Source: an uncultured Eubacteriales bacterium
Lineage (GTDB): Bacteria > Bacillota > Clostridia > Lachnospirales > Lachnospiraceae
Assembly: GCA_900319795.1 (NCBI GenBank)
Contig: ONPU01000009.1
Span: 53,958 to 117,957 of the forward strand
Direction of reading: 5' to 3'
Length of the DNA stretch: 64,000 bases
The position numbers were made by a program, and so were the translations under genes. Shown one piece after another: positions 1 through 64,000 of this stretch. A model generated the notes under the pieces. That model did not search any database. It was not told the DNA's origin and worked only from the letters and a program-made list of their open reading frames with translations. Within the stretch, counting starts at the first letter, position 1. The number at the start of each line of letters is the position of its first letter.

Positions 1-457
1 GAAGTTCGAGATCAAATTCGCTGACCGTCTCCGTCTTGCCGCCGCCTTCCGCGCTTCCCGGCTTCGGTACGGGCGGGTTCTTTACCCACTCTTCATCCCA
101 TGGCATATAGCCGTACTGGGCCAGAATGCTCTGCAGAATTCCGATCTTATGCCTTCCGGGAGCAAGGCCTCCCTCTTTTTTCACATGGACGATGCCCGCG
201 TCGTCATAGTTCCAGTGTTCCCAGACACAGGTCTTCAGTTCTTCATAAGTACGCGGCGCTTTCCCGTTGATCTCGAAGGTTTGAAGTTCACGGCCGTATT
301 CCGTTCCGTCCACGTTGATGTAATAGCCGTTTACCAGAGACAGGAAGCACCCGCGGTAATCCGCTATACGCACCGCGAACTGGAATCCGATCGCTTTCCC
401 GTCCGCGTCATAATCATTCCTCAGACTGTCCGGTTTGATGAGAAACGCATCAAACAT
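1..457 (-). CDS. DUF6379 protein, C-glycoside deglycosidase beta-subunit type (partial)
   Basis: At least 152 residues are visible; the C-terminus runs off the left edge. The start is ATG at 457, preceded by GGAGGAAATGAAGA. The sequence is beta-rich with blocks such as FQFAVRIADYRGCFLSL, NVDGTEY and VKKEGGLAPGRHKIGI. These parallel the complete DUF6379 protein at 14936-15328 (VTIDGEE, VAKEGGLSKGQHHISV). In characterised systems this family is the small beta subunit that pairs with a TIM-barrel alpha subunit to cleave 3-keto C- (and O-) glycosides. It is the last visible gene of the importer operon, so the imported sugar conjugate may be its substrate (inference). A matching alpha subunit may lie just outside the window. 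Confidence 0.7.
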   Translation of the reverse strand, partial: MFDAFLIKPDSLRNDYDADGKAIGFQFAVRIADYRGCFLSLVNGYYINVDGTEYGRELQTFEINGKAPRTYEELKTCVWEHWNYDDAGIVHVKKEGGLAPGRHKIGILQSILAQYGYMPWDEEWVKNPPVPKPGSAEGGGKTETVSEFDLEL

Positions 458-536
458 TCTTCATTTCCTCCTTCTCTTCGTAAATCTGTAATAGTTAGAT
501 GATTGTTACGTCATTTTCGTTTTAGAAAATGTATTC

Positions 537-1232
537 TCAATGACTGCCATTGTCTTCGCCCGTCTGCTCTTCCTGATCGTAGTCGTTCTTCCACTCCATA
601 TTCCGCTCATCCTCTTCCCTGCGCTGTTCCGGTGTCATATTTCTCCGAAATGCGCGTTCGATGAGTTCACTCGAAAGCCACATGGCGACTCCCGGCATAA
701 GGAGCACCAGCGGTGGCATCAGCCAGATCACGAACGCGGCCCCCGCGAAAGCCAGAAGGATCAGAATATCAAAAGGAAGATTGCCGGCTGTCAGGTACAG
801 GGCATTTTTCATCATACGACCCGTCGTATTCTCAAACCGGGCCACGCACGCGAAAACCCAGATCGCATAGAGCCCGATCAGGATCAGTACGGCACGGATC
901 AGAATTTCCAGACCTCCGACGGCTTTGCCGGCAGCCACAAGTGTTCTCACTGCCCCGATGTTCAATACGAGCACGATGATCATGGCAAGCAAAATCAGCC
1001 AGATCTTAGTCGCCTGACTGAAGTTTCTTTTAAAGCTTTCCCAAAATGAAGACACTGTATAACCGCGGCTGTATTTCAGGTTTTTCTGAATCGTATAGTA
1101 AAATGCCGCTGTGGACGCCCCCGCCGTAAATACGGGTACTGAGAACAGAAGCCACAAAAATGTAACGACGATCAGCGACCCGAGCTTCATAACGCCCGAC
1201 ATCAGGGGACTGTCAAAACTGAATAATTTCAT
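537..1232 (-). CDS. DUF624 (YesL-like) membrane protein
   Basis: The protein has 231 residues and about five or six hydrophobic segments, beginning MKLFSFDSPLMSGVMKLGSLI, the usual opening of DUF624 proteins. The start is placed at ATG 1232, because the longer frame opens with a TTG without a good ribosome site. The C-terminus is charged and acidic (RREEDERNMEWKNDYDQEEQ). DUF624 members are typically encoded with oligosaccharide ABC importers and two-component or AraC regulators; their biochemical role is unknown. Here the gene follows the two permease genes and precedes the DUF6379 gene, consistent with one operon. A hairpin at 1261-1296 separates it from the permease gene. Confidence 0.75.
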   Translation of the reverse strand: MKLFSFDSPLMSGVMKLGSLIVVTFLWLLFSVPVFTAGASTAAFYYTIQKNLKYSRGYTVSSFWESFKRNFSQATKIWLILLAMIIVLVLNIGAVRTLVAAGKAVGGLEILIRAVLILIGLYAIWVFACVARFENTTGRMMKNALYLTAGNLPFDILILLAFAGAAFVIWLMPPLVLLMPGVAMWLSSELIERAFRRNMTPEQRREEDERNMEWKNDYDQEEQTGEDNGSH

Positions 1233-1260
1233 CCGATGAATACGTCTCCAAATAAACAAC

Positions 1261-1296
1261 AGAAGCCACAAAGGGCATCCTCCCCTTGTGACTTCT
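1261..1296 (-). terminator. Intercistronic stem-loop (possible attenuator)
   Basis: On the minus strand a stem starting AGAAGTCACAAGGGG pairs with CCCTTTGTGGCTTCT, with one bulge and one G-U pair. It is followed by a moderately T-rich stretch. It lies between the second permease gene and the DUF624 gene, so it could cut transcription of the distal operon genes or act in mRNA processing. The tail is not a clean U-run, so strength as a terminator is uncertain. Confidence 0.5.
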
Positions 1297-1310
1297 GTAA
1301 CAGAATCCGA

Positions 1311-2228
1311 TTATTCCTTCACGCCGCCAAGAGCGATACCTGCAATAAAGGCCTTCTGGAAGAAGGGGTACAATACCATGATCGGGATGACGCCGATCAC
1401 AGCCATCGCCATACGGATGGAGGAACCCGGCATCTTCGCGGACTGCGCCGCGGCTTCCGCCGATGCGGAGGCAAGTGATGCCAGCGTACTGATGTTATCA
1501 ATGATGCTCTTCAAATACTGCTGCAGAGCATAGAGTTTCATATCCGTGATATAGTACAGACCGTTGGTCCAGTCGTTCCAGTAGCCGAGACCTACCATGA
1601 GGCCGATCGTCGCCAGAATCGGAAGGGACAGCGGGAGCACGATCTTGAAGTAGATATAGAGCTCGCCGGCGCCGTCAATCTTCGCAGCCTCCACAAGGGC
1701 CGGATGGATGTTCGACGCAAAGTTGTTCTTGTACAAAATGATATAGAAACCGTTAAAGAGCAGCGTCGGAATCAGCAGTGCCAGAATACTGTTCTTCATA
1801 TGGAAGAGCTGCGTATACATGATGTAGCTCGGCACAATACCGCCGTTGAACAGCATCGTGAAGAATACCAGGAAGGTCAGAAGTCTGCCTCTCTTATAGT
1901 CTGCGCGGCTCATAACCCATCCGAGCATCGGGCCGATCAGAAGTGAAACCGTTGTGCCCACGATCGTGATAAAGAATGTAATTCCGTACGACCTCAACAC
2001 CTGCTTGCCGTTGGATTTGAAGAGGTACTCATACGCATAGGCAGAGAACTTTCTCGGCCAGAAGTTGTACCCCTCACGGAGCAGTGTACTCTCTTCCGTA
2101 AGCGATGAGGAAACAAGAAGGATAAAAGGTACAATCGCGCAGAATGCGAAAATCGCCAGAATAATAATGATAATTGCCTGATAAGTACGGTCAGCCGGGG
2201 ATTTTACACTAGAATCTTCCATATTCAT
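1311..2228 (-). CDS. Carbohydrate ABC transporter permease (YtcP/AraQ type)
   Basis: The protein has 305 residues with six predicted membrane helices. It carries the permease EAA loop (ALVEAAKIDGAGELYIYFKIVLPLSLP, split here as the EAA-x3-G-x9-I-x-LP pattern). The start at ATG 2228 has an excellent AAAGGAGGAC site; a second ATG two codons later is also possible. It forms the inner-membrane channel with the larger permease encoded 15 bases upstream and with the binding protein at 3695-5464. No ATPase gene is present nearby, which is common for this importer class because a shared MsmX-type ATPase usually serves several importers. Confidence 0.9.
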   Translation of the reverse strand: MNMEDSSVKSPADRTYQAIIIIILAIFAFCAIVPFILLVSSSLTEESTLLREGYNFWPRKFSAYAYEYLFKSNGKQVLRSYGITFFITIVGTTVSLLIGPMLGWVMSRADYKRGRLLTFLVFFTMLFNGGIVPSYIMYTQLFHMKNSILALLIPTLLFNGFYIILYKNNFASNIHPALVEAAKIDGAGELYIYFKIVLPLSLPILATIGLMVGLGYWNDWTNGLYYITDMKLYALQQYLKSIIDNISTLASLASASAEAAAQSAKMPGSSIRMAMAVIGVIPIMVLYPFFQKAFIAGIALGGVKE

Positions 2229-2243
2229 GTCCTCCTTTCCTTC

Positions 2244-3614
2244 TTAGAATAATGCGTTCTGCTCATCGACCCTGCGGACGATGGAGTTGACAACCATGAC
2301 CAGGATAAATCCGACGATCGCCTGATAGGTCGATGCAGCGGAAGACACGCCGATGTTGTTCATGGTCATGAGGAAACGGTACACATAGGTATCAATCGTA
2401 TCCGTCACGGATCTCAGTGCGCCGGAATCCAGCGGGACCTGATAGAAAAGACCGAAGTCCGAATACATGATACGGCCGACCTGAAGCATAAACAGAGTCA
2501 TGATTGTGGGCTTTAAAAGCGGCAGCGTGATGAACTTGATTTTCTGCCATCTGGTTGCGCCGTCGATCGAAGCCGCTTCATAGATGCTCTTGTCGATGCC
2601 GACGATCGAAGACAGGAAGATAATTCCGTTGTAACCGGCCATCTTCCAGATGTTGATAAAGATCAGCACGAACGGCCAGTACTTCGGTTCACTGTAGAAG
2701 TTGATGTTTGTTCCGAGTACGTGGTTGACAAGACCCGCGTCATTGGAGAAGAACGCATAGACGATGTAGGCCACAATAACGTAACTGATCAGCTGCGGCA
2801 GCAGAATGCTCGTCTGGAAGAACTTCTGCAGAATGCTGCTCATGATGTCCGAAAGGCAGATGCCCACGACCACGCCGACGATGATGCCGAGCACGATGAA
2901 CGCAATATTGTAGAGCAATGTGTTCTTCGTAATCTTGAAAGCATCCGATGCCAGAATTCCTCCCGATGCCGAAACGAACAGGGGTTTGAAATTGTTAAGG
3001 CCGTTCCACGGGCTCTTGAAGATACCGACGCTGTAGTCGATCTTCTTGAACGCAATCATAATACCAGCCATCGGAATATAGTTGTTGATGAAGAAGTAAA
3101 GCATGCCGGGCACTGCCATGAAATCCAGTGCGGAGAGAACTTTCATCTTCCACAGCGCCCACAGAGTCCAGATCAGAACCAGGAATCCGCATATAAGAGC
3201 GATAATGCTGCCCACGGAAACCGTGATGTTCTTGCCTTTCGAAATCTGTCCGGAGATAGAAGACGCAAAGAACATATTGCAGGCAAGCGAAACAATTGAA
3301 GCTGCGGCTGCAATCAGCATGCCCTTATCCGCTGAAAAAACACTGCACAGAACACCTGCCAGAATGATTGCGACCGCAGCCACAAGCATCAGGATTACCG
3401 GTACGCTCGGCGTCAGAACAACTTTTCCTCCACAGATCGTTTTACCGCTGATCAGCGACATACCTGACAGCGTATATCGTGCTTTTTTATAGGTATATCC
3501 CACAAACGGAAGGAAAGTCATGACCCCCATGACAAGGCCTGCCAGAATCAGTTCGATTCTAAGCGACTTTTCTCCTGCTTCAGGAATACGCATTAGAGAA
3601 GACTTTTTGTCCAC
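2244..3614 (-). CDS. Carbohydrate ABC transporter permease (LplB type) with an N-terminal membrane extension
   Basis: The C-terminal ~300 residues are a standard LplB-like permease with the EAA loop (SIYEAASIDGATRWQKI). About 150 extra residues at the N-terminus hold three or four additional hydrophobic segments, making the protein longer (456 aa) than the usual ~310. The start is placed at GTG 3614, which has GGGAGGT eight bases upstream. The ATG at 3686 has no good ribosome site and would put a strong hairpin (3648-3671) inside the coding region. The gene follows the binding-protein gene and is 15 bases from the next permease gene. Confidence 0.85.
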   Translation of the reverse strand: MDKKSSLMRIPEAGEKSLRIELILAGLVMGVMTFLPFVGYTYKKARYTLSGMSLISGKTICGGKVVLTPSVPVILMLVAAVAIILAGVLCSVFSADKGMLIAAAASIVSLACNMFFASSISGQISKGKNITVSVGSIIALICGFLVLIWTLWALWKMKVLSALDFMAVPGMLYFFINNYIPMAGIMIAFKKIDYSVGIFKSPWNGLNNFKPLFVSASGGILASDAFKITKNTLLYNIAFIVLGIIVGVVVGICLSDIMSSILQKFFQTSILLPQLISYVIVAYIVYAFFSNDAGLVNHVLGTNINFYSEPKYWPFVLIFINIWKMAGYNGIIFLSSIVGIDKSIYEAASIDGATRWQKIKFITLPLLKPTIMTLFMLQVGRIMYSDFGLFYQVPLDSGALRSVTDTIDTYVYRFLMTMNNIGVSSAASTYQAIVGFILVMVVNSIVRRVDEQNALF

Positions 3615-3647
3615 TTCAGATACCTCCCTTGCCGGATTTGAATCAGT

Positions 3648-3671
3648 AAGGAGCGCGCGGGCGCGCCCCTT
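3648..3671 (-). other. GC-rich intergenic stem-loop after the binding-protein gene
   Basis: AAGGAGCGCGC and GCGCGCCCCTT form an 11-bp stem (one G-U pair in the minus-strand RNA) in the gap between the binding-protein stop (3695) and the GTG start of the permease (3614). Hairpins here are known in many importer operons, where they stabilise the upstream message so that the binding protein is made in excess. No U-run follows, so it is not a classic terminator. Confidence 0.6.
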
Positions 3672-3694
3672 CTGTACTTTAATCATTCCGTAAT

Positions 3695-5464
3695 TTACTT
3701 AGATGCAAGCCATTCATCCAGCTGTGCCTGATAGGTATCAAGCAATGTCTGCATGCCGGCGCCGTACAGTTCGCTGACGAATTTCTCAAGCTGAGCATCC
3801 GTATCGGAAACCGTACCTGCGCTGAGCGGCGGATAATAAGTATCGACAACGTTCTTGACCGCCGCTACCGTATCAGCCACATCCGTTGCGTCTACAGCAA
3901 AGCCGAAGTACTTGGAAACTTCCAGTTCCGCATTCGCGGCCTTCTGGCGTTCACGAAGAGTTTCCGCATCATCAGAATCCCACGGAATCGTTTCCAGACG
4001 GTTGCCATAGAGGAAGTCTGCCGTATGATAAGCGTTTTGTTCATTCATGCCTTCTGCGTAAGTTGCGGTACCCTTGTCTGTTCTGACCCAGTCAACGCCT
4101 TCCACACCCCAGGCGATGGTATCTCTGTATTCCGGATCATCCCAGATGAGGTTCAGAAGGGCTACTGCGCGGTCCTGGTCAACCGTTGTGACCGGTACAC
4201 ACATACCGAACTTGGTGAAGGAAGCCGTATTGACCTTGCACGGAGTGATGTCAACCTGGATATCCGGGAATCCTGTCTGAGACTCAACAAGCGCCTGGTT
4301 GCCCATCTCGACCGCGTGCATCATGCCCATACCGACCTGGTTCTTGATCAGAGTCGAGCCATAGTCCTGAGCCGTCTGTGCATCTTTGTAGATGAGGCCG
4401 GCATCATACCAGTCTTTGACCATGCGGATGCCATCCTGCCATTTTTCATTTTCAAAATAGCACTTGACCTTATCGTCTGCCGGATCAATGTAGATATACT
4501 GATAGCTGTCACCGCCGCAGTCAAGCCATTCCGCATCGGCGAAGCTGCCGTTGCCTACAGCATAAGGCTGAGGAGTCAGAACCGTGCCCTGGTTGTCCAT
4601 GTTGACGAATCCGTTGATATCCGGATTTGCTTCCACAGCCTTCGCGACCGCTTCCTTGACTTCATCAAAGCTGGTCGCATTCTTGATGGCATCCGCCACA
4701 CCGGCTGCTTCCATGAGGTCGCCTCTGATATCAATCGAGCATGTTCCGGACATATCCTGCAGAACGCCGACGCCGTAGACACCGCCGTCTCTGGAAGTCG
4801 CTTCCAGATAGTCGGTATCCGCATCCGGTCTCATATACTTCAGGATGCCCTGGCCATATTCTTCGAGAGATTCAGAAATGTCGCAAAGCTGCTTCTGATT
4901 CATGAAGGACTGATAGCCGGCTGCCGGGATCGGTGTGAACATGACGAGGTCAAGCTGTTCGCCGCCCTGAAGCATCATAGGAACCTGTGTGATATAGGAG
5001 CCGCCGTCGAACCAGGTATAGTCGACTGTCGCATTGATTTTTGCAAGAGAGATCTCATTGAGTTTTTCTTCGATATGGTCTGTAATATCCGACGGGATCG
5101 GGCCGAGGGCCATCAGCGCAACCTTCAGTTCCACCGGGTCATCGTCAAAATCGATGTCGCCGACCGGGGCTGATTCTTCTGCCGCTTCAGCTTCTTCTGC
5201 CGGAGCTTCTTCCGCTGCTTCCTCTTCAGCCGGTGCTTCTTCTTCAACAGCTTCTTCCGCCGGGGCTTCTTCTTCAGCCGCTGCTTCTTCTTCAACCGCT
5301 GCTTCTTCTTCAGCCGGAGCTTCCTCTTCAGCCGGAGCTTCCTCCTCAGCTGCCGCCTCCGTTGCCGCTTCTCCTGCCGGTGCGGCTTCCTCTGCACCGC
5401 AGCCTGCAAGGAGGGACATTCCCATTGCTGCAGTCAAAAGCAGTGCTACGATCTTTTTCTTCAT
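3695..5464 (-). CDS. Extracellular solute-binding lipoprotein with a long acidic Ala/Glu/Pro linker
   Basis: The protein has 589 residues. It begins MKKKIVALLLTAAMGMSLLAGCG, a lipoprotein signal with lipobox LAGC and Cys22 as the lipidated residue. Residues about 24-105 are a repetitive Ala/Glu/Pro linker (EEEAPAEEEA units). The rest is an LplA-like family 1 binding domain of ~480 residues. The start at ATG 5464 has AGAAAGGAGAAAAC upstream. It is the first gene of the importer operon and should capture the substrate outside the membrane. The substrate cannot be read from the sequence; the neighbouring GH39-AraC regulator and DUF6379 gene suggest a glycoside. The linker is unusually long. Confidence 0.9.
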   Translation of the reverse strand: MKKKIVALLLTAAMGMSLLAGCGAEEAAPAGEAATEAAAEEEAPAEEEAPAEEEAAVEEEAAAEEEAPAEEAVEEEAPAEEEAAEEAPAEEAEAAEESAPVGDIDFDDDPVELKVALMALGPIPSDITDHIEEKLNEISLAKINATVDYTWFDGGSYITQVPMMLQGGEQLDLVMFTPIPAAGYQSFMNQKQLCDISESLEEYGQGILKYMRPDADTDYLEATSRDGGVYGVGVLQDMSGTCSIDIRGDLMEAAGVADAIKNATSFDEVKEAVAKAVEANPDINGFVNMDNQGTVLTPQPYAVGNGSFADAEWLDCGGDSYQYIYIDPADDKVKCYFENEKWQDGIRMVKDWYDAGLIYKDAQTAQDYGSTLIKNQVGMGMMHAVEMGNQALVESQTGFPDIQVDITPCKVNTASFTKFGMCVPVTTVDQDRAVALLNLIWDDPEYRDTIAWGVEGVDWVRTDKGTATYAEGMNEQNAYHTADFLYGNRLETIPWDSDDAETLRERQKAANAELEVSKYFGFAVDATDVADTVAAVKNVVDTYYPPLSAGTVSDTDAQLEKFVSELYGAGMQTLLDTYQAQLDEWLASK

Positions 5465-5540
5465 GTTTTCTCCTTTCTTATGAAACAATTTCATATGCCG
5501 GACACGCTCCGACACAGTTTCCGATACTGCTGTAAGTGTT

Positions 5541-5569
5541 ATTGTATCAATCCGGTCACAAATTGACAC
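5541..5569 (-). promoter_or_regulatory. Predicted promoter of the importer operon
   Basis: On the minus strand GTGTCA (5564-5569) and TACAAT (5541-5546) are 17 bases apart, giving a start point near 5534 and a leader of about 70 bases. The -35 matches the consensus at only four of six positions, as expected for a promoter that needs an activator. The AGGTCA box at 5596-5612 lies about 30 bases upstream of the -35. Confidence 0.45.
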
Positions 5570-5595
5570 GCATCCCATTTTTCATAAATAAGTTA

Positions 5596-5612
5596 AAAAA
5601 TGACCTGTTTGT
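5596..5612 (-). promoter_or_regulatory. Candidate activator box, TGACCTGTTT type
   Basis: The plus strand reads AAAAATGACCTGTTTGT. Near-identical boxes lie upstream of the dehydrogenase gene (21602-21618) and the TIM-barrel gene (35099-35115), and a weaker one is at 5646-5660 (ATTTTGACCTCTTC). The position fits a binding site for an AraC-type activator, of which three are encoded nearby. Which protein binds is unknown. Confidence 0.4.
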
Positions 5613-5698
5613 TTGTCCCAGAGTCAAAGCGTCACGGTCTGCAATTATTTTGACCTCTTCATAGCTAATAAAAGATCTTTCAGGAGCCTTAAGCTTCT

Positions 5699-8101
5699 TT
5701 AGGCACCGTAAAAGATACGCATCAGCGTGATTTCATTAGGAAGAAGGTTCTCTTCGATCAGCAGTTCACCGTCCCGGCTTTCCATTTTCTGGATCATCAT
5801 ATTCGGCTGACTTGCCCGGCGGATATAGTGAAGGTCATTTCTGGACAATTCCTCTTCATAGCCGAGGTCATCCCAGATCTTCATTACACTGCCGAGCTGG
5901 TCATTGATCCGGTACACCTTCACGCGGTAGGTTCCGTTTGTAACCCCTTCCAGCTTGATCCGAAGATGAAGGGTCTTCCTTCCCTCGTAGTATTTCCACA
6001 TGGCGGAGCGTTCCATCTCTGTTTCCGCCGTCAGATAATAGTTATAATTGAGAATCTGCTGGTTATGGCAGACAATCGCGTAATTGTCGTGAAGGTCCGA
6101 CGTAATCAGGCAGTTCCCGTCATGTCCTATGTAATAAGGGAACAGGCGGCTCAGGAAATTGAACGCGAAGGCCGCCGGCTTCATGACGGTATCTTTTGTC
6201 AAAAGTCCCGTACCTCCGAAGAGAAGCTCCGGCGTATCGTAACTGGCATACTGCAGGTCACTTCCCGCGCCATAGGCCGCGTCCGAAACCTTTCCGTAGA
6301 TATCCAGCATATTCTTGATGATATAGGCACCTTTAAACGTGGTGTCATTGACGTAATTCCTGACGCTCGGCGTCAGGTTCCACTCTGTAAGATACAGGGG
6401 AAGATCCCACATGCCGGCTTCCGTCATCAGCGCCTTTTCACGTGTCAGAAGATGCAGCAGTGCTTCGTTGTCGGTATTTCGTTTCGCGAAACGATCAATT
6501 CCGTCCTCCCGTCTCTCATAGGCATAGAATCCGACGGAAAGAAAATCCGGACGATAGGAACTGTCATTCCATTTTTTCAGAACCTGAAGCCGCTTTTCAT
6601 GTCCGATGTCCATGCGGATGCCGTATCCGCCCACCTGGATCCGGTCGTTGCACTTCTTAATTGCCTGACGGGTCACGCGGAACAGCTGAAGATACCGGTC
6701 GGTATTGCCGTTGAGATCCGCGTTTACGCGCCAGCTTTCATCAAACCACAGCTCGAAGCGCCAGTCATCCAGAAGGTTCTGTCCGTAGCGTTTGGAAAGG
6801 TGGCGCATAAAAGCCTGCATCAGTTCTTCCCAGCGCTCCGTCGTATAGTCGTCCATCGAGATCTGCTTGTGCTCTTTTGTATTGCCTACCGTGTAATGGA
6901 TCATCCGGGGCTTCAATCCCAGCTCAATATGGGGTTTCATTCCGAGTTCCAGGATATAGTCGAGCACCGAATCGATCTGTCCGAAATTCCATGTCTCCTG
7001 ATTCGGGGAAATAAAGAACTCTTCCGTAAAAAGTCCCCAGAAGCGGACATATTCAAATCCGAGAGAGTTGTGAAGTAAAGAGAGATGCTCTCTTACGGCA
7101 GAGTGGAGCAGATTCGCGGCATCTCCGAAATTGATCGTATGGCCCCAGGTACTCTTCAGAGCATCGTAAAACTGAACGGAGAACTCTCCGCCGGCCTCGA
7201 GGACTTCCCGTTCGGCCTCTTCCGGCAGAAGCTTTTTCTCCAGCATCTGTTCCAGACGCTTTTCCAGTTCCTGCTGATGAGCCGGATCGCTGTTTTCCGC
7301 GTTTTTCAGTGCTCTCTTACGGAATTCCGAGGGCGTCTGTCCGTAGACCTTCTTAAACACTTTGTTGAAAAGTGCCGCCGACGTAAATCCGTTGTTATAG
7401 GCAATTCTGGTAATCGGTTCATCGGAATAGAGAAGGTCATCCGCCGCGTGAAGCGTCCTCACGTTCGTCAGATAACCGGCGAAGCTCATTCCGTAATTCT
7501 TTTTGAAGAAGCGGGAAAGATATCCGTTGGAAAGATAGAGTTTTTCCGAGAGATCCTTCATGCTGATCGGCTGATCATAATTGTTGTAGATATAATTGTC
7601 GATCTGGCGGAGGCGGTCTTCATAGCGGTCCCCTTCGTCACTTTTCCGCATGTCTCCGACGCGGAGCATAAAGTGGGCGATGAGATAATCCAGAATCCCG
7701 TAGCAGTCGGCAAGATAGCCCAGGGATTCCTCGTATTCCCTGTTCTCGATATAGTGCTGGAGCATAGCCCGAAGAAGCTTCCGGAGTCGTTCGTACTTGT
7801 CACTGTCAAGCGTTGAAGAATCGCACCAGAAGATCGCTTCACCGATATCGGAATTTTCCGTTACAAGTTTATAGTTGATCAGAAGACGCAGCCAGAACAG
7901 TCCGTGTGTATTCCTGTAGACATGCTTTCTGTTGGCGTTGATCACACAGACATCCCCGTCCTTCAGCCGGGAAACGCGTCCTTCAATATCCACGTCCATG
8001 GCCCCTTCCAGGACATAGATCAATTCCACGTTCTGATGAAAATGTTCCCCCTCTTTGACCTCATCCAGTATTTCCAGTCTGAAATGTTCTTTTTTGACCA
8101 T
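5699..8101 (-). CDS. AraC-family regulator fused to a GH39-like domain
   Basis: The protein has 800 residues. An N-terminal cupin sensor (HFHQNVELIYVLEG, GDVCVINANRKH) is followed by a complete AraC DNA-binding domain at about 165-270, with two helix-turn-helix units (ISMKDLSEKLYLSNGYLSRFF and ITRIAYNNGFTSAALFNKVFKK). From about 310 onward the sequence is a GH39/beta-xylosidase-like barrel. Its nucleophile motif is kept (LYLTEWNLT), but the acid/base site reads ELWFDES in place of the usual WNEP. No signal peptide is present, so it acts in the cytoplasm. It lies upstream of the importer operon on the same strand and probably activates it in response to a glycoside. The ribosome site is weak (GCGAGGTTTAA). 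Confidence 0.85.
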   Translation of the reverse strand: MVKKEHFRLEILDEVKEGEHFHQNVELIYVLEGAMDVDIEGRVSRLKDGDVCVINANRKHVYRNTHGLFWLRLLINYKLVTENSDIGEAIFWCDSSTLDSDKYERLRKLLRAMLQHYIENREYEESLGYLADCYGILDYLIAHFMLRVGDMRKSDEGDRYEDRLRQIDNYIYNNYDQPISMKDLSEKLYLSNGYLSRFFKKNYGMSFAGYLTNVRTLHAADDLLYSDEPITRIAYNNGFTSAALFNKVFKKVYGQTPSEFRKRALKNAENSDPAHQQELEKRLEQMLEKKLLPEEAEREVLEAGGEFSVQFYDALKSTWGHTINFGDAANLLHSAVREHLSLLHNSLGFEYVRFWGLFTEEFFISPNQETWNFGQIDSVLDYILELGMKPHIELGLKPRMIHYTVGNTKEHKQISMDDYTTERWEELMQAFMRHLSKRYGQNLLDDWRFELWFDESWRVNADLNGNTDRYLQLFRVTRQAIKKCNDRIQVGGYGIRMDIGHEKRLQVLKKWNDSSYRPDFLSVGFYAYERREDGIDRFAKRNTDNEALLHLLTREKALMTEAGMWDLPLYLTEWNLTPSVRNYVNDTTFKGAYIIKNMLDIYGKVSDAAYGAGSDLQYASYDTPELLFGGTGLLTKDTVMKPAAFAFNFLSRLFPYYIGHDGNCLITSDLHDNYAIVCHNQQILNYNYYLTAETEMERSAMWKYYEGRKTLHLRIKLEGVTNGTYRVKVYRINDQLGSVMKIWDDLGYEEELSRNDLHYIRRASQPNMMIQKMESRDGELLIEENLLPNEITLMRIFYGA

Positions 8102-8274
8102 TTAAACCTCGCGCTCTTAAAGTATTCTTCGGACATTTCCCTTAGAAACAGTAATTCTTCCCTTTCTATCTATTATGATCATCACGCCGGTTTTCAGGGC
8201 TTATTATTTACTTATTATCTGCTGATATAAGCGCATTTTTTAATTAGTTTCAATTATTTTCGTTATAAACATTC

Positions 8275-8302
8275 AAAAGAGAAGGCCAAAGCCTTCTCTT
8301 TT
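8275..8302. terminator. Terminator at the end of the lyase/thiolase/ACP operon
   Basis: AAAAGAGAAGGC and GCCTTCTCTTTT form a perfect 12-bp stem with loop CAAA. T-runs occur on both strands, so it can work in both directions. It lies just past the stop of the phosphotransacylase gene (8332). The rest of the 8102-8331 gap is AT-rich and shows no gene. Confidence 0.85.
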
Positions 8303-8331
8303 TGAAAAACCGGATCTGTTTGGGTGATGAC

Positions 8332-9324
8332 TTACGCGCCGGCACGGATAATGAGCATGGCCACGTTGCCGAGCATTTCCTCAACAGGTGCCGATCTGGA
8401 GAAATCGCAGACAGGCTGAGCGAAGCCCTGAAGCACCGGGCCGTACGCGTTGGCATGTCCGAAGATCTGTATAAGCTTGACGCCGATGTTGCCCGCGTGA
8501 AGATTCGGGAAAATGATGATATTGGCCTTGCCCGCCACTTCGCTTTCTCTCTTCACCTTATGCTCCGCAACCGCCGGGATGATCGCCGAATCCAGCTGGA
8601 ATTCGCCGTCACACTTGATGTCGGGACGCTTCTCATGAACGATTCCCACCGCTTCGCGGACGACGTCGATCGTCTCGTGCTCTGCGGATCCGGTCGTAGA
8701 GAATGCCAGCAGCGCTACTCTCGGTTCCCAGTCCAGAAGTGTCTTGACGGTATCGGCGGAAGCAATCGCGATACCTGCAAGTTCCTCCGCGTTCGGCCAT
8801 GCGGTAATCGCGCAGTCCGCGAGACCCAGCATTTCTCCCTGAGGTCCGTCAAAGCCCGGAATTTCCGCAATTCCGAGAGACGACGGCGATGTCACGCCTT
8901 CCTGCATGCCGATCACGCTCATTGTCTCGACGATCACGTCGCCGGTGGAGCATTCCTTGCCGGCTGCGACGCAGTCCACGCGGCCGAGCTTCAGAAGCAT
9001 CATGGCGCATCTTAAGTTCAGAACCAGCTTTTTGCGGATGATCTTCTCCTTGCTGCCGATCTTCTCCATGTATTCCGCCACAAATGCCGCGATCGACTCT
9101 TCATCGTTATTGTCAAAATATTCGAAGCCTTCCGTATTCACGCCGTTCTCGGCCGCAAGAGCCTTAATGGTCTCGGGATTGCCCACCAGCACCGGAGTGC
9201 CGATCTTTTCTTCCACCACTCTGGCGCAGCACTGAAGAACCGGTACGCTTTCGCTTTCCGGGAACGCCACCCTCTTGGGATTCTTGCGGGCTTTCTCTGT
9301 CATTTTGAAAATAAAATCACTCAT
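8332..9324 (-). CDS. Phosphate acetyl/butyryltransferase-like phosphotransacylase
   Basis: The 330-residue protein belongs to the PTA/PTB family that swaps acyl groups between CoA (or another thiol) and phosphate. Family blocks include KRVAFPESES near the N-terminus, VEEKIGTPVLVGNPETI, RVALLAFSTTGSAEH, and the C-terminal NLHAGNIGVKLIQ and YGPVLQGFAQPV. The start is ATG 9324 with TAAGGAGACGAAC. Being last in an operon with butyrate kinase and an acyl carrier protein, it probably makes an acyl phosphate that the kinase converts to acid plus ATP. Whether it accepts acyl-ACP instead of acyl-CoA is open. A second family member is at 38171-39169. Confidence 0.85.
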   Translation of the reverse strand: MSDFIFKMTEKARKNPKRVAFPESESVPVLQCCARVVEEKIGTPVLVGNPETIKALAAENGVNTEGFEYFDNNDEESIAAFVAEYMEKIGSKEKIIRKKLVLNLRCAMMLLKLGRVDCVAAGKECSTGDVIVETMSVIGMQEGVTSPSSLGIAEIPGFDGPQGEMLGLADCAITAWPNAEELAGIAIASADTVKTLLDWEPRVALLAFSTTGSAEHETIDVVREAVGIVHEKRPDIKCDGEFQLDSAIIPAVAEHKVKRESEVAGKANIIIFPNLHAGNIGVKLIQIFGHANAYGPVLQGFAQPVCDFSRSAPVEEMLGNVAMLIIRAGA

Positions 9325-9349
9325 GTTCGTCTCCTTATAAATAGAATTA

Positions 9350-10510
9350 TTATTGAGTCTTCCCCTGCCTGAGCATGATGAAAGCCGCCAGTGCCGCCGA
9401 AACAAGCATGCCCACCACGTCGATCATAAAGACGTGCGTCGTTGTGGAGGACCCCAGAACCGTTCCGGCCACCGTGTTCAAAAACAGAGGGGAAATCACC
9501 TGGCCGATGCAGGTGGCGCAGGTGAAAACGCCTGATGCCATTGCCGCCGCGACAGGAGGCACCGCGTTGGAAACCTCGACCATCGCCGTGGGAACAAACG
9601 CTCCCTGTGAAAAGCCGCAGAGCAGCGACCCGGCTCCCAGAAGGATAAAATTGTCCGGGAACAGAACCAGCAAAAGCGCGCCCGCCGCAAAAGAGAGCAT
9701 GGCCGTACTCAAAGTCAGCTTCCTGGTGATTTTCGTCAGGAATCCGAGAAGAAGGCCGATAATGATCTGCGCGATTGAAAACAGGCTTGTCAGATTTCCC
9801 GCCGCGGAAGAGTTTCCGGCCAGATCGCCCTGAAGATGCATCGCGATATTCGTCGTATAACTGATCAGGAAGACATATTCCAGAAATCCGAGAAACGCGA
9901 CCTGGAACACCCGCGGATTCAGACGCACCTGATTATCGCCTTCGGGTCTCGACGCTCCCGTATCGGGAAGACAGATCAGGATCAGGATAAAACTGATCGC
10001 GCCGATAATATTGATAAAATAGGAATTCGTGAAATCAACCGCTCCCAGCCTTCCGGCACCGGCCGTCACAACCGCGATGCCCGCGCCGACACTGGCGGAC
10101 TGAACGCCCATGGCCACCACACGCTCATCGCCCGTAAACCATTCCGCGACCACCGCCGTATTCAGCGCGGTTGCGAGTCCCAGCGAGTAGCCGTAAAGCG
10201 TACGCATACCGATGAGGAGCCAGAAATTGTCCCAAAGGAGCGGTATCATACCCGTGACAAATGCCACAAAAGCCGCTGCGAGAAGAAGCTTTTTCTTACT
10301 GATCTTCGTGACAAGGACGCCGCAGACGAGGGCAAAGACCATCCCGACGAGGGAAGGCGCCGTAATCAGCATCTGGACCAGGGATGTCGGGATCTGAGGA
10401 TAGTGTTCCTGAATCTGCGCCAGTACCGGCGAAGGCCCGAACTGCAGTCCCTGCAGAAAACAAATGCACACGATTGTGATATAGATGCGGAGTTTACCCG
10501 TCTGTTTCAA
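9350..10510 (-). CDS. MFS transporter
   Basis: This is a 12-helix major facilitator protein of about 386 residues, with the cytoplasmic loop motif after helix 2 (GVLVTKISKKKLLLA) and a charged central loop (GASRPEGDNQVRLNPR). The start is uncertain: TTG 10510 has AGGGGGACAGGACTG upstream and is preferred over a GTG at 10576 that has no ribosome site. The gene lies between the butyrate kinase and phosphotransacylase genes. It may export the acid product or import the operon's substrate; the sequence does not say which. A perfect 7-bp hairpin (10548-10573) sits in the leader. Confidence 0.85.
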   Translation of the reverse strand: MKQTGKLRIYITIVCICFLQGLQFGPSPVLAQIQEHYPQIPTSLVQMLITAPSLVGMVFALVCGVLVTKISKKKLLLAAAFVAFVTGMIPLLWDNFWLLIGMRTLYGYSLGLATALNTAVVAEWFTGDERVVAMGVQSASVGAGIAVVTAGAGRLGAVDFTNSYFINIIGAISFILILICLPDTGASRPEGDNQVRLNPRVFQVAFLGFLEYVFLISYTTNIAMHLQGDLAGNSSAAGNLTSLFSIAQIIIGLLLGFLTKITRKLTLSTAMLSFAAGALLLVLFPDNFILLGAGSLLCGFSQGAFVPTAMVEVSNAVPPVAAAMASGVFTCATCIGQVISPLFLNTVAGTVLGSSTTTHVFMIDVVGMLVSAALAAFIMLRQGKTQ

Positions 10511-10547
10511 CAGTCCTGTCCCCCTTTTCCTCTTCTTACCCGGAATA

Positions 10548-10573
10548 CCGCCGGCCCAATTTACGACCGGCGG
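10548..10573 (-). other. Intercistronic hairpin upstream of the MFS gene
   Basis: CCGCCGG and CCGGCGG pair perfectly around a 12-base loop in the 133-base gap between the butyrate kinase stop and the likely MFS start. No U-run follows on the minus strand, so it is more likely an mRNA structure than a terminator. Confidence 0.35.
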
Positions 10574-10643
10574 CACCCAGAAAGGAAGAAAGCAATCCGC
10601 TGCCCTTTAATCATCCAAAGAGCAGCATGAAATCAGCTGTCTG

Positions 10644-11753
10644 TCACTCAAAATCAAACTTTTCAAAAACTTTTTTGCCGCTGTACTTCTTCAGCGGCTC
10701 TTCCCCGTCCAGCACACGGATCGCGCCGGCTGCCATCGCCTCCATCTCAAATTCGCCCGGATAGGCGGTTACGGGTGCGATAAACTCAGTCGCTTCCGTG
10801 ATCTTGGCAACCAGATCCTTGTTGTGAACCATGCCTCCGCCGAGCAGGATTCCGTCTACCTTGCCATGAAGGGCCGCCGCCATCGCGCCGATTCCCTTGA
10901 TAATCTGATAGATCATGGTGTTCCATACCATATCCGCGTAGCGGTCGCCGTTGGCAGCGCGTTCCGTCAGTTCAATCGCGTCCGAGATTCCCAGATGGCT
11001 GACGAATCCGCCTTCTCTTGTGCAGAGCTTTCGCACTGCCTTCACGTCCTTGTTCTCTCTCTCCATATAATCCAGAAGATCATAAACGGAGATCGATCCG
11101 CATCTTGTCGGAGCCATCGGGCCTTCGCCGCCGACGATATCATAACCGTCGATCATCCTTCCGGCCCTGTGCGCGGAGACCGAAATTCCGCCTCCGATAT
11201 GGCACACAACGTAATTGCACTCCTCGTATTTCTTTCCGAGTACTTTTCTGCTGTGCTGGATCGCCGTTTCTTTCAGATTCAGCGCGTGAAGATGAACGGT
11301 GCGGTATACGCCCTTGATACCGGTCATTCTTGCCAGGTCCTGAAGTTCCTCCGTATCGGGAGGATTGACGGTAAAGGCCTTTGCGCCGTAGGCTTTCGCG
11401 AATTCATTTGCCAGCTGTGTGCCGAGAGTGGCGGGATGTACGACGCCGTTCGCGCATGTACGGGCGTGCTTGAGGATCAGGTCGTCGATCTCGTAGGTTC
11501 CGCCTTCCACGCTTAAGAGTCCGCCGCCGCGACCGACAAAGGCATCCACGCCTTCCAGCGTAAGTCCTTCCTCTTTCAGGAGATCCAGAATCATATCTCT
11601 GCGGTACGGAAGCTGATCCGACATGTCTGAATACTTTGCCAGTTCGGAAGCGTCATGGGCAACATTTTTGGAAAAAATGCATGTCTCTCCGTCAAACATC
11701 GCCACTTTTGTAGAAGTGGAACCCGGGTTAATAGCAAATATCCGATATGCCAT
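10644..11753 (-). CDS. buk: Butyrate kinase-type acyl kinase
   Basis: The 369-residue protein belongs to the acetokinase/butyrate kinase family, which transfers phosphate between an acyl phosphate and ADP in the cytoplasm. Visible family motifs are AINPGSTSTKVAMF near the N-terminus, CHIGGGISVSAHRAGRMIDG in the centre and DGILLGGGMVHN toward the end. The start is ATG 11753 with AAAGGAGAGGATCCT. It follows the acyl carrier protein gene by 13 bases, which is unusual because the kinase normally sits next to CoA-dependent enzymes. With the downstream phosphotransacylase it forms a substrate-level phosphorylation module. The natural acyl group may not be butyryl. A second copy is at 47157-48269. 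Confidence 0.9.
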   Translation of the reverse strand: MAYRIFAINPGSTSTKVAMFDGETCIFSKNVAHDASELAKYSDMSDQLPYRRDMILDLLKEEGLTLEGVDAFVGRGGGLLSVEGGTYEIDDLILKHARTCANGVVHPATLGTQLANEFAKAYGAKAFTVNPPDTEELQDLARMTGIKGVYRTVHLHALNLKETAIQHSRKVLGKKYEECNYVVCHIGGGISVSAHRAGRMIDGYDIVGGEGPMAPTRCGSISVYDLLDYMERENKDVKAVRKLCTREGGFVSHLGISDAIELTERAANGDRYADMVWNTMIYQIIKGIGAMAAALHGKVDGILLGGGMVHNKDLVAKITEATEFIAPVTAYPGEFEMEAMAAGAIRVLDGEEPLKKYSGKKVFEKFDFE

Positions 11754-11766
11754 AGGATCCTCTCCT

Positions 11767-12006
11767 TTACATTTCCTCTTCTACGAGGTCAACAAGATCT
11801 CCGACTGTTTCGCACGCGGATGCTTCCTGAAGCGTAACGGCCGCTTCGAGCTCATTTTCAATTTCAGCAACAAGAGCTACCATCTGAACAGACGCGCCCT
11901 TCAGATCGTCCTTAAAGCTTGTCTCGACAGTCACGGCTGACGGATCCTGCTTGTAGGAAATCGCTACGAGTTCACATACCTTTGCTTCCAGTTCTTTTCT
12001 GTCCAT
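11767..12006 (-). CDS. Acyl carrier protein with an atypical attachment motif
   Basis: This acidic protein has 79 residues and the size and helix pattern of ACP: SFKDDLKGASVQMVALVAEIENELE aligns with the helix II region (the S at residue 39 takes the place of the phosphopantetheine serine). The usual DSL is replaced by ASV. A strong ribosome site precedes ATG 12006. It lies between the DUF35 and butyrate kinase genes, so it probably carries an acyl intermediate for the thiolase-like enzyme rather than serving fatty-acid synthesis. The second ACP (30425-30664) has the same Asp-to-Ala change. A phosphopantetheinyl transferase is encoded at 28001-28618. Confidence 0.85.
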   Translation of the reverse strand: MDRKELEAKVCELVAISYKQDPSAVTVETSFKDDLKGASVQMVALVAEIENELEAAVTLQEASACETVGDLVDLVEEEM

Positions 12007-12051
12007 GTCTTTCTCCTTGTTATTTCACCTTATTTTGATTTTTTCTATTGA

Positions 12052-12089
12052 AATGCCTCCTCCGTGAACCGCGTCACGGGGGAAGCATT
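12052..12089 (-). other. Long hairpin between the DUF35 and ACP genes
   Basis: AATGCCTCCTCCGTGA and TCACGGGGGAAGCATT form a 16-bp stem with one mismatch in the minus-strand RNA and a 6-base loop. It sits inside the operon, in the 92-base gap before the ACP gene. On the minus strand the tail is TCAATAG rather than a U-run, so it may stabilise or process the message instead of ending it. Confidence 0.5.
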
Positions 12090-12098
12090 TTTAAATCC

Positions 12099-12515
12099 TT
12101 ATTCTTCAACCAGATCGAACACGACGGTCTTATAACCGTCTCTCTGATAGATGGCTGCCTTTACCGGAAGCGGCAGTTTTCCTGCTTCCAGAAGCTCTTT
12201 CCTCTTTTTCTTGGTAATGCCGCGGACAACGCCGTTGAATCTCGAGCCTTCTTCCAGCTCAATTTCGCCGTAGGCGTATTTGCCGAGCGCCTTGTATTCC
12301 GGCTTTGAAGAAAGGGGAGCCGGCATTACGATCGAATGCATCTTCGCGTTTCCGGAGATCTCATACCATTCGGTCTCGTAGTTGCCGCAGGTGTTGCAGG
12401 CATAGACCGGCGGGAACTCCACGGCGCCGCACTTCGGGCACTTGCGTCCGAGGATCTTTCCCTCTTCAAGGGCCTGATAAAACTTTTCCGTTACTTTTTC
12501 GAGTTTGATTGCCAT
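12099..12515 (-). CDS. DUF35 zinc-ribbon/OB-fold protein, thiolase partner
   Basis: The 138-residue protein has four cysteines at 26, 29, 40 and 43 (KCPKCG and ACNTCG) forming a rubredoxin-like zinc ribbon, followed by an OB-fold. Proteins of this family bind thiolase-like enzymes and guide the acyl-carrier thiol to the active site, as in archaeal HMG-CoA synthesis and in the PhlB component of phloroglucinol acyltransferase. The gene is 17 bases from the thiolase gene, as is typical. The start is ATG 12515 with GGGAGGAACGAAAGAC. A second such protein is at 28622-29062. Confidence 0.9.
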   Translation of the reverse strand: MAIKLEKVTEKFYQALEEGKILGRKCPKCGAVEFPPVYACNTCGNYETEWYEISGNAKMHSIVMPAPLSSKPEYKALGKYAYGEIELEEGSRFNGVVRGITKKKRKELLEAGKLPLPVKAAIYQRDGYKTVVFDLVEE

Positions 12516-12532
12516 GTCTTTCGTTCCTCCCT

Positions 12533-13837
12533 TCAGTCCGCCGTACGAATGATATAAGTGCAGATGTTCTGGGCTCCGCCGTAGCCTCTCAGCATTGCGG
12601 TCTTCGGAATCTTCTTCATCTGTCCCTCGCCCGCTTCGCCGCGCATCTGATGAACCGCTTCATAGAGGTCCGCGAGACCGGACGCGGCATGAGCATGTCC
12701 GAAGGAAGTACGTCCGCCGTTCGTGTTGATCGGCTTGTCGCCGTCATAGGCAGTGCGTCCTTCGCAGATATATTTCCACCCTTCGCCATACGGCAGATAT
12801 CCGGCGATTTCCGCGGATACGAGGTGGGATGTAATGATGAAGTCGTTGGAGTAGAATACATCGATCTCTTCCGGTTTCACTCCGGTCACTTCGTAAACCT
12901 GGCGGACAGCCTCTTCGGTAGCCGTTACTTCGAAATGAGGAGTAATCGCTTCGCATGCCGCGCAGCCGACACCGAGCACTTCGATCGGCTTGTGGCTCTT
13001 GTTGCCCATATATTTGTCAACCATATCCGTCGCGCAGACGATCACGGCCGCGGCGCCGTCGCACTTGATCTCAAGGCCGCCGGCACGGAGGAAATCACCC
13101 ATCTTCGGGTTATACGGAGAACGCATGTAGTCCATTACGTCGTCATAACCGAATTCCTTCGCGAGTTCTTCGTAAGTCTTTCTCTCGATCGCGAGCGGAT
13201 TGACGGAAGCGTTCTTCCTGTTGGTGATGCACATATGATTCAGGGTATCGTCCATCTGCTCATCCGTGATTCCGCGGGTTCTCTTGTACCATTCCGCGGC
13301 ATCGTCGTAGATCAGCTCCTGGCCGGCCATGAAGCTTCTGGTGTAGCCGCGCTCATAGAGCCAGGCTGTTGTCTGGAGGAATTTCTCCATTGTCATCTTC
13401 TCACGTTTATACGGATGATTCGGGACGGCAACAGCATCACCGAATTCCACGCAGCCGGAGAGGACGCAGTTGTATTTGCCGGAGGCGACCGCGTTCACGG
13501 CTTCCTCGATCGCGTAATAGCCTGTGCAGCAGGCTTCGGAATGGTGGATGGAGGCCTTGCCCTTCATGCCGAACCAGTTCGCAACCTGGATATTGGGAGT
13601 CAGATAGTTGGAACCGTTCAGAGGAGAGGCTTCGCCATGGAAGTAGAAGTCCACATCCTTGGGGCTCACGCCGGCGTCTTCCATCGCCTTCAGAGCCGCA
13701 TAGCCGAACATTTCGCCTTCTGTCAGGCCGTTGGTCTCTTCTTTGTCCACTGTGTACATAAACGGGGTGCACCCGACGCCGATAATCGAAACGGAACGCA
13801 GGTACGGATTCACTTTAGTCTGATTCATTACAGCCAT
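12533..13837 (-). CDS. Thiolase-like acyltransferase (SCP-x/PhlC type)
   Basis: The 434-residue protein has the thiolase fold. The likely nucleophile is Cys104 in SEACCTG (Cys103 is adjacent), and the GHP-like motif reads GGRTSFGHAHAASG with His381 and His383. The last thiolase motif lacks the usual cysteine: it reads RGYGGAQN instead of C-x-GGG. This fits the archaeal/PhlC subgroup that works with a DUF35 partner and makes or breaks carbon-carbon bonds rather than a standard degradative thiolase. ATG 13837 is chosen because the frame upstream opens with a TTG. It follows the C-glycoside lyase alpha subunit gene by 21 bases. The substrate is unknown. Confidence 0.85.
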   Translation of the reverse strand: MAVMNQTKVNPYLRSVSIIGVGCTPFMYTVDKEETNGLTEGEMFGYAALKAMEDAGVSPKDVDFYFHGEASPLNGSNYLTPNIQVANWFGMKGKASIHHSEACCTGYYAIEEAVNAVASGKYNCVLSGCVEFGDAVAVPNHPYKREKMTMEKFLQTTAWLYERGYTRSFMAGQELIYDDAAEWYKRTRGITDEQMDDTLNHMCITNRKNASVNPLAIERKTYEELAKEFGYDDVMDYMRSPYNPKMGDFLRAGGLEIKCDGAAAVIVCATDMVDKYMGNKSHKPIEVLGVGCAACEAITPHFEVTATEEAVRQVYEVTGVKPEEIDVFYSNDFIITSHLVSAEIAGYLPYGEGWKYICEGRTAYDGDKPINTNGGRTSFGHAHAASGLADLYEAVHQMRGEAGEGQMKKIPKTAMLRGYGGAQNICTYIIRTAD

Positions 13838-13858
13838 GGTCGTTTTTTCCTTTCTCAA

Positions 13859-14920
13859 TTATCCTTCAATCGCGCGGCGCAGCGCTTCCTGGTGACGGCG
13901 GACCTGTTCGATATCGTCGACGATCATACGGTCGCGGAGAGACTCACCGCCTTCGTATTCCGTGCTCAGATATCCGTCATAGCCGGCCTTCTTGTAGGCT
14001 GCCACTACTTCCGGAATGGCAGTAGCTGTTTCGACATAGTCTTCATGCGTGTTGTAGCACTTCGCATGTGTATGGCAGATCCGGTCAATATTGTCGATCA
14101 GATCCTGCGGATCACTCCAGGAATATGTGTAGCTGGCCATGAGATAGCCGATGTCAGCCGGGCCCGCGCCCTTTTCCTTGAAGAGTTCGAGAAGCTTTGC
14201 CTGGCCGTTGGCATTTCTGTAATTCATATTCGCTTCGCCGAGGTTCAGAGAGTACTCGATCTTGGTGAATCCGTTCGCGACACGGTCCTCAAATGCCTCA
14301 TTGACGATCTTGATGAATTCTTCCTTCGCGCCGGCATGTCTCCACTTGTCTTCCACAACATCGGGGACTCTCTTGCAGAAGATGCCCATATCCGGGATGA
14401 ACGCGAAATAGTTGTATCTGGAGTCATTGCCGCTCAGACGATCCAGATAACCCTGTGCCCATGTGGAATTGAGCGAGAACGGAGCATGAACTTCGAGACC
14501 GATCTTGACGCCGACTTCTTCCGCGTACGCAAGGCTTCCCTCGATGACTTCGATCGGGGTGGAGACCAGTGTACGGATGCAGGAGAATCCGAGGATGGAG
14601 GCGCACTTTAAGTCGCGCTGCATCATTTCAACCTGTTCTCCGAGGCTCAGAGTACGATTGTCGTAGATATGGTTCTCAAGGAACGCGTCATAGCAGGTCG
14701 GTGTCAGGTTGTATTTCGCAAGCCATTCCTTCCACTTAGCCTGGAACTCTTCCTTAAAGATCGGGTTCGGAAACTGCTTGATCATGGTTTCCGCAAGGAG
14801 CTCAACGCCGGTCGCGCCGGTCGCGGCTGTCTCACGAAGGCAGCCTTCGAGATCCAGTTTTCCGTCGTAATAAGAATCCTGATAGCTGTAAAGAGATACG
14901 CTTCTTTTAATCTGGCTCAT
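13859..14920 (-). CDS. C-glycoside deglycosidase alpha-subunit-like TIM-barrel lyase
   Basis: The 353-residue protein belongs to the xylose isomerase-like TIM-barrel family. Likely metal ligands are Glu143 (GLEVHAPF), Asp177 (FIPDMG), His283 or His285 (ICHTHAK) and Glu321 or Glu323 (STEYEGG). His145 in the E-x-H motif matches, as I recall it, the position of the proposed catalytic base in characterised C-glycoside deglycosidases. Those enzymes cleave 3-keto-glycosides by elimination after a dehydrogenase has oxidised the sugar C3. The gene follows the DUF6379 beta-subunit gene by 15 bases, the arrangement known for the two-subunit enzyme. The start is ATG 14920 with AAGGAAGGAGTGAAGAA. Confidence 0.8.
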   Translation of the reverse strand: MSQIKRSVSLYSYQDSYYDGKLDLEGCLRETAATGATGVELLAETMIKQFPNPIFKEEFQAKWKEWLAKYNLTPTCYDAFLENHIYDNRTLSLGEQVEMMQRDLKCASILGFSCIRTLVSTPIEVIEGSLAYAEEVGVKIGLEVHAPFSLNSTWAQGYLDRLSGNDSRYNYFAFIPDMGIFCKRVPDVVEDKWRHAGAKEEFIKIVNEAFEDRVANGFTKIEYSLNLGEANMNYRNANGQAKLLELFKEKGAGPADIGYLMASYTYSWSDPQDLIDNIDRICHTHAKCYNTHEDYVETATAIPEVVAAYKKAGYDGYLSTEYEGGESLRDRMIVDDIEQVRRHQEALRRAIEG

Positions 14921-14935
14921 TTCTTCACTCCTTCC

Positions 14936-15328
14936 TTAGATTTCGAAATCCGCGTCGCAGTTGACCTGAATCGGGAACGGCATATAAGACGGGGCAATGT
15001 GCTGAAGAACGCTGATATGGTGCTGTCCCTTCGAAAGGCCGCCTTCCTTCGCCACAGTCACCTCGGCATATTCACCGAATTCCCAGCGGTAAAGCGGGCT
15101 CACCACCGTGCGGCACTCTTCGAGCGTGAATGTCTCTCCGTTTACCGTAAGGCTGACGCTTTCTCTCGGCATCTCCTCGCCGTCGATCGTCACTTTAATG
15201 TCGCGGATAATCGAGAGCGTAATGCCTCTGTAATACTGCAGCTTGAACTGAAACGCGAAGCCGCAGACGCTTCCGTCTTTTTCGACGTTTTTGAAGCCAT
15301 CCGGATTGTAAATCTGTCTTCCTGCCAT
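14936..15328 (-). CDS. C-glycoside deglycosidase beta-subunit-like protein (DUF6379)
   Basis: The 130-residue beta-rich protein belongs to DUF6379. Typical stretches are FAFQFKLQYYRGITLSI, VTIDGEEMPRESVSLTVNG and KEGGLSKGQHHI. In known enzymes this subunit covers the active site of the TIM-barrel alpha subunit and is needed for activity. It is the first gene of the operon, with AAGGAGGAAGGA upstream of ATG 15328, and faces the AraC gene at 15661 across a shared control region. The importer operon holds a paralogue at 1-457. The glycoside cleaved cannot be read from the sequence. Confidence 0.8.
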   Translation of the reverse strand: MAGRQIYNPDGFKNVEKDGSVCGFAFQFKLQYYRGITLSIIRDIKVTIDGEEMPRESVSLTVNGETFTLEECRTVVSPLYRWEFGEYAEVTVAKEGGLSKGQHHISVLQHIAPSYMPFPIQVNCDADFEI

Positions 15329-15660
15329 TCCTTCCTCCTTTGCACTTTGGAATCCGTCTTCCTTTACGCGGATTCATATTTAAAAGTTATGTTCTCCTGA
15401 ACAAAGAGATAATGAGCTTATTGTATTGTAACAACTTCATTTTTCCGAAAATTCCTGTTTTTTCACCTTGCGATTCCTCAAATATACCGAAATGCCCGCC
15501 CCACATTTTCCATAGAACCTGTATATTCTAATTTTGACCACTTTTTTGATCAGTTTGGTTTTTATAAACTGGTCAGGCACCGTTTTTGGCTCTATAATTA
15601 GGAACAGCTTTTACAGACGGCGGAAACGGTCCGTTCAGAAAGGAGTTTTCAGATACAGCT
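15329..15660. promoter_or_regulatory. Divergent control region between lyase operon and AraC genes
   Basis: This 332-base AT-rich gap holds no gene. On the plus strand TGGTCA (15570-15575) and TATAAT (15593-15598), 17 bases apart, form a likely promoter for the AraC genes. An inverted repeat GATCAGTTT (15548-15556) / AAACTGGTC (15565-15573) overlaps the -35 and could be an operator. ATTTTGACCA at 15531-15540 resembles the recurring TGACC box. On the minus strand TACAAT at 15425-15430 is a possible -10 for the lyase operon. Confidence 0.5.
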
Positions 15661-17946
15661 ATGAAGTCCTCATTTCTCCCGGAAAAAATCTTGCAGAGCA
15701 TTGAACACCGCAGCTTAGCCGAAGAAGGCTCTCTGTACAGCCGCAGCTGCAATCTTTTCATTACATTTGAAGGCTCCCTTGGGATTTCCGCCGGCTCCTT
15801 CCATTCGAATGAACCTGTTGTTTTCCTTTTCTCCGAAAACGAGATCATTCTTACGCCGGAGCAGACGAGCAACTATGTCCTTGTGCGGTTTGATCCCATG
15901 ATCATCGCGAAAGCCCTCGGACACTATCCGAAAGAGGAATCCGCCTGTACCCGTTTTTCATCCAGGGACGGGATCCAGTTGAGAGAGATGGTTTATTCAT
16001 TGCTTGCCACAAAGGAGGGAACCTCCCAGAATGAACTGAAATCTGCCGCCTGTGTTTACGGCATCCTCAACATTCTGAACAGGTCCCTGGAATCTTCCTG
16101 GACCATTGCTCCTTCCGCGATTCCGCTTTCTTCGCACAGGGAAAAGCTCTACCGCTCTTTGATGATCTGGATCGCGTCCCACTGCGCCTCTGACATCCCT
16201 CAGGCAGAATGCGCGGAGATATTCGGGCTTACACCGCAATACCTCGGAAAGTTCCTGCAGGAAACAACGGGAATGAATTACCGCGAATGCATACGGGCCG
16301 CCGCCCGGGAACAGCAGGAAGCTCTTCAGGTTTTTTATGAATCCGATCTTCCGGCACCGTCACCCGCTCCGGGACTCAGTATCGCTTCCGTGGACGATAC
16401 AGACAATAAGGACCTGTCCGGCCATATGAGGGAATACCATCTAAGGGCCAAGATCGATCCCCATATGAGCTTCCCGAAATTCTGGAGAACACTTATCAAT
16501 CTGGGCTATGCCGTCAATCTGCGCTCTCAGAATCTGGATTCCGCGCTCCAAAGGACCTGCGGCGAGCTCGGCTTCCGCTACGCGCGCATCTGCCGCATTA
16601 CGGACCTGATTTCGGAATCCCGTTCCCAGGGACGCTCCTTCTACGATTTCTCGGCTGTTTTCAGCCTTCTGGACTCTCTGGAAATCCACGGAATCATTCC
16701 CTTTCTGGAACTCGGGAACAAGGCGTTCCTCATTCAGGAGACAACGGATTTTTCACTGACTCCTGTCTCCCCGGTCGCGTCCAAGGATTACTATCAGCAC
16801 CTTCTGGATGTGCTTCCCCATTTCCTTCGGGCCTGCATCAATCACTACGGACAGGAAAATATCGATAACTGGTGTTTTGAAATCAGCTTCATGTACACGG
16901 ACAACGCGGAGCGCGAGCATTTCGGCATCGTACAGTACGCCGAGATGTTCCGGCGGATCTATCAGCTCATTCGGAGCTTCTCCCCTTCCTGCCGGATCGG
17001 GGGACCCGGGTTTAACGACTGGTCAGACAATTCCAAAATCCGCCAGGCCATACAGCTGCTCACTTCTTTCGGAGTGACTCCCGATTTTTTCAGCGCCTAC
17101 TCCTACCCGATCGAGATCAGCAATGAAGGCAGGTCCTCGCTCTCCGAAGAGGTAAATCTGGGCTTCGAAAGAATCAGAACGTTTACGGAAATCGTGAGAA
17201 CAATGGTTCCGGACTGTGAAATCTGGATCACGGAATTCAACTCCAACCTCTCCTCGCGCAATTACCTGAATGACTCCGTGTATCAGGCCGTCTATATCAC
17301 TAAGCTGGTTCTGGAAGTCTGCTCTTTGAAGATCAACGCGCTTGCCTATTATCTTCTTTCGGATACGCCGCTTCGCTATCTGGATTCTCTCGACTTTCTC
17401 TTCGGAGGCTGGGGGCTTCTTACGGACAGCGATACGCCCAAGCCTTCGTTCCATGCTTTCAGGCTTCTGTCCATGCTCGGGCATTACCGGATCCGCCAAA
17501 GCGGGAACGCTCTGATCACCGCCAACTCCACCGGCAGCTTTCAGATCCTCCTTTATCGCTACGAGCATCCGGCAAGTCATTTTCTTGTGGCAAATGTCTC
17601 CCGGCCGGACCTCCTTCAGCCTTTCAGGGTATTTCATTTAAATGAGGAAAGCCGTTTTCAGATCCGCATCGAAAATGCCCAGCGCGGAGTCTATATCATG
17701 AGGGAATACCGCATCGACACCATGCACTCGAGCCTGTATTCGACGTGGCGGGAATACGGATTTCTGAACCCGCCGAACCCCTCCTCCATCCGGGAACTCG
17801 AACAAAAATCGGCGCTTCTTCCGAATATCTCGGTTCAAAAGCTGGAGCAGGACGATATCTTTACGATTGAACGCACACTGCAGGGAAACGAAGTCCTGCT
17901 CATCACCATGGAGCTCTACTCCTCCCGTACCGACGCGCTTCTGTGA
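15661..17946 (+). CDS. AraC-like protein with one helix-turn-helix and a degenerate GH39-like domain
   Basis: The 761-residue protein has an N-terminal cupin-like part, then a single AraC helix-turn-helix unit at about 185-215 (AECAEIFGLTPQYLGKFLQETTG). The second unit that normally follows is missing; the chain goes into a Pro/Ser linker (ESDLPAPSPAPGLS). The GH39-like barrel keeps the nucleophile motif (WITEFNSN), but the acid/base site reads FEISFMYTD, without the WNEP glutamate, so it is unlikely to be an active glycosidase. A likely role is sugar sensing. The gene lies 12 bases upstream of a related full-length regulator. AAAGGAG lies rather far (15 bases) from ATG 15661. Confidence 0.8.
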   Translation: MKSSFLPEKILQSIEHRSLAEEGSLYSRSCNLFITFEGSLGISAGSFHSNEPVVFLFSENEIILTPEQTSNYVLVRFDPMIIAKALGHYPKEESACTRFSSRDGIQLREMVYSLLATKEGTSQNELKSAACVYGILNILNRSLESSWTIAPSAIPLSSHREKLYRSLMIWIASHCASDIPQAECAEIFGLTPQYLGKFLQETTGMNYRECIRAAAREQQEALQVFYESDLPAPSPAPGLSIASVDDTDNKDLSGHMREYHLRAKIDPHMSFPKFWRTLINLGYAVNLRSQNLDSALQRTCGELGFRYARICRITDLISESRSQGRSFYDFSAVFSLLDSLEIHGIIPFLELGNKAFLIQETTDFSLTPVSPVASKDYYQHLLDVLPHFLRACINHYGQENIDNWCFEISFMYTDNAEREHFGIVQYAEMFRRIYQLIRSFSPSCRIGGPGFNDWSDNSKIRQAIQLLTSFGVTPDFFSAYSYPIEISNEGRSSLSEEVNLGFERIRTFTEIVRTMVPDCEIWITEFNSNLSSRNYLNDSVYQAVYITKLVLEVCSLKINALAYYLLSDTPLRYLDSLDFLFGGWGLLTDSDTPKPSFHAFRLLSMLGHYRIRQSGNALITANSTGSFQILLYRYEHPASHFLVANVSRPDLLQPFRVFHLNEESRFQIRIENAQRGVYIMREYRIDTMHSSLYSTWREYGFLNPPNPSSIRELEQKSALLPNISVQKLEQDDIFTIERTLQGNEVLLITMELYSSRTDALL

Positions 17947-17958
17947 GAAAGGAAAACT

Positions 17959-20346
17959 ATGCAGACTGTATCCAACATCTCCGCCTATCCGGTTTCCGAA
18001 ATCGAAACGGTGACCCTTACTCATCCGTTCGAAAGAAGCTTTTCGACGCCGACATTTGTCCTCATTTTGAAGGGCAGTGCCATGCCGGATTTCGGGAATA
18101 AAGTCATCAGGCACGGACAGGGAGATCTCATTTTCCTGCCAAAAGGGAGGAGTGTTTCATTTGAAGCGTCTCCCGAAACCATGCTGCTCATTGTCGGGTT
18201 TGAGAGTACATTTCTCGAAGACCAGCTCCGGATCGATCCGCTTCCGCTCCTCAGTTCGGCACTCGATGCGCAAACGGATTACCACGCGTTAAAAAGAGCG
18301 CTTCTTGGTCTGGAGGGAGAGTTTCACACCTATCACTATGCCCTCAACTACGCGAATTCCAGGCTCTTCCATCTGGGCCTGCTCTCCTCCTCTTATCTGG
18401 TTTTGAAAGAACTGACCTATATTCTCTGGAACCACCGGTTCCGGGGCGGAAACGAGCAGCACGCCGACCGGCTCCGCAGAATCGAAGCCTATATCGACCT
18501 CCACTACGGGGAAAATCTGTCTCTTACGGATCTCGCGCAGGAGTTCTCTCTGACGCCGCAGTATCTTTCCGCTTTTTTCAGCTCACAATTCGGCACCAAT
18601 TTTAAAACCTATCTCAATAAGAAAAGGCTGTTTTATTCTCTTACGGACCTCAGGAATCCCGATATCCCGATCAATGAGATCGCGCTTTCCTGCGGCTTTA
18701 TGAGCCCTTCTTCCTATCGCAGAAACTTTCTTGCGGTGTACGGCATTTCACCGTCGGCATACCGTTCAAAATCCCTCCGCGAAGAGACGGCAGCGGAAAC
18801 AGCGCTCAAAACAGCACACTTCGCGGAAGAAGACCGCCTGACTGAGGCCGACCTTCTGACCAATCATATTTCGCTTGACGCGTCCGGCACAAGCAGGATC
18901 ATGCCGCGCTCAAACCGCATGATCAATATCGGTTCCGTCCGGCATCTGCTTTCGGAAAAATACCGCATCTGCTTTCTCAATTTCCTGAAAAAGATGCAGT
19001 TTCAATATGTCCGCATCGAAGAAATCCTGAGCAACAGTTTTATACCCATGCTGCTTCCGCACTATGAGCACTATTTTCAGAACGTGGACATCGTCCTGAA
19101 CTTTTTTTATGAAAATGACGTGCTGCCCTTTATCGAGCTGACCAAAACCGAGGCCCTGTTTGAAATGGAAAACGGATATATGGAGCATTACTCCATACCC
19201 CGTGACGATCGTTTTTTCCGTGTCCTCGAGAGCTTTCTGAAGCATGTCTCCCGCAGATGGCCCCTCAGTTGGCTGAACAGGTGGCAGTTTGAGCTGTGGA
19301 TGCTCCCAAGGGATACCTGCGAATCCTACGCGAAAGCGTTCGCCAAAGCGGTACGGCTCATCCGCCGCTTTATCCCGGAAGCCCGTATCGGCGGTCCGGG
19401 ATATGACGCCGCGTCGCACAACTGTCTTCCGAGCGAGCTTTTCAACGCGTTCCGGAAGGAAGATATCATGCCTGATTTCTTCTCCGCGTCAGTCCATTAC
19501 GATCTGCCCCCTGAAGGCAAGGGGCAGCGTTTCAGCACGGACCCCCATCTGGCTGAACGAATATGCCGCGAGCTTCGCGCTTCGCTGTCCAAAGCGTCGC
19601 CCGATCTGCCCCTCTATATTACCGAATGGTACTCCGTATCCGCGGACTATATCCCGATTACCGCATCGCTTTATCAGGCTGCCTTTATCGTGAGAACGGC
19701 TCTCATTCTGAGGAAATACTCCGATCTGTCCGCTTACTGGCTCTTCAGCGATACGGATCTGCCTCCGTCCGCCCTCAGCGGCTCCTCGCTGTCGTTCGGC
19801 CGGGGTCTTTTCGGACCGCATTTTCAGCCCTATGCTTCCTATTACGCGTTCGAGTTTCTCACGGACCTCGGCAAAAACCTCATTTTCGAAGGTCCCTTCT
19901 GCAGCTTTACGCATTTCGCGAAGAACCACTATCAGCTTCTGGCCTTCCACTATACCCATTTCCGCTCTCTGGCCGATCCCAGAATCCGAAGCGTCCTGGA
20001 CTTCGACAGCATCTACGAGCTTTTTAACGACGATGAGGAGACCTCGCTTTCATTCGATATCTCGGGGCTCACTCCGGGCACCTATTACCTGACGACCCGG
20101 ATCCTCAACCGCGATCACGGATCCATGCTGGACACCCTGATCGAGGAATACGCCGAAAGCAACGTCGACAAACTCGACTTCCTCTATTACACCAAAAAGA
20201 CGCCCGTCTTCACGCACTTCCGGCGCGCCGTTCCCTGCGCCCCGTTCGAGCGCCGCACCTTCCTGCACTCCGACGGCAGCCTCACGCTGAAAGTCGTCCT
20301 TCCGCCCCACGCCATCTGCCTGTGGGACCTCCGCCTGCAGATCTGA
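17959..20346 (+). CDS. AraC-family regulator fused to a degenerate GH39-like domain
   Basis: The 795-residue protein has a cupin domain (GQGDLIFLPKGRSVSFEA), a full AraC domain with both helix-turn-helix units at about 175-275 (LTDLAQEFSLTPQYLSAFF and INEIALSCGFMSPSSYRRNF), then a GH39-like barrel. The barrel keeps LYITEWYS at the nucleophile position but reads FELWMLPRD where the acid/base WNEP is expected, so it should sense rather than cleave. The start is ATG 17959 with GAGAAAGGAAAACT, 12 bases after the upstream stop. The two genes form an operon divergent from the C-glycoside lyase genes, which they probably regulate. Confidence 0.85.
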   Translation: MQTVSNISAYPVSEIETVTLTHPFERSFSTPTFVLILKGSAMPDFGNKVIRHGQGDLIFLPKGRSVSFEASPETMLLIVGFESTFLEDQLRIDPLPLLSSALDAQTDYHALKRALLGLEGEFHTYHYALNYANSRLFHLGLLSSSYLVLKELTYILWNHRFRGGNEQHADRLRRIEAYIDLHYGENLSLTDLAQEFSLTPQYLSAFFSSQFGTNFKTYLNKKRLFYSLTDLRNPDIPINEIALSCGFMSPSSYRRNFLAVYGISPSAYRSKSLREETAAETALKTAHFAEEDRLTEADLLTNHISLDASGTSRIMPRSNRMINIGSVRHLLSEKYRICFLNFLKKMQFQYVRIEEILSNSFIPMLLPHYEHYFQNVDIVLNFFYENDVLPFIELTKTEALFEMENGYMEHYSIPRDDRFFRVLESFLKHVSRRWPLSWLNRWQFELWMLPRDTCESYAKAFAKAVRLIRRFIPEARIGGPGYDAASHNCLPSELFNAFRKEDIMPDFFSASVHYDLPPEGKGQRFSTDPHLAERICRELRASLSKASPDLPLYITEWYSVSADYIPITASLYQAAFIVRTALILRKYSDLSAYWLFSDTDLPPSALSGSSLSFGRGLFGPHFQPYASYYAFEFLTDLGKNLIFEGPFCSFTHFAKNHYQLLAFHYTHFRSLADPRIRSVLDFDSIYELFNDDEETSLSFDISGLTPGTYYLTTRILNRDHGSMLDTLIEEYAESNVDKLDFLYYTKKTPVFTHFRRAVPCAPFERRTFLHSDGSLTLKVVLPPHAICLWDLRLQI

Positions 20347-20347
20347 C

Positions 20348-20378
20348 TGCACCACAGGTGCCAGGCACCTGTGGTGCA
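20348..20378. repeat. 31-bp perfect palindrome, REP-like
   Basis: TGCACCACAGGTGCC and GGCACCTGTGGTGCA are exact inverted repeats around a single A. It starts one base after the AraC stop codon. The core GGTGCC-x-GGCACC is shared with the larger palindrome at 51259-51323, which suggests a dispersed REP-type family. No REP-associated transposase gene was seen in the window. Confidence 0.8.
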
Positions 20379-20391
20379 CCCGGGCATAAAA

Positions 20392-20419
20392 AAGCGGCAG
20401 GGATTTGACCCTGCCGTTT
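20392..20419. terminator. Bidirectional terminator between convergent genes
   Basis: AAGCGGCAGGG and CCCTGCCGTTT form the stem with loop ATTTGA. It is flanked by an A-run on the left and T-rich sequence on the right. It serves the AraC operon (stop at 20346) and the dehydrogenase gene (stop at 20431). Confidence 0.85.
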
Positions 20420-20430
20420 CTTTATGTGTT

Positions 20431-21489
20431 TTATTCGAAGTCTACGGACTTGCCGATTCTTGCGGATTCGCGGATCTTGTCCATCAGCGCGAGTACGCGT
20501 CTGGTCTCCGGAATCTTGATCATGAATTCTTCTTCTCCGTCGAGAGCCTTCAGATAGTTCTTGAAGTAATCTCTGTGAGAGGTCGTCGCGACCGGAAGGT
20601 CCTTGACGATCAGCTTGCCTTCCGGCGGCGGTCCGAAAGATCTTGTCGGGCCGGCTGCCGTCATGGTGCGCTTTCCGCCGACGTTCTGCAGAAGTCCGTC
20701 CGTATGGACAATCTTGCCTTCCGGGAAGAAGCCGTCGATATAAGCGGATCCCTTGTTGCCGCCGAGGAACCAATGGCGTTCGAAATGATGCTCTTTATCC
20801 TCAAGATAATAGGTTCCGAGTTCGATCTCGCCCACAAGGCCGCTGTCGAAACGAAGCATGATGTGGAAATAGTCGTCCACTTCCTTGTTGATGACGTTGC
20901 GGACATTCGCGAAGACCTGTGTGACCTTCCCCGGGATCATCCAGAGCATCTGGTCGATGAGGTGAACGCCCCAGTCATAGAGCATGCCGCCGCCCTGATC
21001 CTTGAAGACGTGCCAGTCATGCATATTGCCGTTGAATCCGTAAAGCGCGGACTTGACGACATAGAGGTCGCCCAGTTCGCCGGAGTCAAAGACGTTCTTG
21101 GCGGTACGGAAATCGATGTCATATCTTCTCTGATGATGAACGGTAAATGTAACACCGGCTTTCTTGCAGGCCGCTTCCATCTCGTCGAGGTCTTCCAGAG
21201 ACAGCGCCACCGGCTTTTCGCAGATGACCTGCTTTCCGGCTTCGGCAGCCTCGATGACCAGTTTCTTATGCTGGTTGTTGTTGGCGGCAATAAGAACCAC
21301 TTCCACATCCGGGTCATTGATAAGATCCGTTGCCTTCTCATAAGTCTTGATGCCTTCCTTCACATCGCCCAGCTGGGAAGGATCAATATCGCAGATTGCC
21401 ACAACCTGAATTCCTTCGAAATCGGTCAGCATCGTCTCATGCTCATGACCCATGAATCCGTGACCGATAATACCGAATTTTCTTGCCAT
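20431..21489 (-). CDS. Gfo/Idh/MocA-family sugar dehydrogenase
   Basis: The 352-residue protein has an N-terminal Rossmann fold (IIGHGFMG) and the family motif CEKPVA with Lys92 as the conserved catalytic-site lysine. The second domain has GGGMLYDWGVHLIDQ, with Asp172 and His176 as expected active-site residues. Relatives oxidise a sugar hydroxyl with NAD; in C-glycoside and 3-keto-glycoside pathways a member oxidises C3 of the glycoside before cleavage. Here it could supply the 3-keto substrate for the TIM-barrel lyases (inference). The start is ATG 21489 with AAAAGGAGAACGGT. A TATAAT -10 (21548-21553, minus) and a TGACCT box lie upstream. Confidence 0.85.
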   Translation of the reverse strand: MARKFGIIGHGFMGHEHETMLTDFEGIQVVAICDIDPSQLGDVKEGIKTYEKATDLINDPDVEVVLIAANNNQHKKLVIEAAEAGKQVICEKPVALSLEDLDEMEAACKKAGVTFTVHHQRRYDIDFRTAKNVFDSGELGDLYVVKSALYGFNGNMHDWHVFKDQGGGMLYDWGVHLIDQMLWMIPGKVTQVFANVRNVINKEVDDYFHIMLRFDSGLVGEIELGTYYLEDKEHHFERHWFLGGNKGSAYIDGFFPEGKIVHTDGLLQNVGGKRTMTAAGPTRSFGPPPEGKLIVKDLPVATTSHRDYFKNYLKALDGEEEFMIKIPETRRVLALMDKIRESARIGKSVDFE

Positions 21490-21601
21490 ACCGTTCTCCT
21501 TTTCTCTTTTCGTGTAATGAATCTTATGAAAGATACACTGTCTTTTTATTATATACCGCTGTTCCCGTAAAATATATTCCTATTCTACCGTTTCTTTTTA
21601 C

Positions 21602-21618
21602 GAAAATGACCTCTTTGG
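21602..21618 (-). promoter_or_regulatory. Candidate activator box upstream of the dehydrogenase gene
   Basis: The plus strand reads GAAAATGACCTCTTTGG, nearly the same as the boxes at 5596-5612 and 35099-35115. It lies about 55 bases upstream of a perfect minus-strand TATAAT (21548-21553) that has no good -35, as expected for an activator-dependent promoter. Confidence 0.4.
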
Positions 21619-21634
21619 CCTTCCGCGTTTTCAC

Positions 21635-22555
21635 TCAGATTACAAAATTTTTCAAATATTTCCTGCTCAGGCGCAGCGAGTTCAAAATGGATTCCTCACT
21701 GTCTTCAAATGCCTTGTCTTCGATCTCGATGCAGGTATATCCGTTATAGCCGATATCCGTCAGGGCAGATACATATTTTCCCCAGTCCACGTCTCCGAGG
21801 CCCGGAAGCTTCGGCGACATAAAATCAAGGGGATAGCCCATGATGCCGACTTCCTGCAGCTTCTCCGGATAGACCTTGATGTCCTTGTAGTGAACATGGA
21901 AAATCTTGTCCCTGAACTCATAGAGCGGTTTGATATAGTCGATCATCTGCCATACAAAATGTGACGGATCATAGTTGATGCCGAAGTTGTCGTACGGAAG
22001 GATCTCGAAGATCCGTCTCCAGTTCGCCGGCGTCGTCATCAGGTTCTGTCCTCCCGGCCACTGGTCGGGTCCGAACAGCATCGGGCAGTTTTCAATAGCG
22101 ATCTTCACATTAAGATCCCGCGCCTTCTCTACAATCGGAGGCCAGACCTTACGCACCAGTTCCAGGTTTTCCTCGACGGTCTTGAACTGATTTCTTCCGA
22201 TAAACGTTGTCACCATTCCGACGCCCAGAATCGCGGCTGCTTCGATCAGTTTTCCGATGTGAGCGATATTCGCCGCGCTTTTTTCAGGATCGGCGTCCAG
22301 AGGATTCGGATAAAAAGCAAGCGATGAAATCGCAATCCCCTTCTCTTTCGCGTAATCCGTGATATGCCTTGCGTACTCCGCGTCTTCCGTCACACGGACA
22401 ACGTCGATATGGCTTGTTCCGGCATAGCGTCTTTCCCCTTTTCCCTGCGGCCAGCAGGCAACCTCCACGCACTCAAAGCCCTCGGCAGCGGCGAAGTCCA
22501 TTACCTGCTCATAACTGTAGGTTTCCAGAATCGCCGTGATAAAGCCAAGCTTCAT
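21635..22555 (-). CDS. Sugar phosphate isomerase/epimerase-like TIM-barrel protein
   Basis: The 306-residue protein belongs to the xylose isomerase-like (AP endonuclease 2) superfamily. Metal ligands fit Glu155 (AIENCP), Asp196 and His199 (YDPSHF), His222 (HVHYKD) and Glu277 (IEIED). Such proteins isomerise, epimerise or cleave (keto)sugars. The gene is next to the Gfo/Idh/MocA dehydrogenase gene, the same pairing as at 32830-35016. It may act on a keto-sugar made by that dehydrogenase. Strong ribosome site GGGAGGAAATGGT before ATG 22555. The exact reaction is not predictable from the sequence. Confidence 0.8.
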   Translation of the reverse strand: MKLGFITAILETYSYEQVMDFAAAEGFECVEVACWPQGKGERRYAGTSHIDVVRVTEDAEYARHITDYAKEKGIAISSLAFYPNPLDADPEKSAANIAHIGKLIEAAAILGVGMVTTFIGRNQFKTVEENLELVRKVWPPIVEKARDLNVKIAIENCPMLFGPDQWPGGQNLMTTPANWRRIFEILPYDNFGINYDPSHFVWQMIDYIKPLYEFRDKIFHVHYKDIKVYPEKLQEVGIMGYPLDFMSPKLPGLGDVDWGKYVSALTDIGYNGYTCIEIEDKAFEDSEESILNSLRLSRKYLKNFVI

Positions 22556-22732
22556 ACCATTTCCTCCCTTTCTTAAGTAGGATGCTTATATTTTGCGTTT
22601 CTGTTTCCCTCATCCAGAACTGATAACAAGTATAACACAGCCGCTCTCCCCATTCGCTCATTTTTTATTATAAACGCCGATTTTTACGCCCGAAAATACA
22701 TCAATATTGCGCAGATTCACGCAGCGTTTCAA

Positions 22733-22773
22733 AAAAGGCCTCCGAAATGAATATTTCATTCCGGAGGCCTTTC
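22733..22773 (-). terminator. Terminator after the class II aldolase gene
   Basis: AAAGGCCTCCG and CGGAGGCCTTT pair around an AT-rich inner part that also pairs (AAATGAATATTTCATT). On the minus strand it is followed by TTTTTT. It closes the operon that ends with the aldolase gene at 22800. The remaining 22556-22732 stretch is AT-rich and shows no gene. Confidence 0.85.
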
Positions 22774-22799
22774 CTTGCTGATTATTTCATTTTTACAAA

Positions 22800-23459
22800 T
22801 TATACAGCCTGATCCGCAGCGATCAGTTCCTTCATCTTGCGGTCCGCTTCTTCCGGCATCGGTTCATAAGTGCCGAGAATCTTCGCGTAATAGGTTGTCT
22901 GCGCCATCTCTTCGGTATAGATCGTGGCGTGCATCGCGGCCTTCATGTCCTTGCCGCAGCTGAACATGCCGTGGTTCTTGATCAGGCAGGCGCGGCCTTT
23001 TTCTCCGAGGGCTTTCACGACCTTGTCAGCCACGTCATTGCTGCCCGGCATCGTGAACGGAACAATGCCGACCGGTGTAAATTCGCACTGCGGAGGCGTG
23101 ATCGGACGAAGCTCCGGATTCGGGCCCATCGCGATAATCGTCGCGAACATGCTGTGTGTATGAACCGTAGCGCCTACGTCCGGTCTTGCGCGCATGACAG
23201 CCGTGTGCATCGGAACTTCCGAAGACGGCTTATACGGTCCGTCGATCCATTCGTTGGTGCCGTCTTCCTTCATGCGGACGATGGCGATATCTTCCGGCTT
23301 CATGCCCGTGTAGGAAATGCCGCTCGGAGTAATCGCTACAATATCTCTCTCCTTTGGATCTCTCATGGCGATATTGCCGCTCGTGCCGTGGATAAGTCCC
23401 TGGTCAACCGCTTCCAGAATCGCTGCCAGAACTGTCTTTCTGATGTTTTCGTATTTCAT
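22800..23459 (-). CDS. Class II aldolase/adducin-family protein (fuculose-phosphate aldolase-like)
   Basis: The 219-residue protein resembles L-fuculose-1-phosphate and L-ribulose-5-phosphate family enzymes. The zinc-binding His pair is in ATVHTHSMF, the acidic residue in SSEVPMH, and a further His in KNHGMF. GTSGNIAMR is the phosphate-site block. It should split or rearrange a sugar phosphate or a related hydroxy-keto compound. The start is ATG 23459 with AAAGGAGGAGATTCAC. It is the last gene of a run that includes a flavin reductase and two dehydrogenases, so it may process the small fragment from that pathway. Confidence 0.8.
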   Translation of the reverse strand: MKYENIRKTVLAAILEAVDQGLIHGTSGNIAMRDPKERDIVAITPSGISYTGMKPEDIAIVRMKEDGTNEWIDGPYKPSSEVPMHTAVMRARPDVGATVHTHSMFATIIAMGPNPELRPITPPQCEFTPVGIVPFTMPGSNDVADKVVKALGEKGRACLIKNHGMFSCGKDMKAAMHATIYTEEMAQTTYYAKILGTYEPMPEEADRKMKELIAADQAV

Positions 23460-23510
23460 GTGAATCTCCTCCTTTATATTCGGTTCTTCGTTTGTATTTT
23501 CAATCAATCA

Positions 23511-25481
23511 TTACAGCCGAAGCGCTGTGTAATAGCCCTGGTTCGTCGCCTGGTAGATCTGGCCCACATTGGAGCAGTCGCCGATGACATAGGACTCGTC
23601 CACTTTTTCGCAGAGCGCGTCCACTGCCGCCCAGGGAGCTCTGAAGCCGAGCGCGCATACCACGGAATCCGCTTCGATCACGAATTCTTCGCCGTCATGC
23701 TCCACTTTCACGCCTTCCGGCAGAATCTCTTTCACCTTCGTGTCGGTGTAGATCTTCGCCGCGCGGTTGACTTCGACCATGAGGCCGCCGCGATAGAAGG
23801 AATTGACCTCTTCCGCCACCGCTTTCTTCATTTCAATGATCGAGCATTCATGGCCCTCATGTTCAAAGCCGACTGCCGCTTCCGCGCCGACGAGGCCGCC
23901 GCCCATGATCGCGACCCGCTTTCCGAGTTTTTCCGGATGCAGTTCCGCGTCAATTGCCATGATCACGTTCGGAAGATCCATGCCCTTGATCGGGGGACGA
24001 AGCTCGTTCGAACCGATCGCCACGATGAGAGCATCGGGATCAAACGCTTCGACATATTCCGGCGTCACTTCGGTATTCAGGAAAATGTTGACTCCCGCTT
24101 CCCTCACACGCCGCTCGAGGACGACTGCCAGCTTGCGGATATCTTCCTTAAAATAGGCCGCTCCCGCAGGATGCAGGTTTCCGCCGAGCTTGTCGCTCTT
24201 TTCCACGAGAGTGACATTGTGTCCTCTCCTGGCCGCCGTGATTGCCGCTTCCATACCGGCAGGGCCGCCGCCCGCGATCAGAACCTTCTTCTTTTTCTGA
24301 ACCGGCGCGATTCCGTATTTGTGCGGAAGCTGCTGTCCCATTACCGGGTTGACGGTACATTTGACGGTTTCGCTCTTCGATGTCTCGCCGAAGCACTCAT
24401 AGCATCTGAGGCACGGTGTGATATCGTCGGCACGGTCATAGAGCGCCTTGTTCGGGATCTCGGGATCCGCCAGAAGGCCTCTTCCGATCGCCACGGCATC
24501 CGCTTCGCCGCCCGCGATAATCTGTTCCATCTGAGCCGGATCATTGAGGGATCCGACGCATTCAACCGGCTTTTTCACGATCTTCTTCACCTTCGCGGCG
24601 AACTGTACGTTGATACCTCTCGGGAAAAATGCCGACGGATGCGTTCTGCAGAACATATCCGGATCTTCATGGTTGCCGCAGGAGACATTGTAGATATCGA
24701 CCTTGTCTTCCACCATCTTCGCGACTTCCATGCATTCTTCGTCACTCATGCCGCGGTCGGTCATGTCCGAACCGGAGATGCGGATCTCGATCGGGAACAT
24801 CGGTCCGACCGCTTTCCTGACCGCGTCCAGGGCCAGCATCAGGAAACGGGCGCGGTTCTCCAGGGAACCACCGAATTCATCCGTTCTCTGGTTGATGACC
24901 GGAGAGAGGAACTGAGAGAACAGCCATCCATGGGCCGCATGGACCTGCAGCATGTCAAATCCGCAGTCCTTTACGAGTTTCGCGGCCTTTCCGTAGGACT
25001 CCACGATCTCATAGATGAGTTCCTTCGGCATTTCTTCCACTTCACCGGCCGGCATCGTGCACTTGCTCGGTCCGTAAGCGATTTCACAGCCGTCCTCGTC
25101 GCCGCCGACGGAAGCAAGTCCGCCGTACATGCCGCCGTGGGAAAGCTGGATACTGGCATAAGCGCCTCCGTTGTGAATCGCTCTGGCCGCCTCGGCAAGC
25201 CCCTGCTTCACGCCGAAGGAGTCCAGCTGCAGCTGCTTGTTATGGGATTTTCCCGTCGCGGAGTGAACGATCGCCTCTCCGTATGTGACAACCGCAGCGC
25301 CGCCCTTTGCCTTTTCTTCGAGATAGGCGATCATTTCCGGAGTAAAATGTCCTTCGGTCGTGATCATGCTCGGGCTGGTCGCCGACGCGATGATTCTGTT
25401 TTTAAGTCTTAAGTTTCCGATTCTTAAGGGGGACAGCAAATGAGGATATTTTGCCTTTCCCGGACATGTTTTCGCTCCCAT
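23511..25481 (-). CDS. Old-yellow-enzyme-type NADH:flavin oxidoreductase (FadH/BaiCD family)
   Basis: The 656-residue protein has an N-terminal FMN TIM barrel (residues ~10-360), a 4Fe-4S motif (CLRCYECF ... CTVNP) near 375-395, and a C-terminal FAD/NAD domain with GGGPAGMEAA and GGGLVGAEAA. This is the layout of 2,4-dienoyl-CoA reductase, trimethylamine dehydrogenase and gut enoate or flavone reductases, which reduce activated C=C bonds. The start is ATG 25481 with AAAAAGGAGAAACAG. In this window it could reduce an enone formed when a 3-keto-glycoside is cleaved, or the released aglycone; both are inference. Confidence 0.85.
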   Translation of the reverse strand: MGAKTCPGKAKYPHLLSPLRIGNLRLKNRIIASATSPSMITTEGHFTPEMIAYLEEKAKGGAAVVTYGEAIVHSATGKSHNKQLQLDSFGVKQGLAEAARAIHNGGAYASIQLSHGGMYGGLASVGGDEDGCEIAYGPSKCTMPAGEVEEMPKELIYEIVESYGKAAKLVKDCGFDMLQVHAAHGWLFSQFLSPVINQRTDEFGGSLENRARFLMLALDAVRKAVGPMFPIEIRISGSDMTDRGMSDEECMEVAKMVEDKVDIYNVSCGNHEDPDMFCRTHPSAFFPRGINVQFAAKVKKIVKKPVECVGSLNDPAQMEQIIAGGEADAVAIGRGLLADPEIPNKALYDRADDITPCLRCYECFGETSKSETVKCTVNPVMGQQLPHKYGIAPVQKKKKVLIAGGGPAGMEAAITAARRGHNVTLVEKSDKLGGNLHPAGAAYFKEDIRKLAVVLERRVREAGVNIFLNTEVTPEYVEAFDPDALIVAIGSNELRPPIKGMDLPNVIMAIDAELHPEKLGKRVAIMGGGLVGAEAAVGFEHEGHECSIIEMKKAVAEEVNSFYRGGLMVEVNRAAKIYTDTKVKEILPEGVKVEHDGEEFVIEADSVVCALGFRAPWAAVDALCEKVDESYVIGDCSNVGQIYQATNQGYYTALRL

Positions 25482-25508
25482 CTGTTTCTCCTTTTTATGT
25501 GGTAAAGA

Positions 25509-26567
25509 TTATTTCCTGATCTTCCAGATATACTTTCTCGGCTGATCGTGGAGATAAGCCAGCACTTCTTCTCCCATCATCGTGCCTGACCATCCGTCGA
25601 CGTCTGTGGTAAGGCCTGCCATATGCGGTGTGCAGACGACATTTCTCATCTTGAGAAGCGGGTGATTTGCCGGAACCGGCTCTTCCCAGTAAACGTCTAC
25701 CGCTGCTCCGGCGATGTCGCCGTTCTGAAGAGCTTCCACGAAATCCTTCTGTTCGATGACCCAGGCTCTCGCCGTATTGATGAGGATGCAGGACTTCTTC
25801 ATCCTGGAGAACCATTCCTTGTTGACCATTCCCTTTGTGGAGGGAAGAACCGGCAGATGAAGGCTGATCATGTCGCTTTCCGCAAGCATGGTATCCAGGT
25901 CAACCGCCTTTGCGCCGTCAGCTTCGATACGCTCTGCCGGGCAGTACGGATCGTAGGCCAGGATCTCCATTCCGAACGCCTTCGCGCGGACAGCCACTTC
26001 ACGGCCGATCGCGCCGTAGCCGGCGATGCCGAGCTTCTTGCCGTAGAGTTCGAAGCCGATGCCGTAGTCCGTGAACGGATGATTTTCATCGAGCGGTCCG
26101 AAGGTGACATTTTTCACATCCGGAACATCGTAGATATTCTCTTTCGCCGGACCGGTATGCTCGCCCTTGTTGAGGCCGATCGCGCTTAAAACAAGGCCTC
26201 TGGCCGCCGCGATCATCAGGCCGATATTGAATTCGGCAACCGCCACGCGGTTTCTGCCCGGTGTATAGGAAAGCTGAAGGCCGGCTTCATCAATCGCCGC
26301 ATAGTCCACTGTCGCCGGTGTTCCCTTGGCCACGCCGAGGAATTTCATTCCGGAAGCTGCCCATGCCTTGATCGTATCCGCTCCGGCGTACTCATCGCCG
26401 AGCACGACAATCTCCTTGCCCATGCATTCTTCACGGGTCATGTCTTCCGTCACATTGCCCTTGCCGTGCTTCAGTTCGCCGCAGATCGTGACATCGCAGA
26501 ACTCCTCGATCTCTTTCATAAACTTCTCGGGGATCGATGTGCACAGCGCCAGTGATTTTTTCATCAT
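25509..26567 (-). CDS. D-isomer-specific 2-hydroxyacid dehydrogenase
   Basis: The 352-residue protein has the NAD-binding motif GYGAIGREVA and the catalytic residues of the family: Arg in NTARAW, Glu in DVYWEEP and His in CTPHMAG. These enzymes interconvert 2-keto acids and D-2-hydroxy acids. An ATG pair at 26567 and 26564 follows AAAAGGAGGCTTAATG. It lies 27 bases upstream of the flavin reductase gene, probably in one transcript with the aldolase gene. The substrate may be a keto acid fragment of the sugar. Confidence 0.85.
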   Translation of the reverse strand: MMKKSLALCTSIPEKFMKEIEEFCDVTICGELKHGKGNVTEDMTREECMGKEIVVLGDEYAGADTIKAWAASGMKFLGVAKGTPATVDYAAIDEAGLQLSYTPGRNRVAVAEFNIGLMIAAARGLVLSAIGLNKGEHTGPAKENIYDVPDVKNVTFGPLDENHPFTDYGIGFELYGKKLGIAGYGAIGREVAVRAKAFGMEILAYDPYCPAERIEADGAKAVDLDTMLAESDMISLHLPVLPSTKGMVNKEWFSRMKKSCILINTARAWVIEQKDFVEALQNGDIAGAAVDVYWEEPVPANHPLLKMRNVVCTPHMAGLTTDVDGWSGTMMGEEVLAYLHDQPRKYIWKIRK

Positions 26568-26721
26568 TAAGCCTCCTTTTTCTTTTCAGTGATCAGATAC
26601 TGTTTTTGTTTCTGTATCAAGTTTATGATTTTTACGAAACCCGGAACAGAACACTATCCGCAATTCTGTCCGATTTTTTCTTCATTCATACGCCGTTTCC
26701 GGGATGACCTCTCAAACGCGT

Positions 26722-27867
26722 TCAATATGCCTTCTCGAGAAGATCCAGCACATCTTCCTTTGTGATGCCCTGACGCGGATTGAAGTTCAGCACCGGCTCC
26801 ATAAGGACATCTTTGGCAAGCATCTCGAAATCATCGCGGCTGATTCCCTGCTCCGAAAGAGTCTTGATTCCAAGCTCTTTCGTCAGAGTAAGGAGCGCCT
26901 CCGAAAGCAGGAGCTTGTCCTTCTCAATGTCGCCCGTGGGCTCAATTCCGATCGCCTGCGCCAGCTCGACCATCTCTTTCGGGCAGTTCTCCGCGTTATA
27001 TGCCATGACATATGGCAGAACCGTCGCGTTGGCCATGCCGTGCGCCAGTCCGAAATGCGCGCTCAGCGTGTGCGCGATGCCATGGACAAGGCCCAGGTTC
27101 GCGTTCGAGAAGCTGAAGCCGGTAATGATGCAGCCGAGCATCATCTGCTCGCGGGCTTCCATATTGTTCCCGTCTTTTACCGCTGCCGGAAGGTTGTCAT
27201 AGAGGATCTTAAGGCCGGCCAGAGCGTTATATTTCGTCAGCGGCGTCGCCATATTGGAAATGTAGCTCTCAACCGCGTGCGTAATGGCGTCCATACCGGT
27301 AGCCGCCGTCACCGAAGGCGGAACCGTTCTCGTGAATTCCGGATCGCAGATGACGTCGGACGCGACGATCTTGTCATCGATAATGACGTATTTAATGACC
27401 TTTTCCGTATCAATCAGCGCGCTCACGTTCGTGATTTCGCTGGAAGTACCGGCCGTCGTCGGGATCGCGATCAGCGGAAGTCCGGGGTTCTTCACCATGT
27501 TCATGCCGCCGTATTCGCCGATTGTTCCCGGGTTTGTCATGAGGACATTCACGGCTTTCGCCAGGTCGATGCTGCTGCCGCCGCCGACCGCCACGAATCC
27601 TTCAACCTTTTCATCCTTCGCAAGCTTCGCGGCCACTTCCACGACTTCATTGGTCGGATTCGGAATGACCCCGTCGAAAATGACGTACTGCGCGCCGCTC
27701 TTTTCCACCTGCTCCAGCACCTTTTCGGCGATCCCCGCCGCCTTGACGCCGCCGTCATAGACGACCATGACCTTCTTCATGCCGTACTTTCCGATGAGCG
27801 CCGGAAGTTCCTTCACGGCCCCGGCTCCGAAAGTAAGGTTGGTCTTAACAAAAAACTGATAGCTCAT
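26722..27867 (-). CDS. Iron-containing alcohol dehydrogenase
   Basis: The 381-residue group III alcohol dehydrogenase has the NAD motif GGGSSIDLAKA and metal ligands in GMDAITHAVESY and in LVHGIAHTLSAHFGLAHGMANA. It probably oxidises or reduces a small alcohol or aldehyde such as lactaldehyde or 1,3-propanediol-type compounds. The start is ATG 27867 with GGGAGGAAGCTCCA. It is the first gene of the leftward run 22800-27867, with a 154-base gap before the 2-hydroxyacid dehydrogenase gene. Confidence 0.9.
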   Translation of the reverse strand: MSYQFFVKTNLTFGAGAVKELPALIGKYGMKKVMVVYDGGVKAAGIAEKVLEQVEKSGAQYVIFDGVIPNPTNEVVEVAAKLAKDEKVEGFVAVGGGSSIDLAKAVNVLMTNPGTIGEYGGMNMVKNPGLPLIAIPTTAGTSSEITNVSALIDTEKVIKYVIIDDKIVASDVICDPEFTRTVPPSVTAATGMDAITHAVESYISNMATPLTKYNALAGLKILYDNLPAAVKDGNNMEAREQMMLGCIITGFSFSNANLGLVHGIAHTLSAHFGLAHGMANATVLPYVMAYNAENCPKEMVELAQAIGIEPTGDIEKDKLLLSEALLTLTKELGIKTLSEQGISRDDFEMLAKDVLMEPVLNFNPRQGITKEDVLDLLEKAY

Positions 27868-27934
27868 TGGAGCTTCCTCCCTCGTAATTGATCTGATTTG
27901 TGAAATGAAACATCATTCTCTTTGAAATGAAACC

Positions 27935-27962
27935 TTTACCGAAAGAAAAATGTCCGTATACT
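27935..27962 (+). promoter_or_regulatory. Predicted promoter of the phosphopantetheinyl transferase gene
   Basis: TTTACC (27935-27940) and TATACT (27957-27962) are 16 bases apart, about 40 bases before ATG 28001. Two direct copies of TGAAATGAAAC lie just upstream (about 27900-27911 and 27922-27933), possibly a regulator site. Confidence 0.45.
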
Positions 27963-28000
27963 ATATATAAGCACAGTACTTATCAAGGGGGCTTTCGTCC

Positions 28001-28618
28001 ATGCCGTATATCCTCTATACTGCCTTCGATCCGGAACCGCTTTCGGTTTCCGAACAGAACCGGCTCGAACACCGCCTCGGCCGCCGGCTGCTCATCCGGG
28101 GACTTGCGGAATTATACAGCGTTTCCGCGGATGAAGACCGGATCGGGGACATGCTGTCCGTGCCGGACAGCGGCAAGCCGTATCTTTCGGGATATCCCGA
28201 AATCCGCTTCAACATCACGCACTGCGCCGGTCTTGCCGCCTGCGCGTTTGATTCCGAAGAAGTGGGCGTCGACGCGGAGATGCCGGGCTATTTCCCTGAA
28301 ATCCTGATTAAAAGGGCCCTTTCTCCCGCCGAAAGGCAGCTGCTTTCGGAACGCGGGATCACGGAGGATCTCCGCAATGAGTGGTTTTACCGGCTTTGGA
28401 CGTTAAAGGAGGCCTATGTAAAAAGAAGCGGTATCGGCGTCGATACGGACCTGACCGCGTTCGGGTTTTCATTTTCCGAAAATGAAACCTCCCCGTCCGT
28501 CACCTGTACGGATCCCGGCGTCCGGTGCTTCCAGACGGCTCTCCCCACGGGACATCTTCTTTCTCTTTGTTATGCGAAAAACAGGGAAGAACCTCAGATC
28601 CTTCCCTGCTCTCTTTAA
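28001..28618 (+). CDS. 4'-phosphopantetheinyl transferase (Sfp type)
   Basis: The 205-residue protein has the Sfp/AcpT motifs: GKPYLSGYPEIRFNITHC, VGVDAE with magnesium-binding Asp91 and Glu93, and WTLKEAYVK with Lys136 and Glu137. It transfers phosphopantetheine from CoA to a carrier-protein serine. The start is ATG 28001 with AAGGGGG. It faces the second ACP/thiolase/DUF35 set tail-to-tail, with only three bases between stop codons. Because both nearby ACPs lack the normal DSL motif, this enzyme may be dedicated to them (inference). Confidence 0.85.
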   Translation: MPYILYTAFDPEPLSVSEQNRLEHRLGRRLLIRGLAELYSVSADEDRIGDMLSVPDSGKPYLSGYPEIRFNITHCAGLAACAFDSEEVGVDAEMPGYFPEILIKRALSPAERQLLSERGITEDLRNEWFYRLWTLKEAYVKRSGIGVDTDLTAFGFSFSENETSPSVTCTDPGVRCFQTALPTGHLLSLCYAKNREEPQILPCSL

Positions 28619-28621
28619 TTC

Positions 28622-29062
28622 TTATTCGTCCAGTTCGAAAAACAGCGTTGTATATCTGCCCATATCGTAGAATACCGGGCGGACGCGAACCGGAAGCTTG
28701 CCGTCGATCTCGCGGGCTTTCTTCTTGTTGATTCCGAGGATCACCGCGTTGATGGCCGGGCCTTCGTCAAACTGCACTTCGCCGCAGACATATTTGAGGC
28801 CTCTGTCTTCGAGCTCAAGTCTCGCGTTCAGAACGCCCGTGAACACGAAGCTCTTCAGGATGCCCTTGCCGCTTAACTCGGTCCATTCGGTCTCATGATA
28901 TCCGCAGGTGTTGCATGCCAGATGGGGCGGGAATTCGATCGCTCCGCACTCCTTGCACTTTCTCGCGTAGATTTTGCCCTCCGCAAGACCTTTCCAGAAC
29001 TTCTCCACGATGTGTTCCGGATTCCAGAATTCTTCTGTCTTCATTCTTTCGGGACTCGTCAT
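28622..29062 (-). CDS. DUF35 zinc-ribbon/OB-fold protein, second copy
   Basis: The 146-residue protein has cysteines at 36, 39, 50 and 53 (KCKECG and ACNTCG) and the same EFPPHLACNTCGYHETEW region as the copy at 12099-12515. As partner of a thiolase-like enzyme it should bind the phosphopantetheine arm of the acyl donor. It follows the second thiolase gene by 47 bases. ATG 29062 has ACAAGGAGAAGAGA upstream. The gene ends almost touching the phosphopantetheinyl transferase stop, with no terminator between. Confidence 0.9.
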   Translation of the reverse strand: MTSPERMKTEEFWNPEHIVEKFWKGLAEGKIYARKCKECGAIEFPPHLACNTCGYHETEWTELSGKGILKSFVFTGVLNARLELEDRGLKYVCGEVQFDEGPAINAVILGINKKKAREIDGKLPVRVRPVFYDMGRYTTLFFELDE

Positions 29063-29109
29063 TCTCTCTTCTCCTTGTAAAGCCTGTCTGTTCGGACAGA
29101 CATGTGTGC

Positions 29110-30399
29110 TTAAAACTTCGATTCCAGGATGATGCAGCGGACATTCTGTGCACCGCCGAAGCCGCGCAGGAACGTGCGCTTCGGAAGCTTCTTCACCTGA
29201 CGCTCGCCGGCTTCGCCGCGCATCTGGGTCACCGCTTCAAAGACGTCCGCCATACCGGATGCTCCGAAAGCGTGGCCGTAGGAAGTTCTTCCGCCGTTCG
29301 TGTTCATCGGCTTGTCGCCGTCGTAGGCGATTCTGCCGTCGAGAACGTATTTCCATCCTTCGCCCTTCGGAAGATAGCCGATCTCCTCGGCCGCGAGGAA
29401 CGCGGAGGAACCGATAAAGTCATTGACCAGAAGAAGGTCGATGTCGTCTGCCGTAAGACCTGTCAGTTCGAAGACCTGGCGCGCCGCTTCCGCAGTCGCT
29501 TTCTTCTCCAGATGCGGAACGATCGCGTCGAGAACGGATGCTCCGACTCCGAGAACTTCGACCGGCTTGTCCGTGAACTGATGAGCCATTTCCGTCGGAA
29601 CCACGATACATGCCGCGGCGCCGTCCGCCACACAGGAGTCGCTGGCAGTACGGAGATACTGGGTCATCTTCGGGTTGTTCCGGGATTTCATGTATTCCCA
29701 TACATCGTCATAACCGGCTTCCTTCGCCATCTCATCAAACGGCTTTCTCCGGATCGCGCGCGGGCAGAGAGCGGCGGCACGGCGGAAATGATAGGCCTGA
29801 TGCGAAAGAACATCGTCGATCTGATCCGGTGTAAGCCCGTTTTCCTTCGCGTAATAGTTGATCCAGTCATCGTGGTTCATGCCCGGGCCGCCGCCTAAGA
29901 ATCTTCCGTAGGCGCGGTCGAAGATCGAATCCAGGTCCGGGAACAGCACTTCGGAGGTCAGCGGAACTCTCATGAATGCCGGCGTATTGCCGTCCGGCAT
30001 GCCCGTGCCCTGTTCGGAGCAGCCCGAAAGGACGATATCATAGGCACCGCTCGCTACCGCGAAAACCGCTTCTTCCAGACCGACATGACCGGTGCAGCAG
30101 CCTTCCGAATGGGACAGGGAACCCTTTCCTCTCATACCGAACCAGTCCGCCACCTGGAGGTTCGGAGTGATGCAGTTGTTGAGAACGTGCGGGTTCGCGG
30201 AACCGTGGAAGAAATACTGTACGTCCCTCGGCTCGATCCCGGCGTCTTTCATGGCATCCAGAGCCGCGTGTCCAAACAGCTCACCGTTGGTGAGTCCCTT
30301 GTAGGTCTCGTTTTCCACGCCGTTAAAGAACGGAGTGGCGCCGATGCCGACGATTGAGACGCTTCTCATATTTTTCCCGAGCTTAACATTTGTCAGCAT
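29110..30399 (-). CDS. Thiolase-like acyltransferase, second copy
   Basis: The 429-residue protein is a clear paralogue of the one at 12533-13837. Likely nucleophile is Cys102 in SEGCCTG, and the GHP-like motif is GGRTSYGHAFGASG. As in the other copy the C-terminal thiolase cysteine is absent (RGFGGAQN). It lies 25 bases after the second ACP gene and upstream of the second DUF35 gene, so the ACP, thiolase and DUF35 protein probably form a complex. The start is ATG 30399 with AAGGAGAAGAAAGA. The reaction is unknown. Confidence 0.85.
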   Translation of the reverse strand: MLTNVKLGKNMRSVSIVGIGATPFFNGVENETYKGLTNGELFGHAALDAMKDAGIEPRDVQYFFHGSANPHVLNNCITPNLQVADWFGMRGKGSLSHSEGCCTGHVGLEEAVFAVASGAYDIVLSGCSEQGTGMPDGNTPAFMRVPLTSEVLFPDLDSIFDRAYGRFLGGGPGMNHDDWINYYAKENGLTPDQIDDVLSHQAYHFRRAAALCPRAIRRKPFDEMAKEAGYDDVWEYMKSRNNPKMTQYLRTASDSCVADGAAACIVVPTEMAHQFTDKPVEVLGVGASVLDAIVPHLEKKATAEAARQVFELTGLTADDIDLLLVNDFIGSSAFLAAEEIGYLPKGEGWKYVLDGRIAYDGDKPMNTNGGRTSYGHAFGASGMADVFEAVTQMRGEAGERQVKKLPKRTFLRGFGGAQNVRCIILESKF

Positions 30400-30424
30400 T
30401 CTTTCTTCTCCTTATCGCGTATCT

Positions 30425-30664
30425 TTACATTTCTTCTTCGATATAGTCCGCAAGGTCGCCGATTGTCTCGAATTTTCCGAAACGGGCAACCGGGATCATG
30501 ACCTCGAATTCATCCTCGATGGAAGCGGTCATGGCGACTCTCTGGGAGGATGCCACACCGAGTTCTTCCGAAATGTTGGTATTTTCGTTGATTCCGGACG
30601 CGTCCTTCTTGAAGGACATTGCTGCAAATTCAACCAGCTTTGCTACGATTTCTTCTCTGCTCAT
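30425..30664 (-). CDS. Acyl carrier protein, second copy, with an atypical motif
   Basis: The 79-residue acidic protein has the ACP pattern ISEELGVASSQRVAMTASIEDEFE. The attachment serine aligns in VASSQ; the usual Asp before it is Ala, as in the ACP at 11767-12006. The start is ATG 30664 with AGGAGGAAAATGTG, chosen over an upstream ATG without a ribosome site. It is the first gene of the ACP-thiolase-DUF35 set. Carrier for the thiolase reaction is the likely role. Confidence 0.85.
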   Translation of the reverse strand: MSREEIVAKLVEFAAMSFKKDASGINENTNISEELGVASSQRVAMTASIEDEFEVMIPVARFGKFETIGDLADYIEEEM

Positions 30665-30850
30665 CACATTTTCCTCCTGAGTTTCGTTTTTTGCCGCTCT
30701 TACGGCCTGTTTTATGAACTTACTTATCTGATGCATCCTGCCTTAATGCGGATGTTTCATTTGATGATATGAGTTTATTAAAAATGCTCCGCCGAAACCA
30801 GAACACTTCGGCGAAATCTGTTCATTTTTCCCTGATTTCCTGTATTGTGC

Positions 30851-31072
30851 AGGTGCAGCTAAAGATCAATGTATAAACACTTCAGACATCTGCACAAGTG
30901 ATTAGTACTTCTTAGCTCGTCAGAAATTGTGTTGTTCAAAAAAATCAGCACTGTCTGAGCGTAGCGAGTTTGCGATTTTTTTGAACGGTTTTAGCAATTT
31001 CTGAGGAGGTTAGAAGTTCTTCGCGCGGAAGCCGTCTGAAGTGTTTATACAATGATCTCCAGAATGCACCTC
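30851..31072. repeat. 222-bp fold-back element with terminal inverted repeats
   Basis: The 419-base gap between the ACP gene (30664) and the ThuA gene (31084) is mostly this element. Its ends are inverted repeats of about 38 bases, built on GATCAATGTATAAACACTTCAGAC and its complement. The inside also pairs, so the whole unit can fold into one long hairpin with the loop near CAGCACTGTCTGAGCG. Bases 30883-30977 match 57830-57924 with two differences in 95. It holds no gene. It looks like a MITE or a structured RNA gene. Confidence 0.85.
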
Positions 31073-31083
31073 CAACGCCCCGA

Positions 31084-31914
31084 TCAGTAGTACGGGAACA
31101 GCTTCAGCCGGTTGTCTCCCGAGCGGTTCGGACGTCCGAGTGTCACCTCTCCGGAGGCCGCCCATTCCGTACCGCGGACCAGCATCGTAATGAAGTTGAA
31201 GCGGTCCAGGGCTTCCCAGTGGCCGATCGAAGTGACGAACACACGGCCGTTGCCGTATTCATTGGTCCAGATGACCGGTGTATATTCATTGACGCCCGGC
31301 ATGTTTTCGAGCTTGCCGTCCGGAATTTCGACCGGATGATGCGCCGGCGGCCATCCCGGAACCCGGTAGTTTTCGACGTCGTCGTAGATCGAAGCCAGAA
31401 CGTGCATCTTTGCTTCCGGATGGATGATCACCTGCGAAAACAGGTCGTCGAATACGTTCATCCACTTGGCGTCGATATCCTTCGTAATCGGACTCGACGG
31501 ATCCATGATTTCCACGAAGTGGTCGTCCTTCGGGCAGCGCCGGCAGCCTTTTGTCATATCGCAGTATCCGCCGAGCATCTTTCTCCACTCATCCGGCCAG
31601 TGCGGATCGACCCAGACCGTGGAGTGATAGATCACGACGCCCTTGCCCTCAGAGACAAAGTCAAAAATCACGGATTCGGTCTGCTCTCCGAAGCGGACGG
31701 ACTTCTCGGTCGGGAAGAATTTCCCGTCATAGTCGATAAAAAGCGCGTCATACGGCTCCAGATACTCTTTTGTGATATTCCGGATTTCTTCCGTATAAAC
31801 CACTTCAAAGCGGCCGGTCGCCTCCAGAAGTTCCCTCAGGCGCGCAGTGATCAGTCTGCCCTGGTGCTCGACGGTGATCAGTCCTCCTACCAGAAGAATT
31901 TTCAGCTTCTCCAT
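31084..31914 (-). CDS. ThuA-domain protein (trehalose utilisation type)
   Basis: The 276-residue protein has the ThuA fold related to class I glutamine amidotransferases: MEKLKILLVGG at the start, DYDGKFFPTEKSVRFG, GKGVVIYHSTVW and the C-terminal NEYGNGRVFVTSIGHW. ThuA proteins act with a Gfo/Idh/MocA dehydrogenase (ThuB) in 3-keto-trehalose metabolism. A dehydrogenase and TIM-barrel pair is nearby (32830-35016). The start is ATG 31914 with GGAGGGGTATAT. It is transcribed alone, divergent from the TetR gene. Confidence 0.8.
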   Translation of the reverse strand: MEKLKILLVGGLITVEHQGRLITARLRELLEATGRFEVVYTEEIRNITKEYLEPYDALFIDYDGKFFPTEKSVRFGEQTESVIFDFVSEGKGVVIYHSTVWVDPHWPDEWRKMLGGYCDMTKGCRRCPKDDHFVEIMDPSSPITKDIDAKWMNVFDDLFSQVIIHPEAKMHVLASIYDDVENYRVPGWPPAHHPVEIPDGKLENMPGVNEYTPVIWTNEYGNGRVFVTSIGHWEALDRFNFITMLVRGTEWAASGEVTLGRPNRSGDNRLKLFPYY

Positions 31915-32041
31915 ATATACCCCTCCATTCCCTCAGCTTGTATTTCCGGAAATCATTGTTGTATAATTGCAGTCGACCGGAACAATTTCGCATAGAGCGC
32001 CAATCATCATTATCGTAACGGCAAAGAGACGAAGAAAATAT

Positions 32042-32054
32042 GGTCATTGTGACC
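32042..32054. promoter_or_regulatory. Palindrome GGTCA-TTG-TGACC, candidate TetR operator
   Basis: A perfect 5-bp inverted repeat with a 3-base centre lies 70 bases before the TetR start and 128 bases before the ThuA start. TetR-family dimers typically bind such palindromes in the divergent region next to their own gene. Confidence 0.4.
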
Positions 32055-32123
32055 TTTTAGGCAACGATATCTGTCTCTTTTTTGAATATTTTCGACAAGG
32101 AACCACAATATGCGGAGGCTTTC

Positions 32124-32783
32124 ATGAACCCGAAAACAGATCAAGTCAAAATCAGCAAATCAGAGAAAACCCGCTTAAGGATCCTCGACTCCTTTCTGGA
32201 CCTGATGCGCGAAAAGCGCTGGGACAAAATCTCCGTCAAGGAGCTCTGCGCGAAAGCGGAGATCACAAGGGGCACGTTCTACCAGTATTACGATGATATC
32301 TATACTCTGATGGAATCGCTCGAAGACCAGCTCCTCGCCGATCTGACGGAACGATACGAGAAGATCTCCTATACTTCCTATTCCGAAATCCCCGCGGACC
32401 TCTTCGTTGACAAATTCGATTACGCGCCTCCCGAAGTGCTGACGGTCTGGTTCCGCTTCGTACGGGATCACACAAAAGAGCTTCTCGCCCTCTTTGACCG
32501 CAAAAACGGAGACCCTTATTTCGTCAAGAAGATGAAGGCGGTCATGAGCGAATACTTAAGCCGCGTGATGGACAGTGACGGCCATCCCGACGACGCGCTT
32601 CGGTCCCATTTTATGAAGCTCTTTCTGGAAATGCATTTCCTCGGCGCCCTCTCCTGGATCGAGGACGACGAATCCCTCTCGGAAGAAGACATCGTCAACC
32701 TTCTCAACGCCACGCGCGTCGGAAGCTGCTACCTCGGTTTCAAGAGGCGTTCCGACCCGGAATTCAGAAAAAAGATACAATAA
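32124..32783 (+). CDS. TetR-family transcriptional regulator
   Basis: The 219-residue protein has an N-terminal TetR helix-turn-helix (KTRLRILDSFLDLMREKRWDKISVKELCAKAEITRGTFYQYYDDI, shown by its parts ISVKELCAKA and TRGTFYQYY). The C-terminal helical domain ends with a possible ligand pocket. The start is ATG 32124 with GGAGGCTTTC; the frame is open farther upstream only from a TTG. It is divergent from the ThuA gene and convergent with the second dehydrogenase gene. Its likely target is the palindrome at 32042-32054. Confidence 0.85.
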   Translation: MNPKTDQVKISKSEKTRLRILDSFLDLMREKRWDKISVKELCAKAEITRGTFYQYYDDIYTLMESLEDQLLADLTERYEKISYTSYSEIPADLFVDKFDYAPPEVLTVWFRFVRDHTKELLALFDRKNGDPYFVKKMKAVMSEYLSRVMDSDGHPDDALRSHFMKLFLEMHFLGALSWIEDDESLSEEDIVNLLNATRVGSCYLGFKRRSDPEFRKKIQ

Positions 32784-32788
32784 AAAAG

Positions 32789-32808
32789 GCTGCCGCATAT
32801 GCGGCAGC
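32789..32808. terminator. Bidirectional terminator between TetR and dehydrogenase genes
   Basis: GCTGCCGCAT and ATGCGGCAGC are a perfect 10-bp inverted repeat with A-runs on the left and ACTTTTATTT on the right. It serves both convergent genes. Confidence 0.9.
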
Positions 32809-32829
32809 ACTTTTATTTCATTGTAAGAA

Positions 32830-34107
32830 TCAAGCCTTGTAGTCGTCGAAGTCATACTTGATGACGCCGAAGTCTGTCTCCTGCTCACGCAGCGCGATGG
32901 ACTTGGCCATAGCCTTGATCTCGTCTGCTGTGACGCTGCGTCCGAGGTCGCTGGAAAGGACGACACCTTCGGAAAGGAACGCAGTCTGCATTGCAATGTA
33001 CGGGGAGTCGATTCTGGTCTCGTCCGTAAGGTCGCCCCACAGATAGGAATACCACTGCAGCTGGTTGTCGTTGTACATAGCGATTTCCGGATGGATCAGC
33101 AGTTCCTGCTGGCCTGTGACATCACCGATCGCGCAGTCAAGCTTGGTTTCGAAGAGCTGTGCTTCATCATTGACTCCGTAGTATACGAGTCTCGGAAGCT
33201 GCAGCTTGCCGCCGCCGACGATCTGGCCGCCTGCCGGAACAGCCATCGGGCCGCCGGTCTGGTCGACATCGAGGAACTTCAGGCCGCCGAGGGAGCCGGC
33301 GATGAAGCTGCCGCCGATATCTTCCATATGGATCGCCCAGTCTTCATAGATGTCCATGCACAGGCCGCCCTTGAAACGAGCCATACCAACGCCAAGGTCT
33401 TCGACCGGAGCGGTACGTCCGACAAGCTTGTCGATCGCCGGATCTGTCCAGTAATCGCAGCTCTGGAAGCCGTATACGCTCTCAAGTTCCGGCATGCCGA
33501 GAACATAGAGCATCTGTGCCAGATGATAGATGCCGAGATCGAACAGCGGTCCGTGGACGCCGATCTTCGGATTGATGAAGTCCTGGCTGAAGAACGGCAT
33601 ATCATAGCCCGGACGGCCCTGACGTCTGTGGCCGACGGATCTTGCGTGGTAAACCTTACCGAGCTTGCCTTCTTCGACCATCTTCTTCGCGATACGGGTC
33701 TGCGGATTGTAGATCGAGCTGATCTGGATCGCCAGCTTCTGATTGTACTTCTTCTGTGCGTCATAGAGGATCTTGGCATCCGCATAGCTCGCTGCCATCG
33801 GCTTTTCGGAATAGCACGGGAAGCCCGCTGCCATAACCGCTGTCGCGACGGAAGTATGCAGGTTGTTGTGGACGCAGACTTCGACTTCGTCGATGTCGTC
33901 TCTCTTCAGCATCTCACGGAAGTCCTGATACAGGTCCTTCTCGTCAAGGCCGTACTGCTTGCCCCATGCTTCCAGTCTGTCTTTCTTGATTTCAGCCGCT
34001 GCCACGACCTTCAGGTTGTAGCCCAGAGCGTTGAGGTTCTCGATGACCGTCATATGTCTGTGTGAAATCATGCCGCAGCCGATGATGGCGATTCTCATTT
34101 CCTTCAT
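32830..34107 (-). CDS. Gfo/Idh/MocA-family dehydrogenase, second copy
   Basis: The 425-residue protein has the NAD motif IIGCGMISH, SEKPMA with Lys102, and HGPLFDLGIYHLAQ holding the active-site Asp and His. It is longer than the family member at 20431-21489. It probably oxidises a sugar or glycoside. It follows the TIM-barrel gene at 34177 by 69 bases on the same strand, a pairing common for 3-keto-sugar and inositol pathways. The start is ATG 34107 with AAGGAGATTATTCA. The substrate is unknown. Confidence 0.85.
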   Translation of the reverse strand: MKEMRIAIIGCGMISHRHMTVIENLNALGYNLKVVAAAEIKKDRLEAWGKQYGLDEKDLYQDFREMLKRDDIDEVEVCVHNNLHTSVATAVMAAGFPCYSEKPMAASYADAKILYDAQKKYNQKLAIQISSIYNPQTRIAKKMVEEGKLGKVYHARSVGHRRQGRPGYDMPFFSQDFINPKIGVHGPLFDLGIYHLAQMLYVLGMPELESVYGFQSCDYWTDPAIDKLVGRTAPVEDLGVGMARFKGGLCMDIYEDWAIHMEDIGGSFIAGSLGGLKFLDVDQTGGPMAVPAGGQIVGGGKLQLPRLVYYGVNDEAQLFETKLDCAIGDVTGQQELLIHPEIAMYNDNQLQWYSYLWGDLTDETRIDSPYIAMQTAFLSEGVVLSSDLGRSVTADEIKAMAKSIALREQETDFGVIKYDFDDYKA

Positions 34108-34176
34108 TGAATAATCTCCTTGTATTGTATTAGTTTCCTGTTTACCGTTTCGGGTTCTTTTATTTCCGTAAAATTT

Positions 34177-35016
34177 TTACCAGCCGAGGATCTTCAGATA
34201 TTCACGGCTGAGTCTTGCGCATTCAAGCGGCTCAAGCTCATAGTGCTCATCCTGCTCGACGATCACGTAGTTTGCGCCTGCCTCAAGAGATGCCTCGAGA
34301 ACCGGTTCCCAGATCATCTGGCCGAAGCCGACCGGTCTGAAGCCGAAATAGCCTGTGTCGCCGTCGGATTCTTCTTCTTCGATTCCGATCAGCTTGTACA
34401 TATTCTTGACTTCGCCCTTCTTGATGTAGTCCTTCAGATGAACGACCGGGATACGGTTTGTGTATTTCCTGATGAATTCCGGAGCTTCGCCTGTCGCGAC
34501 ATCGCACCAGCAGGTATCCAGCTCGGACATCAGGTTGTCGTGCGGGATCGAATCGAACATCACGTCATAGCCCCACTGGCCGTCTGCCAGCTTTACGAAC
34601 TCGAAGTCATGGTTGTGATACAGGAATGTCATTCCGGCAGCATGGATCTTCTCGCCGACCTTATTGAGAAGAGGAAGGAATTCCTTGAAACCTTCCGGAT
34701 TGGCCGGACGATATTCTTCCGCCATATAAGGCATAACCAGATACTTGACACCGATCACGGAATAGTCGGCAATAACTTTGTCCAGATCTTCCATCATCTC
34801 CGCGAATGCCACATGCGCGCTGATCGGAATAAGGCCTACTTCGTCCAGAACGGCTTTCACATAGGCCGGTTCCAGTCCGTAAAGTCCTGCCAGCTCGACG
34901 CCGTCATAGCCGAGACTCTTCACCTGCTGCATGACATTCTTGAAATTTTCCGGAGTATTCTCAAGAAGATCCCTGAGACCATATACCTGGATGCCGACCG
35001 GAAGTTTTTTGCTCAT
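34177..35016 (-). CDS. Sugar phosphate isomerase/epimerase-like TIM-barrel protein
   Basis: The 279-residue protein is an xylose isomerase-like TIM barrel with FLYHNHDFEF (His134, His136) typical of keto-sugar isomerases and dehydratases such as IolE relatives. Further ligands fit ELDTCWCD, VVHLKD and VIVEQDE. Some relatives work on 3-keto-glucosides. The start is ATG 35016 with AAGGAGGAATCA. A TGACCT box and a TATAAC -10 (35047-35052, minus) lie upstream. It is probably cotranscribed with the dehydrogenase at 32830-34107. Confidence 0.8.
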   Translation of the reverse strand: MSKKLPVGIQVYGLRDLLENTPENFKNVMQQVKSLGYDGVELAGLYGLEPAYVKAVLDEVGLIPISAHVAFAEMMEDLDKVIADYSVIGVKYLVMPYMAEEYRPANPEGFKEFLPLLNKVGEKIHAAGMTFLYHNHDFEFVKLADGQWGYDVMFDSIPHDNLMSELDTCWCDVATGEAPEFIRKYTNRIPVVHLKDYIKKGEVKNMYKLIGIEEEESDGDTGYFGFRPVGFGQMIWEPVLEASLEAGANYVIVEQDEHYELEPLECARLSREYLKILGW

Positions 35017-35098
35017 GATTGATTCCTCCTTCTCGATTTGCGTTGTGTTATAAATGGCTAGGTCACCTGACTTGCCACGATTGTCTTTATTCTATCCC

Positions 35099-35115
35099 GA
35101 AAATGACCTGTCTTC
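35099..35115 (-). promoter_or_regulatory. Candidate activator box upstream of the TIM-barrel gene
   Basis: The plus strand reads GAAAATGACCTGTCTTC. The box is 52 bases upstream of the -10, against 55 and about 54 for the boxes at 5596 and 21602. A related TTTTTGACCTGTC lies at 35197-35209, overlapping the end of the cardiolipin synthase gene. Confidence 0.4.
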
Positions 35116-35208
35116 TATTGCGGGAAACACTTTGCCCCCTCCTCATTTTTGACTTATGCAGGTTCATTTCCCGGAAAAAGAAAACTATTGTTGTCCATTT
35201 TTGACCTG

Positions 35209-36780
35209 TCACATGAGCGGAGCCACCCATTTGAGCAAATGACCTGCCGCCTTGTAGAAAAGGGACTCATTTTTAATGCTTTCATCCGTCACCGCTCTGC
35301 ACTTTTTAAGCGTCCTTCGGAAATCCTTCTCTATGTCAGGAATGCATTCCGTCTTATACATATACGTCGCGCACTCGAAGTGGTGATAGAGGCTCCTGTA
35401 ATCGAAGTTGATTGTCCCGACGACTGCCTTGGTGTCATCACTTACGAACACTTTGGCATGTACGAATCCCGGAGTGTACTCGTAGAGCTTCACGCCGGCT
35501 TTATGAAGCGCTCTGTAGTGTGTCTTGGCCAGCGCGTAGGCCATCTTCTTGTCCGGAATTCCCGGCAGGATCAGCTTTACGTCGATGCCCCTTAGGGCCG
35601 CGAAGCAAAGAGCCGTCATCAGTTCCCCGTCCAGGATGAGATACGGCGTCATGATATGTACGTAGTCCGTCGCGCGGTACAGCATATCCATGTATACCGT
35701 TTCGCCGGCTTTATATTCGTCAAGCGGGCTGTCGCCGAACGGCATGACATATCCCTTCGCCTCGGGATGGGCGACGGCCGGTTCCAAAAGGAACGGCTCA
35801 TAGTCCGCATTTTCAATCCCGATATTCCACATCTGCAGGAACATCAGGGTAAAGCTCTTCACAGCAGGCCCTTTCAGCATCACCGCCGTGTCTTTCCAGT
35901 GACCGAAGCGCTCTATTTTGTTGATGTATTCGTCGGCAAGGTTTACGCCGCCGTTGAACGCGACATTTCCGTCAATAACCAGAATTTTCCGGTGATCACG
36001 GTAGTTATAATGGGAGGACACGACCGGCCTGATCTGGGAAAAGGCCTTCGCCTTAATGCCCTTTTTCTCCAGCAGCTTCCAGTAATCGGCCGGCAGAGTC
36101 GATATTTCACACATGCCGTCGTACATCACGCGGACATCCACGCCCTCTGCGGCTTTGCGGATCAGCACGTCCAGAATGCGGCCCCACATATATCCTTCCG
36201 CGATGATAAAGTATTCCATGAAGATATACTTCCGGGCTTTCTCCAGTTCTTCCATAACGGCCTCGAACTTCGCTTCGCCCGACGGGAAATAGGTCACCGC
36301 CGTCTGGTCATAGATCGGAAAATCTCCGCCGTGGTTCAAATATTTGCTGAGATCGTCGAGGCCCGACCCGTCTTTCGAAAGTGCTTCAGAGACATGGGTG
36401 TCCTGTTTCAGCGACCCCTGCGTCGAGTCGATCTGATCCTTGACAAGTCTCGTCTCCACGCGGTGTCCCAGATTGGACTGCGTAAAAAGAAGCAGCAGCG
36501 TGCCCGCCACAGGCACGACCGCGATGATCAGCATCCACGTGAGTTTGGCGGAGTTGTCCATTTCAATATTGAACAGATACATGATCACGAGGAACGTCAG
36601 AACCCACTGCACATAGAGGACCCACGGATACCGGTCCGCCAGCCACAGATAGAGTCCCGCCATTACCACAAGCTGCACAATCAGCAGCAGGATGATCAGA
36701 AACAATCTGCTGAATACAATCCGCAAAAGTCCTTTTTTGACCGGCTTCGCAAGCCGTACTACCCGTTCTTCTTCTCCCAT
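35209..36780 (-). CDS. cls: Cardiolipin synthase
   Basis: The 523-residue membrane protein starts with two hydrophobic helices (LFLIILLLIVQLVVMAGLYLW and WVLYVQWVLTFLVIMYLF). Two phospholipase D domains follow, with HxK motifs in YNYRDHRKILVIDGN and GFVHAKVFVSDD. It joins two phosphatidylglycerol molecules to make cardiolipin. The length is as usual for bacterial Cls. The ribosome site before ATG 36780 is weak. The gene is unrelated in function to the sugar genes around it. Confidence 0.9.
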   Translation of the reverse strand: MGEEERVVRLAKPVKKGLLRIVFSRLFLIILLLIVQLVVMAGLYLWLADRYPWVLYVQWVLTFLVIMYLFNIEMDNSAKLTWMLIIAVVPVAGTLLLLFTQSNLGHRVETRLVKDQIDSTQGSLKQDTHVSEALSKDGSGLDDLSKYLNHGGDFPIYDQTAVTYFPSGEAKFEAVMEELEKARKYIFMEYFIIAEGYMWGRILDVLIRKAAEGVDVRVMYDGMCEISTLPADYWKLLEKKGIKAKAFSQIRPVVSSHYNYRDHRKILVIDGNVAFNGGVNLADEYINKIERFGHWKDTAVMLKGPAVKSFTLMFLQMWNIGIENADYEPFLLEPAVAHPEAKGYVMPFGDSPLDEYKAGETVYMDMLYRATDYVHIMTPYLILDGELMTALCFAALRGIDVKLILPGIPDKKMAYALAKTHYRALHKAGVKLYEYTPGFVHAKVFVSDDTKAVVGTINFDYRSLYHHFECATYMYKTECIPDIEKDFRRTLKKCRAVTDESIKNESLFYKAAGHLLKWVAPLM

Positions 36781-36871
36781 AGCCCACTGTCTTATTCCGA
36801 TGTATAATCATAAGAGAACTCTGTTCTATATACCATGAATCACCGCTTTCGTAAACAGGCAGGATTTCAGA

Positions 36872-37471
36872 ATGACAGAAAAAACCCTTCTCCGAAAAGA
36901 AAAAATCAACGCCCGCGACAGTCTGACCGCGGAAGAACGCCTCGAACGCTCCAACGAGATCTGCCGTCGGATTCTTGAAGACGCCGCCTACAGAAACGCG
37001 AAAACCGTGATGATCTACAAGGCCGTGCGCGGCGAAGCGCGCCTCGACCTTCTGGAGACCGTGAACGCCGCCTCCCCGGAGCCGAAGCGGTTCGTCTATC
37101 CGCTTTGCCTCACACACGGCCGCATGCTTGCCGTCGAACCCGGAAGCCCGGATACGGACGGCCCCGCATGGAAAAAAGGTTCGTTCGGCATCCCGGCGCC
37201 GGACCCGGACCGCGGGAGGGTCATCCCGCCCGAAGAAATCGACTACGTCATCTGCCCCTGTACGGCCTTTGACGATGAGAACCGCCGCCTCGGCATGGGC
37301 GGCGGCTACTACGACCGTTTTCTTCCTCTTTGTAAAAATGCTGTCATCGCCGCCGCTGCTTTTGAGATCCAGAGAGCCGCTTCCGTTCCCTCAGATGATC
37401 TGGATCAGCCTGTAAATAAAGTCTTCACCTGCCTGATGTGTCAGGAACCGCCGGCAAAAACTGCACAATAG
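36872..37471 (+). CDS. 5-formyltetrahydrofolate cyclo-ligase
   Basis: The 199-residue protein matches the family that recycles 5-formyl-THF to 5,10-methenyl-THF with ATP. Motifs are LRKEKINARDSLTAEER at the N-terminus, PCTAFDDENRRLGMGGGYYDRFL toward the C-terminus. A weak ribosome site precedes ATG 36872. The last 47 bases overlap the end of the convergent acyl-ACP thioesterase gene. It is a housekeeping gene. Confidence 0.9.
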   Translation: MTEKTLLRKEKINARDSLTAEERLERSNEICRRILEDAAYRNAKTVMIYKAVRGEARLDLLETVNAASPEPKRFVYPLCLTHGRMLAVEPGSPDTDGPAWKKGSFGIPAPDPDRGRVIPPEEIDYVICPCTAFDDENRRLGMGGGYYDRFLPLCKNAVIAAAAFEIQRAASVPSDDLDQPVNKVFTCLMCQEPPAKTAQ

Positions 37472-38159
37472 CGCAGATTTCGCCCTCTTCATTTTCCATA
37501 ATGATGTAATAGCCGTCGTCCTTCTCCCAGGTTTTCGGAATCAGCTTTTCCCCGAAGCGGACCTGGTGCAGGTATTCGATCCGAAGTTCGTGCACCTTGA
37601 AGCCCTCGGGCAGAAAACCGAGCGCAAGGTCAATATACACCAGATTGTTCATATGGTGATTGGTGTCGATATAGGCCTCCGTTACCGCGATGGGGGCGTG
37701 GATCGTTCCCGGTCCTTCCGGACGCGGGATTCTCTTCGGAGCCGGTTCAAAGTCCTCAAGCTGAGGTTCCGTACCGTAACCGAGGCTTTCCACCGGCGGC
37801 ACCTTGATCGGGCGGTGTTTCTTCCTGTCAAAATAGATCCAGAGGGAATCCGCCTTCGCGAACATCCTCCCATCCTTATCTTTTGCCGTAAAATTGCGTC
37901 CTCCGCGGACCCCCGTAAAGGAGTAGGCCCATGTCGCCGTCGTGACGGGCTCTCCACAGAGCGGCATGTCTCCCGCCACAATCCGCCAGCTCATGATCAT
38001 CCAGCCGCATTCCTCTCTGGCCCAGTCCTCGGGGCCGCGCCCGATGGAAAGGCTGTGGAAGACGGAGCAGTCCTGCATCCTGGCAACCAGAGCCGACAGT
38101 TTCATGCGGGCATCCGGCCCGGTTTCCGAGTATCTTACTCTTGATGTGAATTCATACAT
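37425..38159 (-). CDS. Acyl-ACP thioesterase
   Basis: The 244-residue protein has two hotdog domains and the catalytic motif IDTNHHMNN (Asp, Asn, His) of the FatA/plant-type family. It hydrolyses acyl-ACP to free fatty acid. The start is ATG 38159 with AAGGAAATGAAAC, just after the phosphotransacylase gene (stop at 38171), so the two are probably cotranscribed. An enzyme that acts on acyl-ACP next to a phosphotransacylase is of interest given the ACP sets elsewhere in the window. Confidence 0.85.
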   Translation of the reverse strand: MYEFTSRVRYSETGPDARMKLSALVARMQDCSVFHSLSIGRGPEDWAREECGWMIMSWRIVAGDMPLCGEPVTTATWAYSFTGVRGGRNFTAKDKDGRMFAKADSLWIYFDRKKHRPIKVPPVESLGYGTEPQLEDFEPAPKRIPRPEGPGTIHAPIAVTEAYIDTNHHMNNLVYIDLALGFLPEGFKVHELRIEYLHQVRFGEKLIPKTWEKDDGYYIIMENEEGEICAIVQFLPAVPDTSGR

Positions 38160-38170
38160 GTTTCATTTCC

Positions 38171-39169
38171 TTAAGCCTGCTGCGCCTGTACCGCGGTACA
38201 GACGACAGTATTGACAATATCCTCCACGGAGCAGCCTCTCGAGAGGTCGTTGCATGGTTTCGCCAGTCCCTGAAGAACCGCGAAGCACTCCGCCCCGGCG
38301 ACTCTCTGGGTCATCTTATAGCCGATATTTCCCGCCTGAAGATCGGGGAACACAAGGACATTGGCCCGGCCGGCCACGGGGCTGCCCGGCGCCTTGGACG
38401 CCGCGATCTCCGGCACCAGAGCGGCATCGAGCTGCAGTTCTCCGTCGAGAATCAGTTCGGGCGCGAGCTTTTTCGCCATCTCCGCTGCCTCACGCACCTT
38501 CGTGACCAGTTCATGCTTCGCGCTTCCCTTTGTGGAAAATGACAGAAGCGCGACCCTCGGCTCTTCAAATCCGCAGAGCGTTCTCGCGGTCTCCGCACTT
38601 GTCACGGCAATTTCCGCCAGCTCCTCCGCCGTCGGGCACGGCATGACGACACAGTCGGCATAGACCATCAGCCCGTCTTCTCCCAGAGACCGGTTCGGGC
38701 ATTCCATAAGGAAGCTGGAAGAGACCACTTTTCTCCCCGGCTTTGTCTTAATCAGCTGAAGCGCCGGCCTCAGCATGTCTCCTGTGGAATGGACGGCGCC
38801 CGACACCAGCCCGTCGGCGTCTCCCGTCTTCACCATCATGATGCCGTAATACATCGGATCCGCGACAAGAGCGGCCGCGTCTTCCGGGGTAACCCCCTTC
38901 GCCTTGCGAAGTTCATAGAGTTCCTCCGCGTACTCCGCCGCTTTCGGGCTGTCCGTCGGATCGATCAGCTCGATTCCTTCGACCGAAACACCTCTTTGTT
39001 CCGCTTCCGCCCGGATGATCTCCGGGTTGCCAAGGAGCACGATTTCCGCCAGTCCTTCTGCTTTCAGAATCGCCGCCGCCTGAACGGTCCTTCCCTCTTC
39101 TCCTTCCGGAAGCACGATTTTCCGAAGATCCTTTTTCGCCTTTTCGAAGACTTTTTCCATCATTCTCAT
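38171..39169 (-). CDS. pta: Phosphate acetyltransferase
   Basis: The 332-residue protein is a typical Pta: [32 protein letters not shown]-like block ([18 protein letters not shown]), [32 protein letters not shown] and [15 protein letters not shown]. It interconverts acetyl-CoA and acetyl phosphate. The start is ATG 39169 (others at 39163 and 39160). It resembles housekeeping Pta more closely than the member at 8332-9324. No acetate kinase gene lies next to it here; a butyrate kinase is at 47157. Confidence 0.9.
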
Positions 39170-39304
39170 CACTGATCCGCATCCTTTCCGAATATCGCCG
39201 GAGATGTTCCCGGTTCGAAGTATTTTGCGCTTCCGGCTTTTTACCGTGTCTATTCTACACGCTTCCGCCCGTTTTTCCAACACCCGTGTTCTGCGCGAAT
39301 TCAG

Positions 39305-40687
39305 ATGACAAGGCATCCCGAAACGATTATCATGGAAAACAAAAAGGAATGGACGCGCCTTATGAGCATGACAGCGGAACAGATACGAAACCTTGTCGTC
39401 GGCCTCGATGAAGAGGTCCTTCTTGCGGACGGCTCCCGGCGGCCCCTCGTCAATTTCGACAACGCCGCCACGACCCCGGCCTTTAAGCCGGTCCTTGAGA
39501 CCGTCTGCCGGGAACTTGCCATGTACGGCTCCATCGGCAGAGGTTTCTCCCGGAAATCCGACTATTCCACCGACCTTGTCGAAAGTGTCCGGATGAAGAT
39601 TCTCCGTTTCGTAGGCGCGGAGCCGGACGAATATACCTGCTTTTTTGCAAATAATGCCACAGACGGCCTGAACAAACTCGCCTCGGCCCTCATTACGGAC
39701 CCCGACGACGTGGTTCTCACCACGCGAATGGAACACCACTCCAACGACCTCCCCTGGCGTGAACGCTGCCGGGTTCTCTATGCCGAAACGGACAAAAGCG
39801 GCCGGATCGACTACGACGAAATCGAAAAACTTCTTCAGGAAAATGATGTCAAATACGTCACCGTCACCGCCGCCTCCAACGTCACGGGATACATTACCGA
39901 CATCCATCGCGTTGCCGGACTCGCTCACAAATATGACGCTAAAATCATTGTCGACGGAGCGCAGATCATTTCCCACCGCAACATTTCCATGCTTGGTGAC
40001 ACCCCGGAGGAGGATCTCGACTTTTTCGTCTTTTCCTCACACAAAATGTACGCGCCCTTCGGCTCCGGCGCGGTTGTCGGCTTAAAATCCGTTCTGAATA
40101 ACCACCGCCCGGCTGTCCGCGGCGGCGGCACGGTCTGGATCGTCGCCGACGACTGGCAGAGGTACAAGGACGCTCCCGCCGTCTATGAGGCAGGATCCCC
40201 GAACTTTCCCGGCATCGTCGCCCTCGGCAAAGCCATCGATGTGCTCTCGGAGATTGGCTATGACTCTATTTTCAATCATGAACAACTACTCATGAAAAAG
40301 CTGCTCGACGGCCTGAAACGCTTTGACGACGTGATTCTCTACGGGGACGCGGAGGATATCAGAGGCAGAGTCGGCGTCGTATCCTTCAACTTCCCGGGCA
40401 TCAACTCCTATTTTCTGGCGCAGACTCTTTCTGAAAAATGCGCCATCGCCACAAGGCGGGGAGCCTTCTGCGCGCATCCCTATGTATGGAGGCTGATGGA
40501 CATTCCCTACGACGACCTGAGCGGCTTTGTCAAATGCGACGACGCCAACACCCCCGGCATGGTCCGCATAAGTTTCGGCATCTACAATACGGAAGAAGAA
40601 GTGGACCGCTTCCTTCAGGGCCTTTCGGACATAAAAGAAGAGGCCCGCCTCCGGACGGAGGAGAGCCCCTATCATCACAATTTCTGA
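39305..40687 (+). CDS. Class V aminotransferase (cysteine desulfurase-like)
   Basis: The protein has about 460 residues with the PLP lysine in [12 protein letters not shown] and the phosphate-binding ATDGLNKLA and AASNVTG blocks. A cysteine occurs in [11 protein letters not shown]. It lacks the short IscS-type scaffold-binding ending, so a desulfurase, selenocysteine lyase or aminotransferase role is possible. The start is uncertain: ATG 39305 has no ribosome site; ATG 39362 or 39368 follow AAAGGAATGG and may be the true start. It is divergent from Pta and convergent with the isomerase gene. Confidence 0.75.
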
Positions 40688-40695
40688 ACTTACTC

Positions 40696-42117
40696 TTATC
40701 TGGTCACAATGTCCACCGGCACGTTGAAGATCTTCGCGACCTTCAGGATCGTGTCGATATGTCTGCCGATCGCGGCCGCCATGTGATGTGTCGGGCCGGC
40801 CTCACTCCAGCGGTTGCAGAATTCGCGCGCGCCGCAGGAGAAGCGGGTTCTCATATTTGTGTCGCCGAATGTGAAGATCGGTCCTTCCTCGTTGACGCCC
40901 TCAGCCACGACAAATTTGAAGTGTCCGTCTCTGTCCTGCGTGATGCCGAGATAGGTGATCTCGCCCGCGGGCGGATAGAACTGTGTCAGATACCCGCCGC
41001 CGGCCTTGCCGTGGAAGACCGGTACGATCTTCATTGTCGGCTTCTTGCCGACCGAGATCGCCGCGTCGCCCGAGCCGCTGTGGCCGATGATGCAGATATC
41101 CTCGTTGAAGTCGATCGAATACATCTCGGAGAGCTGGCCCGTTCCGGAGATGGTCTTCAGGATGGACATCGCCATCGCGACCTTGATGTCGCCTTCGACC
41201 GCGCAGGCCGTTCCCTGTTTGATCAGCATGGAAAATGCCGGAATCAGCATGCTGTCCAGCTTGCCCGCGATGCCCTGGGCAAAGCCGTCATAGTGGGATG
41301 CCACAAAGCCGAGGTTCTCGTCGCGGACCCATTTTTCAAATGCCACGACATACTTCGCCATATCCCAGACCTTTTCGACCGTGCCGCCGCCTTCGATGTC
41401 GAAGGTGTCGAGAATGTCTTCGGCCTTGGCCCGGATCGCGTCTTCGTCCGTGATATCGTCGGCGATCGCCCACATTTTCTCCCAGTCGAACTGCTTCGTA
41501 TAGAGCCACATTCTGTGATAGAGATTGGTCTCATCGATATAGAGGTCCATCATGCCCGGATACGGACGGCCGATCTGGGCAAGGTTCGTATCGCGGAAGC
41601 GGCGTCTGACCTGAGCGGCCCGGCACCAGTCTTCGATTTCGGCCTGTACGTAAGGATCTCCGCCTTCTTCGACACCCGTGATCACCGCGTGTCTCTTGCC
41701 GGCTCTCTCCAGGTCGGCGACCATTTCACCAACAGCGCCGCAGGCATAGAGTTCGCCGAGCCATGTGGCGGTATCCGTGTTCTCATAATCCGGAGCTTTC
41801 AGCTTCTGGATGTTGACCAGCACGACCGGTACGTCGAGGTCCCGGACCGCCGGAAGCATGTTGTAGGATGTCGCGTAGGTCAGGAGCTGCAGGATCACCA
41901 GGTCCACGTCGGCGGCACGGAACTTGTCGCCCGCGGCCTGCGCCAGCTCTTTTGTCGTTACGATTCCGCCGTCGATGATTTCGACAGAATCCGGGATCTT
42001 CTTTTTGAATACTTCATACTGCCCTTCAAATTCCGGCACGAGGGACGGGAACTGCGGCAGGTACGCGCCGAGCGCGATGGCGAACACGCCGATTCTTGCT
42101 TTCGTATTTACTAACAT
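40696..42117 (-). CDS. L-fucose/L-arabinose isomerase-family protein
   Basis: The 473-residue protein has the L-fucose/L-arabinose isomerase fold, with THHMAAAIGRHID near the C-terminus. It probably interconverts an aldose and ketose. It sits immediately downstream of a rhamnulokinase and a RhaD-like aldolase gene, so the set isomerase, kinase, aldolase is complete for a deoxy sugar such as L-rhamnose or L-fucose. The start is ATG 42117 with AAGGAGAGAAGCAA. It is not RhaA by sequence, so the exact sugar is uncertain. Confidence 0.75.
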   Translation of the reverse strand: MLVNTKARIGVFAIALGAYLPQFPSLVPEFEGQYEVFKKKIPDSVEIIDGGIVTTKELAQAAGDKFRAADVDLVILQLLTYATSYNMLPAVRDLDVPVVLVNIQKLKAPDYENTDTATWLGELYACGAVGEMVADLERAGKRHAVITGVEEGGDPYVQAEIEDWCRAAQVRRRFRDTNLAQIGRPYPGMMDLYIDETNLYHRMWLYTKQFDWEKMWAIADDITDEDAIRAKAEDILDTFDIEGGGTVEKVWDMAKYVVAFEKWVRDENLGFVASHYDGFAQGIAGKLDSMLIPAFSMLIKQGTACAVEGDIKVAMAMSILKTISGTGQLSEMYSIDFNEDICIIGHSGSGDAAISVGKKPTMKIVPVFHGKAGGGYLTQFYPPAGEITYLGITQDRDGHFKFVVAEGVNEEGPIFTFGDTNMRTRFSCGAREFCNRWSEAGPTHHMAAAIGRHIDTILKVAKIFNVPVDIVTR

Positions 42118-42142
42118 TTGCTTCTCTCCTTTTCATGTCTTA

Positions 42143-43576
42143 TCAGTCGTAAACCCGGACGCCGAAAGATTCGAAGACGCAGCTTCGGAAGGCTTTCAGA
42201 TCCGCGAAGACTCCGTCCGCGATCATCTGAGCGCCGAGATTCCCGATCGCGGTCGCTTCGCCGGGTCCCGCGAGGACGCGGCGTCCGGTCACTTCCGCCG
42301 TGAGGCGGTTCAGCCAGTCCGCTTTGGAGCCGCCGCCTACGATATTGATGCTGTCATAGTGCTTTCCGGTCAGGCTCTCGACTTCGAGAACAGCCTTCCG
42401 GTAGCATTCAGCGAGCGAGCGGTAGATCACGCGGGCAATCTGCCACGGTGTCTCAGGCACTTCCTGTCCGCTTTCGCGGCAGGCCGCCTGTACTTCGGCA
42501 ACCATGGAAGCCGGTGCGAGGAACCGCGCGTCATTGGCGTCCACGACCGAAGCGATCTCTTCGCGGGAGGCCATATCGCAGAGATTGGCAAAGCCGTAAT
42601 CCTCTCCGTCCTTGCGTCCTTCGTATTCATAGCCCGCTTCGAATTCCCTCTTTACGGACTGGATCATCCAAAGCCCCATGATGTTTTTCAGGAAGCGGTA
42701 GCGATAGTCGTACCCGCCTTCATTTGTAAAATTGGCCGCTGCCGCTGCCGGCGAAGTGTCGGCTTTCATAATTTCGGCGCCAAGAAGCGACCAGGTTCCG
42801 GAGGAAATGTAGCAGACATCCTCTTCGTTGGACGGCACCGACATGACTGCCGACCCCGTGTCATGCGTCGCCGGGAGCACCACTTTCAGGTCATAGCCGA
42901 CTTCTTCCCGGATTTCCGGCAGCAGGCTGCCGACAAAGGTTCCCGGCTGCGAAAGCTTCCCGAAGAGCTTCGCGGGATAGCCGAGGCGCCCGATGAGCTC
43001 GAGATCCCACTCGTTTGTCTCGGGGTTCACAAGCTGTGTCGAAGTCGCGTTGGTATATTCCTGCTTTTTCACGCCTGTCAGCAGAAAATGCAGATAATCC
43101 GGCACCATCAAAAGGCTCTCCGCCTTCTCAAGCGTCTCCGGCTCTTCGACCTTCGCCGCCATCAGCTGGTAAATCGTATTGAAAATGGCTTTCTGGATCC
43201 CCGTCCGCGCGTAAAGCTCCTCCCGGGAAATGATCTCATAGACCTTTTCGTCCATGCCCTCGGTCCGCGCGTCGCGGTAACCGTAGCATTTTCCGATCAG
43301 AGAGTCGTCGGAATCAAGCAGCACATAGTCGACGGCCCAGGTGTCAATGCCCATGGAAACCGGCTTTTTCCCAAGCTCCGTGCATTTCTTCATCCCGGCA
43401 ACGACTTCGCTGAAAAGGCGTTCCGTATCCCAGACGAGATGGCCGTCCACGGTATCGTTGCCATTCCAGAAACGGTAGACTTCCTCAAGGACGATCTTTC
43501 CGTCTTCCATATGGGCGAGGATATGGCGCCCCGAAGACGCGCCGATATCCACAGCAAGATAGTAAGTCGTATTCAT
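42143..43576 (-). CDS. rhaB: Rhamnulokinase
   Basis: The 477-residue FGGY-family sugar kinase has AVDIGASSGRHILAHM at the N-terminus, GIDTWAVDYVLLD, THDTGSAVMSVP, YISSGTWSLLG and NIVGGGSKADWLNRLTA. SGTWSL and VDYV are typical of rhamnulokinase rather than xylulokinase. It should phosphorylate L-rhamnulose (or a near relative) at C1. The start is ATG 43576 with AAGAGGCTCACT. It is placed between the aldolase and isomerase genes, all in one operon. Confidence 0.9.
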   Translation of the reverse strand: MNTTYYLAVDIGASSGRHILAHMEDGKIVLEEVYRFWNGNDTVDGHLVWDTERLFSEVVAGMKKCTELGKKPVSMGIDTWAVDYVLLDSDDSLIGKCYGYRDARTEGMDEKVYEIISREELYARTGIQKAIFNTIYQLMAAKVEEPETLEKAESLLMVPDYLHFLLTGVKKQEYTNATSTQLVNPETNEWDLELIGRLGYPAKLFGKLSQPGTFVGSLLPEIREEVGYDLKVVLPATHDTGSAVMSVPSNEEDVCYISSGTWSLLGAEIMKADTSPAAAAANFTNEGGYDYRYRFLKNIMGLWMIQSVKREFEAGYEYEGRKDGEDYGFANLCDMASREEIASVVDANDARFLAPASMVAEVQAACRESGQEVPETPWQIARVIYRSLAECYRKAVLEVESLTGKHYDSINIVGGGSKADWLNRLTAEVTGRRVLAGPGEATAIGNLGAQMIADGVFADLKAFRSCVFESFGVRVYD

Positions 43577-43586
43577 AGTGAGCCTC

Positions 43587-44762
43587 TTATCCTTCGATCT
43601 CGATATTGGTTTCGGTCGTCTCTTCCGCTGCCTCTTCGGCGGCCGGTTCTTCCGCTGCCGCTTCTTCACTCATCGGTGCCTCGCAGAAAGAACCTTCCTC
43701 GTCACCTTCTTCGATGAAGATTTCTTCACTTATGAGTTCCTCTTCTTCCGCGTCTTCAGCCGCGGCGTCTCCCTTTTTCAGTTCTCTCAGCTGGGAGAGA
43801 ACGCTCCCCGCGGTTCCGAGAAGCTGCTCCACCACGCTGCCGGCAGTCTCCTGAAGCTGGCGCACGGTCTTTTCGGTCGCTTCTTTCCTTACGTCTTCCG
43901 GAAGCTGGCCGATTCTCGTTCCTCTCTTTTCATAGAGGAAGTCCTCATTGATATGAATGCCGAACGGCTCATTCAGCGCGCGGAACATATCCGGAGTAAT
44001 CGTATTCATCTTGTTCGGGCTGATCGCCATCACTTTCACGAGCACCTCAGCCGCCTTTTCGACCGTATGCATGAGGCCGAAAGCGAGGTCAAAATCATGG
44101 CCGCAGCAGAACGCGCCGTGATGTGCCCAGACCGCGACGTCCTGTTTCTTCATGATTTCTGCCGTCAGTTCGCCGATCTCGCGGCCGCCGCAGATGACCC
44201 ACGGAACGATGCCGATGCCTTCCGGGAAGACGACGGCGCACTCGGTTACCATTTCGAAAATTTCCCTTGTGAAGACGCGGCTGTCAAGCGGAAGTACGAA
44301 GGTCAGGGCGATGGTATTGCCCGGGTGGCAGTGATAGACGACGCGCATTTCCGGATCACGGGCCTTCAGCACTTCGAGGTTCGCCAGATGTGTCGGCAGT
44401 TCGGACGTCGGCATGCCGCCACCCACAAGACCCCAGACGATGCGGTAACGATTGCCTTCTTCATTTAACTCGATGATGCAGACGTTGTCTTCCGGATCGA
44501 GCTCGATGTTGCGGAAATATTTTCCGGATCCGCTCACCATGAAGAACTCGCCGCCAAGTCCCGGAAATGCGGACTCATCGCCCTTCTGCCATCCGATGAC
44601 TCTCCACTCGCCTTCCTTGAAGTCGTCCTTTAACGCTTCCACTTCTTCCGCCTTCATGCGGTAGCTCAAGTTTCCGCCGTTGCGCTCATGCCAGCCCTGG
44701 TTAAAGCCGTCCATGGCCATTCTCGCGTAGCTCTTCATCAGTTTCGAATCCAGTACTTTCAT
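43587..44762 (-). CDS. rhaD: Rhamnulose-1-phosphate aldolase-like protein with an acidic C-terminal tail
   Basis: The 391-residue protein is a class II aldolase: GNLSYRM, GSGKYFRN, SELPTH, YHCHPGN and WAHHGAF give the phosphate site and zinc ligands. The first ~275 residues match the whole length of usual RhaD. The remainder is an extra segment: a helical stretch (about 285-330) and a very acidic tail of 61 residues (331-391, Glu/Ala-rich). The aldolase splits the ketose phosphate into DHAP and L-lactaldehyde. It is the first gene of the operon, divergent from an AraC gene. Confidence 0.85.
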   Translation of the reverse strand: MKVLDSKLMKSYARMAMDGFNQGWHERNGGNLSYRMKAEEVEALKDDFKEGEWRVIGWQKGDESAFPGLGGEFFMVSGSGKYFRNIELDPEDNVCIIELNEEGNRYRIVWGLVGGGMPTSELPTHLANLEVLKARDPEMRVVYHCHPGNTIALTFVLPLDSRVFTREIFEMVTECAVVFPEGIGIVPWVICGGREIGELTAEIMKKQDVAVWAHHGAFCCGHDFDLAFGLMHTVEKAAEVLVKVMAISPNKMNTITPDMFRALNEPFGIHINEDFLYEKRGTRIGQLPEDVRKEATEKTVRQLQETAGSVVEQLLGTAGSVLSQLRELKKGDAAAEDAEEEELISEEIFIEEGDEEGSFCEAPMSEEAAAEEPAAEEAAEETTETNIEIEG

Positions 44763-44964
44763 CGCTGTTCTCCTTTTTTACGTAAAACTCTCCGCCAGCC
44801 GGAGATTCCAAATTGATTTAAAACCAGTATACAGGGACTTAAATTGCGCGTAAAGGTTCTTATTTGATGAAAAATGCGTCCTTTCTTGCCTTTTTAACTC
44901 CCATCCGATATGATAGTTCCCGAAAGCAGATAAAAATCATCTCTTCACACGGCGGATTTTTTTC

Positions 44965-45972
44965 ATGAAAGAGGAATTACTGGAACAGCTGATGCCGGTC
45001 ACGGCAGAGGAAGAGGCCATCCTGAACGGCCAGAACTCCATCAACCGAAGTCTCTATTACCGTGAGGAAAAAGCGCCGGCGAAGTCCTTCCGCGCCGACG
45101 AAATCGACGCGGAAAAAGTCCTTACAAACGGGAAGCTGATCGATATGCGGCCGCACACGCGCTTTGTCCATTTCCCGAAGCACACCCACAATTACGTGGA
45201 ATTCGTCTATATGTGCCGGGGCTCGACGACCCATATCATCGACGGGACGCGGATTGTCCTTAAAGAAGGCGATCTGCTCTTCATGAACCAGCACGCGGAG
45301 CAGGAGATCCTCCCGGCTTCGAAGGACGACATCGCCGTCAACTTCATGATTCTGCCCCAGTTTTTCGATTCCGTCCTCAAAAATATGGAAAATGAGTCCG
45401 GATCCCTCCGCGACTTTCTCATCAGCTGCCTGACGGACCGCGACATGGGCGGCAATTATCTGTATTTCGACGCGGCCGACATTTTGCCCGTTCAGAATCT
45501 CATGGAAAATATGATCTGGATCATGCTGAAAGAGCCCCTCAGCCGCCGCACGCTGAGCCAGCACACGATCACCCTGCTCTTCCTGACCCTGATCGACCAG
45601 GTCTCGCACGTCCACGCCGCGGGAAATTCCTACGAACAGAACCTGATGCTGAAGCTCCTCAACTACATCGACACCGGATACCGCAGCGCGTCCCTTTCGG
45701 AATTCGCGGCGCGCGAGGGAGAGGATGTCTACACCTTGAGCCGCCTGATCAAAAGAAAGACCGGCAGGACCTTTAAAGACCTGCTCATTGAAAAACGGCT
45801 TCTGCAGGCCGACTATCTTCTGAAAAATACAACCCTTCCGGTCGGCGACATCGCGCTTTCCGTCGGATATGAAAATACGAGCTATTTTCACAGGCTTTTC
45901 CGGGAGTCCTACGGGATGAGTCCGCGGGAACGAAGACTCTGTCAGATTCCCGCAGGCGGGGAACATGCGTAA
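44965..45972 (+). CDS. AraC-family regulator of the deoxy-sugar operon
   Basis: The 335-residue protein has a cupin sensor domain (FVHFPKHTHNYVEFVYMCRG, IVLKEGDLLFMNQ) and a C-terminal AraC domain with both helix-turn-helix units (SLSEFAAREGEDVYTLSRLIKRKTG and VGDIALSVGYENTSYFHRLFRE). It has no catalytic domain, unlike the three GH39 fusions. It is divergent from the aldolase-kinase-isomerase genes and is the likely activator. The ribosome site before ATG 44965 is weak. Confidence 0.85.
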   Translation: MKEELLEQLMPVTAEEEAILNGQNSINRSLYYREEKAPAKSFRADEIDAEKVLTNGKLIDMRPHTRFVHFPKHTHNYVEFVYMCRGSTTHIIDGTRIVLKEGDLLFMNQHAEQEILPASKDDIAVNFMILPQFFDSVLKNMENESGSLRDFLISCLTDRDMGGNYLYFDAADILPVQNLMENMIWIMLKEPLSRRTLSQHTITLLFLTLIDQVSHVHAAGNSYEQNLMLKLLNYIDTGYRSASLSEFAAREGEDVYTLSRLIKRKTGRTFKDLLIEKRLLQADYLLKNTTLPVGDIALSVGYENTSYFHRLFRESYGMSPRERRLCQIPAGGEHA

Positions 45973-46106
45973 AATGAGGACAGGAAAAGGTCAGAATCGA
46001 TATATTAAAGCCGACCTGTTTCATTTATGCTCAAATACAGGAAATATTTTGTCCGCATAAAGGACAGGAACAGGTTCCGCAATTCAAAAAGGAGGACAAC
46101 GAAATA

Positions 46107-47069
46107 ATGAAAGTACTCGGCATTTCCATGGGACGCAAAAACGAGCGCAGTGATATCTACTGCAAACAGGCTCTGAAGGGCGTGGAAGCGGCTGCAAAGG
46201 AATCCGGCAAGGATGTCGAAGTGGAGTTTATCAACACCATTACACTCGATATCGGACAGTGCCGCGGCTGCGGGGCCTGCAGCAAAGCTCCGGACGGAAA
46301 AATCAAGTGCATCCTGAAGGATGACTATCTGATGCTCGAAGACAAGATTCTGGACGCGGACGGCATCATCATTGTCGCGCCGGTCTACTCCGTCGGTATC
46401 GTCGGCCAGCTGAAGAACATCACGGACCGTTTCGGCGCCGCGCACGACAGAGCTTCCATGATCGACGAACAGGAAAAGAGAAAGGCAGACGGCCGTCCGC
46501 TTCTGGACGAGAGATATTTCAAAGACCGCTGGGTCAGCTACATCTCCGTCGGCGGAGCATGGACTCCGGACTGGACAGGCATGGGCCTTCCGATGATGCA
46601 CCTCTTCAGCTGCTCACAGGCGATGAAGGTCGTCGGCCAGATCAACGCGAACGACCAGGGCCGCAAGACCAGCCCGTTCCTGGATCCGCCGATGATGGAC
46701 GATGTCTTCAAACTCGGCGAAAATCTCACAAACAACCTCGGCGTTCCATACGACGATACGACCTGGTTCGGTGAAGAAGGCACATGTCCGACCTGCCACC
46801 TGGACCTCATGACCGTGGACGGAACCGACACCTGCACCTGCGCGGTCTGCGGCTCCAAGGGTAAGATGACCCTCGTGGACGGCAAGCTGAAAATCGTTTT
46901 CCCGCCGGAAGAAGTAAAACGCGCGAGAAACACCCTCGTCGGACTTAACGAGCACCACGCGGAAATCGGCGAAATGATGCGCATCTGCATCCCGATCCTC
47001 ATGGAGAAGAAAGAATTCCTGGACGAAAAGAAGAAGGAATTCGCCGCTTACAAGCCGACCTGGAAGTAA
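46107..47069 (+). CDS. Flavodoxin-fold NAD(P)H:FMN oxidoreductase with cysteine motifs
   Basis: The 320-residue protein has a flavodoxin-like fold (MKVLGISMGR, IIIVAPVYSVGIVGQLKNITDRF) and cysteines at 52, 55 and 58 (QCRGCGACS). A second cysteine set (CPTC at 227/230 and CAVC at 245/248) forms a rubredoxin-like or zinc ribbon that most members lack. It may pass electrons to a reductase or act on an aromatic or enone substrate. Strong site AAGGAGGACAACGAAATA before ATG 46107. The AAAAGGTCAGAAT box at 45986-45998 lies about 110 bases upstream, similar to the activator boxes of the sugar genes. Confidence 0.8.
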   Translation: MKVLGISMGRKNERSDIYCKQALKGVEAAAKESGKDVEVEFINTITLDIGQCRGCGACSKAPDGKIKCILKDDYLMLEDKILDADGIIIVAPVYSVGIVGQLKNITDRFGAAHDRASMIDEQEKRKADGRPLLDERYFKDRWVSYISVGGAWTPDWTGMGLPMMHLFSCSQAMKVVGQINANDQGRKTSPFLDPPMMDDVFKLGENLTNNLGVPYDDTTWFGEEGTCPTCHLDLMTVDGTDTCTCAVCGSKGKMTLVDGKLKIVFPPEEVKRARNTLVGLNEHHAEIGEMMRICIPILMEKKEFLDEKKKEFAAYKPTWK

Positions 47070-47095
47070 ACATTTGAATAGCAACAGTAATTAAA

Positions 47096-47118
47096 AGAGG
47101 GGCAGCGGCAGCCCCTCT
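47096..47118 (+). terminator. Terminator after the flavodoxin gene
   Basis: AGAGGGGC and GCCCCTCT pair around AGCGGCA and are followed by CATTTTATG. It ends the plus-strand gene that stops at 47069. Confidence 0.8.
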
Positions 47119-47156
47119 CATTTTATGCAGATTCGTTTCTCCTGATCCATTGTTTC

Positions 47157-48269
47157 CTAAAACCCGAATCCGTCCCATACCGGTTTGCCGGTATAGGTCA
47201 AAGCTTTCTTTTCACCTCTCAGAACTTTCAGCGTCGAATATGCCAGCGCTTCCTGTTCCATTTCTCCCGGATAAATGGTGACCGGCGCGATCCAGCCGCA
47301 GCGCTTTCTGATCCCGTCCGCGATATCGTCGAAACGCATCAGGCCGCCCGTAAGCAGGATTCCGTCCACCTTTCCCTCGAGAACGACGCTCATCTCGCCA
47401 ATCATTTTGCAGATCTGGTAGATCATGGTGTTCCAGACGATCTGTGCTCTTTTGTCGCCCGCCTCCGCCATGTCGTGAATCGTATCGGAATTGGATGTGC
47501 CGAAGAGGCTCACAAAACCGCCGGCTCTTGAGCAGGTAAGGCGGACTTCATCCGTCGAATGTCCGGCGTCGATGTAGTCCAGAAGGGACAGCACGGGGAT
47601 GCTGCCGATCCGGGTCGGCGTAAAAGCGCCTTCTCCGTCCGCGCCCATATTTCCGTCGACCATACGGCCGTGATCGTGGGCACTGACCGTAATGCCGCCG
47701 TCGATATGCGCGACGACGAAATTGCAGTCTTCATAGCGCTTTCCGAGCTTTTCCGCATGGGCTTCCGCAACGGCTTTCTGATTCAGAACGTGGGAGTGCG
47801 AAACGCGGTAAATGCCTTTGATCCCGGTCAGTCTCGCATAATCGCCGTACTCGTCCACATTGGTCGGATTCAGCGTATAGGCTTCCTTTCCGAATTCGCA
47901 GGCGAATTTCCATGCCAGCATCACGCCCAGCTTGGCCGGATGCTCGCTTCCGCCGACCGCGGCGACGGTGTCCTCATAGAGCTTCTCGTCAATCCGCGTG
48001 ACGCCTCCCGGCTGGGTATGGGCACTTCCGCCGCGTCCGACGAAGACGTCGATCGTCTCCGGAGCCACGTTTTCTTCGCGCAGCATTTCCATAATCACGC
48101 CGTAGCGGAACGGGATCTGGTCGTTGACATGCGGATATTTCAGCAGCTCGGGCGCGTCGTGAAAGAGGCTGTGCTCAAAGAGCTTCGTCTCATTTTCAAA
48201 AAGGCTCAGCTTCGTGGAAGTCGAGCCCGGGTTGATTACCAGCAGTTTCCATTTTGTTTGTTCAGGCAT
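47157..48269 (-). CDS. buk: Butyrate kinase-type acyl kinase, second copy
   Basis: The 370-residue protein has VINPGSTSTKLSLF, AHIDGGITVSAHDHGRMVDG and DGILLTGGLMRFDDI. It is a paralogue of the kinase at 10644-11753. The centre reads HIDGGI instead of the more usual HLGGGI. It makes ATP from an acyl phosphate. The start is ATG 48269 with AGGAGGAGCTCCA. It stands apart from any phosphotransacylase gene in this window. Together the two kinases suggest more than one acid is made. Confidence 0.9.
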   Translation of the reverse strand: MPEQTKWKLLVINPGSTSTKLSLFENETKLFEHSLFHDAPELLKYPHVNDQIPFRYGVIMEMLREENVAPETIDVFVGRGGSAHTQPGGVTRIDEKLYEDTVAAVGGSEHPAKLGVMLAWKFACEFGKEAYTLNPTNVDEYGDYARLTGIKGIYRVSHSHVLNQKAVAEAHAEKLGKRYEDCNFVVAHIDGGITVSAHDHGRMVDGNMGADGEGAFTPTRIGSIPVLSLLDYIDAGHSTDEVRLTCSRAGGFVSLFGTSNSDTIHDMAEAGDKRAQIVWNTMIYQICKMIGEMSVVLEGKVDGILLTGGLMRFDDIADGIRKRCGWIAPVTIYPGEMEQEALAYSTLKVLRGEKKALTYTGKPVWDGFGF

Positions 48270-48350
48270 TGGAGCTCCTCCTGTTGTTTCGAATTTGTAA
48301 AATGCAGTCGTGCTGCATTGAATTAAAGACGTTTCGTCACATTGTAAGAC

Positions 48351-49685
48351 CTACAAATCGATTTTACAAGAGTTCATTCCGCACTTCCTGATTTCGTCAT
48401 AGATCTCCCGAAGAGTCCTGTTCGTTTTCCGCGCGAGGCGCACCGCGCTCTCGTATTCCGGATAGAACTCTTCGTATCCGTCATGGGTGCAGACTTTGAC
48501 CTGCGCGCCGCCGAAGCGGGTTACCACGTCCCGGACGACGCGTGGAAGGATGGTGCGCTCCATGCGCTGCCTGCGGATCCCGATCGTGGTCGTTTCCCTG
48601 AAAATGATTTCCTCCAGAAGCGGAATCTTCTCCTCATCCGCAAGGACCGAAAGAAGCCAGGCCGGACGCCCCTTCTTCATGTAAACCGGCGTGTAAAACG
48701 CATCCCTCGCGCCGGCCTCCATCAACCGCTCCATCGCGTACCCAAGCTGCTCGCCCGTGGAGTCGTCAATATTGCACTCCAGTTTCCAGACGACATCGCC
48801 TTCCCGCTGTCCCTCAAAAAGAACCGCCCTTACGATGCTGGGCTGTTTGTATTCTCTCTTTCCGGCGCCGAGTCCGACTCCCGTCGGAATGAGTACCTCG
48901 GGAAGCTCGGTCGACGTCATGACCGCTGCCGCGAAAGCGGCTCCCGTCGGTGTGATCAGTTCGCCCTGCCGCCCCGTAATCGCGATCGGCAGATGGTTCT
49001 GCTTCGCGATATTCAGAACCGCAGGCACCGGTACCGGAAGGATTCCGTGCTGGCAGCGCACCGTCCCCTGGCCTTCGCAGATCTTCGGGATGATGACTTC
49101 ACCGATCCCGAGATTGTCAAAACAGACCGCGGCGGCCACGATGTCTACGATGGAGTCCACCGCTCCAACCTCATGAAAATGTACTTCCTCCACCGGCTGT
49201 CCGTGCGCTTCGGCCTCGGCCTCCGCCAGAATGAAGAAGGTCTTTTTCGCGAGGTTCCTGGCATTTTCGGTCATCTCCAGACCATCGATGATCTCAACGA
49301 TTTCGCGAAGACCTCTGTGGCTGTGATGGTGCGGGTGGTCATGGCCGTGTGCGTGGCCTTCTTCGTGACCGTGTCCGTGCTCATGACTATGCTCATGTGC
49401 GTGTTCATGTTCATGCTCATGTCCGGCTTCCAGATGGCCGTACAGATAGTGCATGTCGTGGTCGTGATTGTCATGCTCCTCATCCAGGATCACGTCAAAA
49501 TCGCAGCAGTCAATACCGCCCTTCACAACCCGGCTGATCCGGATTTCAAAGCCGCTTTCCTTTTTTCTGATTCCTTCAAGAACCTCCCTAAGGACCGCTT
49601 CGTCGGCACCAAGGTCCAAAAGAGCGGCGACAATCATATCGCCGCTGATACCGCTGCCCAATTCCAGGTATAACTTTTTCATCAA
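48351..49685 (-). CDS. larC: Nickel pincer cofactor biosynthesis protein LarC
   Basis: The 444-residue protein has YLELGSGISGDMIVAALLDLGA at the N-terminus, a His-rich segment (about residues 70-125, EHEHEHAHEHSHEHGHGH), EEVHFHEVGAVDSIVDIV and CNIDDSTGEQLGYAM. LarC inserts nickel into the pincer cofactor used by lactate racemase-type enzymes. In some bacteria it is made by frameshifting of two ORFs; here it is one continuous frame. LarA, LarB and LarE were not seen in the window. Confidence 0.9.
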   Translation of the reverse strand: MMKKLYLELGSGISGDMIVAALLDLGADEAVLREVLEGIRKKESGFEIRISRVVKGGIDCCDFDVILDEEHDNHDHDMHYLYGHLEAGHEHEHEHAHEHSHEHGHGHEEGHAHGHDHPHHHSHRGLREIVEIIDGLEMTENARNLAKKTFFILAEAEAEAHGQPVEEVHFHEVGAVDSIVDIVAAAVCFDNLGIGEVIIPKICEGQGTVRCQHGILPVPVPAVLNIAKQNHLPIAITGRQGELITPTGAAFAAAVMTSTELPEVLIPTGVGLGAGKREYKQPSIVRAVLFEGQREGDVVWKLECNIDDSTGEQLGYAMERLMEAGARDAFYTPVYMKKGRPAWLLSVLADEEKIPLLEEIIFRETTTIGIRRQRMERTILPRVVRDVVTRFGGAQVKVCTHDGYEEFYPEYESAVRLARKTNRTLREIYDEIRKCGMNSCKIDL

Positions 49686-49724
49686 TAACGCTCTTTCTTT
49701 CTAATACCGTTCCATCCTGCGCAT

Positions 49725-50753
49725 TTACAGAATCTTTACGAGCTCATCCACCACTTGTTCCATATGTTCGTCGACAAAGCCGAAATCCATCTCGCGATAG
49801 CTCCAGGCCGCGCGGCCGATGCCGTATTTGTCAAAAACAGAGCAGATCATCCGGTACCATTTCATCGTATCTTCCGGGTCGGCAAGATTGATGACCCCGA
49901 ATTCGCCGCAGTAAAGCGGGACGTCCCGCTCTTCCGCCACCTTCACGGCCTCGGCGACAAGATCCTCAAAGAACTCCGTTCCGAACGGACGGTCCTGGCC
50001 GTATTTTTCAAAATCCGTATAGAAATAGTCGATCTGTTCTTTGGCGCAGCGCGCGAATTCGCCGTAGGTCGCGTCGATCGGAAGCCGGAAGGACTGATCC
50101 ATTCCCTTAACCCAGTAAGCGCCCTGATGCGTAAAGATCAGCGGCTCATAGCAGTGGAAATTGTAGATCACATTTTCATCAGCGGGCAGGGCCAGGTCCT
50201 TCAGCGCCGCGATGCTGTTGTTGTAATAGCCGCCGAGAAGAATCTTGATATCGGGAGCGATCGCGCGGATGCGGGCGATGCATGTTCCGGAGATGTCGTT
50301 CCATTTTTCACAGTATTCCTTGTCGGTGACTTCATTTAACAGTTCGAACGCCAGGCGGTCCTTATACTTCCCGAAGCGGGTCGCGAACTGCTCCCAGAGA
50401 CGGTAGAAACGCTCCTGAAATGCTTCATTTTCAAAGAAACCGCTCTCTTCCTCGCCGTCGTCGAAACTGTAGCCGAATGTCTTGTGCAGGTCGAGGACCA
50501 TGTTGAGCCCGTACTCGCCGCACCAGTCAATCGCCTTCTGAAGGTAGGCGAAACCCTCTTCCAGATAGTTTCCGTCCCGGTCTTCGACGAGATCGTAGTC
50601 GACGGGAACGCGGACATGATCGAGGCCCCACCCGGCGATCCGCGCGAGATCCTCCTTCACGATAAAGCGGTCGTAGCGTTCCTTTGTGTGGTCGCACTGC
50701 GAAAACCATCCGCCGAGGTTGATGCCGTGCATATAGCCCTTCAATGTCTTCAT
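49725..50753 (-). CDS. GH5-family glycosidase, cytoplasmic
   Basis: The 342-residue protein is a GH5 cellulase-type TIM barrel with GINLGGWFSQ, HVRVPVDYD, the acid/base glutamate in FELLNEVTD and the nucleophile in YCGEFGV. No signal peptide is present, so it works on imported oligosaccharides. The start is ATG 50753 with AAAAGGAAGAATCCT. The next gene upstream is an unrelated membrane protein. Beta-glucan or mannan oligosaccharides are possible substrates. Confidence 0.9.
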   Translation of the reverse strand: MKTLKGYMHGINLGGWFSQCDHTKERYDRFIVKEDLARIAGWGLDHVRVPVDYDLVEDRDGNYLEEGFAYLQKAIDWCGEYGLNMVLDLHKTFGYSFDDGEEESGFFENEAFQERFYRLWEQFATRFGKYKDRLAFELLNEVTDKEYCEKWNDISGTCIARIRAIAPDIKILLGGYYNNSIAALKDLALPADENVIYNFHCYEPLIFTHQGAYWVKGMDQSFRLPIDATYGEFARCAKEQIDYFYTDFEKYGQDRPFGTEFFEDLVAEAVKVAEERDVPLYCGEFGVINLADPEDTMKWYRMICSVFDKYGIGRAAWSYREMDFGFVDEHMEQVVDELVKIL

Positions 50754-50770
50754 AGGATTCTTCCTTTTCG

Positions 50771-51178
50771 TTACTTTCCGATTCGGTTCAGTACTTTCCG
50801 GATATCGATCAGATCCTTCAGCTTCTTCAGTTCCGCAGCCTCCAGGGCGTCCTTCAGAACGTTCTTGTTTTCAAGCAGATCCCCGGCGGACTTCAGAAGT
50901 TCGCTTCCGGCGATCAGCTCTCCGGCCGACTTCATGGAATCGGACAGTCTGCCCTTGTAAACCGGGCAGCCGCAGTCTTCCGGATCCTCTTCGCCTTTGA
51001 TTTTCTTCAGGATCACGTTCCAGTGCACACCGATCATAATGCCGCCGCAAAGGACTAACAGCGTCCAGAAAACTCCGAAGGCCACGCTGCGGGCTTTCTT
51101 CTTTTTCTGCTGTTTTTTCAGCTGTTTTTCGTCAAGTTCCATATTTTCTTTTTCGATAGCATCTTTTTTCTTCATCAT
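50771..51178 (-). CDS. Hypothetical single-pass membrane protein
   Basis: The 135-residue protein is not recognised. It starts with a Lys-rich stretch (KQQKKKKARS), then one membrane segment (FGVFWTLLVLCGGIMIGVHW, about 33-53), then a hydrophilic part rich in Lys, Leu and Asp/Glu with a CGC pair. The start is ATG 51178 with GGGAGGTAC. It follows no clear operon partner; the GH5 gene lies 17 bases downstream on the same strand. No function can be assigned. Confidence 0.7.
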   Translation of the reverse strand: MMKKKDAIEKENMELDEKQLKKQQKKKKARSVAFGVFWTLLVLCGGIMIGVHWNVILKKIKGEEDPEDCGCPVYKGRLSDSMKSAGELIAGSELLKSAGDLLENKNVLKDALEAAELKKLKDLIDIRKVLNRIGK

Positions 51179-51258
51179 GTACCTCCCGCTTGGACTCAGT
51201 CGTAAAAAAGCTATTTCAAAAATACCCTATATATATAAAATGTTCAAGTCCCTTACGC

Positions 51259-51323
51259 TGCACCAAAGGTGCCAGACCCCGGTGGTGCAAAGTGCACCAC
51301 CGGGGTCTGGCACCTTTGGTGCA
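51259..51323. repeat. REPIN-like palindrome, 31-bp arms
   Basis: Two 31-base arms (51259-51289 and 51293-51323) are exact inverted repeats, separated by AAG. Each arm starts TGCACCAAAGGTGCCAGACC and continues with a second GGTGGTGCA part. The core GGTGCC is shared with the palindrome at 20348-20378. It lies between the hypothetical membrane-protein gene and the DUF5722 gene. Confidence 0.85.
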
Positions 51324-51367
51324 GGTATGCTAAAATCAGAACCATCTCACTTATGGGAGGTCTCCAT

Positions 51368-53365
51368 ATGAGTATGTTCGGTTCCCCAAAAAAGCATGGA
51401 ATCCTGAAGCGCGCCGCCGCGCTTCTCCTTGCCGCGGTTCTTGTCATAGGACTGTTCCCGATTTCCGCGTCCGCGGCCTCGAAAAAGAAGTACCCGACCA
51501 TCTATAACGGCGTCAATTACGCGAAGGTCTACAGCTTCAAGTACTACATGAAAAAGTATCCCTCCGTCAAAAAGAAGGTGGGAAATAACCCGAAGAAAGC
51601 CCTCAGCTACTTCGTCAGAAAGGGCATGAAAAAAGGCCAGCGGGCGAGCAAATCCTTTGACGTGAAGTCCTATTACAGGGGCAATCCGGCCCTGAGGAGG
51701 AGATACGGAAAGCAGTATAAGCTCTACTATCTCCACTATATCAATAAGGGATACAAATATCCGGCATACAAAAAGACCGCGACCGGCGTGAAGAAAATGG
51801 TCTACGCGAAGGTCTCCGAACCGACCCCCGTGAAAAAGATCACGTCCTCCTCGGTCACGATTACATCCTGCAAAATTTCCGGAAATAACGTCATTCTGAA
51901 AGCAAAGAACAACAATCTCGGCACCGGAACGGCCCTTCAGCTTTTCGCGGTACCGTCCTATGCCACGAAAGTGTCGGTCAAGAGCAGCAAGAAGACCCTG
52001 AAAGTCAGCGGGAAAACCATCAGCTGCAGCATCCCGTTAAATCTCGGCACCTCGGACTCTGTCCTGCAGAAGAAATTTCTTTTCGCCGCGAAAAACGGTG
52101 ATTCGTGGAAGAACGCGAGCAACTCATTTTACATCCAGAATCCGCAGGCGGCCGCGCGCATCACTACGGCATTTCCGAAACCGGCCCGCGGCACGAAGAA
52201 AGGCCTGAAGTCGCAGATCTTAAGCAGCGAATACCGGAATAAGATCACGGAGCTCAACTGCAGCCACGTCGCCGTGGATTTTCCTCTGGAAATATTCCTG
52301 GACGGAAGCGGTCTCCCCTACCGCTACAACGGGAAGACCTATTACTTTTCGACCGCGGTCCTGGATTTCCAGGAAGCGCTTCGGAAAATCTGCAGCAAGG
52401 GTATCGTCGTGACCGGCGTCTTCTATCTCTCCGACAGGAACCTTACGGAATATATGCCGCCCGAGGCCGCGCGCGGAAGCAGGAGCGGCCGCGCCACCTT
52501 CAACGTCAACACAAGCAACAGCAACCGGCTGAAGCTTGAGGCGCTCTTCAGCTGCCTGGCGGACAAGCTGTGCTCGAACGGCTCCTTCGTGGCCAACTGG
52601 GTATTCGGAAATGAGATCAACCACTATTCGCTCTACAACTACAGCGGGGACATTTCCTATGCCAAATATGTTAAATATAACGCCGACGCGTTCCGCATGT
52701 TCAACACGGCCGTCAAAAGCCGCGTGAAAAATGCGCGCACCTATTTTTCCTTTGACCACAACTGGAATCTGTCGTTCCGTCTCGAAGGCTCCTACAAGGG
52801 AAGGACCCTCTTAAAGAGCATCAACGCTTACCTGAAAAAGCAGGGCGCGATCCACTGGGACATCGCGCTTCACCCCTATCCTTCGCCCGAGCTCGATCCC
52901 CGTTTCTGGAACAGAAGCAGGCTGGCGACAGACTCCGGCACGCCGGAACAGTACACCATGCTCAATATGCGGAAGCTCTCGAAATGGATCAAAAACATCT
53001 ACGGAAAGAGCGTCCACATTATCCTTCCGGAGACAGGCATCAGCTCCTATTATCAGGGCAGGGAAATGGAATCCGAGCAGGCCGCGGCCGTTGCCTACGC
53101 CTACTACCTCGCGGAATTCGACCCGAATATCGATATGATCGCGATCCACAGGGAAAAGAGCGATCCGTCCGAAGAGGCTCAGGGCTTCCACGTCAGCCTC
53201 TACCGGTCCTCTTTCAGCAACCCCAAGAAGTCCGCGAAGGTCTTCCGCTATATGGACACGAAGAAATATAAAACCTACGCAAGTCCTTATCTGAAATACA
53301 TCAACTCGGCCGGATCCTGGTCCAGCATCGTCAAAGGCTTCAATCCGGCGAGGTTCCCGGCGTAA
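51368..53365 (+). CDS. Secreted DUF5722-type protein (glycosidase-like barrel)
   Basis: The 665-residue protein has a signal peptide (ILKRAAALLLAAVLVIGLFP followed by SASAAS) and a Lys/Tyr-rich N-terminal region (residues ~35-150). Then comes a beta-sandwich part and a TIM-barrel-like domain with WVFGNEINHYSLYNY and LPETGISSYYQ, where two glutamates sit as in retaining glycosidases. It is probably a cell-wall or polysaccharide enzyme outside the cell. The start is ATG 51368 with GGGAGGTCTCCAT. Activity has not been shown for the family to my knowledge. Confidence 0.75.
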   Translation: MSMFGSPKKHGILKRAAALLLAAVLVIGLFPISASAASKKKYPTIYNGVNYAKVYSFKYYMKKYPSVKKKVGNNPKKALSYFVRKGMKKGQRASKSFDVKSYYRGNPALRRRYGKQYKLYYLHYINKGYKYPAYKKTATGVKKMVYAKVSEPTPVKKITSSSVTITSCKISGNNVILKAKNNNLGTGTALQLFAVPSYATKVSVKSSKKTLKVSGKTISCSIPLNLGTSDSVLQKKFLFAAKNGDSWKNASNSFYIQNPQAAARITTAFPKPARGTKKGLKSQILSSEYRNKITELNCSHVAVDFPLEIFLDGSGLPYRYNGKTYYFSTAVLDFQEALRKICSKGIVVTGVFYLSDRNLTEYMPPEAARGSRSGRATFNVNTSNSNRLKLEALFSCLADKLCSNGSFVANWVFGNEINHYSLYNYSGDISYAKYVKYNADAFRMFNTAVKSRVKNARTYFSFDHNWNLSFRLEGSYKGRTLLKSINAYLKKQGAIHWDIALHPYPSPELDPRFWNRSRLATDSGTPEQYTMLNMRKLSKWIKNIYGKSVHIILPETGISSYYQGREMESEQAAAVAYAYYLAEFDPNIDMIAIHREKSDPSEEAQGFHVSLYRSSFSNPKKSAKVFRYMDTKKYKTYASPYLKYINSAGSWSSIVKGFNPARFPA

Positions 53366-53366
53366 G

Positions 53367-54320
53367 CTACCTTCGGTCTCTGTCAATAAATTCCAGCAGG
53401 ATCGTGGCTATCAACACATAGACGAACGTCCACAAAAGCAGCCAGCCCCAGCATTTCATAACGATCGCCGGATCGAAATCGTAAGTCGGATTCCGGTTGT
53501 ACTCCGCTGTTTTCATCATGAATTCATCGCGCTGATTATTTTCCAGAATATAATCGGTGATCTCTTCCACCGGTTTCATGCCCTGGTATTCCAGGCCGCG
53601 CATTTTATACAGGCTGTTCCAGACGGATACCATCGGAAGAGAGTTGTAATCTCCCTGCGCGCAGAGAGCCGTAAGACCCCATTTGGCAACAGTCAGGTTC
53701 GTAATCGGCTCCGCCGACTTCGGAATACTGAAAAAGCCTCCCGAAAAGACCAGCTGGAAGATCAGAAGAAACGGCATGATCGTCATGGCCGTCGTCGTCG
53801 TTTTTGAGATCGCCGAGACCATGAGCGCCAGCATGTCTGCGCAATAGGTCACGAAGAAGAGCGTCAACCCAAGGTCCACAATCGCCCACGGCGTAATCAG
53901 CGGCTTTGTCGGCAGCTTCACTTTCGTCAGATTGAGCACCGCGATCGTAATGATCACCTGCGCGATACACAGCACTGCCTGATAAATCATATGCGCCAGG
54001 ATGTACGAGCTGATGTGAAGACCGGACCGGTGCTCTCTTTTGATAATCGCTCTTTCCCGGCAGATCACCTGGATCGAATTGAAAAAGCCGTTCCAGATAC
54101 AGATGCAGGCCATGGCAAAGGTTCCCAGGACCGTTCCTTCCATCGTTTTAAACAGATTCGAACCGACCGCGAAAGAAACAAGTCCCGCGATAATCGCCGA
54201 CATGGGGAGCACTTTCCAGTCATTCTGGAAAATAAACATTCTGAAGAGCTTTCCGAGATAGATAATCATCTGCGGTAGGCGGCCGCTGTGTTTCACTTTC
54301 TTGTCTGCCATATCCGTCAC
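53367..54320 (-). CDS. ABC-2-type transporter permease (ABCG-like)
   Basis: The 317-residue protein has six predicted membrane helices and the REHRSGLHISSYILAH sequence typical of ABCG/ABC-2 permeases. It overlaps the upstream ATPase gene by four bases, so the two are translationally coupled. Its target is unknown. It is convergent with the DUF5722 gene (one-base gap) and faces the gene for the double-glycine-leader peptide on the other side of the ATPase. Confidence 0.85.
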   Translation of the reverse strand: MTDMADKKVKHSGRLPQMIIYLGKLFRMFIFQNDWKVLPMSAIIAGLVSFAVGSNLFKTMEGTVLGTFAMACICIWNGFFNSIQVICRERAIIKREHRSGLHISSYILAHMIYQAVLCIAQVIITIAVLNLTKVKLPTKPLITPWAIVDLGLTLFFVTYCADMLALMVSAISKTTTTAMTIMPFLLIFQLVFSGGFFSIPKSAEPITNLTVAKWGLTALCAQGDYNSLPMVSVWNSLYKMRGLEYQGMKPVEEITDYILENNQRDEFMMKTAEYNRNPTYDFDPAIVMKCWGWLLLWTFVYVLIATILLEFIDRDRR

Positions 54321-55630
54321 CCCACCTTCCGCATGCGGGAAGCATACTCGGAAACAAATTCATCCGCTCTTCCTTCTCCGCCTTCATCCTGCTGATTGAT
54401 GGAAAGAAGGATCTGTTCCATCGATGTTTTCCCGAAGAACTCATAGGCCTCGTCCACCGGCCCGTACCACGCGAGCCGCCCCGTCCTCGTGGCGTCTTTC
54501 GCGAGCACGATAACATCGTCGAAAAGATCGATTACGCGGTCAGGCGTATGCGTGATGACCACGACGATTTTGCCCTGGTCCGCGATCGCGCGAAGCCTCA
54601 CGAACAGATTTCTCGCCACGACGCCGTCCAGTCCGGAATCGGGCTCGTCGAGGAAGAAAATCGTCGGATCCGAGATGAACTCCATCGCGATCGAAAGGCG
54701 CTTTCTCTGGCCTCCCGACAGCTTCTCCACCAGGCTGTTCTTGACCGAGGCAAGTCCGAATTCCTGAAGAACCTCATTGACCCTTTCTCTTTTTTTGGAA
54801 AATGAAACCCCTGAGGGCATCCGAAGCGACGCGGCATCGGTTAAGGTCAGCATGACCGTGTCATTTCCCCGCATCAGATCCTGCTGGGGGACGAAGCCGA
54901 TATCGTACATCATTTTCTCATACTCTTTATAGACGTCCTGCCCGTCAAGCTGTATGTCCGCGTCCGCTTTTTCATACCCGGTCACGGCATTGACAAATGT
55001 CGTCTTGCCGGCACCGGATCCCCCGAGCAGAAGGACCATATGCCCCTTCGGTATGACTATGTGGATGTCTTTCAGGAGCGCCCTCTTTTTAAAGAAATCG
55101 AACGCCGAACGCTCTCTGATATTGATCGTGAGGCCGTCCGACACCGCCTTTACGGCGCTTCCGGACACTTTCGCTCCTTCGACCAGTTTGAAGTTGACCA
55201 CTTGTTTGGACGGAACGAACTTTTTGGAAATACCCCAGAGAAACACCGTAAGCCCTTCCAGGAAAATAAATCCCAGAATCCAGCGTTTTCTTCTGCGGAA
55301 TACTTTGATAAGGCCGAGGTAAATTCGGATCTCGTACACGATTATGGCGAGCTGCAGAACGATCTGGATCAGCAGGACAATCAATGCCTCTCTGCTGCCC
55401 TTAACCAGCCCGATATTCGCCATCTGCAGGACAAAGCGGGTTCCGGAAATGACGGTATAGGTCCGTCCCTCCTCCTCTTTATCCGCGCACAGGCCGAGCT
55501 GATACTCCCTGACAAACGGAATCAGCGAATACCAGGACTTGATGCCGCACTTTCTGAAAATCTGCCATAGTCCGATTGTCTCTAAAAGGACTGACAGAAC
55601 CTGCAGCAACAGTGCAATATTGCTCTCCAT
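54317..55630 (-). CDS. ABC transporter ATPase with an N-terminal membrane domain
   Basis: The 437-residue protein starts with about four hydrophobic segments (residues ~5-150), followed by the ATPase: Walker A GGSGAGKTT, signature LSGGQRKR and Walker B IFFLDEPDSGLDG. The order membrane part then ATPase with a separate permease is uncommon for ABCG-like systems. The start is ATG 55630 with GGAGGGTCCCGG. It pairs with the permease gene downstream and lies divergent to the small SH3 peptide gene. Confidence 0.85.
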   Translation of the reverse strand: MESNIALLLQVLSVLLETIGLWQIFRKCGIKSWYSLIPFVREYQLGLCADKEEEGRTYTVISGTRFVLQMANIGLVKGSREALIVLLIQIVLQLAIIVYEIRIYLGLIKVFRRRKRWILGFIFLEGLTVFLWGISKKFVPSKQVVNFKLVEGAKVSGSAVKAVSDGLTINIRERSAFDFFKKRALLKDIHIVIPKGHMVLLLGGSGAGKTTFVNAVTGYEKADADIQLDGQDVYKEYEKMMYDIGFVPQQDLMRGNDTVMLTLTDAASLRMPSGVSFSKKRERVNEVLQEFGLASVKNSLVEKLSGGQRKRLSIAMEFISDPTIFFLDEPDSGLDGVVARNLFVRLRAIADQGKIVVVITHTPDRVIDLFDDVIVLAKDATRTGRLAWYGPVDEAYEFFGKTSMEQILLSINQQDEGGEGRADEFVSEYASRMRKVG

Positions 55631-55758
55631 CCGGGACCCTCCTTTTGCAAGTCATTTGGGAAAATCTCCCTTTTAATAATTTTATCACTTCCAATCGATC
55701 ATTAAAACCGGGAATCCGTTTCTGTTCCTGCGGCAGATCGAACTCCAGTGACAGAACT

Positions 55759-55787
55759 GTGACACTTCCTGTGCTAGAGTGTATGAC
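55759..55787 (+). promoter_or_regulatory. Predicted promoter of the double-glycine peptide gene
   Basis: GTGACA (55759-55764) and TATGAC (55782-55787) are 17 bases apart. The transcript would start near 55794 with a leader of about 80 bases. From 55788 to 55848 the plus strand contains only one G, so the leader should be nearly unstructured. Confidence 0.45.
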
Positions 55788-55872
55788 ATAAACAAGAAAC
55801 ACAAAACAAAAACACAACAAATAACAACTAACCCAAAACAATTACATCTGATAAATGATAAGGAGAAATACC

Positions 55873-56145
55873 ATGAACGAAATGAACAAAATCAATGACG
55901 CTTCCCTTGAAAATGTAGTCGGCGGAGCAAAGCGCGTTGTCTTTAATGATACACCGGGTTATGACTATGCGAACTGCAGACAGACTCCGGGCCTCAACAG
56001 CGAAGTCTTCTTCACGATTCCGAACGGAACGGAAGTCGAGACCACCGGAAACGTCATCCACAGGGACGGACTTGACTGGTACGAAGTCAACCTCGCCGGC
56101 GCATATGACTACGGCTGGATCGCAGGAAACCTGATCGGTTACTGA
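55873..56145 (+). CDS. Small protein with a double-glycine leader and an SH3-like domain
   Basis: The 90-residue protein begins MNEMNKINDASLENVVGGA. This resembles the double-glycine leaders of class II bacteriocins, with cleavage expected after Gly18. The mature part (72 residues) has an SH3b pattern (GLNSEVFFTIPNGTEVE, GLDWYEVNLAG, YDYGWIAGNLIGY). The start is ATG 55873 with AAGGAGAAATACC. It is divergent from an ABC exporter pair, but that exporter lacks a C39 peptidase domain, so the processing protease is not evident here. Confidence 0.75.
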   Translation: MNEMNKINDASLENVVGGAKRVVFNDTPGYDYANCRQTPGLNSEVFFTIPNGTEVETTGNVIHRDGLDWYEVNLAGAYDYGWIAGNLIGY

Positions 56146-56175
56146 TTAAAACGATTTGTCAATTTGAACATCAAT

Positions 56176-56212
56176 AAAAAGGGAAGGCCTTCGAAAGGCC
56201 TTCCCCCTTTTT
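56176..56212 (+). terminator. Terminator after the SH3 peptide gene
   Basis: AAAAAGGGAAGGCCTT and AAGGCCTTCCCCCTTTTT pair around TCG, with T-run on the plus strand and A-run on the other. It may serve both the peptide gene and the convergent gene at 56253. Confidence 0.9.
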
Positions 56213-56252
56213 GTCGTTCTTATTGCTCTTGCTGTTCTTGCTGCTCCCACGG

Positions 56253-56735
56253 TCAGGCTTTCGAATAAACCGGCTTCCCGTCCTTAAACGTCGTCTTCAT
56301 CAGCGTGACCTCTTTTACCATCATATCCCCTTTCGGCGGCTGCGCCTGCTTCCAGTTTCCGGCTGCCTTCCGGATGATGGTGATATGCGGCACGAATTTC
56401 TTCCTGTCATAGGAAATGCCCGCCGCGTCCAGAGCGTCGCGTACGGCTTTGGCCGCGCCCGAAAGGCCCTGATTTCCCTTGATGCCGACCCAGAGAAGGT
56501 CGTCGAAGGTCCCCATATCGGAAAGTGACACCTTAAACGGCTTGACCTTCACATTTTCAAGCGCTGCCCTGACCGCCTTGGGATCATCCGTCTCCCCGAT
56601 GAACGCAAGCGTCAGATGCAGATTCTGCAAAGGGACATAATTTCCTTTCACGCCCTTCTTTTTCAGTTCATGCATGGTTTCGCCGATCGACTTTTTCATC
56701 TCGTCGGAAAGCTGAACCGCCACAAACAGACGCAT
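56253..56735 (-). CDS. thpR: RNA 2',3'-cyclic phosphodiesterase (ThpR family)
   Basis: The 160-residue protein has the two HxT motifs of the 2H phosphoesterase family: LHLTLAFIGE and FVPHITIIRKA. It hydrolyses 2',3'-cyclic phosphates at RNA ends. The start is ATG 56735 with AAAAAGGAGGAAGAGAT. Normal length for the family. Confidence 0.9.
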   Translation of the reverse strand: MRLFVAVQLSDEMKKSIGETMHELKKKGVKGNYVPLQNLHLTLAFIGETDDPKAVRAALENVKVKPFKVSLSDMGTFDDLLWVGIKGNQGLSGAAKAVRDALDAAGISYDRKKFVPHITIIRKAAGNWKQAQPPKGDMMVKEVTLMKTTFKDGKPVYSKA

Positions 56736-56775
56736 ATCTCTTCCTCCTTTTTCCTCTTTAAGGAAAATAAAACCC

Positions 56776-57357
56776 TTATCCGATCACAAACCGTCTCAAC
56801 GACTCGAGCCCCTGATCGTCCCGCTGGGCAAATACAATGCCTTTATGCCCTGCCCTGTCGCGGATATAGTCCACGGCCTTCTTCCGAAGGTCACTGTCCA
56901 TTCCCCGAAGAGGCTCATCCAGCAAAAGGATATCGGACGGAATAATGGAAGCCCGCACGATTGCGACAAGCCTGCGCTCGACTTCGCTCAATTCCGATAC
57001 CGGGATCCAGATCCGCTCCTTCGGCAGAAATTTCAGCAGTTCGTCGCCGGCCACTCTTTCGGACAGACGTTTGTTGACCATGGCCACATTCTCAACGGCG
57101 CTGAACTGCTCGCACAGGCGGTCCTCCTGGAACACGACTCCCGCGTTGACAGAGGAATATTTATAGTCTCCCAGCAGGTTGACGGAGCCGCTGTCCGGTT
57201 TCTCGAGGCCGAGCATGAGCCGTATGAGCAGGGTCTTGCCGCTGCCCGCGGGGCCTTCAAGCAGGAAGCAGTCCTCCTGAGAGATTTCCCAGTTGATGTC
57301 CTTCAGGATTTCCTTGCCGGAGACGGATTTGGATAGATTGAGCAGCTGAAGAGTCAT
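56776..57357 (-). CDS. ABC transporter ATPase-like protein, reduced
   Basis: The 193-residue protein has Walker A GPAGSGKTLL and Walker B ILLLDEPLRGMDSD. The signature is degenerate: LSEVERRLVAIVRAS in place of LSGGQ. It resembles nitrate/sulfonate-type ATPases (SsuB/TauB) but is short. It overlaps the 60-residue gene upstream at ATGA, so the two are coupled. A full permease gene is not present. It may be in decay or have a new role. Confidence 0.75.
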   Translation of the reverse strand: MTLQLLNLSKSVSGKEILKDINWEISQEDCFLLEGPAGSGKTLLIRLMLGLEKPDSGSVNLLGDYKYSSVNAGVVFQEDRLCEQFSAVENVAMVNKRLSERVAGDELLKFLPKERIWIPVSELSEVERRLVAIVRASIIPSDILLLDEPLRGMDSDLRKKAVDYIRDRAGHKGIVFAQRDDQGLESLRRFVIG

Positions 57358-57536
57358 TTTGTTTCTCCTCCCTGAGCGACGGATCTGCTTTTCTCCCTTT
57401 TCAGGGCGTCCCGTTCAGAAAGCATTTTGGATACGCCGGGCAGGACAGCCGGCAGGATGATGTATTTCAGTTTCGCTTCTTTCGGGATGCGGAATACTTC
57501 CGCCATTTCCAGAAGCTTCGGATCCGCTTTTGCCAT
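57354..57536 (-). CDS. 60-residue protein resembling the EAA loop of an ABC permease
   Basis: The protein starts at ATG 57536 with AAAGAGGAGAACACC. Its centre, LEMAEVFRIPKEAKLKYIILP, resembles the cytoplasmic EAA coupling loop of SsuC/TauC permeases (E-x2-x-V-F-R-x-P ... ILPAVLPGV). No membrane helix is present. It overlaps the ATPase gene by four bases. It is either a remnant of a lost permease gene or a microprotein that binds the ATPase. The good ribosome site and coupling argue that it is still translated. Confidence 0.55.
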   Translation of the reverse strand: MAKADPKLLEMAEVFRIPKEAKLKYIILPAVLPGVSKMLSERDALKREKSRSVAQGGETK

Positions 57537-57569
57537 GGTGTTCTCCTCTTTGTTTGGTATGATGGAGTC

Positions 57570-57636
57570 GTCAAAAGTATACTCTGAGATCATTGTATAA
57601 ATAATGCAGACGGCTTCCGCGCGAAGTACTTTTGAC
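57570..57636. repeat. Short fold-back repeat copy
   Basis: GTCAAAAGTA and TACTTTTGAC (57627-57636) are perfect 10-bp ends. The inside has GATCATTGTATAAATAATGCAGACGG, the reverse complement of the right end of the 30851-31072 element. It lies in the 456-base gap between the 60-residue gene and the PatB gene; outside the repeats the gap shows no gene. Confidence 0.7.
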
Positions 57637-57792
57637 TTTTCCATCATTATATGATACACCTGCCGAAAAGTATACGGGGCTGTCGCTCCTGGGTAAACCT
57701 AAAGCCAGATGGTTTCTCTGCCTTACTTTTGAAATCGCCATCTTAACATACTTCATCAACTGGTTATAATAAAGTCATGGCATGACTTTTAC

Positions 57793-57957
57793 GCCAAAAG
57801 TGCATCTGAAGATCATTGTATAAGGAATTCAGACATCTGCACAAGTGATTAGTACTTCTTAGCTCGTCAGAAATTGTGTTGTTCGAAAAAATCAGCACTG
57901 TCTGAGCGAAGCGAGTTTGCGATTGCTTATACAATGATCTCAGAGCATACTTTTGGC
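57793..57957. repeat. 165-bp fold-back element with terminal inverted repeats
   Basis: Ends of about 32 bases, built on GCCAAAAGTGCATCTGAAG and the complement of its continuation to TCATTGTATAAG, are near-perfect inverted repeats. Bases 57830-57924 match 30883-30977 with two differences in 95. The outer part resembles 57570-57636. Element ends 36 bases before the PatB gene start (57993), so it could influence its expression. Confidence 0.85.
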
Positions 57958-57992
57958 TTGACTGACCGTCAACAGAAAAAGGAGAAACCCAT

Positions 57993-59198
57993 ATGAAATA
58001 TGACTTCAGTTCCAAGATGGAGCGCAAAGGCCACGACGCCATCGCTTTGGACGCCGTCGGCGCGGGCGGCTTCGGCCCCGGCGCGCCCCTCGACGGATAT
58101 GACGAGATCCCGATGTGGGTCGCGGACATGAACTTTCCGACTTGCCCCGCTGTTCTGCAGGCGATCGCGGGACGTCTCGAGCACCCGCACTTCGGATATT
58201 TCGAAATCCGGGATGAATATTACAGCGGGATTATCAACTGGCACGAAAAACGGAACGGCGTAACCGGCCTGACGCCGGCGTGCATCGGCTACGAAAACGG
58301 CGTCCTCGGCGGAGTCGCGTCGGCGATCCGGGCATTTGCCGCGCCCGGCGACAAGATCCTCTTACACTCCCCGACTTATATCGGCTTCACGCATTCGATC
58401 GAAGAATCCGGCTATCGGATTGTCTTAAGCGAGCTGAAAAAAGATGAAGAGGGAATCTGGCGCATGGACTATGAAGACATGGACCGGAAAATCCGGGAGC
58501 ATCAGATTCACGTCGCCGTCTTCTGCAGTCCGCACAATCCGACCGGCCGCGTCTGGGAGCGGGAAGAGCTTGAAAAAGCAATGGAGGTGTACCGGAAAAA
58601 TGACTGCGTCGTGATCAGCGACGAGATCTGGTCGGACATCCTTCTTGACGGGCACAGGCACATTCCGCTGCAGTCCGTAAATGAAGACGCCAAAAAGCGC
58701 GTCATCGCGCTTTATTCCACCAGCAAGACCTTCTCTTTGGCGGGTCTTATCGGCAGCTATCATATCATTTACGATTCTTACTTGAGGGACCGCGTCCGCG
58801 CGGCGGCAGCAAAAACCCACTATAACTCCATCAATATTCTGTCGATGTATGCGCAGATCGGAGCCGCTTCGGAAGAGGGAATGGAATGGGTCGACGAACT
58901 CTGCGCCGTCCTGAGCAAAAATGCCGAGTACGCTTACAATCATATCCGCGCCCATTATGACGGAATTGAACTCGCGAAGCCGCAGGGTACGTATATGCTG
59001 TATCTCGACTGCGGCAAATACTGCGAACAGGCAGGCATCCCATTTGACCGGCTGCTTAAGGAAGGATGGAACCGCGGAGTGGGCTGGCAGGACGGCCGGC
59101 CGTTCCACGGACCTTCATCGATCCGGATGAACCTTGCCTCTCCATTTTCACGGATTGAGGAGGCTTTCGAAAGGCTGGATCAGTTCCTTATTTCCTAA
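57993..59198 (+). CDS. PatB/MalY-type aminotransferase (cystathionine beta-lyase family)
   Basis: The 401-residue PLP enzyme has MKYDFSSKMERKGHDAIALD with the usual WVADMNF near the start, CSPHNPTGRVW, ISDEIWSDI and the PLP lysine in STSKTFSLAGL. The family cleaves C-S bonds of cystathionine or cysteine conjugates. The start is ATG 57993 with AAAAAGGAGAAACCCAT. The end overlaps the convergent helicase gene by 51 bases. Confidence 0.9.
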   Translation: MKYDFSSKMERKGHDAIALDAVGAGGFGPGAPLDGYDEIPMWVADMNFPTCPAVLQAIAGRLEHPHFGYFEIRDEYYSGIINWHEKRNGVTGLTPACIGYENGVLGGVASAIRAFAAPGDKILLHSPTYIGFTHSIEESGYRIVLSELKKDEEGIWRMDYEDMDRKIREHQIHVAVFCSPHNPTGRVWEREELEKAMEVYRKNDCVVISDEIWSDILLDGHRHIPLQSVNEDAKKRVIALYSTSKTFSLAGLIGSYHIIYDSYLRDRVRAAAAKTHYNSINILSMYAQIGAASEEGMEWVDELCAVLSKNAEYAYNHIRAHYDGIELAKPQGTYMLYLDCGKYCEQAGIPFDRLLKEGWNRGVGWQDGRPFHGPSSIRMNLASPFSRIEEAFERLDQFLIS

Positions 59199-60674
59199 AC
59201 GGATCGAAAGGACCTCTAAGAACAGCTTCGGATTTCCCTTGATCACAAGGCACAGGTTCTCCCTCGTTCTGGAGAGGCCCTCGTAAAGGATCCGGATCGG
59301 CTCCTCAGAACCGTCCCTGCAGCAAAGATGTAAGGAGTCGTCATAGGCGTAGTTCTCATCCAGAACGAACAGTACCTTGTCATACTCCGAAGCGATGGAA
59401 AGACCCTTTAGCCCGGCGGCAGGCCGGCTGTTGATCAGTTTATAACCCTTTTGGCGGTAATGGCGGACGAGGAGCGAACATTCCTCCTCGTCCGCGGCGT
59501 AGATCACATCGATGCAGCTGTAATCCGGATGGCCCGGGTGATCCTTCAGACAAAGGAGCGTCCTTAAGAAGGAGTAAACGGGCCTGTTGATCCGGATATT
59601 TCCGGTAAATGCCAGAAACAGCGTACAGCTCTTTTGAATCAAGTCCGCGGTTTCGGACCCCGCGGCGTCCCCGGTCCGCTCGTTGAGGAGCTGCAGAGGA
59701 TCATAGGCCGCGATCAGGGGAATGCGGGCCTTTTTTGTTTCATTTACAAAAATCCGCATCTTTTCCGGAGAAAGATAAGCGGCTTCATCGATGATGAGTC
59801 CGGAATACTCACTCAAATCCGGGCTTTCTTCAAGCTCTTCGGCTGCCCGGATGTCCACATTTTTCAGCCTTCTGTCCAAAATGAAATGCCCCTTACGGAG
59901 CTGCCCGGCATGGAGGAACAGAATTTTGCGCTTTTTCGACAGTTCCACCGCCAGATCGAAGATTAAAAGGGTCTTTCCCGTGCCTCCGATCCCGGTCACG
60001 GCCGCGAACGGCGCCTCTTCCTTTTTGAGATGCATAAGGATTCTGCGCTTGAAATCCGCCTGCTGATTCGTCAGGAAATACTGCTTCTGAAGGAACTTCT
60101 CCGGGACGGCCACGGGGGAAATCAGGTAGTCGGAAGAGCGGAAAAAGCGCCCGATTCCCTCCTCCAGATAATCCCGAAGCGACGGATGGAGAAGGATCCG
60201 GATCAGATCTTCCGCGCCGCATTTTTTCAGATATCCCTTTTCATTCAGACTGTACAGAGTATCGGTGCTCATGATGTAGGTAAATGAGAAAATCGTATGG
60301 GCCGTATTTGAAAGATAATACCGGTTCTGTTCCAGCTGCTTGCGAACCCGCTCCTCTCCAATCTCTTCGCTTTTCAGCTCGATGTTGAGGACATATTCTC
60401 CGTCGGAGGATATTTTCAGAAGATCGAATTCCTTCCCTATATGTTCGATGACATAGGAAAAGAAGAAGCCGTCCAGATACCCCACCCAGTCCGTCTCCGG
60501 CCCTGCCGCGTCCGGCAGGGTCTTCGTGATCAAATGGGCGAGCGAGCACAGGGACGCCGCCTCGTGAGGGCTGATCGTCTTATTTTTGCCGCATCCGGAC
60601 AGCTCCCGGTACAGCCAGGTTATGGCCCGGGGGTCCTCCATTCTGGTGAGAAGAAGCAGGTTGACGGCTTTCAT
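59148..60674 (-). CDS. Nuclease-helicase (DUF2075-like) protein
   Basis: The 508-residue protein has an N-terminal part with a possible PD-(D/E)xK nuclease signature: Asp84 in KEFDLLKIS and Glu99-x-Lys101 in NIELKSE. A superfamily 1-type helicase core follows, with Walker A GIGGTGKT (228-235), Walker B GLIIDEAAY (Asp296, Glu297) and a motif VI-like YEGLSRTRENLCLV. This two-part build is seen in some anti-phage nuclease-helicase proteins. The start overlaps the alpha-xylosidase stop by four bases (ATGA). Confidence 0.7.
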   Translation of the reverse strand: MKAVNLLLLTRMEDPRAITWLYRELSGCGKNKTISPHEAASLCSLAHLITKTLPDAAGPETDWVGYLDGFFFSYVIEHIGKEFDLLKISSDGEYVLNIELKSEEIGEERVRKQLEQNRYYLSNTAHTIFSFTYIMSTDTLYSLNEKGYLKKCGAEDLIRILLHPSLRDYLEEGIGRFFRSSDYLISPVAVPEKFLQKQYFLTNQQADFKRRILMHLKKEEAPFAAVTGIGGTGKTLLIFDLAVELSKKRKILFLHAGQLRKGHFILDRRLKNVDIRAAEELEESPDLSEYSGLIIDEAAYLSPEKMRIFVNETKKARIPLIAAYDPLQLLNERTGDAAGSETADLIQKSCTLFLAFTGNIRINRPVYSFLRTLLCLKDHPGHPDYSCIDVIYAADEEECSLLVRHYRQKGYKLINSRPAAGLKGLSIASEYDKVLFVLDENYAYDDSLHLCCRDGSEEPIRILYEGLSRTRENLCLVIKGNPKLFLEVLSIRLGNKELIQPFESLLNP

Positions 60675-62941
60675 TTTACAAAAAGCTCCTTTTTACAGCC
60701 GGCATCGGGAACGGCTTCGACGCGAAGCGATGTCCCTCCATCTGCCGTAACCTTGATCGTTCCGCCGCAGTTTTCCGCGGAAATATTGATTTCTTTGAGG
60801 CCGTCCAGGGACGGAATCCGGGCATTTGCCGTATCATTATCGCGCAGCTCGTAGACCCGGAGCGTGGTTCCGTGTGTGTAGTCGTAATCCGGACGTGTTT
60901 CATTTTCCCCGACAGGAAGAATGGTGCCTTCCCGGACGTAGAGCGGCAGAGAGAAATAGTCATAGCGGTCCGTGTACCAGGTGCCGCCTTCCCGCACCTC
61001 ATTTGTAAGAAAATGAGTCCACCGGCCTTTCGGCAAATAGTACGTCACAACGCCGTCCTCACTCATAACCGGCGCGACAAGAAGGGAATCTCCCAGCATA
61101 TACTGGCGGTCGAGATACGCGCACGTCGGGTCTTCCGGGAATTCCAGAAGCATCGGACGGAGCACCGGCACACCCGTGCGGGCGGCCTGCACCGCCTGGC
61201 CGTAAATGTAGGGCATCAGGGTACATTTCAAATTTACAAAGAAACGAAGGACGTCTGAGGCCTCATCGTCGAAGAGCCAGGGGACGCGGTAGGATGACGA
61301 ACCGTGGAGCCTGCTGTGCGTGCTCAAAAGGCCGAACGCGCACCATCTCTTATAGACGTCGGCAGAGGCGGTCTGCTCGAATCCGCCCATATCGTGGCTC
61401 CAGAATCCGAAGCCGGCCAGGGACAGGCTGAGCCCACCCCTCAGGGTCTCCGCCATCGACAGATAGGACGCGGAGCAGTCGCCGCCCCAGTGGACCGGGA
61501 ACTGCTGGCTGCCCGCCGTTGCCGAACGGGCGAACAGAACGGCCTCTCCCCTTCCGCGCTTTCTCTCAAGCAGGCGGAATACGGTCCTGTTGTAGAGATA
61601 GGTGTAATAGTTATGCATTTTTACGGGGTCGGAACCGTCATAATAGCGGATGCCCGTGACGGGAATTCGCTCGCCGAAGTCGGTTTTAAACGCGTCCACG
61701 CCCATGTCGAGCAGCGCCTCCAGTTTCTCTTCGTACCAGCGCACCGCCTCCGGATTCGTGAAGTCCACAAGCGCCATGCCCGCCTGCCACAGATCCGTCT
61801 GCCACACGGAGCCGTCGGTTTTCTTTATAAAGTAGCCCTTGTCCCTGCCTTCCGCAAAGAGCTTCGATTTCTGCGCCACATAGCTGTTGATCCAGACGCA
61901 GATTTTCAGGCCGCGGTCATGCAGCCGTTTCAGCATGGCAGGAGGATCCGGGAAGGTATCCGGGTCCCAGGTAAGGCTGATCCATTCGTAAGCCTTCATC
62001 CAGAAGCAGTCAAAATGGAACGTATGGAGCGGAATGTTCCGTTCCTTCATTCCGTCGATGAAACTCGTCACGGTCGCTTCGTCATAATCGGTTGTAAAGG
62101 ACGTCGTAAGCCAAAGGCCGAAGCTCCATGCCGGCGGAAGCGCCGGTTTCCCCATCAGGTCCGTGTAAAGGCTCACTGCTTCTTTCGGCGAGCCGCCGCA
62201 GAACACATAGTAGCCGAGGCGTTCTCCTTCCGTACTGAACTGCACGCGCTCCACCTTTTCCGAACCGATCTCGAAGCGCACGTCTCCCGGATCGTCGACA
62301 AAGACGCCGTATCCTCTGTTGGAGATGTAGAACGGGATATTCTTATATGTCTGTTCGGAGGCGGTTCCGCCGTCCTCGTTCCAGATGTCGACGCTCTGAC
62401 CATTTTTCACAAACGGGGTAAACCGCTCGCCAAGACCGTAGATATACTCGCCCACGGACAGGCGCAGCTGTTCCGTAATGTAGTTTTTCCCGCTCTCGCG
62501 GTTTTTGAGATACGCTTCGTTCCTGTAGGAACTCTCCGTCAGAAGCTTCCCGTCCCGGTAAAACCAGATCCCCCAGGACTGCGGGCGCATATCGATGACC
62601 GCTGCCGAACTGCCGGATGTAAACGTAAGCATCCCGTCCTCGGACACGGAGACGTTTTGCGCAGCTGAGACAGAGCCTTCCTTTTCATGTTTTTCAAAAG
62701 AAGGATCTGTGTGAACAGCACCGTCAAAGTGAACGATTTTCACACCGAACACATCCGCCATCGGACTTGAAATCCGCACTGTAAGAAGCGGGCTGTTCAA
62801 AGTCGCTCCCCGGTCCGGAATATGCTTCGTCGCGGCATAGATCACGAGATCATTTCCGTCAATTTCATGATCAAAATATTCGACCGCGAATGCGGGCTCG
62901 ATCTCTTTCTTCATGAGCCAGTAGCCGTTTGTAAACTTCAT
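60671..62941 (-). CDS. Alpha-xylosidase (GH31, YicI-like)
   Basis: The 756-residue GH31 protein has the nucleophile motif AFKTDFGERIP, the acid/base region in HWGGDCSA and the substrate-binding WSFGLWLTTSFTT block. These agree with alpha-xylosidase YicI, which removes alpha-linked xylose from imported xyloglucan oligosaccharides. No signal peptide. The start is ATG 62941 with AAAAAAGGAGCATGTT. It is the first gene of a pair with the helicase gene. Confidence 0.9.
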   Translation of the reverse strand: MKFTNGYWLMKKEIEPAFAVEYFDHEIDGNDLVIYAATKHIPDRGATLNSPLLTVRISSPMADVFGVKIVHFDGAVHTDPSFEKHEKEGSVSAAQNVSVSEDGMLTFTSGSSAAVIDMRPQSWGIWFYRDGKLLTESSYRNEAYLKNRESGKNYITEQLRLSVGEYIYGLGERFTPFVKNGQSVDIWNEDGGTASEQTYKNIPFYISNRGYGVFVDDPGDVRFEIGSEKVERVQFSTEGERLGYYVFCGGSPKEAVSLYTDLMGKPALPPAWSFGLWLTTSFTTDYDEATVTSFIDGMKERNIPLHTFHFDCFWMKAYEWISLTWDPDTFPDPPAMLKRLHDRGLKICVWINSYVAQKSKLFAEGRDKGYFIKKTDGSVWQTDLWQAGMALVDFTNPEAVRWYEEKLEALLDMGVDAFKTDFGERIPVTGIRYYDGSDPVKMHNYYTYLYNRTVFRLLERKRGRGEAVLFARSATAGSQQFPVHWGGDCSASYLSMAETLRGGLSLSLAGFGFWSHDMGGFEQTASADVYKRWCAFGLLSTHSRLHGSSSYRVPWLFDDEASDVLRFFVNLKCTLMPYIYGQAVQAARTGVPVLRPMLLEFPEDPTCAYLDRQYMLGDSLLVAPVMSEDGVVTYYLPKGRWTHFLTNEVREGGTWYTDRYDYFSLPLYVREGTILPVGENETRPDYDYTHGTTLRVYELRDNDTANARIPSLDGLKEINISAENCGGTIKVTADGGTSLRVEAVPDAGCKKELFVK

Positions 62942-62987
62942 AACATGCTCCTTTTTTATTCTCATAATATGCATACGGCGGATCCCA

Positions 62988-63017
62988 GTGGCCGCTTTTG
63001 CGGCCGTAAGGGGCCAC
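62988..63017. other. Hairpin upstream of the IS21 transposase
   Basis: GGCCGC and GCGGCC pair around TTTT, with an outer GTGGCC/GGCCAC continuation. It lies in the 140-base gap between the alpha-xylosidase gene start and the transposase. It may be part of the insertion-sequence end or a structure at the target. Confidence 0.35.
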
Positions 63018-63081
63018 GGAGCGGAGCGAGTGGCCGGGTTTATTGAGTTTTGAATTCCGTTATCTCCTCCGGCAAACCGGT

Positions 63082-64000
63082 ATGAGCAAGTCCGGGATAC
63101 AGAAGTTTATCCACGCATTCGAAAAATGCGAAGATCTGGATTTCCCACTCCCGCCCGGGATCACAAACGCCGGGATTGCCATGAAGGTGTATGGCAAAGT
63201 GCCGGGCGAAGGCGGTCGAGATGAAAGCTACGAGTACCCCGACTACCCGAAGGTTCTGAAGCTCATGAACGAAAGAAAGAACATGACGCTTCAGGTGTGC
63301 TGGGACCGGTATGTCAAGCGCTGCAATGCTGAGGAGAAGAAACCATACCAGTACCGGCAGTTCTGTGAGCTCTTCGGCAAGTGGTGCGAGGAAAACTACG
63401 AAACAGCGCACTTTACAGCCGTGATCGCTCAGACGATGGAAGTCGACTTTGCAGGCAAGACATTTGATCTGATCAACCGTCTTACCGGCGAGATCACACC
63501 GATCGTCGTATTTGTTGCTATCCTTCCGTATTCCCAGTACATCTACGCTGAGGGTATGGAATCCACAAAGGAGATGCAGTGGATCGAGGTCAATAACAAC
63601 GCGTTGAAGGCTTTTGGCGGCGTTCCCGCTATCGTCGTTTGCGATAACTGCAAACAAGCCGTGATCGCAAACAAGGACTGGATACAGCCAGAACTGAATC
63701 AGGACTACGCAGAATGGGCGGAGCACAACCACACCGTGATTCTTCCCGCCAAGGTCCGGAAACCCCGTTTCAAATCTTCTGTGGAAAACGCGGTTGGCAT
63801 TCTCGAGAAAGGGTTCTTCCATGAACTGGAAGAACGCAGATATTTCTCGCTTGAGCAGTTCAATGAAGACCTCTGGGAGAAGCTGGATGAGCTAAATGAC
63901 GCTCCGTTTAAGAAGAAGGAGCATTGCCGCTCCTACTATTGGGCAGAAGAAAAGGAAGAGCTGATGCCGCTCCCCTCCACGCAGTACCATTACATGGAGA
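63082..64000 (+). mobile_element. istA: IS21-family transposase IstA, cut by the window edge
   Basis: From ATG 63082 the frame is open to the window end (over 300 residues). The DDE catalytic core is visible: Asp in TMEVDFAGK, Asp in IVVCDNCK and Glu in SSVENAVGILEKG. These match IS21 IstA. The N-terminal helix-turn-helix is shorter than usual; the frame is open upstream to 63010 without a clear start, so the left end may be truncated or begin at TTG 63043. The helper gene istB should follow outside the window. Confidence 0.85.

Follow-up and report, generated by a model that had tools for sequence, protein, structure and literature searches.

An eight-gene operon joining a C-glycoside lyase pair to a thiolase–DUF35–acyl carrier protein unit, a candidate for polyphenol catabolism

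The window, the whole 64,000-nucleotide stretch of DNA that was analysed, contains an eight-gene operon. With modest confidence, this operon appears to be a polyphenol-catabolic unit built around a C–C cleaving enzyme that depends on an acyl carrier protein (ACP), and the acyl group would be converted to ATP by a phosphotransacylase (Pta) and a butyrate-kinase family acyl kinase (Buk). The conserved travelling unit is thiolase–DUF35–ACP with Pta and Buk; the lyase accompanies it only optionally. The sequence itself shows the gene content, its conservation, the fusions, the active-site residues and a flavonoid-type neighbourhood. Relatives of the module are found in many gut and rumen records, and the host is probably from the gut or rumen.

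Gene content and boundaries of the operon

Profile matches on open reading frames place the eight genes on the minus strand, head to tail from 15328 to 8332. The preliminary description of this DNA gave the same order, with small gaps; read from the coordinates, the gaps from CGDB to Pta are 15, 21, 17, 92, 13, 67 and 25 bp. The operon and its flanks contain the following features.

14936–15328, minus: CGDB, beta subunit of a candidate 3-keto-C-glycoside lyase (PF19906, E 4.4e-39, 133 bits)
13859–14920, minus: TIM-barrel alpha subunit of the candidate lyase, DgpC-like (PF01261)
12533–13837, minus: thiolase-fold C–C acyltransferase (PF22691, Thiolase_C_1)
12099–12515, minus: DUF35, rubredoxin-like zinc ribbon, partner of the thiolase (PF12172, zf-ChsH2/DUF35)
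11767–12006, minus: dedicated ACP (PF00550, PP-binding)
10644–11753, minus: Buk (passes the TIGR02707 butyrate kinase cut-off, 362 vs 289 bits)
9350–10576, minus: MFS transporter (PF07690, MFS_1, E 3.8e-34)
8332–9324, minus: phosphotransacylase, Pta/Ptb family (PF01515, PTA_PTB, E 3.7e-89)
8275–8302, minus: terminator-like hairpin 3' of Pta, 12-pair stem
15661–17946, plus: GH39-domain protein, divergent from the operon (PF01229, E 1.1e-30)
17959–20346, plus: AraC-GH39 fused regulator (PF12833 and PF01229)

The Pta start is taken to be the ATG at 9324, and the open reading frame extends to 9405. The genes of the operon are likely to share a single transcript. Their arrangement exceeds chance: the combination of thiolase, DUF35, ACP and Pta/Buk is seen repeatedly in other genomes. 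A further stem of 13 pairs lies between Buk and MFS (10627–10598); terminator-like sites number 9 against 8.0 expected by chance from shuffles, which is no excess. The GH39-domain protein at 15661–17946 is probably an AraC-GH39-type sensor or regulator and has no HTH match at E 0.001.

PF19906 (cut-off 27.6 bits) is the CGDB family, which we take to be the former DUF6379. The CGDB beta gene adjoins the TIM-barrel alpha gene, the arrangement by which C-glycoside deglycosidase genes of the DgpBC type are recognised. The TIM barrel matches the PDB sequences 8qvc_A (E 3.6e-63) and 9m3b_A, 'P581a DgpC1' (E 2.4e-36). The pair is a candidate 3-keto-C-glycoside lyase, and four additional CGDB matches occur elsewhere in the same genome. 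A CGDB beta subunit and a DgpC-like TIM barrel are common to this operon and the DgpBC/DfgAB C-glycoside deglycosidases. The operon differs from these systems in that the lyase pair precedes a thiolase module; neither 'thiolase' nor 'acyl carrier' appears in the main text of the Catenibacillus C-glycoside deglycosidase paper.

The thiolase and its conserved partners

The neighbourhood sample consists of 80 thiolase relatives from named genomes, the best of 234, and per-gene counts are restricted to loci with enough sequence on hand. Among these best 80 of 234, DUF35 lies beside the thiolase in 75 of 75 such loci and an ACP follows it in 74 of 74. All 47 wide loci within the same 80 of 234 carry Pta or Buk (Pta in 44, Buk in 42), and genes for 4'-phosphopantetheinyl transferases (PPTases) occur in 12 of the 59 loci spanning 12 kb or more. 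CGDB is found near the thiolase in only 5 of the 80 loci (best of 234). The lyase and the thiolase chain had been described as one operon grouping; the genes do adjoin and CGDB recurs beside thiolase–DUF35–ACP genes in other genomes, but the core is thiolase–DUF35–ACP–Pta–Buk. The grouping is not confined to one strain. In L053, L096 and L063, CGDB lies on the same strand as the thiolase and within about 5 kb of it, with 86%, 66% and a more distant 40% identity, respectively, to the CGDB of the window.

Natural thiolase–DUF35 fusions occur in 6 of the 80 loci (best of 234) and in L031. DUF35–ACP fusions are present in L045 and L047 and DUF35–ACP–ACP fusions in L044 and L046, and these four loci also carry Pta or Buk. 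These fusions identify the ACP as the partner of the thiolase. The ACP has a GAS motif in place of the usual DSL, and its attachment residue, Ser39, does not vary among the 13 ACPs aligned. Pta scores below the NCBIfam equivalog cut-offs for both pta (257.9 vs 311.2) and ptb (82.2 vs 410.5).

C103, H67 and H381 of the thiolase correspond to Cys88, His56 and His347 of PhlC (MAFFT, with a profile alignment for C103 and H67). In PhlC, replacement of Cys88 or His56 abolished activity completely (PMC6392133). C103 and H67 are kept in 14 of 14 aligned thiolases and in all 81 thiolases encoded at the 80 loci (best of 234). The His67 position is occupied by Val in BbsB and 7yvy and by Ala in a Paracoccus thiolase. 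Among 24 background thiolases with a residue at this position, one has His, and that one is without the Cys. In our reading, the residue at this position may mark the thiolase family. On this reading the thiolase does not fit the acyl-CoA type (BbsB, archaeal), for which a hydrophobic residue would be expected there; all 81 relatives have His. Thiolase-like aldolases of the Ltp2/Sal type have no usable thiolase nucleophile and catalyse through the Tyr and Cys of a YDHF/YDCY motif (PMC12329534). This type does not fit either, with the nucleophile Cys103 kept and NDF at the corresponding N331–F333.

PhlACB (PpATase) of Pseudomonas (PDB 5m3k) resembles the operon in pairing a thiolase with DUF35, and the equivalents of its Cys88, His56 and His347 are kept. 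It acts on C-acylated phloroglucinol via a Cys-bound acyl group (PMC6392133). Unlike PhlACB, the operon has no PhlA-like (KAS-like) subunit among its eight genes, adds ACP, Pta and Buk, and stands in a setting that looks catabolic. The window thiolase also departs from PhlC at nine of the 13 pocket positions mapped; Tyr124, His144, Tyr298, Ser349, Asp352 and Trp211 of PhlC are all replaced, with loop positions possibly misaligned. The thiolase is also paired with DUF35 in BbsAB (benzoylsuccinyl-CoA thiolase, PDB 7pxp) and in the archaeal acetoacetyl-CoA thiolase/HMGCS (6esq), both of which are profile matches (E 2.9e-28 and 1.2e-27, respectively). These two systems use CoA substrates and are not known to use an ACP, and BbsB differs in the Val noted above. 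Foldseek ranks the archaeal thiolase 7yvy first. The thiolase is best read as putatively cleaving an acylphenol or a 1,3-diketone by an ACP-dependent retro-Claisen or retro-Friedel–Crafts reaction.

A second ACP–thiolase–DUF35 module lies within the same window (30661–28622). The preliminary description mentioned neither this module nor the PPTase and FLR-like genes listed with it. It and the other relevant window genes are as follows.

30425–30661, minus: second-module ACP (PF00550, E 2e-08)
29110–30399, minus: second-module thiolase, 52% identical to the first; equivalents of H67, C103 and H381 kept
28622–29062, minus: second-module DUF35 (PF12172)
28001–28618, plus: Sfp-type PPTase beside the second module (PF01648, E 3.5e-13)
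31084–31914, minus: ThuA-like, upstream of the second module
32830–34107, minus: Gfo/Idh oxidoreductase, upstream of the second module
34177–35016, minus: TIM barrel, upstream of the second module
46107–47069, plus: flavone reductase-like (FLR-like) ene-reductase (PDB match 7d38, E 1.8e-36)

The PPTase at 28001–28618 is the probable activator of the ACPs.

Flavonoid-type neighbourhood of the module

FLR-like genes are present in 42 of the 80 loci (best of 234) and in 29 of the 43 of these loci that span at least 15 kb. The nearest FLR-like gene shares the thiolase strand in 39 of the 42, and in five loci among the best 80 of 234 it lies 10–17 bp before the thiolase. All 8 genomes with a close thiolase carry FLR-like genes; of the 291 other genomes, 17 do (p 7.5e-10). 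For each of three FLR-like proteins searched, FLR (7d38) is the sole PDB match; for the window protein at 46107–47069 this holds up to E 0.01. The window protein is 33% identical to FLR and keeps W149, H271 and I275. Among the module-side proteins these residues are kept in 46/46, 45/46 and 42/46, respectively, and G106 in just 20/46. Identity to FLR is 27–33% in 44 of the 46 and 59% and 46% in the remaining two. The FLR alignment ends at residue 278 of 310 for the window protein and at 295 for the L087 protein, which leaves FLR's last residues uncovered; the last residues of the C-terminal tail are needed in FLR. These genes encode candidate flavone reductases. A second FLR homologue of F. 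plautii did not reduce apigenin (PMC8398226).

The gut flavone pathway (E. ramulus, F. plautii, C. butyricum) consists of FLR, Fcr and phloretin hydrolase. FLR-like genes also stand beside the C–C cleaving unit described here, and in L087 one is accompanied by a BaiCD-type OYE reductase. In contrast to that pathway, phloretin hydrolase (PF18089 kind; profile built here) is absent from all 80 loci (best of 234), and cleavage would give a thioester, not a free acid. A phloretin hydrolase match is present in 4 of the 8 module genomes (weak in G154), and replacement of this enzyme by the module is therefore not general. The 99%-complete genome G292 combines FLR-like genes with two thiolase modules and gives no phloretin hydrolase match. 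G110 has FLR-like and BKACE genes and neither the module nor phloretin hydrolase.

BKACE, to which the phloroglucinol enzyme TAL belongs, is a family found in 5 of the 8 module genomes and 40 of 291 others (p 0.0025). Four genes of a phloroglucinol-type cluster lie contiguously in G067 and in G292; G036 is without BKACE and cyclase. The window's own genome (82% complete) has no match to BKACE, cyclase or phloretin hydrolase. The phloroglucinol cluster of Clostridium scatologenes (PGR, DPGC, TfD and TAL, with thiolase and kinases) differs in being CoA-based and in using other C–C cleaving enzymes; the main text of its description (PMC10470551) makes no mention of 'acyl carrier'. The neighbourhood of the module points to polyphenol catabolism.

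Proposed pathway and alternatives

We infer the direction, substrate, acyl group and ATP yield of the pathway as follows. The CGDB/TIM-barrel lyase would take the C-linked 3-keto-sugar off an aryl C-glycoside, and FLR-like and other flavin enzymes encoded outside the operon would reduce the aglycone. Cys103 of the thiolase, aided by His67 and His381, would attack the carbonyl beside a phenol or inside a 1,3-diketone; the phenol or ketone would depart and the acyl group remain on the thiolase. DUF35 would deliver holo-ACP, whose phosphopantetheine would accept the acyl group. Pta would convert acyl-ACP (or acyl-CoA following exchange) to acyl phosphate, and Buk would convert this to ATP and the free acid. 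The best-fitting substrate would be a dihydrochalcone or other acylphloroglucinol, and the hydrolytic step of phloretin hydrolase would instead yield ATP. Dihydrochalcones are the likeliest substrate, an assignment with clearly less than an even chance of being right.

The preliminary description had joined lyase, ACP-linked C–C chemistry and ATP formation in one pathway. This remains plausible, now recentred on thiolase–DUF35–ACP–Pta–Buk. Its proposal that the chemistry takes place on an ACP-bound acyl substrate is probably incorrect. Because of the fusions and the PhlC-like active-site residues, the ACP is suggested to accept the acyl group released from a polyphenol-derived ketone. It knew of no described pathway joining these parts, and none of this kind turned up in the open-access articles searched either. 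We know of acylphenol C–C cleavage only as hydrolysis. The more general idea of carrier-protein catabolism, in which a thiolase–DUF35 with a dedicated ACP carries out retro-Friedel–Crafts cleavage of an acylphenol and a dedicated Pta and kinase yield ATP, is held tentatively, at a little under even. If true, gut and rumen anaerobes would draw energy directly from the flavonoid skeleton, and ACP would be an acceptor in catabolism. Several observations count against the proposal: the PhlC pocket differences and the lack of a PhlA-like gene, the low identity of most FLR-like proteins to FLR with G106 often replaced, the F. plautii homologue inactive on apigenin, the phloretin hydrolase matches in 4 of the 8 module genomes, the gene set of G110, and the lack of BKACE, cyclase and phloretin hydrolase matches in the window's own genome and of BKACE and cyclase in G036. 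Moreover, the butyrate-kinase membership of Buk suits a short acyl group over an arylpropionyl group, sugar genes surround the second module, and a SnoaL-like gene occurs in some loci.

The short acyl group would be accommodated if the thiolase cleaved a cyclic 1,3-diketone from a reduced phloroglucinol- or resorcinol-type ring to an oxo-hexanoyl-ACP, from which Pta and Buk would form ATP and an oxo acid. This reaction would use the same His/Cys pair, and Fe–S flavoproteins and FAD_binding_2 reductases adjoin the unit (c6 in 27 and c8 in 20 of the 80 loci, best of 234). Ring opening is nonetheless unlikely, as the known pathway uses the hydrolase DPGC for it (PMC10470551) and a phloroglucinol-type cluster with cyclase coexists with the module in G067 and G292. 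An improbable alternative is the biosynthetic direction, in which Buk and Pta spend ATP to convert an acid to acyl phosphate and acyl-ACP and the thiolase, like PhlACB, C-acylates a phenol or other nucleophile to give a secondary metabolite. In principle these reactions can run either way, PhlC and MucABC are acyltransferases, ACPs are typical of biosynthesis and PPTases lie nearby. A SnoaL-like 'polyketide cyclase' family gene occurs in 4 of the 80 loci (best of 234), but it is the only polyketide-type enzyme among the recurrent neighbours scanned. The C-glycoside lyase in the same gene row, the FLR-like reductases at 42 of the 80 loci (best of 234) and the spread of the module across many gut and rumen records also argue against biosynthesis.

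Placement of the second module with ThuA, Gfo/Idh and TIM-barrel genes, and of the first with the lyase, would fit cleavage of an opened 3-keto-sugar (a 1,3-dicarbonyl) to acyl-ACP and a shorter ketose, with ATP from the sugar. A ThuA-like gene follows Buk in L050 and L052, and some match to sugar-type genes of the window is present in 19 of the 80 loci (best of 234). In the sequence available, which is short for many loci, the other 61 of these 80, and 30 of the 42 FLR-carrying loci, lack any match to the sugar-type genes searched for, namely CGDB, TIM-barrel, Gfo/Idh and ThuA of the window. This very improbable reading would also need an open-chain 3-keto-sugar, and the PhlC-type His points to a phenol. 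The acyl group is likely to come from the aglycone and not the sugar, because FLR-like genes are so frequent and most loci carrying them lack sugar-type matches. Least probable is ordinary short-chain metabolism, with an acetoacetyl-type thiolase, Pta, Buk and an ACP from fatty acid synthesis. Butyrate producers commonly have Pta and Buk, and the Foldseek ranking of 7yvy is consistent with this reading. However, a better-scoring ACP is present elsewhere in the genome (C11), the module ACP accompanies the thiolase in 74 of 74 loci (among the best 80 of 234) and paralogues show ACP domains fused to DUF35. The active-site His is missing from the acyl-CoA thiolases checked, and the association with FLR-like genes would be left unexplained.

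Under the favoured polyphenol-catabolic reading, the free acid may exit via the MFS carrier. This transporter probably carries the substrate or the product acid, and similar MFS genes lie near the module in L096 and L081.

The operon and its conserved core

The eight head-to-tail genes of the preliminary description are present, with gaps of 13 to 92 bp between them:

15328-8332, minus strand: C-glycoside deglycosidase beta (CGDB, DUF6379), TIM barrel, thiolase, DUF35 protein, ACP, butyrate kinase (Buk), MFS, phosphotransacylase (Pta)

The eight genes are likely on a single transcript. A terminator-like stem lies 3' of the Pta gene and another lies between Buk and MFS, and such stems are not commoner in the window than in shuffled sequence. 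CGDB scores 133 bits with its profile, where the cut-off is 27.6, and the solved-structure relatives of the TIM barrel include DgpC1. The Buk is over the butyrate kinase equivalog cut-off. The Pta meets the Pfam model and is below the NCBIfam pta and ptb cut-offs. The family names of models PF19906, PF18089, PF05853 and PF04199 are confirmed by the database. The operon is flanked on both sides by proteins with a GH39 glycosidase domain, three in all (5699-8101, 15661-17946 and 17959-20346); they are probably regulators or sensors, and two of them carry fused AraC helix-turn-helix domains. A solute-binding protein (DUF3502) at 3695-5578 has a long Glu/Ala/Pro-rich repeat after its leader.

The thiolase is present in 11 of 299 genomes of the family (E 1e-30), and eight of these, counting the source genome, contain a close thiolase (72-100% identical). 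Around the eight close thiolases, the thiolase, DUF35, ACP and Pta genes recur, with one ACP partly masked (L036) and one DUF35 fused to the thiolase (L031); Buk is nearby in five. Set against the family count, a class-wide search (E 1e-60) finds the thiolase in the source genome alone among 391, so its distribution is patchy.

A single scan of named genomes yields 234 thiolase relatives, the best 80 of which, all at least 75% identical, were compared as loci. Many of these loci end at contig ends, two (L054 and L057) are from one genome, and three (L086, L088 and L099) probably repeat three of the eight close-thiolase genomes, G075, G154 and G036. Among these best 80 of 234, DUF35 accompanies the thiolase in 75/75 loci and the ACP in 74/74 loci with enough downstream sequence. 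Of the 47 wide-flank loci, 44 contain Pta, 42 contain Buk, 39 have both genes and all 47 have at least one of the two. A DUF1097 protein occurs in 24 of the 80 loci, often directly behind Buk (e.g., L107:14179-14724). Lachnospiraceae are named in the titles of 33 of the 80 records; the other taxa include Blautia, Pseudobutyrivibrio, Oscillospiraceae, Ruminococcaceae, Eubacterium, Clostridium and more. The isolates include Pseudobutyrivibrio xylanivorans, Eubacterium plexicaudatum ASF492, Schaedlerella arabinosiphila and Mediterraneibacter glycyrrhizinilyticus. Many of the isolate names suggest the rumen or gut as source; a few, such as Clostridium caldaquaticum, do not.

Active site of the thiolase and partnership with the ACP

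PhlC, the thiolase-like subunit of the Pseudomonas Friedel-Crafts acylase PhlACB, is reported in PMC6392133 to act through Cys88; the enzyme lost its activity when Cys88 or His56 was replaced, and His347 is a conserved thiolase residue. Using the PhlC sequence verified against PDB 5m3k, these residues align by MAFFT with C103, H67 and H381 in 14/14 thiolases, and their equivalents are found in all 81 thiolases of the 80 loci. A profile alignment gives the same mapping. The His56 position is Val in BbsB and 7yvy and Ala in a Paracoccus thiolase. The background consists of 31 frames from 29 other Thiolase_C_1 loci of the phylum, taken as the best match per genome and not as a random sample. The catalytic Cys is kept in only 15 of these frames; 24 have a residue at the His56 position, and the single His among them is in a frame without the Cys. 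Among eight paralogues, six have His at this position, one Lys and one Val. At L048:8565-12317 (genome G227), two thiolase-DUF35 pairs stand in tandem. The DUF35 frame of the second pair has just 97 residues, and one of the thiolases has Lys in place of His at the PhlC His56 position. ACP-like and MFS genes lie behind these pairs, and two Pta genes and one Buk gene lie before them.

Nine of 13 mapped PhlC pocket positions differ in the window's thiolase and no PhlA-like gene is present among the eight operon genes, which counts against full membership in the PhlC group. Foldseek with the predicted thiolase model (mean pLDDT 74) does not separate PhlC from other thiolases. An Ltp2/Sal-type aldolase is disfavoured, since the nucleophile Cys is kept.

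The thiolase and DUF35 form a single protein in L031 and in six of the 80 loci (one of the six, L086, is probably the same contig as L031). In paralogous loci that contain Pta or Buk, DUF35 is fused to one ACP domain (L045 and L047) or to two (L044 and L046). Of the 59 loci that span 12 kb or more, 12 contain a PPTase gene, and an AcpS-type gene directly follows Pta in seven of the 80 loci. The attachment Ser is kept in 13/13 aligned ACPs. The fusions and the PPTase and AcpS-type neighbours argue that the ACP serves this thiolase. These sequence comparisons are strong evidence for the operon ACP as partner of the operon thiolase and strongly support joint action of thiolase, DUF35 and ACP. Fatty acid synthesis as the sole role of the ACP is rejected, given the 74/74 association, the DUF35-ACP fusions and a better-scoring ACP elsewhere in the genome.

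Flavonoid-type genes near the module and the proposed reaction

Apart from the core genes, the neighbour met most often is an FMN_red protein (35 of the 80 loci by clustering). Its cluster representative matches a single PDB sequence up to E 0.01, namely 7d38, which is the flavone reductase FLR (PMC7862272). By profile, FLR-like genes are present in 42 of the 80 loci and in 29 of the 43 loci of at least 15 kb. The nearest FLR-like gene is on the thiolase's strand in 39 of the 42 and no more than 6 kb away in 33. Five loci, from four genomes, have it 10-17 bp ahead of the thiolase frame, a distance measured between open frames with putative starts. Identity to FLR is 27-33% in 44 of 46 FLR-like proteins near the module, and 46% and 59% in the other two. 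Of the residues reported to matter in FLR (PMC7862272), W149 is kept in 46/46 of these proteins, H271 in 45/46, I275 in 42/46 and G106 in only 20/46. Plasmid searches found no close relative of the thiolase (best 32% identity) or of the FLR-like protein (best 38%). Also recurring near the module are Fe-S and fumarate-reductase-like flavoproteins, a PucR regulator, and MFS and DUF1097 proteins; a SnoaL-like protein is in four of the 80 loci. The window's sugar-type genes have no match in 30 of the 42 FLR-bearing loci.

In locus L087, the genes run in the order FLR-like, a 152-residue protein that matches no Pfam family, an OYE-type reductase, Buk, thiolase, DUF35, ACP and Pta, followed by an AcpS-type gene (c16). 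The enzyme Fcr is presumably of the OYE type. It was formerly taken for an enoate reductase (PMC8398226). The C. butyricum gene order FLR-Fcr-Phy (PMC11868195) is like that of L087, where the module stands in the place of Phy. A phloretin hydrolase profile, built from seven of eight fetched proteins with one over-long frame left out, finds no gene in the 80 loci. The same profile finds a phloretin hydrolase-type gene in a paralogous locus (L047:17192-18016, genome G230), about 6 kb from a set of thiolase, DUF35-ACP fusion and Pta.

FLR-like genes (E 1e-25) are present in 25 of the 299 family genomes, including all eight with a close thiolase (p 7.5e-10) and nine of the 11 with any thiolase. 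Phloretin hydrolase is found in 21 of the 299 and in four of the eight module genomes, with a weak match in G154. BKACE, to which the phloroglucinol enzyme TAL belongs, is found in 45 of the 299 and in five of the eight (p 0.0025). PGR is taken here to be an SDR. Genomes G067 and G292 contain contiguous SDR, cyclase, 3-hydroxyacyl-CoA dehydrogenase and BKACE genes, a set that matches in make-up the C. scatologenes phloroglucinol cluster (PMC10470551). Genome G292 (99% complete) contains FLR-like genes, this phloroglucinol-type cluster and two thiolase modules, of which the second shows neither Pta nor Buk within the stretch seen. Phloretin hydrolase is not found in it, and the module would take the missing place. 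A counter-example is G110, with FLR-like and BKACE genes and neither module nor phloretin hydrolase found. In G036 the module is present and BKACE and cyclase are not found; in the source genome (82% complete), BKACE, cyclase and phloretin hydrolase are not found.

There is good support for a role of the thiolase, DUF35 and ACP in the catabolism of polyphenols. In the best-supported reading, an acyl group from a C-C bond of a polyphenol-derived ketone would pass to thiolase Cys103 and then to the ACP, and Pta and Buk would recover ATP from it. The reaction would run in the direction of cleavage and Pta would use acyl-ACP. Among several candidates for the bond cleaved, the one that joins aryl and acyl parts in a dihydrochalcone is, tentatively, the favourite. 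Phloretin hydrolase cleaves hydrolytically, a reaction expected to give no ATP. To our knowledge, the way in which gut and rumen anaerobes benefit from flavonoids beyond the sugar is an open question; C-C cleavage tied to substrate-level phosphorylation would, if true, explain a growth benefit. It would also be a clear test case of an ACP in catabolism and of a retro-Friedel-Crafts chemistry that conserves energy and would be of use in biocatalysis. As a marker gene, the His67 thiolase accompanied by DUF35 and ACP would point to polyphenol degraders, including genomes free of phloretin hydrolase. The parts of the module are known; no description of their assembly was recognised in the open-access literature searched, and the available part of PMC6548854 contains nothing on the module genes.

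C-glycoside lyase genes and the second module

The preliminary description had joined the lyase and the thiolase in one pathway. The close pairing recurs, with CGDB near the module and on the same strand in L053, L063 and L096; in L053, CGDB is 86% and the TIM barrel 83% identical to those of the window. As a conserved pair it is rejected, as CGDB is in only five of the best 80 of 234 loci, and the lyase is thus a real but optional partner. Its position ahead of the module fits the acyl-transfer reading, because phloroglucinols with C-glycosyl and with C-acyl groups are related compounds, and the keto form of the ring would serve in either cleavage.

A second module lies elsewhere in the window:

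28001-35016: ACP (30425), thiolase (29110) and DUF35 (28622), behind ThuA-like, Gfo/Idh and TIM-barrel genes

An Sfp-type PPTase gene converges on it. In L041 (partial gene) and L043, relatives of this module have FLR-like genes no more than 10 kb away. The window's own FLR-like gene (46107-47069) is 53% identical to that of L083. The contig holds four of the genome's five CGDB matches and all three FLR-like matches, and by this concentration it looks like a polyphenol-glycoside island.

A CGDB-TIM barrel fusion of 483 residues, a one-piece C-glycoside lyase, lies outside the window, about 1.2-2.6 kb to its left (L028:13339-14790, G000:C8). It adjoins another TIM barrel/CGDB pair, which extends to the left edge of the window (CGDB at 113-454), and a GH3, a carboxylesterase and an FLR-like gene. 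At 46107-49685, the FLR-like gene, a second butyrate kinase and a LarC-type nickel insertion protein adjoin one another. At 37425-39976 (minus strand), an acyl-ACP thioesterase gene is directly downstream of another phosphotransacetylase gene.
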